DNA from: Actinostola sp. cb2023
Lineage: Eukaryota > Cnidaria > Anthozoa > Actiniaria > Actinostolidae
NCBI GenBank assembly: GCA_033675265.1
Contig: JAUJYZ010000990.1
Location: forward strand, 186,001-250,000
Direction of reading: 5' to 3'
DNA: 64,000 nucleotides
The first letter of the stretch is position 1; each line of letters begins with the position of its first letter. Positions 1 to 64,000 of this stretch are shown here, piece by piece. The notes under the pieces were generated by a model. The model did not search any database and was not told where the DNA came from. It saw nothing but the letters and a program-made list of their open reading frames with translations. The translations under genes and the position numbers were made by a program.

Positions 1-310
1 CGTTCCGTTTACTTATATCTATAAGCCAAACAAAATTAAATATGCTCACTCTTATCAGCCAAAACCGTTTCTTTTTTTATCCTCGGCCTTCCCCGAGCGT
101 TCCATTTGCTTAATTTTATAAGCCAAACAACTACTTTTCTTTTTTTATTAGTAGCTTCTAACGAGCATTAAATTTTGCTGAATCCTATCATCCAAACTGT
201 TTCTTTCTTTATCCTCGGCCTTCCCCGAGCGTTCCCTTTGGTTATTTCTATAAGCCAAACAAATACTCTTTATCATAGGCGTACCGAGCGTTCAATTACT
301 GAACTATCTC
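1..310. repeat. Minisatellite-like tandem repeat, about 3 diverged units
   Basis: Units of roughly 100-130 bp share the words CGTTCC..TTT, ATAAGCCAAACAA and CCTCGGCCTTCCCCGAG. They recur near 1, 105 and 225 and decay towards 310. No coding potential was seen. Confidence 0.6.
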
Positions 311-473
311 AGCCAACACTGAGTTACTTAAATTTTTTAATTATAAACTAAGAGTAAAACAGGACTCTTTTGAACTCTTGTAAACGCTGGATTAAATGAA
401 GACTCCCAACCACGTGGGATGCTTAACTTACTAAAAGAACGAACACAAATACAAAGTGGAAATTTAAATATAC

Positions 474-644
474 CTCTAGATTTTGCGGTTGTTGGGGCTG
501 TTCCTCCCTTACGTTCTGGTTGTTGTTCGCTGCCTCAACGTTGGGACTATTCTCGACTGCGTCAACTGCCTCTTGAGGCGGCTGTGGGACAGCTTCGTTA
601 GGTAAAACGACGACTGGAGCTGGTTGCTGCTCTTGTTCGGCCAT
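474..644 (-). CDS. Possible first exon of an unidentified minus-strand gene
   Basis: An ATG at 644 opens a Pro/Gln/Asn-rich reading frame (starts MAEQEQQPAPVVV) that ends at a good splice donor (CTAGAG|GTATAT on the minus strand, boundary at about 474). Reading on past the donor gives a hydrophobic run and a stop, which looks like intron. The composition is low-complexity and no family is recognised. It could be the start of a gene continuing left of the window, or the tail of the kinase gene at 752-1452. Function is unknown. Confidence 0.35.
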
Positions 645-751
645 GATACTAGTTCTGCTTCTACAAACGCCAAACTGTCACGGTGTGATAGTTCTCATCC
701 ATTATATAGCCTTAGTTACGCTTGGTTGCACTTTGAATAGTCTCTTAATGT

Positions 752-1452
752 TCAATCATCACATAAACCCATGAGTTTGCAAAACTCATTACATCCATGT
801 GCTTCTAAAAATGCATCAATACCAACAGTGGCACAATTGCCACAACAAAAATATACTTCATTAGTATCGAGGTCGACAAGGTCAGAAGTGGCAATTTCTG
901 GGTCGTAAATATTGTAATTTGACCCTTGTATGTCAAGAAGCATAAGCTTCTTCCCTGACAAGTGATAGGAGAAGTGCACCAAACACTGAGCTTTGGAATA
1001 GAGCTCCTTGCATTGACTGCCTGAATACTCTGGTGGTACCATACATTGGCCGTCGTTGTTGATGAACTTAGAGAATACCCCGGGAACATACTCTTCCACA
1101 GTTGCAGGTTGGTCATTATAACGTGTGAAAAAGCAGCGGTTGTATTCAAAACATTTCCCAAATTGAGAAGGAGCTTTTGACTTGAAGCTCTTCGCAAGTT
1201 GCCTGGCGACAGCATGCATTTGAACTTGTTTGCGGCAATGATTTTCTATAGGGGTGTTTAATACTTCTTCAATGGTTTTCATAGCCTTGCTATTATAGGT
1301 TTTCACAACCCATTGCGTCAATTGCTGGCGACCTTGTACAGGTGATGCATGGAAGGCATCTCTAAAAGCTCCAGAGGAGAATTTCTGATTATCTACAAGA
1401 AGTTCTTCTTCTGCTACATGGAACCACTTTTCAGATTGCACATCAAACTTCT
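752..1452 (-). CDS. Alpha-kinase (MHCK/EEF2K-type) catalytic domain protein, terminal exon
   Basis: The 229-residue frame carries alpha-kinase hallmarks: GAFRDAFHAS near the N-terminus (Gly-rich loop region), KTYN as a probable ATP-lysine strand, an EEYVPGVF segment, the catalytic LLDIQGSNYNIYDPEI block, and the C-terminal zinc-site signature HGCNEFCKLMGL that structures this fold. Family members are atypical Ser/Thr kinases. A splice acceptor just upstream (TTGAG|AAGTTTGATG, about 1452) suggests the ATG at 1441 is internal and the exon starts slightly earlier. It ends in a stop at 752. Upstream exons are not securely placed; the frame at 1600-1855 is a candidate. Cnidarians have many such kinases, so this may be a real host gene. 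No frame damage was seen. Confidence 0.8.
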
Positions 1453-1599
1453 CAAAAGTGAGAGTGACCTATGCATATTTATATAATTTATTAGTTTTTA
1501 GTCCATGATGAATGTATAAAGCTACTATGCAGAAAAGTCATCATTAAACCGTTATTATTATTATTATTATTATTAATATTATTGATATTAATAATATTA

Positions 1600-1855
1600 C
1601 TTTATTTTTGATTTGGGGCTTCACCAACTTGCCAGCTTTCAGTAAAGTATCTATTGATACTGAAGCTGGATAAGCAGTTACCATAGCTGCTATCGGCCCA
1701 GACTTTTTAGAGCACATGGCACTTGCGCTCTTTGCCTTTCCAAGAGCAGATCTGAATTGGCCACCGCAACCCTCTTCACTGGATTCTTCATCGTTACCAT
1801 TTGGCTCAACCGAGGGCTGATCTTCCTGCATCACCACAAACCTCACAAGATACAC
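1600..1855 (-). CDS. Acidic/serine-rich frame, candidate upstream exon of the alpha-kinase
   Basis: Minus-strand frame with an acidic stretch (NGNDEESSEEGCGG) followed by a Ser/Ala/Lys region. It is bounded on both sides by ATT/AAT microsatellites (about 1552-1600 and 1858-1890), so the outer parts of the long frame are artefacts. It lies 150 bp upstream of the alpha-kinase exon on the same strand, which is why I suggest a shared gene. No domain is recognised. Confidence 0.3.
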
Positions 1856-1857
1856 CC

Positions 1858-1888
<31 letters not shown>

Positions 1889-2050
1889 TTAATTCTTGAA
1901 AAAAGCGCATTACATATAAATCTCAATGCTCTTTACAAGTAAATAAGAAAAAATAATGTATTGATAAGCATGGTAATATTGTTTATAGAGGTCAAAATGT
2001 CTTGTAAAGCCAGCGATATAGCTATATTGAAAAATCCCTTGTTTTCTATT

Positions 2051-2220
2051 GTTTCATCATGTAATTTCAAAACTCATTGGACAAAAAAATGGTTATCATA
2101 GCTTGAGCTTGTTGAAATTAGTAAAAATGTGAAGTTTGGAAAAGATCACTTCACAATTAAATTGCGAAGATACGAATTTTCAAAAATCTATGAGTTTTGA
2201 AATTAAGTTACATGATAAAC
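2051..2220. repeat. Imperfect inverted repeat
   Basis: TTTCATCATGTAATTTC..AACTCAT near 2051-2080 is mirrored by ATGAGTTTTGAAATTAAG..CATGATAAA near 2190-2218. It is a small hairpin, possibly a MITE remnant. Confidence 0.4.
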
Positions 2221-2557
2221 CCTCGTTACTTTTAGTAATGCTCGCAGATCTTGCACAGATCATCATCATGTTTATCACAAAGTGTCACGTTAATAAAGTA
2301 GTCAATTAATTGTAATGATCTTAAAATAAGAAGCTCACCTTGTCTTTTCTGTGTGGGATTTGTGCAATGTTAGTGCACGAAGGCCCCTTGTTTGAAACCA
2401 GCACATCACATGTACTTGCTGGCAATTTTTTTTTTTTTTAAATGAGCCGCACAGGCTTTCTTGAGATTGAGTAAAGAAAATTCTTCAAATTCAAAATCCA
2501 CAAATTCCATCGGCCCATCGTTCTCATAGCAAAATCAAAATGAAATTGAAAATGAAA

Positions 2558-2790
2558 TGTTGTGATTTGATATTCAATGTCATTTTTATTTTTATTTTTT
2601 ACTAGTTTTTTATTATGTTTAAATTATTATTTTTTTTTAATGTTTTTTTTATTTTTCATTTTATTCTCAATTTATTTATTCTCAATTTTTATTTTTTTAT
2701 TTTATTTTTATATATTTTTCTACGTTTCATTTTATTTTCAATTTTTTGTATTTCAATTTTATTTTTCAATTTTATAAAAAAAATTATTTT
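2558..2790. repeat. T-rich low-complexity tract
   Basis: The tract is almost entirely TTTTATTT-like on the plus strand. The open frames through it (poly-F/L/I) are composition artefacts and not genes. Confidence 0.8.
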
Positions 2791-3189
2791 AATTTGATTG
2801 CATTCAATAATAGAAAAGATAGGGCCTAGATAACTTTCCTTTCCTTTATTATTAAATCCTTGGCTAAACATTCCAACAGTGTTTGTCAATAAATGGAAAT
2901 TGAAATTGAATTGTCCAATATTGTTTGTCAAACAATGTCGCAAGAGAATGATATTAGATGCTCTTCTAGCGTGAAGTCGGGCTTCTAAATGAAATGTAAC
3001 CTATTTGAATTAAATATAGATAATAGTGCGATTAAAACGAGCTCGATAGAACTTGCTTTCCTTGCAATTTCAGTACTGCGATTTCACAAACTCAGCGAAT
3101 CATGAATGACAATGACATAGCTTATTTGTTACCATAAATATATCCATACAAATACAAATACCGTATACATTAAGCAATTATTGGACGAG

Positions 3190-3332
3190 GTTGAGCAAAA
3201 TATCGTGATAGGTGATGATTTTCACCATACGCTGTTTTCCTAATGACGAGGGCTGTTTCGTAGTGTGTTTTCGCTTCATCGTATTGTCCCAGTTCATAGA
3301 AAGTACTACCAAGGTTGTTCAGTGTTGTAGCT
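3190..3332 (-). pseudogene. TPR-repeat coding fragment, downstream half, cut by transposon insertion
   Basis: The minus strand encodes classic tetratricopeptide units (TTLNNLGSTFYELGQYDEAK.., YETALVIRKTAYGENH). The frame stops being interpretable below about 3190. Its upstream continuation lies 15.4 kb away at 18757-18880 (..KTAYGESHPLIATT), on the far side of the foldback element. The two halves join in frame if one copy of the 9-bp duplication GTTGTAGCT is removed. TPR proteins are protein-interaction scaffolds and are hugely expanded in cnidarians. This copy is broken. Confidence 0.85.
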
Positions 3333-3533
3333 ACTAATTGGAAGTTGGTTACCGGTTACCGGTTACCGATTCCAAAAATCCAGTTACCGGTTACCGATTT
3401 TTTTATTTTTGTAATTATGTCTGTTGTAGCCTGAATTCTATCGATCAGGATATAAATATATGGTTATTAATGGCATTATTTTTTCCGACTTTCCTCGGAC
3501 GTTTTTGTAACAATACTCGAGAATTTAAGTCAC

Positions 3534-5560
3534 TATAACTTCATCAATATTTATTCAATATTCACAAACCTTTGTCACCCGATGGGTGACTAGGTGTGCC
3601 ACCCATCGCAAGTGCAGGTGTTGCCATCGCAACCTGAATAGCTGAGTAACCTGGCAATCACATGACTAAAACTACCAACTCATAACTATATATAAGTCGT
3701 TATAACTTTATCAATATTTATTCAATATTCACAAAACTTTGTCACCCAATAGGTGAATAGGTGTACCACCCATCGCAAGTGCCCGTGTTGCCATCGCAAC
3801 CTGAATAGCTGAGTAACCTGGCAATCATATGACTAAAACTTTACATAAGTCGTTATAACTTTATCAATATTTATTCAATATTCACAAAACATTGTCACCC
3901 GATAGGTGACTAGGTGTGCCACCCATCGCAAGTGCCGGTGTTGCCATCGCAACCTGAATAGCTGAGTAACCTGGCAATCACATGACTAAAACTACCAACT
4001 CATGACTATATATAAGTCGTTATAACTTTATCAATATTTATTCAATATTCACAAAACTTTGTCACCCGATAGGTGACTAGGTGTGCCACCCATCGCAAGT
4101 GCCCGTGTTGCCATCGCAACCTGAATAGCTGAGTAACCTGGCAATCACATGACTAAAACTTCAAGTCGAACGGCTTTATATAAGTCGTTATAACTTTATC
4201 AATATTTATTCAATATTCACAGAACATTGTCACCCGATAGGTGACTAGGTGTGCCACCCATCGCAAGTGCAGGTGTTGCCATCGCAACCTGAATAGCTGA
4301 GTAACCTGGCAATCACATGACTAAAACTACCAACTCATGACTATATATAAGTCGTTATAACTTTATCAATATTTATTCAATATTCACAAAACTTTGTCAC
4401 CCGATAGGTGACTAGGTGTACCACCCATCGCAAGTGCCCGTGTTGCCATCGCAACCTGAATAGCTGAGTAACCTGGCAATCATATGACTAAAACTTTACA
4501 TAAGTCGTTATAACTTTATCAATATTTATTCAATATTCACAGAACATTGTCACCCGATAGGTGACTAGGTGTGCCACCCATCGCAAGTGCCCGTGTTGCC
4601 ATCGCAACCTGAATAGCTGAGTAACCTGGCAATCATATGACTAAAACTTTACATAAGTCGTTATAACTTTATCAATATTTATTCAATATTCACAAAACAT
4701 TGTCACCCGATAGGTGACTAGGTGTGCCACCCATCGCAAGTGCCGGTGTTGCCATCGCAACCTGAATAGCTGAGTAACCTGGCAATCATATGACTAAAAC
4801 TTTACATAAGTCGTTATAACTTTATCAATGTTTATTCAATATTCACAAAACATTGTCACCCGATAGGTGACTAGGTGTGCCACCCATCGCAAGTGCCGGT
4901 GTTGCCATCGCAACCTGAATAGCTGAGTAACCTGGCAATCACATGACTAAAACTACCAACTCATGACTATATATAAGTCGTTATAACTTTATCAATATTT
5001 ATTCAATATTCACAAAACTTTGTCACCCGATAGGTGACTAGGTGTGCCACCCATCGCAAGTGCCCGTGTTGCCATCGCAACCTGAATAGCTGAGTAACCT
5101 GGCAATCACATGACTAAAACTTCAAGTCGAACGGCTTTATATAAGTCGTTATAACTTTATCAATATTTATTCAATATTCACAGAACATTGTCACCCGATA
5201 GGTGACTAGGTGTGCCACCCATCGCAAGTGCAGGTGTTGCCATCGCAACCTGAATAGCTGAGTAACCTGGCAATCACATGACTAAAACTACCAACTCATG
5301 ACTATATATAAGTCGTTATAACTTTATCAATATTTATTCAATATTCACAAAACTTTGTCACCCGATAGGTGACTAGGTGTACCACCCATCGCAAGTGTAG
5401 GTGTTGCCATCGCAACCTGAATAGCTGAGTAACCTGGCAATCATATGACTAAAACTTTACATAAGTCGTTATAACTTTATCAATATTTATTCAATATTCA
5501 CAGAACATTGTCACCCGATGGGTGACTCGGTTTTCCACCCAATCATTTCACGTTTGTCTG
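3534..5560 (+). repeat. Left-arm tandem array of the foldback transposon
   Basis: There are about 12 copies of a ~153-168-bp unit: GTCGTTATAACTTTATCAAT.., TCACCCGATAGGTGACTAGG.., CCATCGCAAGTG.., GAATAGCTGAGTAACCTGG... Units differ mainly in a spacer of three kinds (TTTACAT, ACCAACTCATGACTATAT, TTCAAGTCGAACGGCTTTAT). Each unit contains small palindromes (TCACCCGATAGGTGA; TTGCCATCGCAA). The order of spacer types repeats along the array, as expected for growth by unequal exchange of multi-unit blocks. Confidence 0.95.
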
Positions 5561-5718
5561 CAGACCCAAACTAGTAACAGTTATTCAATGTTGAAAAAAC
5601 ATTGTCACCCGATAAACAAGTAAAGCAGCAAGCAAGCAACTAATACTGATGTCAAACTTGGCTGCTAGTTATCGAAACCCAAAAAGAGTCGGAAAGCAAA
5701 GAAAATGATTCTAATATC

Positions 5719-6507
5719 CTAGATTTTCTTGACAATTTTCCTTGGATTCTTTGCCTTTCTACGGGACGTCTTTTCACCCGTGTTCTTTTGCTTTAGGTCG
5801 GTGTCTTTGACTATGGTGGTTAGAGAATTGAAATACAGTGAGTGTCCGTCCTGGGTTCCAAATATGTTTAACACGGCTGTATTATAAGATACATCTTCCT
5901 CCTTCATAGCATATTGGATCAGCAATTCCGGAAGGAGAACCGAGGAAATCATTTCACCCTTTGATCTTATTCCATGCATATTCTTGAATTCATATTCTCT
6001 AGTGCATACTCCGAAAAGACCGCGCTCTTTTACGGGAATCGTGATGACGAACTGCTGTAACAAATTATTATGTAGCAAGAAGATCTTACTCTTGAAATAT
6101 CGCTCCATAGCAATATTCTCCGCGATCATTATTTCCCTGAATTCTGACCGTGAAAGAACCACTGATGCTTGTAGTCTTTCGTTGTCAGAAACATCTGGAA
6201 TGGATTGAAGGTGTGGCATTTGGTTTTTGACGAACTCCTCGATTTCTGGGTCAATACGCTCAAGGTCGTCATCTGTATCTAAATCGCTATCTTCTCTCAC
6301 GGGACTTGTGTCTGAATCTATAAGATTAATTAAAATCCACATTATTGGAATAGTGAGACATTTGCAATATGTGTTCCTCTCCTACATGTTGAAAACCAGT
6401 GATTGATCATGGATTATGTTACCTTTTGTTGCGATGTCTTCCTTTTCGATACAACTACGATTGCCTTCTCCGCCTTTCTCTTCTTCCATTTCACTATCAT
6501 CTGATCC
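5719..6507 (-). CDS. C-terminal exons of the foldback-element gene, unknown domain
   Basis: Two exons are visible: about 6424-6507 (acidic, SDDSEMEEEKGGEGN) and about 5719-6326 after an acceptor at TTATAG|ATTCAGACAC. The latter begins acidic (DSDLDTDDDLERIDPEIEEF), has a ~130-residue globular middle, and ends in a basic tail (SRRKAKNPRKIVKKI) that could be a nuclear signal. It lies downstream of the Ulp1 exons on the same strand, so it is most simply the end of the same gene. A separate short gene cannot be excluded. No family is recognised. Confidence 0.5.
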
Positions 6508-7154
6508 TAAAATGATTGTATTAACAAGATCCGTCATTTGAAACAGCCGAGTCTAGTGTCTGTCGTTCAGGTGCTGCAATGTTTGCATTATTGCGAAATG
6601 CAAAATATACTAATTTACTTCATTTTAAAACTACCTCTTTTAAGGGAATTGATGATTTTCGGCCCGTTGAATGTACAATTTTCTTTCCTGAAAAAGCGTA
6701 AAATCTTTAGTTTAGCAATGTTACCAATAATAATAAACTGTTTTAATCAGTCTAGGAATTGCTAAAATCAGGAGTTCTGAAAGCCCATTTTATTTACTTA
6801 CAAGAGTTGGCTTTCAATAAGTTCATAAGCCATTTGTTTCCGTAGCAACTTTACATCGGCCTAAAATGAAGATCATTTAATCTATTAAAGGTAAAAATGA
6901 AACTTTATCTGCGTCAAATATTTTAATACACTGATTGATTTTCTGGTGGTTTCAGTGTTAAGTAACAAGTCAAGAACACAAAAAAGGGGGAGAAGCTCAC
7001 CTCCTTGAATTGCATGCCATCTCCTCTAAGAATGCATAAAACATACTGCAAGTGTAATTAAACATGTACAAAATGAAAGACCAGTCCATGTAGATAGCAT
7101 TCACTAGATATTCAGTTGAACATTATTCAGTCCAACTGTGAAGGTAGCACTCAC

Positions 7155-7907
7155 CAGACAAATGAATACGCCACAATCATTACTGTTTGTTTGCATAGGG
7201 AGATTGAAGCCATCCTGTAAATATATATTAGTTATAAAAACTTAGAACAGTAGTACTAGTAGTTGACGGTTTTATTGCAAGACTCACTTGTGATACTTGT
7301 ATATCCCACGTTTCGCAACTGGCTTCTCGCATCAAAGAATCTAACAGAGCCCTGTCGTTTACAAAATAATTACCCAGAGAGAGTAAGAAGCTGCTAGATA
7401 CATTGACGCAATTATGTGGCCTTAGTAGCATGGCCACGTTAATATGAAATGAACATATAACGACTGCCTTACTTTGCCACACGAATCGATTCCAAACCTC
7501 TAGCTGCGACACCAATTGGATCAAAGTACAATAATTGTTTGTCGCTCTTATTGACAATCTAAAAGATAAAATAATTAATTAATCATGGCAAATTAAAGAG
7601 GCTTGCACTACTGTGTTATTACTCACCAGTAAGCACCAATGAATGTTGTTTTCATTGACCGGTATGAAAATGAAATCTTTCTGGTTCAGTTTGTCCTGTA
7701 ATCATATGCACAGAGAAGATCGTTTACATGGATGGTTATAACAACCGTTAGGAATTGCTAATTACAAGAAATACCTTTATCAATTGTCTGGTTATCCGTT
7801 TTCGTGTCGACTGGGAATTGGCAGTTATGAAGGACTGAAACTTGTCGCTATGAAGCATTCCCACTGTGTGTGATCCCTGGAAGTCATGAAATATGGAGTT
7901 CACATAC
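7155..7907 (-). CDS. Ulp1/SENP-type (C48) cysteine protease module of the foldback element
   Basis: Five phase-compatible exons were found on the minus strand: about 7775-7907, 7627-7695, 7473-7558, 7288-7351 and 7155-7214. The catalytic set of a SUMO/Ub-like protease is complete: His in FIPVNENNIHWCLL (7627-7695), Asp in LLYFDPIG (7473-7558), and the oxyanion Gln plus nucleophile Cys in PMQTNSNDCGVFICL (7155-7214). Every exon has GT/AG ends and the phases add up (23 codons; 28 codons plus 2 nt; 22 codons after joining; 20 codons). Ulp1 proteases remove SUMO-like modifiers and are known passengers in plant MULEs. Here the module follows a USP module on the same strand. It is probably nuclear. 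Catalytic residues appear intact, which points to purifying selection until recently. Confidence 0.85.
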
Positions 7908-8051
7908 TTGAAATAATAGATGTTTGTTTTGGTGTTTTTTTTTTTTTGTGTACGCAAATCTGCAGTGCAAAGTACTAATGTTGAGTCAACACGTGCTTAT
8001 AAATGCCAGTGGTTTCTAGTTTCCTAGGATGCCAGTGTGTAGTTTCCCCCT

Positions 8052-8497
8052 TTAAAGTGCCTATGAAATGAAAATGTCGATCCTTGTTAACGCGTTTTAT
8101 TGTACATTACTGTTGTTTGGTCTTTCTCTGAACATTTGCTGTATTTAAACATCGACTTTGAGCATGCGAACATTTTATTTTCGCGGTTCGAAAATTATCA
8201 TTTTCAACCAAAATGTGCGACAGGAGACTGGGCTCTTGACAATGGCTCGGTGATGTTAAGAGGTTTGCATGCCTTTGTTTGCACAACTCTTGACGTCACA
8301 TTTCTATAGTTTGACCGAGCGGGAATTGTCGCACTTTGAAACCCAAAATGTCCAACTTCGTGCGCGAAATAAAAAATGTTCCCGTAGCTCAATTCACTAC
8401 TTGTTATTAATGTCATGTAAACAAGCAAATAGTAAACTTCGTCGTAGTAGCAAATAAAAACGGGGTCTGTTTTTTCATTTCATAGGCACTTTAAGGT
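8052..8497. mobile_element. MITE-like inverted-repeat element in an intron
   Basis: CTTTAAAGTGCCTATGAAAT at the left end is mirrored by ATTTCATAGGCACTTTAAGG at the right end, about 445 bp apart. It lies between the USP and Ulp1 exons of the foldback gene. It is non-coding; the short ORFs across it have no support. Confidence 0.75.
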
Positions 8498-8782
8498 TTT
8501 GCAGTTGCAGACTGTTTTGTTTTCTGTTTATTATGTTATTACGTCATCAACATACCTCTTGAATACCATAGGCCTCTATAATGAGTTGTATATATCTATT
8601 AATAGCCTGCAAGATACATATAAAGAAGCGTACTCGTATATTAAATGCCTTTAGGATTAAAATACTGAACTTTGTTCCTTATATAGGTAAACAGGTTTTA
8701 TGGCGCGGAATTGTATCGGGAAAACGTTACGTAAATTATTTGAATTTGTTGTCGATGGTAATGTATCTTCATGAAAACATAC

Positions 8783-11238
8783 AAATGACGTGAGCTTTCC
8801 ATCTCCTTCGTCTCCAGTGCACCTTCGAATGTCTTCTAGAGACAAGTGTTTGATCAAGGCGCCATCCTTTCCGATAAGGTTCGTTTCCTTGGGTTGCTTA
8901 CTCGATGCCACACATGTTATCTGATAAAATAAAGCAATTATCCGTGATATGTTGAAAGAAATAACTATAACAATCAATAATTTGAAATAAGATTGCCAAC
9001 CTTATTTTTTTCAAGTTCAGTGAGATGGTAGAGAGGTAACGATCGCTGATAAATAGATAAACATTAAACATAAGATGTTTGTGAAGATTAAGTTCCACAA
9101 CTGACACTTTAATCAATCATGTACAGGAATACAAATACTGGTTTCTACTGTAAATTATTGTAATTCACCCCATATACCTCATTATCACCGTGGGTTTCGG
9201 CTTTGTTTCGTAACTCCATTTCGTCTGTAACTTTAGTTTCAAGATGATAGAACAGCACATAAAGGTTTTCCTTTTGTAAAATGGAGTAAAAAGGGACGGA
9301 ATATGTTAAAACTAAAAATCAATGTAGGATTGATAACGTACGCGTAAACAACATGCATGGTAAATCTGTATACCTGTACAAACGTGGAACTAATGACGTC
9401 TGGATGGCAAACCATCACCTTTGTGTCATTGCACTGTAGCACCGTCCCATCTTGTACTATAAAAGCCAAATCTACGAAATGTGGATATCATAAGTGTATT
9501 TGTGTCTCCTTAGAAATCGCTACATGTTACATTTTCACAAGTGTGCAATGTTTTTGAACCGCAAAATTAAGTTTTAAAAGTACTTACAGTGTCCTGACTG
9601 GGGGGATTCACCGAGGTGCACCTGTCATGATAACATAATAAATTAAAGTTACAAAATCAAATGGAAAGAAAGAATGAAAGAAAGAATGAGAAAGAAGGAA
9701 AGGAAGGAAAATAAAAGCACAAACAAACGAAACAGAAAGGAAACAGGCAAGGGTTTTTCCGAATATGAGAAAAAGACACTTACAACCAATGCTGTCAGCT
9801 TAAAGTGAGGCCCAGCAGTTGCCAAATTCGGATGCAATAATGGTTTAGTTGCAGAAACGTCTAGGTACCTGTAAAATATATACGAAAGCCGCAAGTTACT
9901 TTAATTTGTTCGTGCGCAAGCCATGTTATAACATCAGTATATGGACAGGTGGTCATTTGCTAGAAATTAAAACTAACTTAAACAACAATCGGTAAGAAAT
10001 TAATTAATTTATTAAACTAATGGACCTTTCAGGTAATACTGCGAGTTTATTCTTCTTTGAACTCCCATTCAACCAACGGAATCTTCCAACGGAGAGAACA
10101 AGTACATTCGGCGGGAGCAAAGACATTTTCCTTTCCACGCGGTGTGTTTTTTCACTCATGCAGGTAGACGAGGGGCAAAATCTGTGTAACGCAAAAATAT
10201 CTCCATGGGTATAATATACATACAGTGAATGCCAGGTTGTATATATGTGTTTTGCTTCGTTGGGAATTTTATGACATAATTTGATGCGTCTTTGATGCAC
10301 AATCCGATTAACCCACGTGCAAGTTCCATATCCGGGCATACTTACGAAGAGAAGCTACCATTAAAGGCCGAGGAAAGAATTTCTGTCAGTGCAACGTTTT
10401 TAGATGTCTCGCCATCACAGGGTAGTGGAACTGGATAGACGGAAAAATATTCTTTGCTCTTGACCTCCTGTTAAATTAAAGTAATATGGTAGTAATAGCG
10501 TCTTCTTTACAGTATAAGAGCACAGCTAGCACACGAATTTGTAAAGAGCACTAAAACATCATCTCACTTTGGCACAGGAAGTACAAATACTTGACACATT
10601 AAGTTGTCCTCGAATGAAATCCAGCGGTTCACCCCAAACCTGTAGAGAGACAAGATCAGTGCGTTTTGAAAAGCTTGTGTTTATCTTTAGCATCGATGTT
10701 TTATAATGTCTTTATGAAATAACTTACTGGATGGCAGAAGTGTTCTGCAAGTTTGATGAGGCATTCGCTAGCATCTTGCTGTTGTAAAGCAGATAAACGG
10801 AGGATCTTTGTCACTGCTAACTGCATGAATAATAATAAAACATAATAAACCGTCATTCAATGTTCACATTAGTGATACCCTCAATCAATTATGCATGCTT
10901 GTATGTCAGTACTTACTGCCACATATTTATTATTCATTGGTCTGCTGCTTCCCGATTTCAAGGAAGAAACTGCTGCGCAAATGCTCTTTTGGCAGTCATC
11001 CATGTTCTTCTTGTCATTTTCACTTAAATCTGAAAATAAATGACCTTTTTAGTCACCCTATACAACTATTATATTAAAAATTAATATTTTTATTGTTGAC
11101 CTTGTGATCATAAAGGAGATACTTACTGTGGCAAAAGTTTTCAAAGGGTGTGTTTAAGAGGCACTGCAGAAGAGCATTCAGCCAGCATGTACTCTTATTA
11201 TAGTTGGCTAACCCACGAACAACATTGTAGCGAGGACG
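8783..11238 (-). CDS. Ubiquitin-specific protease (USP, C19) module of the foldback element
   Basis: Minus-strand exons with GT/AG ends and continuous phase: 11127-11238, 10917-11029, 10728-10820, 10568-10639, 10346-10467, 9784-9868, 9588-9621 and about 9374-9456, then probably about 9178-9230 and 8783-8920. The Cys box is GLANYNKSTCWLNALLQCLL. The family's QQDA motif is QQQDASECLIKL. A CxxC knuckle follows (SSICTSCAK). The His box is KLTALV|VHLGESPQSGH, split by an intron, then a C-N-D-T-K-V strand. This order matches the USP fold, which cleaves ubiquitin conjugates. The usual Tyr after SGH is Leu here if the splice is right. The first exon joins the transposase ORF at a perfect phase-0 junction, so it may be part of a transposase polyprotein. 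No frame damage was seen in the core exons. Confidence 0.85.
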
Positions 11239-11330
11239 CTAAAAAAAAAAAAATGACTACTAGTCATGCAACACAGTCGCAAAAACAGACGTTACTGATA
11301 TCATCAAAGCTTTACAGGCCCATTACCTAC

Positions 11331-13584
11331 CTCTGGGACAGAGAATATTTCTTGTGATGTGTGATTTTGAGCTTTTTCAGTGGAATTTTTCGTTTGTCGA
11401 AACTTTTTCCCTGCTTCTCTTTTCTTTTCAATGTCGTGTAAACAGTCCGGAAATGGTTTCACTGGGGATTGTTGAAAGCGGCCGAGTTTTGGAAATTTGG
11501 TGTTTTTTGATTTTTGCATCCTCTTGTTCCACTTCTCCTCGACAGGCTTTGGCTTTCTCTTTGCGGGTGGTGGGGAAGGTTTGTGCATTTTTACTTTCTT
11601 CGTCGGTGGTGACGGTTCGTTAAGGCAATTCCGCAAGCGAGATACTTGTGCTTTTGTCGGGCATTTCGAGTTCTGTACAACTCCCTTGTAAAATAGCCGC
11701 TGTCTTCCCAAAGTCATCTGGAGGCGTTTTTTGACATATAGATGGATGGGTATCTTTTTTTCTCCGTTGAAATCCTCTTCCTTCAGAGCCTTTATAGAAT
11801 TTTCCATCTTGCCACTGGTAAGTCTAGTAGGAGCCTCTTTAGAACTTCCAGGAAAAAAGAATGGAATCAGGATTCCGCTCCATAACGGAGCGGTGGGAAG
11901 GTAGTCATGAAGTAAGATTTCACAGAGAGCAGGGTTAAAGAAATAATTTCTTTTGCATGTTGGTTCTTCGCAATTGCTCTCAATGCTCTGCCATATCTTG
12001 CGAAAGTGGTGGGCAAATGGCGAAGAGGGAGAGCTGCGCAGTGCTTTTTCCTCGCTATTCTCTTCAAATGGCGTTGCATCACTTGATTCTTCCTCTATTT
12101 CTTCTACATTTGGTAATTTTGAAGGCAAATCTTCGTCTTGTTTGGGACCATCTAAGGCGTCGATGCCGACTTTAATTTTTCTGTATGCTACGTCAACATC
12201 GTTGTGCATATGTTTGCTGCCAAGAACGGTTAGTAGTGATTTGACAGAATCCGTTAGCTCAGATAAAGAAGATGAGTTTACACAAACAGCAAGAGCATGC
12301 ATAATGAAGGGAATCGCCTTATTTTGTGTGACGTGCTTTTTTACGCGAATGTACAGTCTATGCATTAAATGACTAGTACAAACATGGACAGCTGCCTTTG
12401 TGAGGTCATTATGAGAGGCATTTTTGTTTGTTACACGCCAAGCTCTTTCGAGGAAGTCCGCCAGAGATTCACCATTTAACTCTTTCAGTGCAGCAATGAT
12501 AAAAACAAGGCTGAAATCACTTTCCATGATCGTTGGCGAGGAGACGTTCTTGTGACCAAATATTCGAGCTTCGCAATGGCGGAACCTTGATATAAAGTAC
12601 TGCAGTGAAGACATCGTATGGTCATCAGAAATCATCTCAGCAACCATGATAGGGGGCTGTCCATTAGTAGGATGATCTACAACTAGAAAGTAATTAAGGA
12701 TCCTTTTATCTTTCGCAGGGTTTTTTCTAATGAGAGAACCTGTAGCATCCCAAAATGTGCGTTGAGTACCACAAAGATCGTGCCAAAGACGAATGGCTGC
12801 CTCGTTCCAAAGTAGTACCCTTAATGGTTCCAAATGTACTTCTTGGATGAAGCCAAACAACCTACGTTTTTCAAAATGACTCCTAGATATATTTACTGCT
12901 TCATCGATGTCATTTTTGCACATCTCATCAGAAAGTTTCATAAGTTGTGACCCCACATCTGCAATAGAACTACTATGGCTTCCAGATGGATTTCTTGCCT
13001 CAGTGCGTATTTTTCTTAACGCTGCGATTGACCCAAATCCATCTTGATTGCCAGCAAGAAATGCGGTCGGTGACTGGGTGTTTAATTTCTGATGAAAAAA
13101 GGTTGACGGTTTCACGTTAATCAGTTGCGTCTTGATCTCTTCACGCTTCTCTTTCGATAGTTGTCTTGTTATGACAGAGTCGAGAGGATGTTGGGAAATA
13201 CCTTCGTAACAAACAGAGAACTCACGATCTCGATGTTTTCCATTTTGAATCGTGATATTCGCTTGTACCCCACACTTACAACAAGCTTTCCCTAAAAAGT
13301 AAGGACCATTCCTCTTTTCGGGGTTAGCTTTTATACTTGAAACGGAATGAGCAACTTTGATTTGAAGATTTAAGTTTCTGCGACAGTAGCTCGGTCCAGT
13401 TTCCAGTAAATGCAAACCCTCCAGATCTTCTTGGTCCTGGTCTAATTTTCTGCCACTCTTCCTCTGTAAGGCGAAAAACGGCGTTTTGAAGTGGCGTTTC
13501 AACAACACCGTTATGGGGAACATCGGCTCTTGCGAGTGTAGACAATGTTGTTCTGGAAAGTCCACCAGTATTCGTCTTCATTGG
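11331..13584 (-). CDS. DDE-type transposase of the foldback element (likely one frameshift)
   Basis: A long exon, about 740 codons. The acceptor near 13585 opens a frame (PMKTNTGGLSRTT.., FRLTEEEWQKIRP) that matches the phase of the previous exon but meets a stop at about 13322. The coding signal then continues one frame over (GPYFLGKACCKCGVQ, a CxxC finger), so a single-base frameshift near 13320-13335 is likely. The first ~80 residues of the long open frame are therefore probably not real. Transposase features are FWDATGSL (first Asp), MESDFSLVFIIAALKEL (second Asp) and CTSHLMHRLYIRV (a C-x2-H motif as in MULE transposases), followed by an acidic linker and a basic Pro-rich tail. The 3' end is a consensus donor (CCAGAG|GTAGGT, 11331) leading in phase to the USP exon. 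The family is MULE/NOF-like by context. Confidence 0.75.
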
Positions 13585-13689
13585 CTGAAAAGGACGTCCA
13601 AATAAAGAAATTAACGAAACAATTTTTCTGGAAATTATTCAGTAACAAAATAATATAATTATAATCATATTTTTACTTATAAAAGGTAC

Positions 13690-15514
13690 CTTAGACTCGT
13701 GTAATTCTGTACCCTCTACTGAATAATCATCACAAATGTCTACTTCAGAATCGTACTGTTCTTTTTCGTCTCTTGTCATTTCGTCCGAAGACTCCGCATC
13801 ACTTTCCAGTGGATTTCTTATCTTTCTGGACGGTTTTGAAATAACCTCATCGCTATGACAACTACTAGCACTGTCATCTTCTGAAGAAGTGTGGTGGTTG
13901 CTCTTTTCCTTTTTATGGTAATAACAGAAGTACGATAAACAGAGGACCACTGGTTTGTCAGTTGATCTGTTAAGTCGGTCACCCTCTAAACATTTTTAGA
14001 AAGCGCGAATCTTAACGAGGGCTGAAATTGGCTTTTACATTAAGGTACCAGGGGACCTTTGTGACCACTGTTCACTGAAAGCCGCGTAGCGCTCTAACCA
14101 CTCATCCAACATGTATAAAAGTATACATTTTCTTAAAGCTGAATAATTGCAGATTCTAAATATGCTTGAGATTATTTCCTATTTTGTAAAAACAATTTTG
14201 TTAATGCACATTTTAGAAAATTCGACCGGCCTTGTTCAAAGAGAATTGTGCACGCGGGAATTCAATCGATTTCTAAACGGAAAGTGCCATTGTAATGAGC
14301 ACACTTTGTTCTTAAAAATCATGTCTCCGATTTTTGATACGTTGCCTCGTTTAAAATTTATTTGATGATTTATGTGTTAATCGCTTAAAAACACGTTAAT
14401 GAATCTTGACAGCAAATATCTCCTCAACAAAAGCGTTTACCGAAATTACAATGGCACTTCCCCTTTAAAAATCGATTGAATTCCCGCGTGCACAATTCTC
14501 TTTGAACAAGGCCGGTCGAATTTTCTAAAATGTGCAATAACAAAAAAAAATACAAAATAGGAAATAATCTCCAGATTATTTAGAATCTGCATTTGTTCAG
14601 CTTTAAGAAAATGTATACTTTTATACATGTTGGACGAGTGGTTAGCGCGCTACGCGACTTTCAGTGAACAGTGGTCACGAAGGTCCCCTGGTACCTTAAC
14701 ACATGCATAGAGAAATCCCCATGGGTCTGACTAATTTCGAGCTCTTTTCATCTGAAAATAAGTTCTTACAATCAGATTGGTCGGATTTAATTTTTGGAAA
14801 TACATACCTCACATGCGGATGTCGTTTGCTGACCATCATCGCATTCAACTTCCAGATCGGAACCATTCCTTAAATGAATGATAAAATGAATGAAGGATTG
14901 ATCGGGCTAGTGAATAATATAGATGAATGAATAATAACAAAAGCTTACCCATCGTCTTTCTTTCTGCTTTCACATCTCAATTTCTGAAATCCATCAGTCT
15001 TACCACGACAGGCATCGTAGTCTGAAGGTGTAAATCTCTTGGGTTTCTTCAAAATGAAATGAAATACAAAATATAAATAAATGTAAAATTTGATATCTGC
15101 TGCGGCGGACTGAACAACAAACCTTAATGTTTCGACTTCCTGTTTTCACTATAGGAGTAGTGAAAGTAGTACTCTTCTGAAATCCAGACAATATTGTTAC
15201 TCAAAACATATAACTGGCTTTTATTAGTAAATAAATGACAGTTCTATACATTACCAATCTCGCCTTACCGATCTAAACTTTTCCTGTATGCCCTCCTTGT
15301 TCCTTCGCCAAAAATCGTTCAACGCCTTCACCTCATTTATGGAAACTATTTGCTTTGAAAAATAACTCCTTGCAACACGATTCCAGTACCCATCAATGCT
15401 AGACAAAGACTGTCCGGGCTGAGTTGGACTACCATCTTCACGTTTTAAAACGCTCAAATAGTGATTGCAAATAATGTTGTATGTATTCCTTTTCTGCAAG
15501 TGATGAACATACAT
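13690..15514 (-). CDS. N-terminal exons of the foldback-element gene
   Basis: Small exons upstream of the transposase, minus strand: about 15270-15514 (contains DGYWNRVARSYFSKQI and NDFWRRNKEGIQEKFRS, an SANT/Myb-like aromatic spacing), about 15127-15180, about 14950-15049 (KPKRFTPSDYDACRG..), a short one near 14812-14870, and about 13690-13930 (Ser/Asp/Glu-rich, ending HESK at a donor). Phases fit the transposase exon. The start is uncertain: ATG at 15514, or an acceptor a few codons later. The acidic Ser-rich stretch may be a linker. A DNA-binding N-terminus would be usual for a transposase but is not proven. Confidence 0.5.
14040..14699. mobile_element. Hairpin MITE, near-palindromic ~650 bp, flanked by TTAA
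   Basis: Two arms of about 320 bp are reverse complements: TTAAGGTACCAGGGGACC at left and its mirror at right, including GCGCTCTAACCACTC and ATGTATAAAAGTATACATTT. TTAA lies at both ends, as for piggyBac-type insertion, although it also extends the palindrome. It sits in an intron of the foldback-element gene. Non-coding. Confidence 0.85.
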
Positions 15515-15542
15515 ACATCACGAACATTGCACTCCAAAACTG

Positions 15543-15568
15543 AGGGGGGGGGGGGGGGGGGGGGGGGG
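15543..15568. repeat. Poly-G tract
   Basis: A run of about 26 G. Length may be an assembly artefact. Confidence 0.8.
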
Positions 15569-15997
15569 TACATGCTTGTAAAATGGGGGCCATGCTTTGC
15601 ATCTTTTAGATAATAATAATAATAAATAATAATGGTTGTTCAATAGATAAAACGAATGACTTCATTATTTACTAATAAAGCTATCCATCTATCTATCTTC
15701 ATTGAATCTATTGTTTTAGAAAAGAGATCTAATTCAATTGATTGTCAATTGATACCAATTTACTAACTGATTATCAATCGGTATATCAGCAATTGATAAC
15801 AATTGATACTCACTCAGATTTTTCCCGTTATCAATTGTTATCAATTTCTCCCAATGAAAATTACGATCCTTGTCAGAATTACAGACCCTATTCAAGAAAA
15901 TTTAGGGTGAAATGTATACCCTATCTAAGACCAAAGCCAAAAACCATACCCTATCCAGCGGCGCATACCCGTATAGCAAATATTGGGAGTACCCGTC

Positions 15998-16045
15998 CCC
16001 CCCCCCCCCCCGGGGGGGGGGGGGGGGGGGGGGGAGGGGGAGTGG
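15998..16045. repeat. Poly-C followed by poly-G
   Basis: A C-run passes directly into a G-run, forming a homopolymer hairpin. A plus-strand frame through it (poly-P/poly-G) is an artefact. Confidence 0.8.
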
Positions 16046-16704
16046 GTAAAAGGCCACATTCATAAGCTCAGTAGCTTGAGTTGCATATTATGGTACTATG
16101 CTAAGACTATTGATCACGAAAAATAGTGCATACAGTTTTTAAAACATGTATCAATAACAAAATATGAAACTGACCTTGTATCGAACCATTTCCAGTCATT
16201 ACTAATTGCACGGCGTTATTGATATACCCAGCATATCGCGTCAGTTGTAAATGTTCAGTTGTAAATGTTCAGTAAGGCATGGCTACATGTATATATAGTG
16301 CTTCAGTTTCCGTTTACGTCAATACATGTAATGTAACTATCTATAATATTTGGAAATCACCATCTATCTAGAATATTGTGTAAGATTTATTATATTTCTT
16401 ATCTAGTATGACTACGTAATAGCCACATTCCAACTCTGTCGCAACTTCCGTCGCACACATAGAAATTTATAATGCACTCAAATTGGTTTTGAGTGACCAA
16501 GTCAATTGTTGACTAGCACTTAGTGTGGATGGTAAATTTCGATCGCTACTACAAAAACATGCAATGGACAAAGGAATGCCCTTACATATATTTATTTCAT
16601 TCGTCAATGATTTTTTGTTCGACTGATTAGTGTCCACATTTTAAAATGTATGTATGTCATCACTGATTGTACACATACGACTGGCAGGACGTGAGATAGG
16701 TTCT

Positions 16705-17475
16705 ACAACCAGATTGATTCTGGCAGCAGATTCGCCAGCAGCAGATTCGACCAGCAGCAGATTGGTAGCAGCAGATTCGGATTGACGTCATTTTGACGTC
16801 ACAGATTTCAGAATCTGCTGCTGGCTTGACAGCAGATTCACTGAGCAGGGGTAGGGAAGGGAAGAGCGACAACAAGACAAAAACGCCAGCTCAAACCTTT
16901 TAACCTTTCGATACTGGAGACTCCAAACATAAACAACATAAACAGTGTGGAAGGAGCCTAATAAGTAATTCTAATACGAATTTTAAAACTTGACATCACG
17001 TGTTATGTTTGATTGTCTTTCTTTGAGCATTGATAATTGACATACATTTATTGTGTAATCACACATCCGGTGTTGCGTTACTAGTTGTCTAAGGTCATTC
17101 AAATGCAACCAGGTTTGCTTTCATATGGTTAGCTCAGTTGTCATGTACAAGTTGAATACAGCTATTAGGAAGCCCATCCACATCACATTGAGTTACTTTA
17201 TATATTGTGGCTATTTTGCCTCCGAGGCACTAGTTTGTAATGTTTATCACCCGTTTCCAACGCTGAATCTATTCTTAGCGTTCGTTTGCAGTGCAAACTG
17301 TTAAACAATCATATTCCCTTCCCTACCCCTGCTCAGTGAATCTGCTGTCAAGCCAGCAGCAGATTCTGAAATCTGTGACGTCAAAATGACGTCAATCCCA
17401 ATCTGCTGCTGCCAATCTGCTGCTAGTCGAATCTGCTGCTGGCGAATCTGCTGCCAGAATCAATCTGGTGTTCTA
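16705..17475. mobile_element. Inverted-repeat element rich in CAGCAGATT motifs
   Basis: Arms at about 16705-16862 and 17313-17475 are reverse complements: ACCAGATTGATTCTGGCAGC.., GACGTCATTTTGACGTC.., CTGAGCAGGGGTAGGGAAGG. The arms contain a short tandem GCAGCAGATTCG repeat and a double CRE-like TGACGTCA core. The 450-bp middle shows no gene. Confidence 0.8.
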
Positions 17476-17479
17476 CACC

Positions 17480-17560
17480 AGATTCTACACCTAAAAGTGT
17501 ATTTCTCAGATTCTACACCTAAAAGTGTATTTCTCAGATTCTACACCTAAAAGTGTATGA
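17480..17560 (+). repeat. Short tandem repeat
   Basis: About three copies of AGATTCTACACCTAAAAGTG plus TATTTCTC, abutting the CAGCAGATT element. Confidence 0.85.
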
Positions 17561-17770
17561 TTGTTATCTCGGTGTTCTAGAAAGCCGATGGACGTAAATT
17601 ATTACGCAAAAGAAGGACATAGATTTCTTTAAATTTAAAATTCCTTTATTGTTTGATGCTTGGAACTTTTCATAAGCATACATAAACGAGCTCTTTTGAC
17701 TCAAACTCCAACTGAAATCAGTCACAATTGATTTGTTAAATTCCCCTTTACATCGTTACCGCTACATTTG

Positions 17771-18490
17771 ATGGGTGGCACACCTAGTCACCTATCGGGT
17801 GACAAAGTTCTGTGAATATTGAATAAATATTGATAAAGTTATAACGACTTATATAAAGTTTTAGTCATATGATTGCCAGGTTACTCAGCTATTCAGGTTG
17901 CGATGGCAACACCTACACTTGCGATGGGTGGTACACCTAGTCACCTATCGGGTGACAAAGTTTTGTGAATATTGAATAAATATTGATAAAGTTATAACGA
18001 CTTATATATAGTCATGAGTTGGTAGTTTTAGTCATGTGATTGCCAGGTTACTCAGCTATTCAGGTTGCGATGGCAACACCTGCACTTGCGATGGGTGGCA
18101 CACCTAGTCACCTATCGGGTGACAATGTTCTGTGAATATTGAATAAATATTGATAAAGTTATAACGACTTATATAAAGTTTTACTCATATGATTGCCAGG
18201 CTACTCAGCTATTCAGGTTGCGATGGCAACATCGGCACTTGCGATGGGTGGCACACCTAGTCACCTATCGGGTGACAAAGTTTTGTGAATATTGAATAAA
18301 TATTGATAAAGTTATAACGACTTATATAAAGCCGTTCAGCTTGAAGTTTTAGTCATGTGATTGCCAGGTTACTCAGCTATTCAGGTTGCGATGGCAACAC
18401 CGATACTTGCGATGGGTGGTACACCTAGTCACCCATCGGGTGACAAAGTTTTGTGAATATTGAATAAATATTGATAAAGTTATAGTGACT
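17771..18490 (-). repeat. Right-arm tandem array of the foldback transposon (inverted)
   Basis: It contains four to five inverted copies of the left-arm unit (GATTGCCAGGTTACTCAGCT.. and TCACCTATCGGGTGACAAAG.. repeated), with the same three spacer variants. It is much shorter than the left arm. The inversion makes the element capable of forming a large stem-loop. Confidence 0.95.
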
Positions 18491-18756
18491 TAAACTCTCG
18501 AGTGTTGTTACAAAAACGTCCGAGGAAAGTCGGAAAAAATAATTTCATTAATAACCATATATTTATATCCTGATCGATTATATTTTAGTCAATTTGCTTG
18601 TTACTGTATACATGTAATATACACATAGCAATGCATGAGCTTTTAAAATAGAATTCAGGCTACAACAGACATAATTACAAAAATAAAAAAATCGGTAACC
18701 TGTAACTGGATTTTTGGAATCGGTAACCGGTAACCGGTAACCAACTTCCAATTAGT

Positions 18757-18880
18757 GTTGTAGCTATCAATGGATGACTTTCACCATACGCTGTTTTACA
18801 AATGACGAGGGCTGTTTCGTAGATGCCTTCGGCATCGGCAAATAATTAATCTGCTCGCCACTGACAAAATCACGATATTT
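18757..18880 (-). pseudogene. TPR-repeat coding fragment, upstream half
   Basis: The minus-strand reading includes IYETALVICKTAYGESHPL and runs into the 9-bp duplication at 18757-18765. It resumes at 3332-3190 on the other side of the transposon. The right-hand side degenerates beyond about 18880, so the locus may have been a TPR fragment before the insertion. Confidence 0.8.
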
Positions 18881-19011
18881 TGCTCAACCTCGTCCAATAA
18901 TTGTTTTATCATTCGACTCATTTCTATCAATAAGGAATTTATTGAATATAAACATCAAGAAAAAATATTGTAAAACGAGCTGCCATGTTTACACTGTGAA
19001 TGATCAATTAA

Positions 19012-19100
19012 GTGCGCATGCTCAGACCGTTATTTGCAGCGAACACTGCTTCATCTTCACTGCGCATGCTCAGACCGTTATTTGTACGCAGTTATTTGCA
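19012..19100 (+). repeat. Local direct duplication
   Basis: GCGCATGCTCAGACCGTTAT occurs twice, 48 bp apart. Overlapping small ORFs here have no support. The rest of 18900-19520 shows nothing recognisable. Confidence 0.6.
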
Positions 19101-19534
19101 GGTCTTTCAGCCAATCAGAACTGCGGATAGAATTGAGTCGAATGATAAAAACTATTATCGGTCGGCTGAAAACCTTACAACTGTTCTCTTCTCTTCACCG
19201 TCGGCTGCGTGTATCAACTCACTTCGTTCTAAGTTCTGAAGATCTCTAAACCCTTTGCAGTACTAGTACTGGATTGATAAATCCATATCTCTATGAATTA
19301 TTGGACGTGGTTATTTTGAAAACAAGATGACATAAATTGTGAATTCAGACTCGACCAGTCTCGTATTGATAAATCATGTTGTTAGAGCCTTCGGTGATTA
19401 TCTTAGCGGCCGGCACAGGGCGCATGCGCTGTAGAACCCAATTAGTGATTTGGGGTCAACGACGTTGACGATGACGAACGCTTCTCATTTTTAGAGTCGG
19501 GTCTTCCACAGGAAGCCCAACTAATTAGACCTTT

Positions 19535-19603
19535 TGAAATAAAAATTGAATCACTTACTGGAATATTTATAAATTGCAACACAAGTGATTCAATTTTTAT
19601 TTC
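19535..19603. repeat. Short hairpin
   Basis: GAAATAAAAATTGAATCACT and its complement are separated by 27 bp. It is probably a MITE remnant. Confidence 0.7.
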
Positions 19604-20290
19604 ATTTTACCGACTGGATGACTAATAATATTCACTCTCAAATTAGACCTTTTGTTTTTGATATTTTTTTATTAGGTGGTTATTGTTTCAAACCAATTCT
19701 TGGTTTTCAATCAATCCCTTGAAAATCAAGAGATAAAGACACGGCGGCCATGTTGGTTGAACAAACAATAGACACTAATGAGCAATCTTTTGTTGAAGTT
19801 CAACCAAGATGGCCTCCGTGACGTGTATTGCATGCAAACCAGCAATTGTGAGAGTATAAATATATTTTTTGTCCACCAATATTCATCAGTTAGCTCAGTA
19901 GTATACAGTGTAAAGTGTGTTGTAAGTAAGCTAGAGGTTGTGGATTCGACTGCCGATATGTGTATTTATGAAATATTTTTTCTTCATAAAAACTGGTTGC
20001 GATAGAAACTTTCTAAGTCTATTAATTGACACATTTCGATAAGTTGTAAGGATTGGGAATAATCAGGGTCATGAATATTTAGATTAAGAAATCTCGATCA
20101 CTATGGTTGGAAATGTGATCAAACATATGGGAGTTGGATCACAAGCGTTTGACCGGGTTTCAAGGATCATGCACGTGACAAAATAAAGTTCCCTGATTGG
20201 CTTAAAATCTCAAGAATTATAAATGAATTTGAGAAATTTGTATAAACATACTTTCTTGTTGTCTCTGGCTGCTATGTTAGTTTTAGAATA

Positions 20291-20424
20291 ATAGAGTGCA
20301 AACCGTGAAACAGTACAACTAGTTAGTGCTAAATAGCACCAATGAAACAATGCACCAATGAAACAAAAGACATTGCACTATTTAAAGTTAGTACTGTTTC
20401 ACGGTTTTAGTGTTTGCACTCTAT
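20291..20424. mobile_element. Small hairpin MITE
   Basis: AGAGTGCAAACCGTGAAACA.. at left is mirrored by TGTTTCACGGTTTTAGTGTT.. at right, about 134 bp in total. Non-coding. Confidence 0.65.
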
Positions 20425-20639
20425 AAGAAGTTAGAAAACAAGAAAGAAGTTAGAAAACAAGACAGAGACAAAATTGTTAGTTATGATATGTTAAGTTGAT
20501 ATTTATATGAATTTTATGAAGACTAGTAAAGAAAATTACAGTGAGGACACACTTAACGTTCCTTGTGCTTGAAATAAAGGATTCTGAATATGGGTGAATT
20601 AAACTTAGACACACTGGTTTAATTTTGCATTCACTATAT

Positions 20640-21400
20640 TCATTTATAAAATTCCTTCATTTCATCATCAGCAGGTTTTTGTAGTAGTGAGTTTTGCCCT
20701 GCTTGTCTAGGTTCACAGGACTGAGCTGATGGACTGGATGCACTGCTTGAGGGATGTAAACTATCAATAGCCTTATCTAGCTTAGTTTTAAGTTTCTCGG
20801 CGGATGAAAAATTGATATCTTTAGCCCTTGCATAATCTACTTGTTTCACTGTAGTAGGTAAAAGCCAAGTACATTTTGCCTGTGTGCAGGCAAGTTTTCC
20901 ATTTAATCGTGTCCACACTTCAAGATAAAAAAGTACACTCGCGATATGGGAGCAGCATTCTACCAGTCCGGCCATACATCCAGCACAATGTCCTGAAACA
21001 ACAGTTCCTTCCTTCGTTGTAATAATCCACAACTACACGTGAGGGTCGTTCATCCTTTGAGAATGCCTTACTTTTGCAAGAACGACGTATTTCTCTTGAA
21101 TAATTTGTCCAATAACACTTGTTATGAATCCAGACACCATATGATTGTACGCAAGCAGGCTTCTAAAATTTTTAACTGTTCCTTCGTGTAGAAGCTCATC
21201 TCTAGCACGAGGTACGATAGAATATCACACGCCTCAACTGGAGGAAGGCATTCCGTAGTAAATTTCTGATGCGGAATGACTAATGGGGCGATACCAACCA
21301 CAGATATCTTGTCTTTGTCTATGTATCTCCTCTTTGCGTTATTTTCCATTGATTCGGTATACTTAGACAGCATGAGCTTGGAATCTGATATGTTTGCCAT
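20640..21400 (-). pseudogene. SWIM zinc-finger protein fragment (transposon-associated family), broken
   Basis: The minus strand reads KISVVGIAPLVIPHQKF.. and ACDILSYLVLEMSFYTKEQL, shifts frame by one base near 21172, continues YNHMVSGFITSVIGQIIQEK, hits an in-frame TAG near 21035, then LWIITTKEGTVVSGHCAGC. CAGC..GLVECCSHIASVLF is a CxCx(n)CxH SWIM finger. This N-terminal SWIM region is common in cnidarian proteins that carry a YqaJ-like nuclease domain downstream. No nuclease domain was found before the stop at 20640. With a frameshift and a stop, it is a pseudogene. Confidence 0.75.
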
Positions 21401-21459
21401 TTTGAATTCAAATACTCCAAGATGGCGGCGCCTCGTTTTCGAATTTTTCCGTGGCGTCA

Positions 21460-22870
21460 CGCAAACAGACAGTATTGGCTTCTTCGTGGCACTTGGATAA
21501 ACTATAATCCTGCATTTGTGCTACGCCCGATATACCCACCCTTGCCTTGCCACGCAGTACTGCATCAGTGGATGCCTTCTTTGACCTACACTGTGCATGG
21601 GGCTTTTGATTTTCAATAGCCTACTTTAGGTAAGGGTTGCAAATGGCACATTGAAAATTACTTTGTCCAAGATGTATAAACTGGGGGAATACGTCGCCTT
21701 GGAATGTAATCAGCAGAGAATGACCAACTTTAATGGGTCTGAAGCAGTTTGCAACAAAGAAACGGATTCTGGAATCTTTAAACACATTTTTATTTGCAGA
21801 ATCGACATAAATCTTCTCGCGTTCTTTAGCAAAATCGTCACTTTTTGTAAATATTTCTTTAAGATACAAGGCTGAAATAATTTACAGCCAGGACTCACCT
21901 TTCAGACTAAGAGTTCTTTATCACAACTCCAACCTACAGTATACAACTGTTTATTCAAGATTAATAGATAAATCAGCCTTCTAATTTTAACCCTCCCCCT
22001 ACCACGACTATTAGAACAACATAAATAAGACACATTTTTGAAAAGCATTATAATTGTCATTGACTTTTTAATTACTGGTGGCTCCTAAAGGAACCGTTGT
22101 TTGATGAATGTATTGATATTGATATTGATATCCATTTTTTTTGTAAGCCATGTGCGAACTTGGCACGCAATCTCTGCTGGTTGATCACAATGAGTGCCAG
22201 ATCTGGCAATGTCCATTTGAGATTCAACATCCCAGCAACATGAATTTAGTAAGATCAAATTTACCAGAAAGTATTTGCCGGCTAAGTTCTCGGACAAATG
22301 GCCTAAAAATAGCAGTCTCTTCTATGGGGATGACGACTGTGAACTAAAGACGCATTTGGATTGATAATGTAAGATAATTGATTTGATAATTCAATAGAAA
22401 TACCTTCAATAGAATACCAATAAGTTGTAGCAGAATTGCTTTCTTCCATTTTATGAGATTATGTTCAGTTGAAGGCGTTTAGCTTAGCGTACGTATTAGA
22501 CCGAGATTAGCACCAGATACAAAAGTCACTCGACAAACTGAGGGCTTTCATGTATCTTTATCACTACATTATTAACATCCCTTGATAAAAAAAACCCAGA
22601 GGACCCAGATGTCACTAACCAATGATGCTGCCAGATTATGATTGAAATACAATTGTCCTTTCTGTGCTAACAAGGTCTAACAACTGCAAAAAATAATATT
22701 ATATTTTTCCACATTACGTAACGTTACATTCTATTCTTATTCTTTCAAGACGTTTTGAGAAATAAGATGTTAAGCAAGCCACCAAATGATGGCCCTAAAG
22801 GTGCAGGTGGTGTAAAACCCGAACTGACAACACTGGACACCATTTAGGTGTCCAAGGGATTTCCTCCAGA
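21460..22870. other. No confident gene
   Basis: Short frames only (for example 21621-21869 minus), with no recognised motif. There is a small GATATT run near 22110-22130. Nothing else was recognised in this stretch. Confidence 0.5.
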
Positions 22871-22877
22871 AAGTTCT

Positions 22878-24360
22878 CTAGAGATGCTGGCCAATGCTCT
22901 CAAAGTAGAGAAAACCCAGATACTCAAAACCACTATTTATACTTTCCCGTGTTCTTGTAGAGTCCGGAAAATTACTTCCGTCGTTGCTCAAAGACAAACA
23001 TCTACAGTACGTTCTATGTTCTGCTAGCAGTTTTGAACGTTGAAACTTACCTTTCGTTTTTATTACAAAATTATTACCATCTAGGAACCATCCTTTCATT
23101 TGATGTGCATTTTCTCTTGTGTGTTGTTTAAGAGCCGAAATAGCTTGTAACGTTCCATACATTCAGGGAAATGCCAAAGGCCTCACATGTTAAAGAGGAA
23201 TCCTCATCACAAGACCAGAGAGGAATGACAAGCTAAGTTTGAAGATAACCCACCTGTCCCAGGTTTGCTTGGACAAGTAGCACGGTGAGAACAGCTCACT
23301 TTGCGAGTTCCCTTCTTGTAGCAAACTAGGCATCGCTTTTAAACTTTCCTCCAGTAGGGGGAGTCTGTGTCACAAAGCTGTGAGTATGATGATGTTTTCC
23401 TCTCTTGAAATATCAATTTGACCTTCAAAAACGTAGCCATTGGCGGCGTCCGCAGCCATCCAGACTTTGATTCTATATTTTGTTGGCTTTGGCGACATAT
23501 ATTGCCGGAAAGCAAGTGCTCCTTTAAATGATATCATCCCTTCATCAATTGAGATATGTTTAGAAGGCTTGTATACTTCTTTGATGTGTTGTAAACATCA
23601 TTCATTCATTCATTCATTCATTCATTCATTCATTCATTCATTCATTCATTCATTCATTCATTCATTCATTCATTCATTCATTCATTCATTCATTCATTCA
23701 TTCATTCATTCATTCATTCATTCATTCATTCATTCATTCATTCATTCATTCATTCATTCATTCATTCATTCATTCATTCATTCATTCATTCATTCATTCA
23801 TTCATTCATTCATTCATTCATTCATTCATTCATTCATTCATTCATTCATTCATCATTCATTCATTCATTCATTCATTCATTCATTCATTCATTCATTCAT
23901 TCATTCATTCATTCATTCATTCATTCATTCATTCATTCATTCATTCATTCATTCATTCATTCATTCATTCATTCATTCATTCATTCATTCATTCATTCAT
24001 TCATTCATTCATTCATTCATTCATTCATTCATTCATTCATTCATTCATTCATTCATTCATTCATTCATTCATTCATTCATTCATTCATTCATTCATTCAT
24101 TCATTCATTCATTCATTCATTCATTCATTCATTCATTCATTCATAAAACGCTGTTTGGGGTAGGACACACTTTGTACAAGCGATCGAAGTTTGCTTCACC
24201 ATGCTGTGGTTCGGTTATCAAGTTTCTGAAATGCAAATACTGTGACAGTTCTTCGAACCTATTCTTTGTCATGGCTGATTGTATTCCCGCATTTCTTCTT
24301 CTTTAATAGCATTTGGGTCAACACCAAACGGCATCATGAACCAGGACATGAAGATGCTCT
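22878..24360 (-). pseudogene. piggyBac-type transposase relic split by a microsatellite
   Basis: Read on the minus strand. 24170-24300 gives AMTKNRFEELSQYLHFRNL and DRLYKVCPTPNS, the conserved piggyBac block before the first catalytic Asp region. Then comes the ATTC microsatellite. 23590-23410 resumes with SKHISIDEGMISFKGALAFR and QYMSPKPTKYRIKVWMAAD, the classic SIDEGM..FKGR..QYMPKKP..G.K.W block. Beyond a stop near 23400, degraded homology may continue to 22878. piggyBac transposases use a DDD catalytic core and TTAA sites. Stops and the microsatellite make this copy dead. Confidence 0.8.
23599..24145. repeat. (ATTC)n microsatellite, ~545 bp
   Basis: About 136 near-perfect ATTC tetramers with one phase slip near 23851 (CATCATT). 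It translates as an uninterrupted Phe-Ile-His-Ser repeat on the plus strand, which is an artefact. It lies within a piggyBac relic. Confidence 0.98.
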
Positions 24361-24511
24361 TGTCGTAGTTTGTTGTGCTTGGCCCTATACTCCAGAAGTC
24401 TTTCCGGACTGTTGAGTTCCTCACTGCTGGAGTGCTGCTTCAACATCATTAAAGACACCTCTGTATCTGTAAAATGGATGTGGTGCATTCGACTGTCAAG
24501 GGTTCTTTGCT

Positions 24512-24655
24512 CCAGGGCCCAGTTGTTCGAAAGTGGGTTAATGCTAACCCAGGGTTCAATATGGCTAACCTTGGTTAAAGTCTTAATAATTAACCCTAGG
24601 TTAGTGAATTTAACCATGCGTTAGCTTTAATCTGCTTTCAAACAACCGGCCCAGG
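24512..24655. mobile_element. Short MITE with GGGCCCAGTTGTTCGAA-type ends
   Basis: The left end GGGCCCAGTTGTTCGAAAG and the right end CTTTCAAACAACCGGCCCA are imperfect inverted repeats. The ~110-bp interior carries GTTAA-rich inverted motifs (GGGTTAATGCTAACCC, TTAACCCTAGGTTA). Confidence 0.75.
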
Positions 24656-25245
24656 CATACCCCTCTCTGTAAAATGTATAACTTCCTTTCTACGAAGTCC
24701 CATTCGACATGATTTCCAAGCTCTTAGACTTTGGCCTCCCTTCCAGTCTGTGTTTAGTGTCCTGCCGGATGCCATCTTGACAAGTGGCTGGCAGTCTTCC
24801 CAAGACAATAATTCCAGCAATAAATCATGGTCTGTGATAGCGATGGGCCACTGGTGATTTTGAAATTTATTTCATTTTATTTGCATTTTCGTTTTTATTT
24901 GTAAATTTTAATACAAAACACAGGCATTTTTCCTATGGCAGCGATAGGACACTACCATATGCCACATACTATTCATTGATACATGATCTTTTTGTCAATT
25001 GACTGCTAGAAATAAATTGTTCTGTGAAGTGCTTCATCTCAGTTACTAGATAGCTTATTACATCAGATCATAGAATTCAATTTTTTCAAAACCTGCTGTT
25101 GGCACTTGAATTCCAGAGTCACTGGTAAATGGTAAGTGGGTAGGTTGCTTACCTCGAGCTGAACTCCAAACAGGACCAACTGATAACCAAGGCCATGTTC
25201 AGGGGAAACCATTTTGTTTGCCTGGGTAGAAATAAATCCATTGCT

Positions 25246-25455
25246 TCATTCTGAACGAATCCAGACTTTCATTTCTCGTTTTATTCGTTTGAATGGCATG
25301 TATTGCTTAAAGACTAGTCTACCCATGTATTTCACTATTCCTTCATCTATGCTAATGCTCTGCATGGGATTATATTGTCTAATATGGCATCGATCAATGG
25401 CCAAACCTTGTATAGCTTGTTTTGTTGTGGTCCACATGGTGGCATGTTCTCTCAT
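25246..25455 (-). pseudogene. Second piggyBac-type transposase fragment
   Basis: The minus strand reads YNPMQSISIDEGIVKYMGRL and VFKQYMPFKRIKREMKVWI, the same SIDE..GR..QYMP..IK.G.KVW block as at 23500 but clearly a different sequence, so a separate relic. Only about 70 residues are readable. Flanking DNA from 25480 to 26090 shows nothing recognised. Confidence 0.75.
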
Positions 25456-26224
25456 TTATATATAGATATGACTGCCCGATTTTGTTGAAATGGTTTTGGT
25501 ACATTACCTTCTGCACTTCTACAACACCAAGGATGAGATCAGAAGACCAATAAAGCTAAATTTCAGGCAATGCTTTGATGTCGAAAACGATGTTGAGTCC
25601 GAGAAAGACACTCGATGGTCACGTCATACCAATGCGGAGCTGTTTTTGCGATAGTTTGAGGAGCGCAACAGTTCGTTTCTTCAGTTAATAGTTCTCACAA
25701 TTGCTTGGGAAAAATGTGTAGAAATAATTCTAGCGGTTTTGAGCCATCTGGAAGCATAACTATCGGCCTAATTGACTGTGTAAAAGGTTCAAAATGGACA
25801 TCAGAGTCATCTTGTGTCTAAGCATCATTGTTTCCTATGGAGGCGTTAAGACAGCAACAACTTCAAGGTCGGTCGAGGTGTCCAAGGTGGATGGCCTCTT
25901 GGCTGCTGCTGCCTTTGTTGGTGCCTTTTAGCACTAAATAGTGCAAAGTATTATTGCATGCTTCTACTAATCAAATTTGCAATTCTCCTGAAAAGTTGTG
26001 GTTGGTTGTGTTGTACATTGTTCATCTAATAAGAACTTCCTGATTCCTTTTTTTTCACTGAAGAAACAGCAAGTACATCTTATTTTTTTGTGATATTAAA
26101 ATATTGATTTCATGTCATCTACACTTGTACATGTATATGTGCATTTATTTAATAAGCCAATGTACAGAACAAGACAGCATTGCATTACTTTGATTGGGTA
26201 TCTACAGAAGGATGTTGGCCATGG

Positions 26225-26300
26225 CTGGTCCCGGGTACTGGTAACTGTTGACTGGGTTCTGATGACAGTTGGCTGGATTCTGGTGACTGTTGGCTGGTAC
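26225..26300 (+). repeat. Short tandem repeat (~21 bp units)
   Basis: Three to four diverged copies of GGTTCTGATGACAGTTGGCT. ORFs on both strands here are repeat artefacts. Confidence 0.6.
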
Positions 26301-26889
26301 CACCCCCACATTCCTGTGGTCTCTGATACTCCACATATGGATGGGAAAGCCACAGTTCACACAATTCACCTTAGATGAGTCCTTTAACTAGTACATGAAC
26401 ACAGAAAAAGTTTACATTTAAAATTTATTTAACAGAAAAATTTTTCCGAACATAATCATAATTTTACTAAATTGATAATTGAATTTCATTATAATATATT
26501 TCATATATATTATTATTATTATTTTCATTATAGGACCACGAACGTTTATGTAGCAGAAACTGTTTGTAATTGTATGTAAACTGTATGTACATTAATTATT
26601 ATTATACAGACAACCACTGGATATGAGCAAGCGTGCGCTCTGATTGGCTACTCTACTAGTAGGCTACATGTATCAACTCATATACCACAGACCGGTTTTA
26701 CCAAACTAAAAATATAAACAAAATGTTATATTTCTCACAATCCAGTGGTTGTCCATATAGTAAAACACTTTTTCCACTCAATCTCGTCGAACATGGCTGA
26801 TAGCCAACTCTCCTGTACGACTCAATGTCATGGAATATTTTTTTAATATATTATAGATGCTATTCAATATTCAATTCTAGATAAAGTTA

Positions 26890-27271
26890 TCAAACCTCTA
26901 ATTCCTCTGAGCTTTCATCCAGGTCCATTTGTAAAGGTATGACGTATGCTACTGCCTGCCCCAGTCGTTCTTTCAGGTAGGGTACTGAATATCCCTCCCT
27001 CCCTGGCTGTAACAATGCCAAAGGCCTTTGTCCTCCTCCTCCTGCTGCAGCTCTCAGAACATGAAAACCCCCAGCTGGCTTGAGTTTAGGAAACTTTTCC
27101 TCAATACTAACTTTACTTTCCCAATGCCTGCCTGCATCAGTGTTTCCATCCTTTCCCTGTCTGGTGTCACGTCTTCGTTGCACCCAAGAAAACACATATC
27201 ATGGGTCCAGGTTTCTGGAATGTCAAAAGGCACATATCCAAGCATTGGCTTTTTTTTCTTGCCATTGCTGG
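26890..27271 (-). pseudogene. 3' part of a gene exon interrupted by the CACTA element
   Basis: The minus strand reads KKKPMLGYVPFDIPETWTHD, MCFLGCNEDVTPDRERMETL, then after a probable one-base frameshift near 27100 EEKFPKLKPAGGFHVLRAAA and a Leu/Pro-rich tail with acidic end (DLDESSEELEV). The 5' part of this exon lies on the other side of the 20-kb element at 47353-47440. The style resembles N-terminal regions of HECT-type ubiquitin-ligase-like genes (G2E3-like) amplified in cnidarians, but I could not see a HECT domain and hold this weakly. Confidence 0.6.
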
Positions 27272-27289
27272 CACAGGAAAAAAAAGTAC

Positions 27290-28090
27290 AAAAACATGAA
27301 TGGTATTTTTGAATGGGAATTGCACATAAACCATTTAAAAAACCATTAATGGGAACGGAGAACAGTAACCATTAATGTGTTTTTGTAGCATAATTACCAT
27401 TAATGACTTTATCGTGAAAATCATGAATGGGTTTATGTTTCAAACTATTAATGCTAATACTGGTTATTACAAAATTACAGTCATGGGAAATACTATAAAA
27501 CCAAGCATGGGATTTAAAAAAAAACCATTAATGTAAAAGTCGAACAAAACCCATTAATGTATTAACCAATGGTTTTAAGGCTTTAAACATTATTGTTTTT
27601 CCCCAAAAATACTACAGTGGAAAATACAGTAAAACCATGAATGTATTGAAAACAAACCATTAATGTAAAAGTCGAACAAAACCCATTAATGGTATTGAAC
27701 CAATGGTTTTAAGGCTTTAAACATTATTGTTTTTCCAAAAAAAATACTACAGTGGAAAATACAGTAAAACCATGAATGTATTGAAAACAAACCATTAATG
27801 TAAAAGTCAAACAAAAACCATTAATGGTATTGAACCAATGGTTTTAAGGCTTTAAACATTATTGTTTTTTCAAAAAAATACTACAGTGGAAAATACAGTA
27901 AAACCATGAATGTATTGAAAACAAACCATTAATGTAAAAGTCAAACAAAAACCATTAATGGTATCGAACCAATGGTTTTAAGGCTTTAAACATTATTGTT
28001 TTTTCAAAAAAATACTACAGTGGAAAATACAGTAAAACCATGAATGTATTGAAAACAAACCATTAATGTAAAAGTCAAACAACAACCTGT
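27290..28090. repeat. Left subterminal repeats of the CACTA element
   Basis: Dense CCATTAATG / CATGAATG motifs, plus about four copies of a ~128-bp unit (TTTTAAGGCTTTAAACATTA.., ACTACAGTGGAAAATACAGT..). In CACTA elements such arrays bind transposon-encoded proteins. The same motif recurs at the right end. Confidence 0.9.
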
Positions 28091-28316
28091 TCAGGAGTTA
28101 CTGTACTTTTTTCTGGAAATATGCATTATGCATGTTAGCATTGAACTGAAAGGAAAATGTAAACAATCAACAAAATATAATGCAACAAGTTTATTTGCCA
28201 AGTAGATTATGAGAATTGAACATTGTCATGTTAACAATAATATTCCATATTGAATGTAAATTATGATGATTTACAAAAATTAATACTCAAGTAATGTTAT
28301 TATCAGACATTATCTA

Positions 28317-28838
28317 CTATGCAAATAACTAGAGTGGTAAATTGGCCGCCAGGAATTCGAACCGGTGGCGAGACAATTTGTATCACATGATCACAATCAA
28401 AATATTTGTCTCGTGATTGAACATTGAGTTAATGTTTAATCTTGAAATGATTGATGGAGAGGTAAACAGGTACAAAAATGCATTACAACAATACCCTTTC
28501 TGGTGCCATGCCATTTGTTTACCTGATTACCTATCCGTCAATCATTTCAAGAAGAAACATATCGACTCAATGCTCGATCACGAGACAAATATTTTGTGAT
28601 CATGTGATACAAATAGTTCATGTACGAGTTCCTTTTATCTCTGTTTCAAAACGAGTCTATGTGAGAAACCTTTCATATGTAAATAAGTTTTCCTTTTTCA
28701 TGTACATAAAACTCATTTTCATCACATGAAAGGTTTTGCACATCATGTTTCGTTTTGAAACAGAGATAAAAGGAACTATTGTCTCGTCACCGGTTTGAAT
28801 TCCTGGCAGCCAAATTACCACTCTAGTGATTTGCATAG
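28317..28838. mobile_element. Composite MITE with nested inverted repeats
   Basis: Outer arms CTATGCAAATAACTAGAGTG.. and the mirror ending CATAG at 28838 enclose two further hairpins: GTATCACATGATCACAATCA.. with its mirror (to about 28612), and GTTCCTTTTATCTCTGTTTC.. with its mirror (to about 28775). Non-coding. Confidence 0.85.
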
Positions 28839-29057
28839 TAACTTTCTTGAAAAAATATATTTTGTCTTCAGTTCCCATTTCGCGGTTATGACGACATCAC
28901 AAAAATTTAAACAAAGGCGTAACTCAGACTTGTTTAATCGAGTTGTTATTCTAACTTGAGCTGAAAGATATAAAATCGGTTTGACACGGTAAAACTGAAC
29001 ACAATGTTTGTCTGAGTCTTGAAAATATTTTTAGAATTACCGCGCTGCACTATTGAT

Positions 29058-32000
29058 TTAGAAGGGTTTAATCATTTTTACATGATCTCTGGAAATGTTT
29101 TCCATATTATTTTCATTAATTGAAATGTACCCTTGGGTGTACAAACTGTTAGCGATTAATATCACTAGGCTGGTCTTGTCTTTCTTGGCCTGCTGTGCCA
29201 CGCCCAACACTCTTGCCGCTGAGTGGAGCTGGCTTCTTGATATATCACCCATTTTGATTGTATTGAATGCCACACAAACAGCCACTGTAGCAGCTGTCCC
29301 TGCAAAACAAAATTAAGTAAAATAAATTAATGCAGGGCTCACATGATTTGTTTTCAAGACAAATAACAAGTAGTTGCAGCTGAATATTTTCTCTTGGCAC
29401 TTGGAAAACAAATGCATTATGTTGTTTTCCAGATAGACAAGCTGCTGGCAAGCTTTGATTGTAAATTTATCTAAAAGTAATGATTTAATCAAGATATATA
29501 ATTGCAATAATATTGAGTTAATTGTATGTAAGTCTTGTACGTATGCTTATTTTAACATACCCTTTATTTTGTTGTTCCCATCTTGCTGTTTTGCTGCATG
29601 TTTTACTGTTTTGCCGTTTTGCCGTTTTGCTGCATGTTTTACTGTTTTGCTCTTTTGCTGTCTGTCATCAGCATCATCTACAGGATAACAAAGCCTTTTG
29701 GGGGGCTTTGGCACTGTTAGCTGTTCCAGATCAGATTCATCAATAGTGATTGGGATAGTACTAGTAGTCTTTGGGGTAGATGATCCTAAAGGCATATCAT
29801 CAGTCATAGAAGAAAAGGACTCTGCATCAGAGTCCATCACTTCTTTTGTCAGGCTAGAAATTAAAAATTCAAGGGTTAAGGTTAAGCAATAATATTTGGG
29901 GGAAATATGGAACATTATTTTATATATACCGTGATATCGGTAATGGCTGAGGATGCTGAAGGCACAGAGGAAGGAGAGGATATCTCCGCATCACTAGCAC
30001 TAACATGGCCATCATTACTTTTCCTATTCAGTGTTCTCTTGTCAGGCTAGAAATTAATAATTCAAGGGTCAAGCTGGTCACATGTCTTTTGGGGCAGTAT
30101 GTACCATATTTCATATATATTTACCGTGATATCGGTAATGGCTGAGGATGCTGAAGGCACAGAGGAAGGAGAGGATATCTCCGCATCACTAGCACTAACA
30201 TGGCCATCATTACTTTTCCTATTCAGTGTTCTCTTGTCAGGCTAGAAATTAAAAATTCAAGGGTCAAGCTGGTCACATGTCTTTTGGGGCAGTATGTACC
30301 ATATTTCATATATATTTACCGTGATATCTGTAATGGCCGAGGATGCTGAAGGCACAGAGGAAGGAGAGGATATCTCCGCATCACTAGCACTAACATTGCC
30401 ATTAGTACTTTTCCTCTTCAGTGTTCTCTTGTCAGGCTAGAAATTAAAAATTCAAGGGTCAAGCTGGTCACATGTCTTTTGGGGCAGTATGCATGACAGT
30501 ACTTTGATACATTACAGTAGTCTTTTTGAGGTAGTGTTGTACCATTCAGTATTACCTGTTCGTAGTCACGGCCGTTTCTGTGATTCCTCCTTCTTTCGTT
30601 GAAGACATCTAAAATGTGCTGCTTGATTCCCTCCTTCCCAAATCCTGCCGGTTCGTAACTGCAATCACCGATTAAAGAAGTGGCTAGTTCCTCTAGTTCA
30701 GCTTTTGCCTGTTTGTTATTTTTGAAGTTTGGCAAATCGTTGCCCGGAAACTTTTGAATTGCACCTGTGCGCACTGCTTTTCTCCTTAAAGTTAAAAAGT
30801 GAGAATGTACAAATTGCTATGTTTTCTCTATAATGTTTAATGTAATATAATTAGACTAGACCAGAACCAAATACAATAAATGATATAGCTTCCTTGTATA
30901 AATAACCCTTAAAATACTTGGTAAACCAAACCACACTTACAAATATTACCACCACAACCCCTTACACGATCAAAAGAGCCACTTACTTAAGTTTATATAT
31001 CTTTTGTTGGACCTCTGATAGTGATTTTATCTTCATTTTGGTTGGTTTCCCACATCGGAAGTTTGATGCTGCCATGGCCATCTGGGGTGGACTACATGTA
31101 AGAACACGTTCTTCTATTATCTGCTTTAAACGAAGTTGAGAGCCTACAGTAATCAGCCCACAAGCTTCTAGCTGCTCAGCTGAGCCTCTCTCACTAAGCA
31201 TTAATAGAGCATTGCCATCTATGTTTTGATCTGAAATACATGAATTTAATATAATAGATTATATTACATGTATATTATATTAAATTATATAATAGATTTA
31301 TATTTTAAATCATCATTGTACATATTAGTTAGGTAGTAATTCTGAAAAGCCCAATGGGGAGAATTATTAAAGTATTATTATATTATTATAACTGATTTAT
31401 CACTATTATTGAGTATAAGCCACTTCACGCACGCTTTCGTCCACCATTTTGAATTGGGGGAAACGCGCGGAAATTTATAGAAATCACTTTTGCTTGCCGT
31501 AACTTCGCTCGATTTTGTTGGATTTTCAAAAACTTACCATTTTAGAAAAGGTAGTTTATTTGTTATTTATGACCTATAACATGATGGGTATTGGAAGGCT
31601 ACAAATCGAGAATGCTTTTTTTTTTTTTTTTTCAAAATAAAACGTTCGGCACGTGAATATGCAAATTAGCTCGAAATTTTAACATTGGTGAAAAGAAGAT
31701 TGACTCGAAGTACGACAACTGGCAGACATGCCAGCTGATTATGGAAGTTTAAATTTTGAAAATCCAACAAAATCGAGCGGAGTTATGGGAAGTCAAAGTG
31801 ATCCAGATTTATATAAATTTAGGTGCGTTTGCCCCAATTCAAAATGGCGGACGAAAGCGTGAAGTGCAACGGTCTTTCGACGTTTTGGCGGGAACTCGAC
31901 CAAGACCACTTAAATTTGCTTTCACTTAAATTATCACAAGTATAAACAGCTAAATACAGTGTTTATGTTTGAGTCCGTTCGGAGTTCATTGTAATTAGTA

Positions 32001-32365
32001 AGCATGTTTTGCCTATGGAAAAGCGAGTGAGAAAATAAAGGCTACCAGAGCCAGAGAGCAAACTTCCAATTGCCGTGTCACTTATTAACCTTCACTTCAG
32101 CACTCCAAATTAACGGCACAGGCAAATGTTTGAAAAGCATTTTAGCTCGGGAATTGACCTTTGACTTATTGTAAGAGTTAGAAAACTCTCTGGAATTCGC
32201 ATTAACTTCTTGGACATGCACGGCGCAAGAATTCGGCGGCAAGTTGAACATTCTGTACTTACCCTGGAAATGCTCCGCCACTTCTTCGTCGAATTGAGAA
32301 GCTATAAAACACTTCACCTCTTCAATTGTCATATTCGGGATTGAGATTGATGTGCTAGTCTCCAT
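29058..32365 (-). CDS. SAM-domain accessory protein of the CACTA element
   Basis: Minus-strand gene. Exon 1 is about 32270-32365 (METSTSISIPNMTIEEVKCF.., ending FQ at a GTAAGT donor). The next exon, about 30985-31232, gives DQNIDGNALLMLSERGSAEQ and CGLITVGSQLRLKQIIEER, a sterile alpha motif split by the intron. A basic-acidic exon follows at about 30556-30780, then three near-identical Ser-rich exons (about 30320-30435, 30122-30240, 29932-30052), a Lys/Gln repeat exon at about 29570-29860, and a terminal exon 29058-29305 (GDISRSQLHSAARVLGVAQQ..). SAM domains mediate protein-protein or RNA contacts. The divergent layout with the transposase recalls the two-gene organisation of plant En/Spm. 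It may be the element's second, DNA-binding or regulatory protein; this is inference. Confidence 0.65.
29932..30440 (-). repeat. Triplicated exon with flanking intron, ~190-bp unit
   Basis: Three tandem copies of a ~120-bp exon (..SASDAEISSPSSVPSASSA..) each with ~70 bp of intron (GGTCAAGCTGGTCACATGTC..). The copies are almost identical, so the duplication is recent, and each copy keeps splice signals. Confidence 0.85.
31421..31866. mobile_element. MITE in the SAM gene intron
   Basis: CACTTCACGCACGCTTTCGT.. and its mirror ending GCGTGAAGTG bound a 446-bp element. Arms of about 110 bp include GCTCGATTTTGTTGGATTTT and its complement. Confidence 0.85.
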
Positions 32366-32824
32366 TTCTTTGAATTCAAGTGTCAGAAAGAAAGAAGGAA
32401 TTGCAATATTAGGATCGAATTGAATGAGTCAAACTCTCTCCTCTGCCGCGTTTCAACTGCAAGCCTGCTAAGCAAGGAATAAATTACATCACGTGATTAA
32501 AAAGCGCGCGAAAGCATTGACGTCTGGGTAAATTTTCCTCTAAAAATGTATTAAGAACTTTATAGACGAGGTAAAAAAAGTCAGAAACAATATTAGTACG
32601 TGGTGTTTTGATGAAACTACGACATTTTACGATGAAAAGAACACAAAAATATCCATCTTGTTCGATTACTTCGATTCGTACCATAATAAGATTTGGGCTA
32701 CCTGTTCATGTGGTGTGCAAAAAGTACTGGAACTAGACCGCACTCAAACGCTGATCACTTGACCTTGAGTGAACTAGTTCAACCGAATTAAAAGAACCGA
32801 GGCCAAATTAACGTTACAAATACA
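32366..32824. promoter_or_regulatory. Shared intergenic region between divergent CACTA genes
   Basis: A 459-bp gap separates the start codons of the SAM gene (minus) and the transposase gene (plus), so both promoters must lie here or overlap it. No clear TATA box was seen. Placement as a bidirectional promoter is inferred from gene layout. Confidence 0.4.
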
Positions 32825-35800
32825 ATGCCAAGAAAAAGAAGACGTGTTTTACTATGGCAAAGAGATGAAATAACAAGTTGTCGATGCTCGCTTTTGAAAT
32901 ACGAACACACTCATTGTCCTTGTCCAGAATGCGATGGCGCAGCCGTATCTCGATCAACCGAGTACAATCACTGGAAATTACGAAATAGTTTGGGAGAAGA
33001 AGCATTTGCGAATGTGGATGACGATGGCGATTCCGATCCCGACTCTCGGTAAGTAGGAACAAAGCAACACACAAACCCATAAAGGCCATGAAAACCCAAA
33101 AATCGAAAGGAAAATGAACACACATATGAAAGTGGTCATTTAATAAAGATCGTAAATATAAATGTTCCATCTATTGATGTACACAAAATGTGAGTTTTGA
33201 ACAGCGTATTATAATAATAAAAGTTCAATACGGAGTGCACAAATGTCGCGAGAAAATTGCACCGATTTACCGGAAGTGATTTTTCAGCACCCAAAATGTC
33301 ATTTTTTTGCATCATTCCACTTTGAAATCGAAAAGAAAAACCGATATTCGTCTTCTTAAGTCGTATTTTTGAGTTTACAAGGCCTTTTAATATGCTCCCG
33401 GATTAACTATTTTCTGAATGTTTATATTGTCCAGCTAAAAAGATATTAACACTACAATAAATGTCAGATGTCTCATAATATATTCGTTTTGCAAGCATGG
33501 AATTTTAATTTCAAAAGCAAACAATACCCGTTTTCACATGCAGAGGTGATTTATGCTTTTGAAATTAAAATTCCATGCATGCAAAACGAATATAGAATGA
33601 GATACCTGACATTTACTGTTAGTAGTGCTGCTAAGAACCAAAATTGTTCGTTTTATGATAAAAGCATGAAACTTTGCAGAGTTGCTAACCTTTATAGGAC
33701 AAACAATTATTGATATGGAACCAGCTTAAATTCGCACTCTGATCCACGTAATGCGCATGTCAAAAATGGCACATTTGGCTTCTGCATGGAAACGAGGCTG
33801 AGGTCGAATAAAGGATTTTTTCCTGTAAAATAATGACTGTAATGTCGTATTATTGCATGTTATGATTATAGTAGCTACTACAATGCTCTTGACAAGTTTT
33901 AAGTGGATCACATGATTGGTCACGTGACAATTTATTATATTACTCCAAGGAAGTGATACACTATGTAGTTCAGTCATTCTATGGTTTTCATTTTACAAAC
34001 TTATTGTGATGGAAAGTCGTTTCTTTATTATCATCATTCAACTGAGGAGGGTCTAAAAGGCCCCTAATTTCAGTTTGGTGGAATGTGATGAAAACTGAGA
34101 TGAACGATTTTAAGATTTTACCACAGGGATCCCGCATCGAATACTGTAAACGAAGTTTATTTCAGTTTTATAATTCGGTTGAGTTTGCTTGAGTTTCTGG
34201 ACGTTTTAGCTTGTTATGGCCAAAATAGCATACAATATGTTATCAGTTAAAGCTATTGCCTGTTTCAAGATTCTCCGATAGCCACTGGCTCTGTCAAAGC
34301 TCAGCCTTATTGACAAAAAAACATATGTACAACAAATCAATCAATTGTCCCTCATATTGAGACAATTGACTCGTTCTACTGAGCAGGATCTAATTACAAT
34401 ATCCACCACAGTTACATAAACCTGTACAATCGAAGTTGGCTTTCACACATTTACACCTTCCCTTGCATCCTTTCTTGCAGCCACAGTGGATCAATTCATA
34501 GCATGAATCTTTGGCCTGTGGAAGGGTTGTCCACATCGGCTTCCAATAATTCCCGGCTTCTTTTTTCCATCCCCATGTAGATGGAGATGGTAGGGTAGGT
34601 TGCTTTAGAAAGACTTGACCCCATATGCTAGCCTGCGTAGCGGCGTACGGGAAAAGGGAAGGAGGGAGGGGAAGGGGGGAAGGGGAGGAGAGGAGAGGGG
34701 ATTGGGGAGAGGGGATTGGGGAGAGAGCGGAAGGGAACGCCTGCAATGATAACCCCACATTCCTCGTATTTTACGTTCAAATTTTGAACGTAAAATACTC
34801 ATTGGTTAATCAGCTGTCAATCAAATGCCTCTATTGTTTCAAATGAAAATTGATCTCCATCGTTTGAAACGACGGTCTAAACACTGGCGTTCGATAATGA
34901 TTCTGATCAGATAGATTCTGAGATGGCCGTATCGTTATAAAACAGAACAAAACTCGTTATAAACTCCTTGTTATAAGGAAAAGGTCGCAAAGCCTAATTT
35001 TTAGAGTACTCGCTGAAGTGAAAGGAGAAGCGGTTTTTCTAGTACAACACGAAGCCGATTGAGGTCAAGTTCTTGGGAATCAGTCTTGTACTACACGAGT
35101 CGCCGCCAAAATTGATCTTCGCTAGTGCTGAAGAAGTAGACTGATTCCATTTAAGCGGCTGCATGTTTTCGCTCTTTTACCCTGGAGGTCGCTGAGAATC
35201 GACAAAGAGCGAACAGACCGACTTATGGAATCAGTCTACTGAAGAAGTAACAGACAAGGGGTTTCAGCAAGTCAGGCTAAAATACCACAACTGTGCTTTG
35301 AACAAGAAGCTCGAGTACCCTGGTTCCAGAGGCTTTGTTAAGCTCTATAATACGATGTCGAACAAGTTAGGGTAAAGCTCGAGCTAATCGTAATGTAGAA
35401 AGCTTATTAAATTAACTCGTAATGTTGACAGTTGATTCTCTAGATATCTGGCCTTCTCTTCTCTTCTCGATTTATATACTGGAATATAGTCTCTAATAAA
35501 AACTTCCACGGTAATTTAACTTTCTGGGAATCTAAGGGTTAAAAGGAAGGATTCAGTTGAATGTGGGTTTCTACGGACCGAAGTTCAAAGGTTTTTTGAA
35601 GACGGCGATTCGATCAGGAGTTCGTTCAGAAACGTCCGCAATCGTATAAATATGTTGACAGTTGAGTTGTATGATTCTGTAGATAACTGTCTCTAATAAA
35701 AACTTCCTTTCATTTAAGTGCTATGTTTATTCAGTTTGTGTAGCCTTTTATAAATACCATAGATCGTAAAAAAGTAAAAAGACGATTTTGATTGGTTTAT

Positions 35801-38800
35801 TTATTTCGCAATCTTGAATATTAATTAGGGGGTGTATTGAGGAATGTGAGGTTATCATTGCAGGCGTTCCCTTCCGCTCTCTCCCCAATCCCCTCTCCCC
35901 AATCCCCCCTCCTCTCCTCCCCCTCCTCTCCTCCTCTCCTCCCCTTCCCCCCTTCCCCTCCCTCCTTCCCTTTTCCCGTACGCCGCTACGCAGGCTACAT
36001 ATGCAGGCTCCTTGGAAAACTGCTCTCCTTGTGTGTTGTACCAGGGCTGCTTGAGTTGGTGGGATGTTTTCCAGGCTCCTTGACCTCTTTGAGAACAACT
36101 CCTGCCTGGCTTTATTGACCTCCAACAAGCTGCTTGTCCGATCATAGAGTAGAACGACGAATCTCTCGAGAACAGCCATGCAAGAAGCGTCATTTACATC
36201 CTCTGACTTCAGCATTAATTGAAGTAATACATTAGTGAGATGAGGATAGACGTTCCACACATCCCATGCTGTCTTCTTACCCTTTCCACTGAAAAACGAA
36301 ACTGTATCACAACCGGTGAAGGCATGAAACAAAGGCAATGCTCTCGCTTTGTCCCGTCCTACATTATGAGCAATTTGGTGTACAGGAATGTACCTCATAT
36401 GTTTTCCAAGGCCATATGAAATCCAAATTTCTGCTGCTGGAAGGCTTTCTGCTACAGATATGGCAAGTACGACAACATCTGTGTCATTTGTTTTAATCAT
36501 TATCCGCCGATGACCTGAAAGACAAGCATTTAAGACATGGACAATAATGCGCGTATCTGCTTCTTCGTGATTGCAAGGCTCCAGAACAGTCATGTCATCT
36601 CTTGTTGTTGAGGTCAGGACATGTTCCCCATGTGTGCTGTAGATCTCTTTTCCATCATCTGTGGTCAGTGTAATTGCTTGTTGTGAAAGGAATCCAAAGA
36701 GTTCCGTTTTGTTGTCATCTACTCGCAAGAAGCCTCGCCAATCCGAAGGGATTCGCGTGGATGGGAGGACCTTCCGTCGTTGACCAGTACCTCTCTTCAA
36801 TCTTGTTGCACTTTTTAGAGAATCTTGCAAGTACACGTCCCATACGATGTCTACTCTCTTTGTTGACTCAAGTTGTTTGTTGATAAATGGCTTGAATACT
36901 GTGTCAGAATATTCCTGAAATGTGGATGTTGTTCCCGGCGTTAGCATTTGAACAGCTACTGCTCCATCGATGACTATTGCATCACAAGGTGGTTGAACAT
37001 TCACTTCAGTCGAATGGAGAGATTCTAAACACTTTACTAAGTCAGCCTTTTGACCTCCTCTTAGTTGGTCACTTTGAGCAAGCGCTGGTGGCCATGGTTG
37101 ATTCTCATATTTGAAAAAATCTTCAAGGTTGCCATCTCGACTTTGACATGCAATATAGAGCCGAGAAAATAGTGCACAATCATCCTTCAACGTCAAGATC
37201 TGAGCTTTTTCTTTGGAGATGGGCTTCTTGCCAGACTTGTTAAACAGTGGTAAGTTATTCTTCTTGATTGTGTCTGAAATCGGCTTTGATCTGTCTGCTA
37301 GTCTTTCCTGAACAAAGGTGTCATATTGTGATTGACCAACTTGGATGATGGTCCGTACCGTCTGAACTACTGCGGTATCCATGATATCTTTATTGTGGAG
37401 AGCGATCAGATATTCTCCCTCCTCTTCAAATGGATTTCCCTGCTCTTCAATCTCAGAAGTTAATGACATGACATCTTTTTTGAACGATATTTGTATGTGA
37501 GGCGTCTGCTCATGATGTCCAAGATGTTTACTAGACGGGACGACATTCTCAAATTCTTCGATGATTCTTGCTATTTCTGGACCAGAAATCATCCATCTTC
37601 TCATGGCAGCAGGATTTTCTGTTAAACCAACAGCACCTCCATCTCCCTTTATCGATGCATTTTCTTGCTCATGCGCGTGGTCCAATGCTATGGCGGAAAA
37701 CTGTCGCTTGGTCTTGTGTACAACGAACGACCCACTGTTAAACTGTTGGAAGACGTCAGGATGCTTAACGGGGAGCTCACACATATCGCGGATGTGAATT
37801 GGTAACCATCTGGAATAGTTAGTATGGTCCAAGGCAAACAACCACGGCGCTATTTGCGTCAGTGTTTCGACGTACAGCTCAAAATTGGCTTCTCTTAGGG
37901 ACCTAACAAGACAAGAAAATGATGTATAACAATATTCAAAGCAATTCATAGATCTGACGTAAATTGGGAGTGGACATTCCTTTTCTCTATTATGACGTAC
38001 ACTAGAAGAAGTATTTCGGTCTCTTAAGATAGTGTTAAAGACGAGAAGTTGTGAAATACTTAGGCAGGCTTGGTTAGGAACTCTGTCGGTGGTTTCTCGA
38101 TTGACTGTGACACCTTTTAGAATCATGTGAACAAGTGTCTTCAGTGTTGCTGGAAGAGCATCACTTTGGCAATTGGGAGGAAATGTTCCTTGGAACGAGT
38201 TCTTAAGAACCAGAATATCTCTTCGTATGATCTTTGCTGCTTTTGCAAGATAGAATGCTTCAGAATCATAGTCTTCACGTGTTACTTGTTTTAGCACATC
38301 ATCTATGTCCTGGTTAAATGCCAGCAGTATATCCCTACCTTGGGGAAGAGCATTTAGATCAGGAAAAACTGTTAACAATCTTTCCTTCAGTCTTGAAGTG
38401 TTTATTCTTCCTGTTTCTACCCCGAGTTCTTCCAGTTTAGTACAATAGAGTCTCGCGAGATCAGCTAATTTAAAGACAGTTGGTTCTTGGCAATCATCTC
38501 GGCTATCGTCAATATAGGCAATCAATTCAGCAAACGCTATTCCTTCTGTTGATCTGAAGGCGGAATCTTTGAGTGGTTCTGATTTGAACTGTCTGGTCTG
38601 ATTGTACAAAGACACCAAGCACTTTGAATGATATTTCGCATCGATGGCCATCATATCGCCTGATGATAGTTTTGCTAATAGTTTACCATCATTCAACAAC
38701 ACTGCGCATTCCCTCACCTTTCTATCAACTTCAAAAGTTGATGAAGCATGTAATGTGGAAGAAGAATCATCCTCATCACAGAAAATACATATTTCTTTCG

Positions 38801-41800
38801 ACGAACCTGGCATAGCATGTAAACTTGACCGTCTTGCCATTACAGGACTTGTTACTAGCTCTGATAAATATGCTTTCTTCCTCTTCTGAGCACGTTGCAG
38901 TTTTGTATTGCTGAACATCTCCCTACAAGACTTGTGCCATGATGCTTTGTTCTTGAAAAGGGTCTCCTCAATGCCAGATCCATCATCAAGTTGATCAATA
39001 TTTAAATTTACTGGCATGATGCTCAGATCTTGAAAGATTATTAGATTTGCTACAAACGAAGCATAACCAGCCCCACAGTCTTTTCTCTTTGAATTGGCTG
39101 GGCATTGTAGGTTTATTTCCTGGCCACGTTGTTGACAAATGATACAAAGTCCCCAGTTCACATTTTGCTCCTCCATGGTATGTCAACTGAGCCTGAAGTG
39201 AAATGTTTAGCAAATCTCAAGTGAGACATTTTGGACAAAACAGATCGATCTATTGACTGATATACAAATGAATGGTCTCTAGTTTCGCTTTTTCACTGTG
39301 TTAAATATCTATAAACATAGTTCTAATTGCCCTATACCACTATGACGTAACGGCTTATTTATGAGGGGGACAGAATCGTGAAGAACAATAGAAATTTGAA
39401 CTAAATCTGCTCTGCTGAGATTCGCTTGATTTCAAATTGGCTAGTTTCCAGATATTATGTTCATCGATACTTTTCCCACAATATTTACTGTGTTTGGTGA
39501 CTTTTATCGCTTTCAGACCGTCTGTAAAATACATTTATTTGGGAAATCCTTTGTGTTGTTGCTGTTTTGACCCCCTCTAGCGACCATGATCCTTAGCGTT
39601 TAAACAATAGATTGTTTTGATTTGACGTCATAGTGGTATAGGGCAATTGTAAATCTCAAGAAAAACATGTTTAAATTGCATTTAGAGAAAGTTTTCACTT
39701 ACCACAGAACTGTAAACACTGCAAGTATCACCAAGCACGTTTGACTCGTGGAATCCGCCATCTTGAAAACCGCGAGTGGACTGGACACTATTTTTTATAT
39801 TATTTTATTATTTGCATATAAGCAACGACATCTCCAAATAACATTCAATTGTCTAGCAATATTTTTCTAATGAAATGTAGCACAACGTTGATACAGTTAC
39901 AAAAGCAATGTCAAAAAAGGTTTAATTATGAGATACCGTATAACTGTGGTTTAATTTTCTTATCTCCTTACCTCCTTGGAGTAATAAAATTAATTGTCAC
40001 GTGACCAATCATGTGTCCCACTTGAAATCTTATCAAGAGCATTGTAGTAGCTACTATAATCATAACATGCAATAATACGACATTACAGTCATTATTTAAC
40101 AGGAAAAACCTTTATTCAACCTCAGCCTCGTTTCCATGCAGAAGCCAAATGTGCCATTTTTGACATGCGCATTACGTGGATCAGAGTGCGAATTTGAGCT
40201 GGTTCCATATCAATAATTGTTTGTCCTATAAAGGTTAGCAACTCTGCAAAGTTTCATGCTTTTATCATAAAACGAACAATTCGGGTAAATTTTGGTTCTT
40301 AGCAGCAGAACTATGTAGTGTTAATCTCTTTTTAACTGGACAACGTTAATGACATTGACCGTATGTGACCGGGGGGGGGGGGGGGGGGGTTACTGTCCAA
40401 GTGGTAAGGGAGTACCCCCCCCCCCCCCCCCCCATTAGTCAGTCAAGAATTACATGTATGTGGTTAACTCACTTTTAAATAAACCCACTTGGCAGTTCAC
40501 CACCAACAGAAGAAGAAACTGACAGCAGGTATATGGCAGATTATTCACCTGATCATGATGAACTTTCAAACATTTTTGGACAATCTAATTATTGTGGCGA
40601 TGAAGAAGAGGCTAGTGATGTTAGTGAAGAATCCTCACAAGCTATTGAGATCCCTGCAGCTTCCGAAGATAATGAGGAGGAAAGGATAAAAAAAGAAATT
40701 GTATGTGTCATATTAAGGGCTTCAATGCTAGTTGATCAGATGCAAGGGTCACACAAAGACTTTGAAGATGTACTTGACCTTGCTAGAGATCTTTACTGCA
40801 AAGAGAACAATGAAGTGAAGTTGCTGTGGCCAAAAAATTGGAGGCAAACTGAGAAACTACTGAAAGATTATGGTTATAAGGATCCAAAAGAACTATACAT
40901 TTGTCTTGATGAGAGCCACCTTGCTTCATGGGATGTTATGGAAAGCCCACTTGCTACTTGTAGATATTGTGGTAAGATAGGAAGTATCAAATACTACTAC
41001 ATTGGACTGTCAGATAAAATAGAGAGATGGTGCGCTGACCCTGTTTTTTTGCAAGATGATGATGGCACATTGGGAAAATAAAGCACACTGGATTGATGGT
41101 ATTGGAGCAAATGTCGACGAACTCAAAGAAATATGGGATGGGTCCCGATTTAATGAATTGAAGTGGTTTTGGGACAAAGACTGTGAATGGATGTTGCCAT
41201 TTAAGTGCACATTTTGTTCATATGTCATCAGTGTTGAACAAATAAGTGAATCTGTACAAATTCAAGGGTGTTATCAGGTAACCTGTGATGACTGTGGGAC
41301 AAGGCATCGATGCAAGCCCAAGTATGTTTGTGGTGAGCACCGGAATATTGCACTTATTGGCCACTGGGATGGATGGCAACCTTTTGGATACCCAGGCACT
41401 CACAGTTGTGGTATGTTTAGTATGCACATTGACCTCCCCCTCCTCTCATCCCTTTTCCTTCCTCCTCCCCCTCCTAAAAACCGCCAAGCTACGCAGGCTA
41501 ATTCTGACTAGATCACCAAAATAGAACTGCAATTTTCCTTAGATGATTTAATTTTTGTATTTCTTATTTTAGGTGCCATCGAGGTGACAATAGCAAACAT
41601 GACTAAAGAGGCTAGAGGATCCACTGAGGAGATCTATCCTATTGGTTTTGTTCCAAGCTACATGCTGCCAAAAAGACGATCATGCTCATTAGATCCATTT
41701 CTCCATCCTCTAATAAGTGAAGTAGAGGACATTTTTATTGATGGTTAGTCATATACTGTACATACATGTGCAGTACATAATGAACAATAATATTGAACAA

Positions 41801-44800
41801 TGCTCGATTTTATTTTTTGTCTTTTTTTGTGTATGTACATGTATGTATGTTATCAGTGATGTACTTATTTAATATATTTAAGTGTCGTCTTTATTTCCCT
41901 AGTGATTACTGTTATTGTTCTCCTATTTCTAAACATACTTTGTTTCATCAAAGCAAAAGATAACTGACTGACCATACATGTAGCTAGCTACTCAACTCGA
42001 TTAGCTGTTTTTAGCTATTTTGAGTAGCTGTGTTCACTTCCAACATTAAATTTTATACACATCTATATATGTGTGTCTGTATACACAGATATGCATATAT
42101 CTCAATGTAATCACAAATGAGCACAATAAAGTTGTTATTGTTATTATAATAATGATGAGTTGATATGCATGGCATCGATTTATTGCATAAAATAGCAGTG
42201 AAGCTAATGTGCATGCACACATATCATGTATACTGTAAACGATTCATTTAGTCAAATCAATAATTATTATGAATTTCCACCATATATAATTTGTATCATG
42301 TGTACTATAAATTAAGCTACACAATTTCCACCTCAGCGTTGCATGTAACCACACACAAAACACCTCGTTCATTTACCTACATTTTGTTAAACATGTAGGC
42401 CTGGATGTAAATTATACTGGAGAGTCAGACGGTCTCCCATCTGGAAGAGTTGAAATCCGCTGCATCATTTTACTCTGGACAGGTGACTTCCCAGCACAAT
42501 GTGAAGTGGGGAAATTTATCTTTTGTGGTCAGTTTCCTTGTAGGAGGGAGAAATTAAAAGGTACATGTAAATGATGTTTGGCATATTAATATTAAAATTC
42601 ATAAATTATTCAAACCTTCAAATTTCAAAATTTGTACTTCTATTTTCAGCACCTGGATCTGTGGCCTACAATTTTTATACATGATAATGCAAACTTGTTA
42701 TTATATGCATGTATATATATTCAACAGGTACCATTAATCCTGGAGGTGGTAGTACTTATTATTGTGGAGATAATAGATATCATGCACGTTTTCCCTGGGA
42801 AATACGTGAGATCAAAAATGAGATTGAAAAAATGAAAAGCGTTGAGCAAGAAGACTGTCGCAGTGTGCGAGCAAAATTGGCCAAAGACTCTGGTTACACA
42901 GGATTAAGCATTCTTCACCGACTTTATAATTTGTATGGGTTTGATGTTATTCAGGACACTGTCAATGACATCATGCACATGCTGCCTATGAATGTCGTCA
43001 AAACCCAAATTACTGATCTTATAAATGATGAGAAAATTGACAAGAAAGTGGTGGATGAGAAGTTGCAATTATTTCCTTGGACATCAGGTTAGATATAGAA
43101 GGTTCTCACAGCAGCCATCTTAAATGTGGCACAGGAACCATGAAATATTTTTGAGTGAGAAATATTTCATTTCCCAAAGGAGATAATTATATTGTTGTGA
43201 CCAACCCACAAGATGGCTGCTGTGACAACCAAGTTTAAGATACGCAAGATACAAGAAGCTTTATTTGTACCAGAACTTTTTTTTAGTATACACTGTAGTA
43301 GCTAATAACGTACACAAATTATCATTAACTAAAACCATTATTATTATTATTATTTTTATTATTATTATTATATTTATTATTATTATTATTATTATTATTA
43401 CACAATGTACCTCAATATTAATTACAGGGCATAACATTCCAAAACCGTTTCTTTCTTTAGAGCTAAAGGATGGTAGAGTTCCAAGTGGGTTTTCCAGTCG
43501 ACTGAGCTTCTGGAAAGCAGAAGAGCATCATAAGTTTGTATTTCCAGCAGCAGAAGTAATTCTTCATGATCATCTTGAGCCAGTTCACTTCCATTTGCTT
43601 CAGCTTACAGCACGAATGTCAGAGCTAGTGTTTCACAGGAGGGACGGTTGGGAAATCGAAGATGTAGAGCTATTCAGATCTATAGCAAAGCGATACATGA
43701 TTTTGATTGAGGAGCATAAGGGTTTAACTGCATGCCTAGTAACTGCTCATGCTCTTCAGCATACAACAGATGATGCCATTAGATTCTCTCACCCAGATAA
43801 TTACTGGTGTTTTGCATTTGAAAGAGCAGTCAAGAGATATGTTGCAGTTCCAACTAATTTCAAGGGCATTGAGGTAACTTATGCTAAGAGAGAGTCTAGA
43901 AGAGAAGTTTTGAAATTGCAAAAGTCATTATTGCGACTACAAGAGGATGAAGACAAATTTCAATTTCAGTTGGAAAAGGTAAACCAAATGAATATCATTA
44001 TTTAGTATAGTCTGCTGATTTTTTTACATTGTCAGTTCTGAAGAAAGAAAAAAGAAACTAAAATTTGCATTCAGCAACCAAAGACATTATTTATATATAA
44101 TGTATCAGGAATGATTTCGACATGTACCAGAAACAGTTCTTTTCAGATTTTGTGTTCTTTTGGTAAATCAAATATCAGATCACAAAATCCAGATAGTGAA
44201 AGAACCCCTTCTTTACAGTGTATCAGTTCACATTTTTAATATACATGACTGTATATGTAAAACTATGTATATATTTTCTAGATGTGTGCAAAGAATGTGG
44301 AGACAGCACGATACCTTGTCAAGAGAATTGGGAGCATAGGACCGGAATTCACAGACAGTTGCAACAGAGGTGTACTTGTTGGTGGATTATGCAGAAATGA
44401 TCTGCAACTAACCCAACAAGACATTCATCTTATCCATGAATGCAAACTACGAGTTGATCCCACATTTTGTAACCGGAATCAAGCAGTATCTGAAGTGGCT
44501 TTCTCTTTCCGCAGTCTTCTTAAACCACAGCAGTGTATTGCTGATCAAGGATTACTCTACAGAGCTGGGGAAACTGCTATAGCAGATCTTGATGGGGAGG
44601 AAACTGTAGTTGAAATCAGTAGATTTCTTTGTGTTAAATTAGGAGACGAATTTGAAAAAGTTGCTGAAGTAGAGAAGTACAATGACGTGGAAAATGAGGA
44701 TGGCACCCCTGTCTTACAAAGTGACACTGGATACAAGATCGTTACAATGTTTCTACCTGACACTGCAATATTAAGAAAGGTAATACTCTATCCTTGTGAT

Positions 44801-46183
44801 CATATTATTGACCAATACATCAATGATCTACCAGAATGTCTTCAAAAATCCATTCCTCGGCTATTTGCCGACGATACCAATCTTACTACATCTGGTGAAA
44901 CTATAGATGAAGTTGAGTCGGCCATGAATAGTGACCTTCTGTGCGTAAAACAGTGGCTCTTGGCTAACAAACTAAGTCTCAATGTGGCGAAAACAGAATT
45001 TCTTGTGATTGGTTCTCATCATAAGCTTAGAACCCTTGCTTCTCAGCCTTGTATTAAAATCGATCAAAAATGCCTTAAACAAGTCTGTCACAGCAAGGTT
45101 CTTGGCGTCGAAATCGATGAGCATCTATCTTGGTCCAAACACATTGAGAATGTAGCCAAAAAAGTCGCTTCAGGAATAGGAGCCATAAGAAGAATTCGAG
45201 ATTTTGTAGAAACAGAGACTCTAATTTCTATATATAATGGCCTAGTCCAACCCCACTTTAATTACTGTAGTGAGGTATGGGATACCCTTGGTCAAGGGCT
45301 CTCAAATAGGCTCCAAAATCTCCAGAATAGGTCTGCGCGAGTAATCATGGGCATAAGTAACGATACTCCCAGTCCAGATGCGTTAAATGCATTGGGGTGG
45401 GAAACACTTGAAACGCAACGAGCTAAAACAAAAGCAAAACAAATGTACAAAGTGCTCAATGGCCTGGCTCCAAGTTGCCTTACAAATATTTTCTTAAGTA
45501 AAAAAGCTATTGCTAATTATAACCTCAGGGGTTCATCTACCTCACTACAGTTACCTCTACCAAAAACCGAAAATCTTAAAAAACGTTTTAGCTATAATGG
45601 GGCGAGATTGTGGAATTCGCTTCCTAAAGATTTACGCGAATGCAACTCGTTATCATTATTCAAAAACAGAATTGCCGCTCACACTTTTTCAGATCTTGTT
45701 TAGAATATATTGTAGTTATTATAGCATAAGTATTTTATTGATATATTAGTAATTTTATATATATATTTGAAGTAGTTCTAGATTAATTTTTTATCAATTG
45801 TAACCACACGCCCCTTGTGGAAATCAGCTTTTCAAATTATTGTTGACGGGGCAAGCGTGTATAAATAAAGTTATATTATTATTATTATAGTTGATTATCA
45901 GAGGAATAAACTGCCTGCATTTTCATTGGTATTGCCATTTTATCCAAAAAAAGATGACATGGTTTTAATAGAAGGAGATGATCCAGACCCATGGATTGCT
46001 AAAGTGGTTACAGTTGATGAAAGACAGAAGTCAGTGCGCGTTCTTTACTATGAAGTGAGCTCAAGAAGAAATGATTCCACAGTTTACAAGCCACAAAACA
46101 GTAGATTACTTGACACCGTGTCTTGGGACTCAATCGTTTGTCTTGCGGATGGAGAGTGGTTTGGAAATACTTGGGTGTGTTAA
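32825..46183 (+). CDS. CACTA/EnSpm (TNP2-like) transposase gene, interrupted by nested elements
   Basis: Plus-strand exons with matched phases: 32825-33048, 40496-41410, 41573-41743, 42399-42560, 42729-43087, 43428-43978, 44282-44779 and about 45895-46183 (stop). Exon 1 to exon 2 joins in phase across a 7.4-kb intron that hosts another transposon. Domains in order: basic start MPRKRRRVLLWQRDE; acidic linker; Cys pairs (CRYCGK; CTFCSYV; CDDCGTRHRC); GFVPSYMLPKRRSCSLDPFL; LLWTGDFPAQCEVGKFIFCG; GLSILHRLYNLYGFDVIQD; KDGRVPSGFSSRLSFWKAEE; FHLLQLTARMSELVFHRRD; and a C-terminal BAH/Tudor-like segment (DMVLIEGDDPDPWIAKV). These match animal CACTA transposases, which cut at the subterminal-repeat ends. 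One extra T in the T-run near 41045 breaks the frame in exon 2, so this copy is either inactive or has a homopolymer error. Confidence 0.8.
33461..33613. mobile_element. MITE inside the left arm of the nested element
   Basis: AATGTCAGATGTCTCATAAT.. is mirrored by GAATGAGATACCTGACATT, with arms containing GCATGGAATTTTAATTTC. It is absent from the matching position of the right arm, which shows it inserted later. Confidence 0.85.
34390..39176 (-). CDS. Large PIN/FEN-like nuclease protein of the nested element, C-terminus split by a MITE
   Basis: ATG at 39176 opens about 1,050 genuine codons. The N-terminal half has two Cys/His clusters (CIICQQRGQEINLQC; CIFCDEDD..KYHSKC). The middle has DHTNYSRWLPIHIRDM and SFVVHKTKRQFSAIALDHAH with GDGGAVGLTENPAAMRRWM. 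The C-terminal third has the spaced acidic motifs VIDGAVAVQML, NHEEADTRIIVHVLNA, TNDTDVVVLAISVAE and FHAFTGCDTVSFFSGKGKK, the order seen in PIN/FEN nucleases (inference). After QGACI the frame runs into a MITE (34629-35997) and gains a false Arg/Gly-rich tail. The natural end resumes at 34628-34390 (WGQVFLKQPTLPSPSTWGW.., then a Cys-rich CGCKKGCKGRCKC finger and stop), in frame once one CATATGC copy is ignored. Large families of this protein occur in cnidarian genomes. Confidence 0.75.
34629..35997. mobile_element. 1.37-kb foldback MITE with 7-bp target duplication
   Basis: The termini TAGCCTGCGTAGCGGCGTAC and GTACGCCGCTACGCAGGCTA are perfect inverted repeats, flanked by CATATGC on both sides (34622-34628; 35998-36004). 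Purine-rich arms of about 165 bp (GGGAAGGAGGGAGGGG..) mirror pyrimidine-rich ones. An internal hairpin around GTAGACTGATTCCAT (35126-35250) and a duplicated CTCTAATAAAAACTTCC occur inside. No gene. It interrupts the PIN-like ORF. Confidence 0.92.
39325..39648. mobile_element. MITE with AATTGCCCTATACCACTATG ends
   Basis: A perfect 24-bp inverted repeat at both ends, 324 bp in all, just upstream of the PIN-like gene start. Non-coding. Confidence 0.85.
40371..40432. repeat. Poly-G and poly-C tracts
   Basis: A G-run and a C-run 27 bp apart, forming a homopolymer hairpin inside CACTA intron 1. Confidence 0.8.
44785..45890 (+). mobile_element. 5'-truncated non-LTR retrotransposon (LINE) in a CACTA intron
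   Basis: The insert begins right after the splice donor at 44780. It encodes the end of a reverse transcriptase (YINDLPECLQKSIPRLF then ADDTNLTT, the catalytic Asp pair; KQWLLANKLSLNVAKTEFL; VLGVEIDEHLSWSKHIENV) through to a stop at 45703 (LWNSLPKDLRECNSL..). The 3' end is AATAAAGTTATATTATTATT, a short-microsatellite tail as in CR1/L2-like elements. The exon frame reads through the donor straight into the LINE, giving a misleading 473-codon fused ORF. Only about 300 codons of RT remain. Confidence 0.88.
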
Positions 46184-46679
46184 CCCATTCAACTCCCAGA
46201 TATTTTTTAGGTTTTTAGCAATTTTTGAGGAAACAGCAGAACAATAATATTGCATGGATATCAACGATGTGGACTTGATAACGGCAAAAGACACAGGGGG
46301 CGGCCGAAAGAAACATGGAGAAGGGCCATATGCATATTGAAAGAGGTACAGGTCGGAGTCTGACTTTGATCTGAAGGTCATGACACAAGTCATGGATGGT
46401 TGATTTCATTAATTTGATTCATATAAGTTTGCATGTAGCATGCTTGAATGCCAAACATATTTGATCCCATGCAAAAATTGAAAAAATGTACCTTAATTAT
46501 ATTAGGGGTGTCGAATGGTCCCCACAAAAAGAGCTCACAAAATGTTGGTCAAATTTTCGTGGGTCTCGTTTTTTCGCAAAAGGCTGTCTCAGAGTCTCGA
46601 ATTTTGAAAACAAAGGAAATCGTTTTTTGCCAGAAAAAGAAATAATGTTTTTTTAAAGAAACACTATGTCATATTAAAT

Positions 46680-47340
46680 TTATTGACAATATGAATTTCC
46701 CATTAATGGTACTCATGGAACCATAATTCCACAGATGTGTTTTAAATAAAACATTAATGGTAATTGACAAGATAATTTCCCATTAATGGTAATCATGGAA
46801 CCATAAATGTTATCTAATTATTCCATGAATGTATTAAAAAAAAAAACATTAATGGTAATTGACAAGATAATTTCCCATTAATGGTAATCATGGAACCATA
46901 AATGTTATCTAATTATTCCATGAATGTATTTAAAAAAAGCATTGATGTAATTTAAGGAACACAATTCCATTCATGGTTTCAATTTTTCATTAATGTTTTT
47001 TGAAAAATAACATGCATGTTTCAACAATGCACATTAATGGTAATTGTCGATCATTTAATTCCAATTAATGGGAAATTTCAAAAACATGAATGGCAAACAT
47101 ACTAAAACATGAATGTTTGTACATAAAACAGTCATGTAATTATAAAAGGGATAACCATTCATGGTTTTTGTTTTTCAATAATGTTTTTCTTATAAAATAC
47201 AAGCATGTTTTTTTAAAAATACATTTGAAAATGGTTGTTTTAAAATACTAGATAATTTCCCATTAATGTTTTTACTTATGAATGTTTTTTTATCAAAAAC
47301 CATCATGGTTTATGGTGAAAACATTCATGTTTTTTTACTT
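46680..47340. repeat. Right subterminal repeats of the CACTA element
   Basis: Many copies of CCCATTAATGGTAATCATGG and CATTCATG-type words. A ~125-bp unit (GACAAGATAATTTCCCATTA..) occurs about twice. The motif matches the left end, but the longer units differ. Confidence 0.9.
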
Positions 47341-47352
47341 TTTTTTCCTGTG

Positions 47353-47850
47353 TGGGCTCGAACTTTTGTGCTGCTTTTGGTCTCTTGTTGGTAACATTCC
47401 TGGAACAAAGACCAGGGAATGCACTTCTAAAAAGAAATGATATGCTCATGACGTGATACAACATGTGCATATATAAAGCTTAAAGTCTTATCGGCATATG
47501 ACATTTTTGTGGGTTTAATATATTTTTCTTTATTACGTTTTGAAAACACATATCTTTATAGGTAAATTGCATGTGAATCAAGACAGTATTGAACAAGAAA
47601 TCAAGCCCTAGTTAGTTCTTAGATCTTATTTAGCTCACCTAAAATCTTCTGCAGCACTACTACTAGTACTAGTGTTGGCCGCACTCGAGTTAGCCGACGC
47701 CGGGGAATTTACTGCCGGACTTGTAGACACTCTTGTACTTGTAGGTACTCCATCTAGTTCATTTAAAGAGTTAAGAACCGTTCGAAGAACATTTGTAGTT
47801 CTATGGAGAAGCTCCTTGTCATCTTTTTGAAAGCTCATAATGAATGCCAC
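47353..47850 (-). pseudogene. 5' part of the gene interrupted by the CACTA element
   Basis: First exon about 47637-47850: MAFIMSFQKDDKELLHRTTN.., a Ser/Ala/Thr-rich stretch and a donor after AEDFR. The second exon starts near 47430 (SAFPGLCSRNVTNKRPKAAQ..) and runs into the CACTA end at 47353. It continues in frame at 27268 (..KKKPMLGYVP) once one TGG is removed. The first ~50 residues are helical. Function is unknown; see the 3' part. Confidence 0.65.
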
Positions 47851-47982
47851 AGCACATCGATTGCCACATGGTTTTCGGGAAATACGTGAAATACCACAGG
47901 AAACCCAACATCAGGATCACAAATAGTCTACTGCTATGAAGTACCTAGCTCATTTGCGGCAATAACCGCTGACTGATAACCT

Positions 47983-48262
47983 CGGGTTACGAACCAATTG
48001 AATGTAGGTTACGATCCAATTGAATGTAGGTTACGATCCAATTGAATGACATTCCCTCGGAGGTACGGTTCGATGTAATATAATATACAACATGGGATAC
48101 GATCGCCCAATACGAGATACGAACAAATGCAACGTATGACACGAATGAACAAGATGACATTCGATCGAACTGAAGGTCAGTTACGATCCAATTGCATGTC
48201 ATGTACGATCCAATTGCATGTCATATACGACCGAATTCGCTAGTTACGATCCAATTGCATTT
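47983..48262. repeat. Short interspersed repeats of a TTACGATCCAATTG word
   Basis: At least eight copies of GTTACGATCCAATTG or close variants, in both orientations of context and spaced 15-60 bp. A minisatellite or MITE core. ORFs across it have no support. Confidence 0.75.
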
Positions 48263-48709
48263 ATGTCCTAAATCCCCCTCCATAGGATTGTCTTCCTATA
48301 CCTTCCCCAAGGTCTGTAAGTTAGGATGACAGGCTACCGGCTCTCATTGACAATGGAAGTTTTTGAAATTTCTGAAAACGCTATATATACGATCACTAAT
48401 CTTCAACTTCATTGATTATTTCACACCAACAGTACAGTATAATAAGAGAATGAGTTCCCTTTACCCATTCGAACATTGTTGAATTCATTGTTGAGAATCC
48501 AGACAAATAGTAATTTCATGTGTGTTTGTGAACTTCTAAAACTCATTAATAATTCATAACAGCCTTGGCCAATCTAATGCTTTAGAATATACCACGTGAT
48601 GATATCTATTAACCTCAATAGTAATTCCAGCATACTAATAGTCTGGGGCGGCTTTGAATATTGCAGGGGAGTGCAGGGCTGATTACTAATTCCATGACCT
48701 ATAATGCTC

Positions 48710-48837
48710 ACTGAGGTGGAACACATAGAGAACTCTTGGTTATTGAACTGGAACGTATAGAGAACTGTAATTACGTCATCAGTTCTCTATACGTTCCAGT
48801 TCAATAACCAAGAGTTCTCTATGTGTTCCACCTCAGT
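48710..48837. mobile_element. Near-perfect 128-bp palindrome
   Basis: Two ~58-bp arms (ACTGAGGTGGAACACATAGA.. and exact complement) are separated by about 12 bp containing ATTACGTCAT. A recently formed hairpin MITE is likely. Confidence 0.9.
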
Positions 48838-48920
48838 AAATACGATAGGTCTTGGAAACCTGAAAGAAAAGATGCCATGAAATATAATTAATGTAACTTA
48901 AATTTATTCACTAACTTTCA

Positions 48921-49520
48921 TCAGCATATACCGTAAAGTTCCGAAAGTAGCGAGGTCGTTACTTTCGGATTTAGCAACCTTAGGTAACTGTTACTTTCGG
49001 GGGGTCGCTGCTTTCGGGTGGTCGCTACTTTCGGGGTGCTAAAATCGTTAAATGTTAGGAGCCATATTGTGTACCTAAATGACATCGTGTACGGTATTTT
49101 TTCCATTTTAACCAACAAAATATTCACAGGATCTATAACATAATTTACCTTTGACTCAAGGGAATATAATAATGTATTACCACAAACCTTTATGTCGATT
49201 TTCAATTGAGAGTGTTTTCTCTTTATTCGGTTTAGCTTTTTCTTGAGATTTCTTTCTCTATTTAAATGTTGGGAACAGGTCTTACAGCGCTGTGGCGTTT
49301 CAGAGGTAGAATAATGTAAAGTAGATGTGTGCTGATCTGTAGATTGCATTATAAGTGAGGAAGATGAAGCTTGCGATGGCTGCTTGGAAAGGTCAGAAGT
49401 ACCAGTGTCTTGATCGAGTATCGTAGAGGTGGTAACTACAGCTGTGTCCGTGTTTATATCTGTATTATCATTCTCGAGTTTTCTTCTTTTAATAGGTGAA
49501 GTTGTAAGGGAACGGCGCAA
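48921..49520 (-). CDS. Coiled-coil exon, probable downstream part of a THAP protein
   Basis: The minus-strand frame has a basic start (TTSPIKRRKLENDN), a Ser/Thr-rich linker, CKTCSQHLNRERNLKKKLNR and a heptad-like KRKHSQLKIDIK. THAP proteins commonly have a coiled coil after a low-complexity linker, and the THAP domain lies just upstream at 49716. The last ~80 residues run into the ACTTTCGG repeat and are probably intronic or 3' noncoding. The splice joining the two could not be fixed. Confidence 0.5.
   Translation of the reverse strand: MRRSLTTSPIKRRKLENDNTDINTDTAVVTTSTILDQDTGTSDLSKQPSQASSSSLIMQSTDQHTSTLHYSTSETPQRCKTCSQHLNRERNLKKKLNRIKRKHSQLKIDIKVCGNTLLYSLESKVNYVIDPVNILLVKMEKIPYTMSFRYTIWLLTFNDFSTPKVATTRKQRPPESNSYLRLLNPKVTTSLLSELYGIC
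48940..49040. repeat. Cluster of GCTACTTTCGG-type words
   Basis: Five copies of (G)CTACTTTCGG or TTACTTTCGG occur in about 100 bp, near the 3' end of the THAP-associated frame. Confidence 0.7.
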
Positions 49521-49715
49521 AACCTATTATAAAGTATCTAATATCATCATAATATTGCTTTTTGTAATATTAAAGAAGTAAGGATGTAGAAGTCCGTAAT
49601 GTAGTAAATAATAATGTACTAATATATTAGCTAAACTGTCATCGATGGCAAAGTTTTACAAAGTGTAAGGTAAAGCTTACTTCATTTCAAATGTTAGTCG
49701 TGTTTTTACGTACTC

Positions 49716-50066
49716 TTACATGTCTCTTTGAGTCAATTCTTTTTCCTTGTAGGGAATGACCGAGTCTGTGGGAATCACTCCTTTTATAAGTAATCTCTTC
49801 GTCTTAAAATCACTAGTTGATGCAAGGGTAGGTGTATTGTAGCAAATAGGCTCAAAATGAGCATAGCACAACACAGATGTTTTGGTCGGTTGAAAGTTGG
49901 CTCTATGTATTTGAACAAATCGAGTCCATTTTTGCCTTACAGCTTCATCTGGCGGAAAATAATGCATCTGATGGCAGGGGAGTAGCTAGTGTTCTGACAG
50001 CTTACATTATTTGGGCCACCAGCCACACAATACTTCCCCCCTTTCTTCAATGGTCATTTGACCGCC
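49716..50066 (-). pseudogene. THAP zinc-finger domain, one-base frameshift
   Basis: The minus strand reads KYCVAGGPNNVSCQ (first Cys pair), then after a one-base loss near 49967 MHYFPPDEAVRQKWTRFVQI, then KTSVLCYAHFEPICY (third Cys and His) and GVIPTDSVIP (the AVPT-like end). That is the C2CH THAP layout, a DNA-binding domain found in P-element-type transposases and host regulators. The frame break suggests a relic, unless the loss is a sequencing error. Confidence 0.75.
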
Positions 50067-50081
50067 ATGTTTGTTGCTTCG

Positions 50082-50326
50082 ATCCACTCATATCCAGGAC
50101 GCCATGGAAGCCGCTACTCCGCAGGAAACCCTAACAAAAGCTCGATCTCAAACGTGATTGGACGAAAATTCTTCCATTTGTTAATTTTTTTTCCTATGGG
50201 CACTCCCCAAAGGTCGAATATTTGAATGTGCTTTGTTCATTTTCGTCCAATCACATTTGAGATCGAGTTTTTGTTTGGGTTTCCTGTGGAGTAACCGCTT
50301 CCATGGCGTCCAGGATATGAGTGGGA
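50082..50326. mobile_element. Inverted-repeat MITE
   Basis: Arms of about 85 bp, for example ATCCAGGACGCCATGGAAGC and GCTTCCATGGCGTCCAGGAT, with GATCTCAAACGTGATTGGAC mirrored inside. Non-coding. Confidence 0.85.
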
Positions 50327-51159
50327 CCGACTTTTTATGGAGAATTTTATGAACGTAACGGCTTATTTCAGGATGATATTGATCGATTTTCTCGCATGAA
50401 TTCACATCGAAGGACTCCACGACTTTCCTTCCTTCGTCTAGTGATGTCCGAAATCGAAGGTTTATCGTTTTGAGAGAGAAAATCGACCATCATCATTGTT
50501 TTGTGGTTAAAGGGGAACTGAAGACAACATTTATTTTCTCAAGAAAGATAGATATGTCTTATATTAGCATTACTTGAATATTAATTTTTGCAAATCTTTC
50601 ATAGAAATCGACATAATTTAAGTTCAATATCAAATATCATCTGCCATTTTGGCATTTTACCATCGGCTCAAAAAAATTTTTTTGTGGCATCATTTATGGG
50701 GAATAGTAAAATCAGCTCACAAAGATGCTCAAAGCATTTATAAGAAAATACAATGTACATATAATCACTCTACATTGTGATTGCACTTTCCCTTGAGCCC
50801 TGTTCAATTCAGTGGTAATCCATGTCTTTTTACAATTAAAACTCAAGTTTCTTCTCCATCAAAATAAAAACAATTGGAAATTCGTTTAGAAAATGATCGT
50901 ACACAACATTCGCTTTGTTTTTAGCTATAGATACATTTAGGCTTCAGTTCTCATTTAAGCACCTCCAAACTGTAAACAACCTCCTCTCCCTCTTTTCTTT
51001 CCTTGCCTTTGCGAAGTCAGCGGTGGTGATTGAGGCCAAGATCCCATACCTACACGCGGTCTCTACAGCAAATTGGGTCATCAGGTAATCCTGGATTTGT
51101 AGAAGTCAATGATGAAGTCAATGTACACGAGGAGTCTCGATGCCAACAGGCCAAAGTAT

Positions 51160-51420
51160 TTACTTGTGAAAATATTCTTCGCTCTCGCAACTGACGGTGT
51201 CCAACGACAGTCCAACTTTCAAAAATATGAAAGCCGTTTTCATTGAGGCTTCAAGAGAGGAATTTGCTCGGATGATCACTTCTAGGCCACCACCGATTAC
51301 ATTGAAGTTGATAGAGAAGGGATCTTGATAAATTTGCGAGATTTCTGCTAGCATTTGAGCTGCCAACTCTAACTTTTCCATAGAACTACACGACAATACA
51401 ATCCCGTGTCTCTCCCAGAA
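51160..51420 (-). CDS. Unidentified frame
   Basis: The minus-strand reading MEKLELAAQMLAEISQIYQD.., NFNVIGGGLEVIIRANSSLE.. ends at 51160. It looks protein-like, but no family is recognised. Upstream of the internal Met the frame becomes hydrophobic and doubtful. A short GGGATCCGAAAA tandem lies at 51600-51650. Confidence 0.3.
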   Translation of the reverse strand, partial: FWERHGIVLSCSSMEKLELAAQMLAEISQIYQDPFSINFNVIGGGLEVIIRANSSLEASMKTAFIFLKVGLSLDTVSCESEEYFHK

Positions 51421-52033
51421 ACAAAAAAATGTATGTGCGAAAAAACCCAACCACCCCCGGAACATAAATATTAGTATGCGCGAGAAACATGCTCGGGCAC
51501 CCATAAAGGTGTTCAGTTTTGGCAGGCAACTCCTCTTCTTGCTGGGGGCCAAGTCCCTCCCGGTCTTCGGCCTCGCACAGGAAGCCCAGAAAAAAGCAAA
51601 GGGATCCGAAAAGGGATCCGAAAAGGGATCTGAAATGAGATCCGAAAAAGGGGTTGCATGCGGAAGAGGCTAGGACATATCATGGTCAAATCCCCACCTG
51701 AGTGCCAACGAATCAATATTTCTGACCCTAGCAGTTCATTCACCCCGTCCAGTCCACACACTGCAAATTCCCAAACTCCATTTTGACCACAAGTTATCTT
51801 TTCTTCTTCGTCAAACTTTGATCCAAGTGTGTCAGCAAAGATAATCCGTTGAATATCACTAATTTCAACTTCAACAAGGTTTCCTGTTGTTATAAACCTT
51901 TAAATGCGTGTTTCGCGGTAATATCTTTTCGTTCGCCAAGCATTGTAGACATTGTATTTTGAATTGGTTTGTTACATGTAATTATTCATCATTAGAGTGG
52001 ACTTTAACAGCTAGAATCCTTCAGCCCTAACAG

Positions 52034-52350
52034 TTAGCCCTCACTGGACAACAGTTCCTTTAACCTTTCTACGGTTGCTTTGCGTAGCTTTCTTGATGAT
52101 GAAAGTGAAAAATCAAAAAGAAAGACATGTTTGATCTCCATCATTTCCAACGAAGATCCAAATGGTCGTCCAGTTCTCTTCTTTACTGGCTTCCAATCGC
52201 CAGACCACGAACCGGCATACCAATGGACTGTGATATTTTGATTCGACTTTGGCAATAAGTGGGGTGCAGTCCGTAGTATACCAGTCACAATCCAGGGCAA
52301 CCATGTCACCAACCGTTAGTTGTTTTACATCGACATTATTGATAACACCT
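52034..52350 (-). pseudogene. Tudor-like C-terminal fragment of a transposon protein
   Basis: The minus strand reads QLTVGDMVALDCDWYTTDCT then, after a frameshift near 52250, NQNITVHWYAGSWSGDWKPV and LRKATVERLKELLSSEG before a stop. This small aromatic-rich barrel-like segment resembles the C-terminal end of cnidarian transposon proteins, and is similar in style to the DMVLIEGD segment of the CACTA gene here. Only the tail remains. Confidence 0.5.
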
Positions 52351-52859
52351 ATCTGTCTTGACAATAGTCATCGATAGCTTCCTGTATAAATCTAACAAAC
52401 AATAATTATATTTTTACATGCAATCAGCTGACCCTTTTTTGTTGCCAATACTTTGCCATTGTGGTGAACGTTACCCTGGTGCCTTATCTTTTACAGGGCT
52501 CTCATCTTTCTTTTTTTGCTTTCATTTGAGTGCATATCTTCCAGATGCTGTGGCATTTTGGCATACAATTTATTAAAAAAGTAACAAGCATGCTTCTTGT
52601 CCATAGCATCTTGTGAAGTTTTCTGTGGTTTTAGATTTTTGGACATACACTCGTATCGCGGAAAACGATACGAGACATGGTTATATACTTTTGAGCTGTA
52701 CTGTAGTTATCAAGTTAAAAGATACAAAGCGTTTGATTCTATTTATAACCTTTTTTATTCAGTGTTATTAACTTTACATCATTGGTTATGCATTATTGTG
52801 AAAACAGTAAGGATATGCATTGTAATGAGTTTTAAAATGTACATTATAAATAATGGAAA

Positions 52860-53154
52860 GTAAAAATAATGGAAGTAACGGTCGTTGCGATGAAGTTCTA
52901 GGGTAGTTTTCTAATTCAAGTAATGTCAGGTGAATTGTTGACATTGGTAAAATATTCAAGTTCCGGTAGAGGCATGGACAAAAAGTGACATTGCGTACAG
53001 TTTCCCATAGCTCTGAATATTTGATTTCTGGAAGTGCTTCCTCAATTATCAATATAGCGTCACAGTCATCCTTCAACATCTCATGTCTTGATCTTTCAGC
53101 ATTCCAACAAAGGTTAAATTGATGATGGTTGACAGCAGATGCCTCGACAACCAA
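52860..53154 (-). CDS. Unidentified frame
   Basis: Minus-strand reading NHHQFNLCWNAERSRHEMLK.., ELWETVRNVTFCPCLYRNLN... It looks coding in composition, but no family is recognised and the exon limits are unclear. The remaining sequence to 53290 is empty. Confidence 0.3.
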
Positions 53155-53289
53155 AGCCTTCTTTTCAGAGCTTGATACTTCGTTTAGGTTCGTTTACTGG
53201 ATAGATGAGTTACTGGAATTACGGTGGCTTTTTAAGTCCTCTTCGAAACAATAGATTCCTACCCACCACCTTCCCGTTGCATTTTGGGA

Positions 53290-53440
53290 CTTGAGCACGA
53301 ATTATTCACATTTAGAGCACATATATTATATATTCATTAATTATTTATATTTAGCACCAAATACATCAATTATTCATATTTAGTACAGATATTATTTATC
53401 ATCAATTATTTATATTTAGCACGATTAGTACCTTAGCACG
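53290..53440. repeat. AT-rich tandem repeat
   Basis: Four diverged copies of AATTATTTATATTTAGCAC, about 35-45 bp apart. Confidence 0.7.
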
Positions 53441-54636
53441 GTAGCATGAATACATTACAACCTTATATACCTTAGCGCGGTCCCTCATATACTACTTACA
53501 TTATGGCAATTATTGATTAGTAAAGAAATATGCAATGTACATAATAATAAAACAATTTTAAAATGAGGCTAACAATTATCAATCTTTATCAAACATAATT
53601 GAGAAATCTCTCATCAGCTTTTTATGACGTTCGCACCATAAACAGAAATAATGAGAGCATACCAAGGAGAAGTGCCATGAATTTCCAATCAGCACACAAT
53701 TTCCTAAAATGAATATGGTATGACATATTGAGACAAATGAGCAGCAATAGATCTAATTTAGATTTCACGAAGTAATTGGTGTTCAAATTATGGGTTGGGA
53801 TAGTATTATTTCTCACTGGCAATACAGAAGGTGTTCATGACACTTCCCAACTTTTTAGTTGTTTTTCTCTGTACAGACCGCAAAATCATCCCATCCTGGA
53901 AAAGATCCCGAACTGTTTATTTGAATGAATTATGTTACCGTTGGTAATTTTAACTAACAAAACACTAAGTTTGACCAAATATTATGTGCTTTTTCGACGG
54001 TAACTGACGTGTGGATCGTGTTTGTTTTTTCTCATGCCATTCAGGATAATTTCATCGATAATTTTATAATATGAAAATTCATATTAAATTTTACTATTTT
54101 TATATATATTTTAATACGTTTTAGCACTTATCACAATCTCCTGCATATTTCCATGAAATGATAAGTGGAAGTTATGATGGACATGATGTTTCCCATCACA
54201 TCCCTTTCTTGACTTTACTGTAATATATTCTTTTTAATTTTTAGAACATGCAAAACAATTGAATGAAAGTCTTGAAACACTTCTTTGATGCTTTCTTAAG
54301 TCAGCTTATCTGATTGTACAGAAGGACAATGAACCTTTCTAGGATGACAAGACTATCCATATCATCCCACCATACCACACGGCAATCATGAAAACCAGTA
54401 TTTTCATTGTAGTGTTTATATGTACGTACTGATGATTTTTTTACCGTGTATTGACTTACTCTCGAACTCTCGAACTCTCGAACTACAACGTAATTTGAAC
54501 GTCCTCGTTATCCAAGTTGACCGCTGACTGGCTCAGGTCCAGCGGTCAGTGACCACTGTTCACATTACAGTATGTCATGCTGGAATGTTTGTGTTCCCTA
54601 AGCTGGCAAATAGCTTTGCCTCTGACCCAACTAGCT

Positions 54637-55425
54637 TAAGGTAATGCGATCATGCAATTTTTTGTCGAACAATTTTTTTTTAACTTGGCACAAATATTGA
54701 TTTTGAGTGCTAGAGTAGAAAAATGAAATAAAAATTGGGGGTCACTGAATCCGTTGAGAAGATATAATTGTTCAAAGATGGGGCTTGTGGCAATGTTTTT
54801 TGGCAAAAATGGATAATGGCATTACAAGCTCTTGCTGTCCATATAAGTCGGTAATAATTAAAGCAATAATTTCAAATGATACATATGTTAACATAATATC
54901 ATGAAAAAACCGAAATTTGTCATTTTATTGTGTAGAACAATAAGTTTTCAAAGCCAAAATGTCAAAAAACAATACATTTTGACCATCCTTTTCGATCCTA
55001 GTTTTGGACATTTTGGCGATTTTCTTAAAATTTAGCTTGAAGACCTACCTTCACTTTTTGATATGTTTTAGCTTTCGTAAATACCTACTCAGGGCAGAAA
55101 TATTAGTGTAGGTCACTGTGTTAGATTTTGAGATATTCGCCGTTGAATATTAAAATGCATGATCCGCCATATTGAAAGAGCTCTACCACAGGAAGCCCAA
55201 CCAATGAAAAGTAGTTCGAAAATGAACACTTGGTAGATTTACTAAAAAAAATAGCTCGAAGACCTGTCTTCATTTTTTGATATTTTCTAGCTTTAGTTGA
55301 CCTAGACTTACAGTGGAAAAATCAGGATAGGTTACCGACTTAGATTTTTAGATAATCGCCATTGAATATCATGCACAGGAAAGATGCGCACGAATGCACG
55401 ATTGCGTTACCTAAGAAAACGAAAC
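54637..55425. mobile_element. Non-autonomous element with imperfect 23-bp inverted ends
   Basis: The left TAAGGTAATGCGATCATGCA matches the complement of the right GCACGATTGCGTTACCTA with a few mismatches. Inside is a diverged direct duplication (about 55030-55195 and 55250-55382; GAAGACCT.CTTCA.TTTTTGATAT). No coding signal. Confidence 0.6.
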
Positions 55426-55581
55426 CGATTTAATTATGTTTTAGCATCTTGCATTGACATGAGGCCAATGGCCTCTGGTTAAAGGATCCCACATTGGATC
55501 TGAAGAGTACTCCGAATGTGTGACCTACTCAGGCCACTTAAGGCCAGGAAGTTTCGGCTGTACACTTGAAATTCGGCTGTG

Positions 55582-56013
55582 CACTTGAAATTGTCTTAAT
55601 AGAGTTACATATAAGCAAATGAAACGATTTTATGCCATATGACATATTTTGTCGAACTTAATATTTTGGTGGTATTTTTGTGATATGAGATGTTATGCAG
55701 TTTTAGTGTTGCCTTAACGTGTTCTTTAAAGATCTGCCCTAACAGCTGGGCTATCATTCGTGTTTTTGGAGATAAAAGCTGAAATGTGAAGTCACGTGTC
55801 ATATTTTGCATATTATCTCCTAAAACACGATTAAGGCAGATTTGTAAAGAACACATTAAGACAACACTAAAACTGCAAAAAACATATTTAGCTCCTTTTG
55901 TCCCCATTGTCCCATTTAAAAAAATGTCACGTGACACGTCCCATATCACCAAAATACCACCAAAATATTAAGTTCGGCGAAATATGGCAACTCTATTAAG
56001 ACAATTTTAAGTG
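55582..56013. mobile_element. Inverted-repeat MITE, ~430 bp
   Basis: CACTTGAAATTGTCTTAATAGAG and its mirror at the right end. Arms continue through ATTTTGGTGGTATTTTTGTG and TTAGTGTTGCCTTAACGTGT with their complements. Non-coding. Confidence 0.85.
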
Positions 56014-56599
56014 AATAGCAGCTACTCCTTTGAGTGGCCTCAGACAATGGTCAGTGATGTGACACTAATCGAGACCTTCCCATATTAAACATCTTTATAT
56101 AAAGATCTCCTAATGTTAATAGTAATTGTTATCCTTATAAATAGGTATTTCTTTTCTAAATAATATTAGTGGGAGTGTGTATATTACCATATATGTTTGT
56201 GGATTTGATTTTGGTGTTGAAAAGGGTTTTTTTCAATGATGAATGGGTGATGTATAACATCACTGAATTTGATATAAATTGTAAATAGTGACATTTTTAA
56301 ACTGTCTGACTCCAACAATTAATGATCATATAGTTCTAAGGTGAACATCAGGAAGTCTCCAATTATATAATAACTATTTTTATTGTTAATTATTTTATTA
56401 CATTTACAATTTAATGAAATTGTGAGAGAGACAATTAATTTATTATGACTTGAACTTTTCAACAATTTCATGTAAACTGAGAAATCCTTCATTAATGTTC
56501 CCAACCCATGAAATAAGAACAGACAGGAACCTTTTTTTGGTGTAAAGGGGTAGGGAAAGAAGCACTCCAAGCTCCAGAATGTAACAAAAAAGCACAATG

Positions 56600-56830
56600 G
56601 GTTAAGAGGCCAGTCTCATACCGGGGAGCGAGGGACTCATCCCCAGTGGGTCACAATCCCCCAATATATTTTAGGTCAAACCTCCTAAAGGAATCAGAAG
56701 GGGGGTTACAATCCCCCCTTAGACCGGTCAGACGGGTCAGAATCCCCCCTGACCGTGAGAGGTCACAATCCTCTCATCCAACACGAAGGAAGATTTTCCC
56801 TGGGGGTTACAATCCCTCTGGGAAGTGATC
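56600..56830. repeat. GGTCACAATCCCCC-type interspersed short repeats
   Basis: Six or more copies of GGT(C/T)A(C/G)AATCCCCC, spaced 20-50 bp, with local palindromes (GGGGGGTTACAATCCCCCC). They lie downstream of the tyrosine recombinase relic and may be DIRS terminal sequence. Confidence 0.65.
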
Positions 56831-57114
56831 GAAATAGCTTAGAGTTATTGCCCCATAGTTTCCATGGTAAGCAGACTGTTGAGGGATCACCCTCCCCATT
56901 CTAGCCATCCACGAGAGTCTATGGGGCAAAAGTGACCTGCATAGGAGCACTTCTTCCCACAAATACACAAAGTGTATCCCCATAGACGAACTCCAGGGCG
57001 AAGGAGAAAATGATACTAGTGAAAACTAAACTCAAATAGAAATCAATTAACTAAAATAGGGAGATAACAAACCTAGTGAGATCTAACCTATTTGTGTATA
57101 ACCCCCACTAATTT

Positions 57115-57889
57115 TTCAGACACTTCAAAAAGGAGGGAGTGTGGGCATCTAATGTTCTTTTCATAGCACTCAAAGGACCAATGTCCCATGGTCTTGATTA
57201 ACCAAGGGGGAAGGCCTACTGAAGCGGCAGTTGTTGCCGCACCTATTCGGTAACTATGACCTGTGTAATCAAATGGATCAAGGCTAGAAAGAGACGAGCT
57301 GCCTGGTCTCAGAGGTAAGGGAAAGCTTTGTTAGAGGAGAACCTGTAGAGTATTGGAATAGTGGGCCATTTGAAGTACCCCTTGATGATAGATAGTCTTT
57401 CATTGGTTTTGTGGGACAGATAAGCTGACTTGTCTTCCCAATGATTATTGTTTGGCCAATGCGGAATGGGCCGGTCTTAGAAACTTTGATTCGAGCAGAA
57501 ATTTAGCCAGGGTTGCTAATGGGTGGCAGAAAGGTTATGTCGGCAGGGGATAAATGGATATCTGCCGAGAAGCCACTGTTACAGGTTAGCTCTCCTAGGC
57601 GGAGAAAGCCAAAAAAGGCAAAAGTCATGGCAGCCCAGATCATAACAGAGTCAGGATTAGAGGTATGAGGAATTGCTAATAGATAGCAAAAAAGGTTGAG
57701 ATGTCTTATTGTGATAGGCAGACGTGTTCTCAAGGAGGTCCCTTGAGCCTGCACAGAAGAACGGTCCCGTAAATTGACAAATCTCAGCCAGTTAGACGTT
57801 GGAGAGTTTTGCGTTTCCGTTTTGTCGGCATAGGTCCCGTAATTCTGGTACTCTGAACGCTGCGATAATGGCTGGATCGATCGCTCCAT
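57115..57889 (-). pseudogene. DIRS-type tyrosine recombinase relic
   Basis: The minus strand reads TRLPITIRHLNLFCYLLAIP and MTFAFFGFLRLGELTCNSGF with HLSPADITFLPP, the first half of a DIRS-family tyrosine recombinase with the catalytic Arg in FLRLGELT. A TAA stop interrupts after SNPG, then SARIKVSKTGPFRIGQTI and KDYLSSRGTSNGPLF continue. After a frameshift near 57280, GHSYRIGAATTAASVGLPPW and GHWSFECYEKNI supply the HxxR and Tyr motifs. DIRS elements integrate cDNA with this enzyme. No reverse transcriptase was seen upstream. Stop plus frameshift mark it as dead. Confidence 0.82.
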
Positions 57890-57899
57890 TATTAAGAGG

Positions 57900-59190
57900 C
57901 AGTCTCTCTAAAAGCGGTCAGGTGAATTTGGGTCAGGAAACAGATTTCCCTCAAACTTTGTCCATTAAATTATCTTACCTTAAAGGTAATTGAAATGTAT
58001 TTGGTTTTTGGAAATACCTTAAAATATATTTTTTACGAGCCTTTATTGCCAGAGCCACGAGAAGTCCGATTTTGCCTATAGTGAAGAACAAAAATAGTCG
58101 GTAATTGACGAGCCCACGACGTCAAAACTGAAGAGTATTTCCCCAAAATATTATGTTTCCCAGCCTAAACTGCTCTTAGCTGATAAGTTACAAGTCATTC
58201 GGGATTATTTTCTGTTTTAGGAAAAAATATATAAATCATTTTCTGATACCTACTTTTGTGCTTCTCCTCTTGAGCCGAAAATATGTGATTTTCGTCAGGC
58301 AATTTTTCAAAAGTCTGACATAGTTAAAGCAATCTATCTATTAGAATCAACTAAAGAAAGACCAAAGAGCAAGGAAATGTAAAAATACCTTGCGGTTTCT
58401 AGCTCTCTTCAGCGCAGCGAGCAGATAGATTTGACGAATTTGAGACCGTGTCACGCGGATTGCGTGACATGAACACGAAACTTTGACGGCTACCAAATTG
58501 CAAAATTTATTTTTGGTTTGGCGATTTTGATTCTAGAAAAGCTTGAATGATGTTGTTAAGTCATTTTAGTATTATAATATGGTTTTGGGGTCGTGTAAAT
58601 GGCCGCTGAGTGTGAACTAAAATATGATCTGCCTGGCCAGTCCCAGTAGATCTTTCCGCCTTGAGTTCAACTTGTGTTATATTATTTAACCCTGCTCTCA
58701 GTTGGGTCTGTTTTACTCGCTGAAGACACCACTAATATTAACTGTTAATAACTCATGTATAAATGAAGTAATTAAATAAATTTAATGCGATAAAGCTCAC
58801 ACGTGCATCAACATAAAACAATTGATTGATTAATTGAACATAAATATTTATATTCTCCAAAATTCCAATATGAAACTTTATCTTTATCGATCATGCATAT
58901 TCCTTTATCTAGAACAGTATCATACAAACATCCACACGGATCAAACTTTCTTATGCTTTAACAGTGTTTTTTTATGTTCCGTCCACACGGCAACGATATC
59001 GTTTTCACCGGCCGAAAACGCAAACTAATATCGTCGTCATGCCGTGGAATGAGACTAACAGTTGTAGTTTTTAGTAAGGCATCACAATTCATTACGGTAC
59101 TATTGTTCCATAGGCCTCCAGATTAATATTTTCTCTCACTCTCACCCATATATACGACTGAGGCTTTGACATCTTTCGTGATCTACTAAA
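57900..59190. other. No recognisable gene
   Basis: AT-rich noncoding DNA. Short frames lack motifs. Nothing repeated stands out here. Confidence 0.5.
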
Positions 59191-59194
59191 ATAT

Positions 59195-61915
59195 TTATTT
59201 GTTACTGCGACAGCTACAGTCTGATATCATGCCAGTCACCTTACCGATGAGAACTGATTTCGTGTCTTTGTAATTATACGGGAGCTCAAAATAGGAACAG
59301 ATCTCCCTCAGCATCTTGACCTTGAAGGAGGCGAGCTTCTGCTCAGCTTTCATCGTACACAAGTCGTACACATCATACATCACAGGATGGGTGATGCCGA
59401 TAACAGCGAGTACGGCTTCACTTGTCTCTCTGAGCTGTTCTTCATCTGCAATTTGGGCGTACTCCTCGGTACTTCCGTCTTGTTCGCCAACAGAATCACT
59501 GTCATTTTTCAGATCTTGGCTATGTGCCTGCTTCCTCTGCGCTGCCTTTCTGGAAAAGAAACTCTGTATTTGAGTTTTACTGAGCCACTCGGTTCTCTTG
59601 AACTTGCGCACACCTTCTGTCGTACATGCCGTCCGCATGTCTTTAGCAACTTGTGCCGGGTCTTCTTTACGTCCAGTCGCTTGTCCGATTTCGAACTTCC
59701 TTTCTAAATACTCACGAACTTTAGATGAAAACCGGGTCCCACATCCACGATTCTTGTGCAGTGCCCACCCCATTGTACGTGAGTCGCTGATAGGACTTGT
59801 GTCTGTCCCTGTTTCTCTGCAAGATGCAAGAGGTACCGGCTGTGCCGACAAAGACACTGACTGAAAACGTTGCACCCAGTCTCTTCGAAGATTGTCGTAA
59901 AGGCTCTCTTTGACAGGATAGACAGGCATGTGATGTCCAATTACAGTCAGATGAAGTTCAAGCTCTGCGCGACTATCAAATTCCTCTCTGCACTTCGGAT
60001 CCGGACATTCATGCTTACAATCTTCTCCCACCTCAACAGCTCTGCTCTTCGATATTTCCTTTATTTCTCTAGGCTTCATTGAAAAGAAAGGAACGTCTAC
60101 TGCCATATGTGTGGCTCCCTGGGGATGTGTAATGATGGTGTCCCATGGAATTAGTTTCCCGACGCCTACATTATAAGCTTTCCAAACGCGAAGGCCATCG
60201 GGAGTGAATTCAAAACTGTGCAGGGAACTGTAGTTAGGGATCTTATTGATTTGCAGGGATATATTCTGCTCTTGTATGCCACAGACGGCTGCTGTCGTTC
60301 CTTCCACTGGCCTTTGCTTGAGCGCATTATGCATGTCCTCGGCACAGACAATGTCATGGCCCTCGTTGCAGTATCGCCTTATCGCTGCTTTCATCGGACA
60401 GAGGATCCTGTCGCAGACGTCCTTTCCATATTGTGGCTCAGAATGGTCATACCGAACGATCTGAATTCCATGACGCTTTGCGAGTTGTTGAAGAGACGCC
60501 ATCAGCTGACTGTTGTGGTAGCAGCCCGCTTCATCTGACCTGAAATAAGCCTTGGTGATACTTCTATGGCTGGTCTTGATGATTACCAGCAAACTCTCCA
60601 AGATAGAAAGAACAGCATACCAGTCCTGCCGGCAGTTATTGAATAAGTGAGCATGCGATGTTATCTGCATTTTCTGGCCTTCTTTCAAGATGCTGCTGCT
60701 AATATGCCAGTTCATCCCTTTCTTCCCATACCATTCTGCTTGTTTCTCTCTGAACTTCATTGCCGTGAATTTCATCGCCCAATCAACGATTATGAGAACT
60801 TCCTCTTCTCCAAGAGACTTCAAGATAACATGTTTGCTTTCTTCCTGGTTTTGCGCCCGCAAAACATGTGCTTTCCAGTCAAATATCTTTTTAGTGGCTG
60901 CATTTGCATCATACTGCAAGTCTTCCTCCTTCTCTTTACCAAGCCGCGATGAATTGTTCCGAATTTCAGACTGAACATCTTGGACAGCGTCTGCCAGTGA
61001 TTCACAATCCGTGCATGCGAGGTCGTGGGTGTGATCACAGACAGTCTTATAATCACTGTCCTCGGGATCACTCAGTGCGAAAGGTGTGCAGTGATCCGGA
61101 CACTGACTGCTGTCATTTTGGCAATGGGCACGGTAGTTGGTCTTCAGGTACAGCTTACCAGCATGGAGCTTCTTTCTGGTTAGTGAACACCATTCTGTGT
61201 TAGATCCAACCTCCTCTAAGTTATCCACAATCTTCAGTAACGCTTCAAATCCGTCTGCACCATCTGCCGCTGTGTTGTCCAGCCCTTGAAGGGATTTCCT
61301 TTGTGAGGCTTCCTGGACTTCTAACACCCTCCACATAGTTGAACGGCTCATTGGTTCAAACTCGGTTTCCATACAGAATTCCAAATACTGATGTATGATA
61401 GTGCATCGAGCAACAGTTCGAACAACGTTCGGCATTGGCAACTCTTCTCCACTGTCAAGTTTGATGGTGCGGCTTCCATACGCAACATCCTGGTAGAAGT
61501 ACGGTCGAGACGTAAACTGCAGGAAGTGATCTAGCTGCGCTTTGTCTATTCGGACTCTATGTTGTGTTTTCTTAATGGTTGGGGTTCCAGGTCCTTGAGC
61601 AGTTATATGCAGCCTCGCCTTTCTTATCTGTCTGTCACTTAATCGTTCAAAAGGCTCATGCATTGCCTTCAGTTCCCTTATAGAATACTTGTTGGCGTAG
61701 ATACTCAGTATCTGTGTTTTGAGTGGTTTTGATGGCGCGTTTTTATAAGCCGATACAAGAGCTTGCAAGCCAACATCGTTATCATAGTTGCCATGTCGAT
61801 TTTGTTGGACATTCTGGAATAGCTGACCACCATCGTTCGGGGCTATAACATTACATATCAGTCTACATGCCTCTTCAGTTGTACGTACGTATACCTCTTT
61901 CTCTGATTAGTACAT
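59195..61915 (-). CDS. 857+ codon transposase-like protein with a C2H2 finger
   Basis: An intact minus-strand ORF from Met at 61768 to a stop at 59195. The frame stays open upstream to about 61915 (TEEACRLICNVIAPNDGG), so the true start is further up. An N-terminal helical DNA-binding-like part (ELKAMHEPFERLSDRQIRKA) comes first. Next is a Cys-rich segment (CQNDSSQCPDHC..CDHTHDLACTDC). An RNase-H-like core follows, with LIIVDWAMKFTAMKFREKQA, AYFRSDEAGCYHNSQL and YDHSEPQYGKDVCDR as candidate acidic triad positions. Then comes a C2H2 finger (CPDPKCREEFDSRAELELHL) and a Lys/Ser-rich tail. It is probably a domesticated or recently active DNA-transposon integrase amplified in cnidarians. No terminal repeats were identified. 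There are no frame breaks within the 857 codons. Confidence 0.65.
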
Positions 61916-61919
61916 TCAT

Positions 61920-62180
61920 CCCATGAGTCTACTTGATATTCCAAGAGCTCTATTCTTGGTTCGTTGACTGCATCGGCAAGGTTTGCCATAGAAGTATTGA
62001 ATACCTCAATTGCGAGTTTAATGGTGTTGGTGTCATCTTCACACTCAAGTCGTAATTGCGGACCGGGTGTCCATAGTTTGTCTTTGAAGCTGAGCGGCCG
62101 CTGTATGCGTGGTGTAACAAATGGTGACTCGACACATGATGTCGCCAGGGAAGCTGCTGCCGCTGCTTTAGAGGACCTTG
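61920..62180 (-). CDS. Upstream coding segment of the transposase-like gene
   Basis: The minus strand reads SSKAAAAASLATSCVESPFV, IQRPLSFKDKLWTPGPQLRL, IEVFNTS-like text and NEPRIELLEYQVDSWDECTN, then meets the main frame through a one-base offset near 61895. This could be a small frameshift or an unrecognised splice. Start is not determined. Confidence 0.5.
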
Positions 62181-62505
62181 AATAATTAAAAAAACCCGGA
62201 TAGTTATAAGGTAGTTATAGGCGAGGTTGGAGTATGGCCTCATCACAAAGTAAATATACATATATTCCAAGCAAGAAGCTGACGACCGCAAAGGACTTTG
62301 GGAATCTCCTAATTAATGAATTTACCCGTGGTAGTTGAGAAGTTATTCCTACGAGCGGCGTTGAATAGCAATCAATTGGAACTATTCGGCCATTGGAAAA
62401 TGCATGTTGTCAAACATATGGCCGGTAATGGGAAAACGTAATTCATGAAGAGGTGAGTAAAGCATTTTTAGGCTCTGTGGGTGAACCACGAGTATTTCAT
62501 AATTC

Positions 62506-62812
62506 TGGAATACAGCTATTTCAAAAAAGGTTGGTGAAGGTTTTGTCGCATGTTGTATGTTGCATACCAAGCCCGACATGCACTATGGGCGATGTGAATG
62601 GAGTCAGCGAAAGGTCACAACAATATGGACTCTGGGAATTTTCCCAAACTTTACCTTCGCAATACGCGAAGCCGGCATATTTTCTTCTGTATGTGCATGC
62701 AGACATTGTTTACATATGATCCACAATACATTTCGGGCTTGGTATGCAACATGCAAGATGCAAGATGCAACAAAACTGGCACCAACCTTTTTTGAAATAG
62801 CTGTATTTATCA
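62506..62812. mobile_element. Inverted-repeat MITE
   Basis: TACAGCTATTTCAAAAAAGG at left mirrors CCTTTTTTGAAATAGCTGTA at right, with CATGTTG..GCATACCAAGCCCG and its complement further in. It spans 307 bp. ORFs within it are artefacts. Confidence 0.85.
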
Positions 62813-63745
62813 GTTGTAGCATGGGACGATAGTCACACCCCCATCCCTTTGTTATGCTAAATACTTAGTAAATATACGCCTTCTGGCGGCTGGAATATCG
62901 ACTGATGATGAGAAATGGTCCGAAAAAAGAACAGTTGCATGGCCAAGAAGCGAAGCTTCGAGGGATATTTTGAGGACCAGTTTCATGCAAGGATGTTATC
63001 AGCGTCGTGTTTGCTTGCGTAACTTTTATTTCAGTGTCACATGTTTCTAAGTTTTTTTTGTTTTCCTTTTTATTATGTACGATATTTATTTTACTGGAGG
63101 GATATCAATTCGGAAGGGTTTGTGAAAATGTACTACCACGTGATTCCTTTGGACCAATGACAGCGCGCGAAAATTTATCGTTGGGTTATAAGAATGAATA
63201 CACACCTAACGCCCTCTGAGGGATTAGAGATATCAGTCAAGGAGTTCCCAGCAGCCCAAGGTAACTTCTCGAAATTTGACTTGTGGTATTTCCGACAACT
63301 GCTGCAAATAACTAAAGTAAAGAAAAGCACCTTATATTGACGGATCATCACGAAAAGAAAATATATATGAGGATAGATGGAGATTGTTTAGGGAGTTGTG
63401 TACATGTAGGTGTGGTGTAGGTAGTAGTGGGGAGGGAGTATTATTTTTATTCCTTTTTTTCAGCTTCGTTGTGCTCGATTCTCAATTTCAAGAAAAGTCG
63501 GACGGAGCAAGATAGCGAGGAATTTGTGAATGCTACGAAAGAAGAGCTCAATTGAGCCTCGATAAAATAAACAAGTACACTATTTGGCTGATGTGTAATA
63601 ATCAATGTGTAGTTTATTAGCACTAATTGAAGCTACATGTAATCGATACTTCATTCGCGTCAATGGCCTTGCGCGTAATCAGTTCTCGGAAAATCGTGAA
63701 CTTGCGTGTTTAGGCGCATGCATATCAACAAGGGTAATGGGATTT
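62813..63745. other. No recognisable gene
   Basis: Noncoding appearance, with scattered short frames lacking motifs. Confidence 0.5.
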
Positions 63746-63985
63746 CTAACTCTTACTTATTGTAACATACCTGAGCCAACTGGTACAATAACACCATACA
63801 CCTGATGAATAACTTTGGACATTGAAAAGTTGCACACATCTCTGCCTTTCACTGCTGCCTTGCTCCCCCTGTGTGCTGGATACTGGCAGGTTCTTCCGCG
63901 CTTGCCAATATCTTCCATGATTGTGTCGATGTTTTGGGCATACCAATATCTCTTGAATATTTGATAACTCCGTCAAGTTGAACAA
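63746..63985 (-). pseudogene. Fragment of a cnidarian repeat-associated protein, frameshifted
   Basis: The minus strand reads RVGLFNLTELSNIQEILVCP then KHRHNHGRYWQARKN. A CPKHR..YW pattern like this occurs near the N-terminus of some cnidarian repeat proteins. It loses sense downstream and apparently shifts frame after CPKHR. Identification is weak. Confidence 0.35.
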
Positions 63986-64000
63986 CCCGACTCGCGCTAG

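Follow-up and report, generated by a model that had tools for sequence, protein, structure and literature searches.

A foldback-type DNA transposon of the sea anemone Actinostola with a predicted gene joining a transposase-like part to USP and Ulp1 protease domains

When the boxes of two different proteases lie on one strand between the inverted arms of a transposon, do they belong to the transposon's own protein, and what would they do there? The question is raised by a 64,000-nt stretch of contig JAUJYZ010000990.1 of Actinostola sp. cb2023 (the window), for which an initial annotation had proposed a foldback-like element with a transposase fused to two proteases. The best explanation we can offer, and a tentative one, is that a foldback-type transposon has inserted here and that its one predicted gene makes a single protein with transposase-like, USP and Ulp1 parts; the proteases would remove ubiquitin and SUMO from the transposase, or from host silencing proteins at the sites bound by the transposase part. 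Several things can be read directly in the DNA: the ends and the duplications, a second copy, both protease domains along with their catalytic residues, and the order of the modules, which divergent relatives share.

The element is a foldback-type DNA transposon of 15.4 kb at positions 3333-18756. Both termini start with ACTAATTGGAAGTTGG, and the left terminal inverted repeat of 107 nt (3333..3439, plus strand) has one mismatch against the right end (18650..18756, minus strand), which contains a 71-nt stretch that the left end does not have. With up to three mismatches, GGTTACCGGTTACCGGTTACC has six matches in the window, all of them at the two ends of the element, and none in 100 shuffles. 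The 9-bp target duplication and the inverted arms of tandem units claimed in the initial annotation were both borne out. Exact copies of GTTGTAGCT, to which no strand is assigned, flank the element at 3324-3332 and 18757-18765, and the second copy described below has a 9-bp duplication of its own; a duplication of 11 bp, possible at the window's own site, was rejected because only 9 bp fits the second copy exactly. Among the eight places in the genome with such ends, exact 9-bp flanks were found at three (both full-length copies included), 8 bp at one and inexact flanks at four; the flanks of the two C257 places are hard to judge, since the matches there stop short of the true ends. The element sits in a TPR-repeat coding sequence on the minus strand, which it cuts into a left (3214..3332) and a right part (18766..18845), and joining the two flanks restores an open TPR frame.

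The arms are long inverted arrays of tandem repeats, as expected of a foldback-type element. The left subterminal array (3526..5541, plus strand) holds about 12.5 copies of 153/167-bp units, and the right one (17770..18497, minus strand) holds about 4-4.6 copies of the same units, inverted. The longest of the arm-to-arm pairs listed are 94-99% complementary.

Between the arms, a minus-strand model of 29 exons leads from the transposase-like exon to USP, Ulp1 and a C-terminal tail, with GT-AG at all 28 predicted introns. It comprises five small predicted N-terminal exons (N1-N5, 13690..15493), of which N2-N4 match the public protein P0006; the large transposase-like exon (11331..13584); ten predicted exons for the USP domain (U1-U10, 9178..11238); a predicted linker exon (L1, 9001..9045); ten predicted exons for the Ulp1/SENP domain (C1-C10, 6635..8920); and the predicted C-terminal exons D1 and D2 (5719..6506), which run up to the stop codon and hold no confident domain. 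The intron between the transposase exon and USP measures 92 nt, against an intron median of 105; exon U1 has no ATG before the catalytic Cys, and its acceptor TAG closes the frame just upstream. The donors predicted after U6 (GTCCAT) and after L1 (GTTGGC) are weak, and the splice-site scores are partly circular because the exons were chosen by eye with the splice sites in view. Splicing of the window copy across the 28 introns is a prediction, and the argument for a fusion is carried by the domain matches and by relatives with shared open frames, not by the splice scores. Near position 13,333, within the transposase exon, two tblastn matches to the relative P0001 meet in different frames, so the window copy as assembled would not make an intact protein; past this frame break the spliced model is open for 1478 aa to the stop, and the domain scores given next come from the model begun after it.

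The USP part matches the Pfam family UCH (PF00443) at 7.3e-26, covering positions 2-254 of the 254 in the profile, and the Ulp1 part matches Peptidase_C48 (PF02902) at 2.5e-21 over positions 69-216 of 217. Both pass the cut-off, so the USP and Ulp1 boxes first recognised by their short motifs are indeed minus-strand features and not chance matches. The USP (peptidase C19), which was aligned to USP15, retains its catalytic Cys and His. An Asp/Asn candidate is present as well, and so are a CxxC and a CxxxxC pair at the position of the USPs' zinc ribbon. Alignment of the Ulp1 part to SENP1 finds the catalytic His, Asp, Gln and Cys all in place. Both domains would be active enzymes, and C48 members can cut NEDD8 or ubiquitin too.

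The transposase-like exon, 56-61% identical to its relatives P0001-P0005, has candidate D-D-CxxH-E residues and a C/H-containing part that may bind DNA. Candidates D193, D270, C316 and H319 are present in six of six aligned rows and E508 in all five rows that reach that position; similar motifs were seen by eye in the divergent relatives C1507, C137 and C1053. From these candidate residues we infer a transposase function. Pfam transposase families, MULE included, gave no match for the window part or for P0001-P0005 at E up to 10, and Pfam, NCBIfam and PDB held no significant relative of this part. Pfam also gave no PHD finger and no integrase match, the latter corresponding to the Gypsy-integrase-like core of Ginger elements; the one RNase H-like match, to RT_RNaseH_2 at 0.16, is at chance level, and an AlphaFold model from six sequences had a mean pLDDT of 33.6, too poor for use. 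The element has a duplication in the 9-11 bp range of Mutator (MULE) elements and a transposase that is not recognised as a MULE member. Viral contigs contained neither relatives of the transposase nor the end sequence of the element, and no relatives were found in prokaryote genome contigs or in phages.

Other copies were searched for in the Actinostola genome (424 Mb), the host being a sea anemone and not a coral. A near-identical full-length copy lies at another locus (C1183), with its own 9-bp duplication, CAAAGGGAA, and with USP and Ulp1 between the same ends as in the window element; it carries stops and indels. The two copies differ at 20 of 5324 aligned exon bases and 20 of 4438 aligned intron bases (p = 0.63), with 7 synonymous and 12 other codon changes; as exons and introns diverge alike, this pair shows no selection. 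Loss of either protease from full-length copies, named beforehand as telling against the fusion, is seen in neither of the two. Ten places with the transposase were found, five of them with both proteases and one with OTU domains downstream instead; in the 9.9 kb read of the divergent relative C1053 both proteases are absent and OTU domains take their place. C329, where 18.1 kb separate two such ends, was rejected as a further full-length copy because neither the transposase nor USP nor Ulp1 was found in it. Fragments of USP turn up at C400 and C998, where the transposase search was negative, and other Ulp1-like stretches elsewhere in the genome show about 21-37% identity (75 of 80 candidates scored).

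Divergent relatives in the same genome keep the module order of the window element, with 28-31% identity in the transposase and 23-25% in the proteases. At C1507, a single frame of 1241 aa (L028) holds the transposase (29% identity), USP with UCH at 5.6e-32, and the beginning of Ulp1. This beginning was recognised because it aligns with L029, at 99.1% across the aligned stretch, and Pfam at 0.01 called C48 in neither L028 frame. L029, at C890, has UCH (3.8e-17) and C48 (6.7e-9) in one frame of 628 aa, and C137 shows the same order of modules. The fusion therefore does not rest on splice prediction alone, and the claim of one gene joining the three parts gains support from the spliced model, the second full-length copy and these shared frames together. 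In C1507 and C890 the catalytic Cys and His of USP and the His, Asp, Gln and Cys of Ulp1 are kept at 23-25% identity, which we count as a sign of constraint on the proteases. The sequences of these two places agree at 99.5% for 8.9 kb or more, counted from where the comparison starts, so that they may be two haplotypes of one locus; they were counted as two and perhaps represent one event. A script search of both sides found no inverted repeats flanking the gene at either.

The public protein P0006 is identical to window exons over aa 47-183 and 185-455, and its contig has the length of C1183, 265,112; it was therefore rejected as an independent relative and is read as an annotation of copy 2. 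It runs from N4 to U3, skipping the transposase exon and the catalytic-Cys exon of USP, while no counterpart of its aa 1-46 and 456-521 turned up in the window. For the missing Cys exon and these unmatched ends, it looks like the product of a gene caller.

In the mechanism that we favour, the transposase part would bind the arrays of 153/167-bp units, and the protein would excise the element and reinsert it with a 9-bp duplication. The tethered USP and Ulp1 domains would protect the transposase from degradation and would also clear away SUMO or ubiquitin marks by which silencing factors are drawn to the element. Animals use SUMO and ubiquitin for transposon silencing and protein turnover. By analogy, the proteases would probably have an anti-silencing role and help the element to evade host control: Ulp1 sits within an anti-silencing gene in Arabidopsis Vandal MULEs (PMC13317346), and activity has been shown for transposon VTD deubiquitinases (PMC9741609).

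The same protein could be read in other ways. Ulp1 and/or USP might process a polyprotein, splitting transposase, USP and Ulp1 after translation in the manner of adenovirus-type maturation of viral proteins; the one long chain of the relatives would suit this, as would the weak matches of the Ulp1 part to Peptidase_C5, the adenovirus endoprotease (21.0 and 21.5 bits against a cut-off of 21.3). C48 is, however, a far better fit (76.9 bits), in none of the chains scanned did Pfam detect a ubiquitin-like fold, and USP enzymes normally require folded ubiquitin; we consider such processing unlikely. Alternative splicing, by which one gene would give separate transposase and protease proteins with the fusion as one isoform only, seems quite unlikely to us. 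In the first model, 16 of 22 exons have a phase-0 end, which means that exon skipping would often keep the frame, and P0006 is a model of that kind, but the absence of its USP catalytic-Cys exon marks it as a probable gene-caller product, and the C1507 relative needs no splicing to join transposase and USP.

Two further readings detach the proteases from the transposon's biology. USP and Ulp1 may be passengers, that is, captured host sequences without a role for the element: they are divided among about 20 small exons, like host genes, beside a transposase part in one large exon, gene capture by MULEs is described in PMC13317346, and silent changes are not in excess between the two full-length copies. 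Against this stand the module order, which C1507/C890 and C137 preserve at identities of 23-31%, and, in C1507/C890, the retained catalytic residues and the open frames that the modules share; these make the passenger reading distinctly unlikely. That USP and Ulp1 are independent host genes merely lying inside the element is highly improbable; the transposase exon is indeed missing from the annotated P0006, but copy 2 has both proteases between the same ends at another locus, and in relatives transposase with USP, and USP with Ulp1, occupy single frames.

Transposons with Ulp1, OTU, VTD or C19 proteases are already known. The Ulp1-carrying MULEs (KIU/Kaonashi of Arabidopsis Vandal; those of melon, rice and grapevine; the hydra and lancelet Mutators) are likewise DNA transposons with a captured C48 protease, and 9-bp duplications like that of the window element are common in MULE groups, but the passages describing them mention Ulp1 without USP, whereas the window element has both (PMC13317346, PMC2836005, PMC6446971). 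In KIU, as PMC13317346 presents it, the Ulp1 belongs to the anti-silencing VANC gene and not to the transposase, unlike in the window element, whose transposase also differs from those of these MULEs in having no Pfam MULE match. Ginger1 transposons of Hydra, likewise a cnidarian, have a transposase whose C-terminal part is a ubiquitin/SUMO-type protease, which is Ulp1 or OTU depending on the family. They have a Gypsy-type integrase core, TIRs of 44-270 bp and, as tabulated in PMC2836005, a single type of protease per element; the window element differs in its core, its foldback arms and its two proteases of different classes. Rehavkus, compared by description only, has a 9-bp duplication, long TIRs and a minisatellite near one end (PMC6446971). 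The window element likewise combines a subterminal minisatellite with a 9-bp duplication, its arrays standing at both ends; Rehavkus has a PHD finger and is given there for arthropods and annelids, whereas the window element has no PHD match. Foldback/Tm1-type elements share the composite inverted repeats of tandem units and the 9-bp duplications, with units of about 14 bp in the account of PMC3169594 against 153/167 bp here, and the word 'protease' is absent from the main text of that paper. Helentrons show that a transposon protein can carry two ubiquitin protease classes, with VTD activity demonstrated (PMC9741609); they are rolling-circle RepHel elements with a VTD and OTU pair, as opposed to USP and Ulp1. 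A Trichomonas vaginalis protein joins a USP-class domain (peptidase C19) to a transposase, which is of the transposase_11 type and, in the relevant lines of PMC2836005, comes without mention of Ulp1, unlike the window element.

Our literature search found no described transposon with the USP and Ulp1 pair, in agreement with the initial annotation, which knew of none. Quite tentatively, the element may belong to a superfamily of animal DNA transposons that has gone unrecognised and is marked by a protein of three parts, transposase, deubiquitinase and deSUMOylase (with an OTU protease instead in one lineage); such elements would have retained it through deep divergence because it lets them oppose silencing based on ubiquitin and SUMO. 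If this were true, the joining of a transposase to both a deubiquitinase and a SUMO-type protease, maintained across divergent families, would show directly at the molecular level how a transposon counters SUMO/ubiquitin control, and the fusion would offer two separable enzymes for testing. It would also suggest a shared need behind the repeated capture of ubiquitin/SUMO proteases (Ulp1, OTU, VTD, C19) by unrelated transposons.

Within the N4-N5 intron of the window copy lies a hairpin-like element flanked by TTAA (14040..14699, no strand assigned), and the length of this intron is about equal in copy 2.

The minus strand of the foldback-type transposon at window positions 3333 to 18756 very probably encodes, as judged from its sequence, a single chain in which a transposase-like part is joined to a USP (peptidase C19; Pfam UCH, PF00443) and an Ulp1 (Peptidase_C48, PF02902). 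The gene model is a minus-strand chain of 29 predicted exons running from 15,493 to a stop at 5,719, with all 28 predicted introns being GT-AG and having a median length of 105. Downstream of a frame break, the model reads through 1478 aa without a stop, and in this portion UCH scores 7.3e-26 at residues 677-971 and Peptidase_C48 2.5e-21 at residues 1097-1232, in agreement with the order of transposase part, USP and Ulp1 proposed in the initial annotation. The intron between the transposase part and the USP is 92 nt long, and the first USP exon must join an upstream exon by splicing, because it has no ATG ahead of the catalytic Cys and the acceptor TAG closes the frame immediately upstream. 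The splice sites of the model, which were picked by eye, have mean scores of 2.93 for donors (1.24 for 490 other GT of the region) and 9.32 for acceptors (5.93 for 565 other AG), values that 0 of 20,000 random samples equaled.

The element is delimited by ACTAATTGGAAGTTGG, which opens the left and right termini alike, and by the 9 bases GTTGTAGCT on either side. The target duplication noticed initially is real, and so are the inverted arms of tandem units: arrays of 153/167-bp units are found at both ends in opposite orientation, the left array (3526-5541) containing about 12.5 units and the right one (17770-18497) about 4. Over their outermost 107 nt, the left and right ends differ by 1 base; directly inward of this stretch, the right end carries 71 nt that are missing from the left end. 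Joining the flanks with a single copy of the duplication restores an 80-aa open frame over the junction that scores TPR_12 at 4e-20, which indicates that the element interrupts a TPR-repeat coding sequence. A second hairpin (16708-17469) has 156-nt inverted arms, 98% complementary, beside 28-bp tandem repeats (17479-17562), and an intron of the transposon gene contains a hairpin-like element with inverted ends of about 150 nt and TTAA flanks (14040-14699).

The large transposase-like exon (13,584-11,331, minus strand) has relatives in public protein sets (P0001-P0005) with 56-61% identity over 362-657 positions; its frame break lies at about 13,333, where two P0001 matches in different frames meet. 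D193, D270, C316xxH319 and E508 (numbering of 11331-13325) are invariant wherever the aligned rows cover them and are candidate catalytic residues. The CxxH motif is linked to hAT, MULE, P, Kolobok and Rehavkus transposases. By its 9-bp duplications and long composite repeats, the element fits Mutator/Foldback/Rehavkus, but the transposase part matches no Pfam transposase model and a PHD finger was looked for in it and not found; we therefore leave the element unassigned with respect to MULEs.

In the host's own 424-Mb assembly, in which the window is contig C1019, 186001-250000, 8 places with such ends were read. Three of these (C1019, C1183 and C83) have flanks that agree over 9 bp, and C329 has flanks that agree over 8 bp, while those at C267, C675 and both C257 places, shorter elements retaining interior pieces, have no exact match. 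The second full-length copy (C1183:197,994-211,826) shares the window element's ends, has its own 9-bp duplication, CAAAGGGAA, and is 98.2% identical to the window element across an 11.2-kb block. It lacks neither protease, every exon of the window model being located in it; several exons carry indels, and stops are present in the transposase part. The exons of the two copies differ at 20 of 5324 aligned bases and the introns at 20 of 4438 (p = 0.63); exons and introns thus diverge alike, and the pair gives no support for selection. That the element transposed in the past is evident from the copies and duplications, which do not single out the protein responsible. At C329:436572-454673, same-type ends lie 18.1 kb apart around an interior with no transposase or protease match, which may be a composite or filled-up element. 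The public protein QZH41_006021 (P0006) of Actinostola sp. cb2023 has PF00443 and PF02902 together, and its aa 47-183 and 185-455 are identical to window exons; its model, which leaves out the transposase exon and joins other transposon exons to residues not found in the window, is probably an annotation artefact hiding the element.

A search of the same genome with the transposase located at least 15 matches, which fall at 10 places and involve 9 contigs. The linkage of transposase, USP and Ulp1 suggested for other copies held at 5 of the 10 (C1019, C1183, C1507, C890 and C137), with both proteases behind the transposase on the same strand, and was not seen in the 9.9 kb read at C1053 (763 kb), which has OTU stretches. 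C1507 and C890, which may be haplotypes of one locus, are counted here as divergent relatives and as putative transposons at most. At C1507 (L028:4080-7802, plus strand), a transposase 29% identical to that of the window, an HMG-box-like stretch (residues 705-752, between transposase and USP; HMG_WDHD1 2.9e-4, below cut-off), the USP (UCH 5.6e-32) and the first part of Ulp1 share one 1241-aa frame. The remainder of Ulp1 is in an overlapping frame; Pfam called C48 in neither of the two, and this part was recognised through its near identity to C890, where UCH (3.8e-17) and C48 (6.7e-9) fall within one 628-aa frame. Behind the Ulp1 part of C1507, the next frame has an Ig-like stretch (0.008, below cut-off). 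At C137 (31% identity, stops in the aligned stretch), motifs and short matches alone indicate the order, with the transposase first, then the USP Cys box and then the Ulp1 DCG box.

Among the remaining places, C646 is cut off ahead of the USP, the contig ends within the match at C1053 (863 kb), and C324 and C581 are transposase fragments that are not among the protease-search matches listed. At C1053 (763 kb; L032:1146-2087 and 8231-9031, both minus strand), a transposase relative with 40% identity is followed, some 5 kb further downstream and in the same orientation, by two OTU stretches (OTU 1.3e-27), and the 9.9 kb read there gave no match to USP or Ulp1; it is possibly the same transposase lineage with a different deubiquitinase. 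USP pieces also occur on C400 and C998, contigs without a transposase match, those at C400:520600-521800 being degenerate exons with stops, 57-77% identical to the window's.

By sequence, the best PDB relatives are USP15 for the USP part (1.2e-9; catalytic Cys and His aligned) and SENP1 for the Ulp1 part (8.5e-16; His, Asp, Gln and Cys aligned). The protease parts of the window and of C1507/C890 are 23-25% identical and keep the USP catalytic Cys and His as well as the Ulp1 His, Asp, Gln and Cys; close to the third USP catalytic position, an Asp is aligned. Residues retained at such identity are the best evidence that both proteases matter over time. By analogy, the transposase part would carry the deubiquitinase and the Ulp1-type protease to the ends of the element. 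There, with the activity, targets and purpose that we infer for them, both enzymes would shield the transposase and remove marks serving silencing. This mechanism is a tentative proposal, somewhat less likely than not, and the whole reading, architecture and mechanism together, comes a little nearer to an even chance without reaching it.

Each protease class is already known on transposons. Published descriptions include Ulp1 inside the anti-silencing gene of Arabidopsis Vandal MULEs (PMC13317346), active VTD deubiquitinases in Helentrons, some with OTU as well (PMC9741609), Ulp1 or OTU in Ginger1 and a Trichomonas protein joining transposase_11 to C19 (both PMC2836005), and Ulp1 in Utopia/NeSL retrotransposons (PMC4640811); PMC6446971 and PMC3169594 were also drawn on. 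In line with the initial annotation, which knew of no described transposon with this pair, the open-access literature, as far as its search listings and passages were covered, gave none that combines USP with Ulp1, and their joint presence on a single transposase chain appears to be new.

Elsewhere in the window, an Alpha-kinase domain (PF02816, 5.7e-34) lies in an open frame at 752-1468 (minus strand), close to the left edge, and two minus-strand frames of 1144 aa (35748-39182) and 903 aa (59195-61906) have no Pfam match at 0.01. A 473-aa frame at 44282-45703 (plus strand) resembles the terminal part of a reverse transcriptase (RVT_1 at 5e-4, below cut-off) and is perhaps a LINE remnant. At 23598-24144, TCAT is repeated in tandem about 137 times with 99% matches, and all three plus frames of this array are open.
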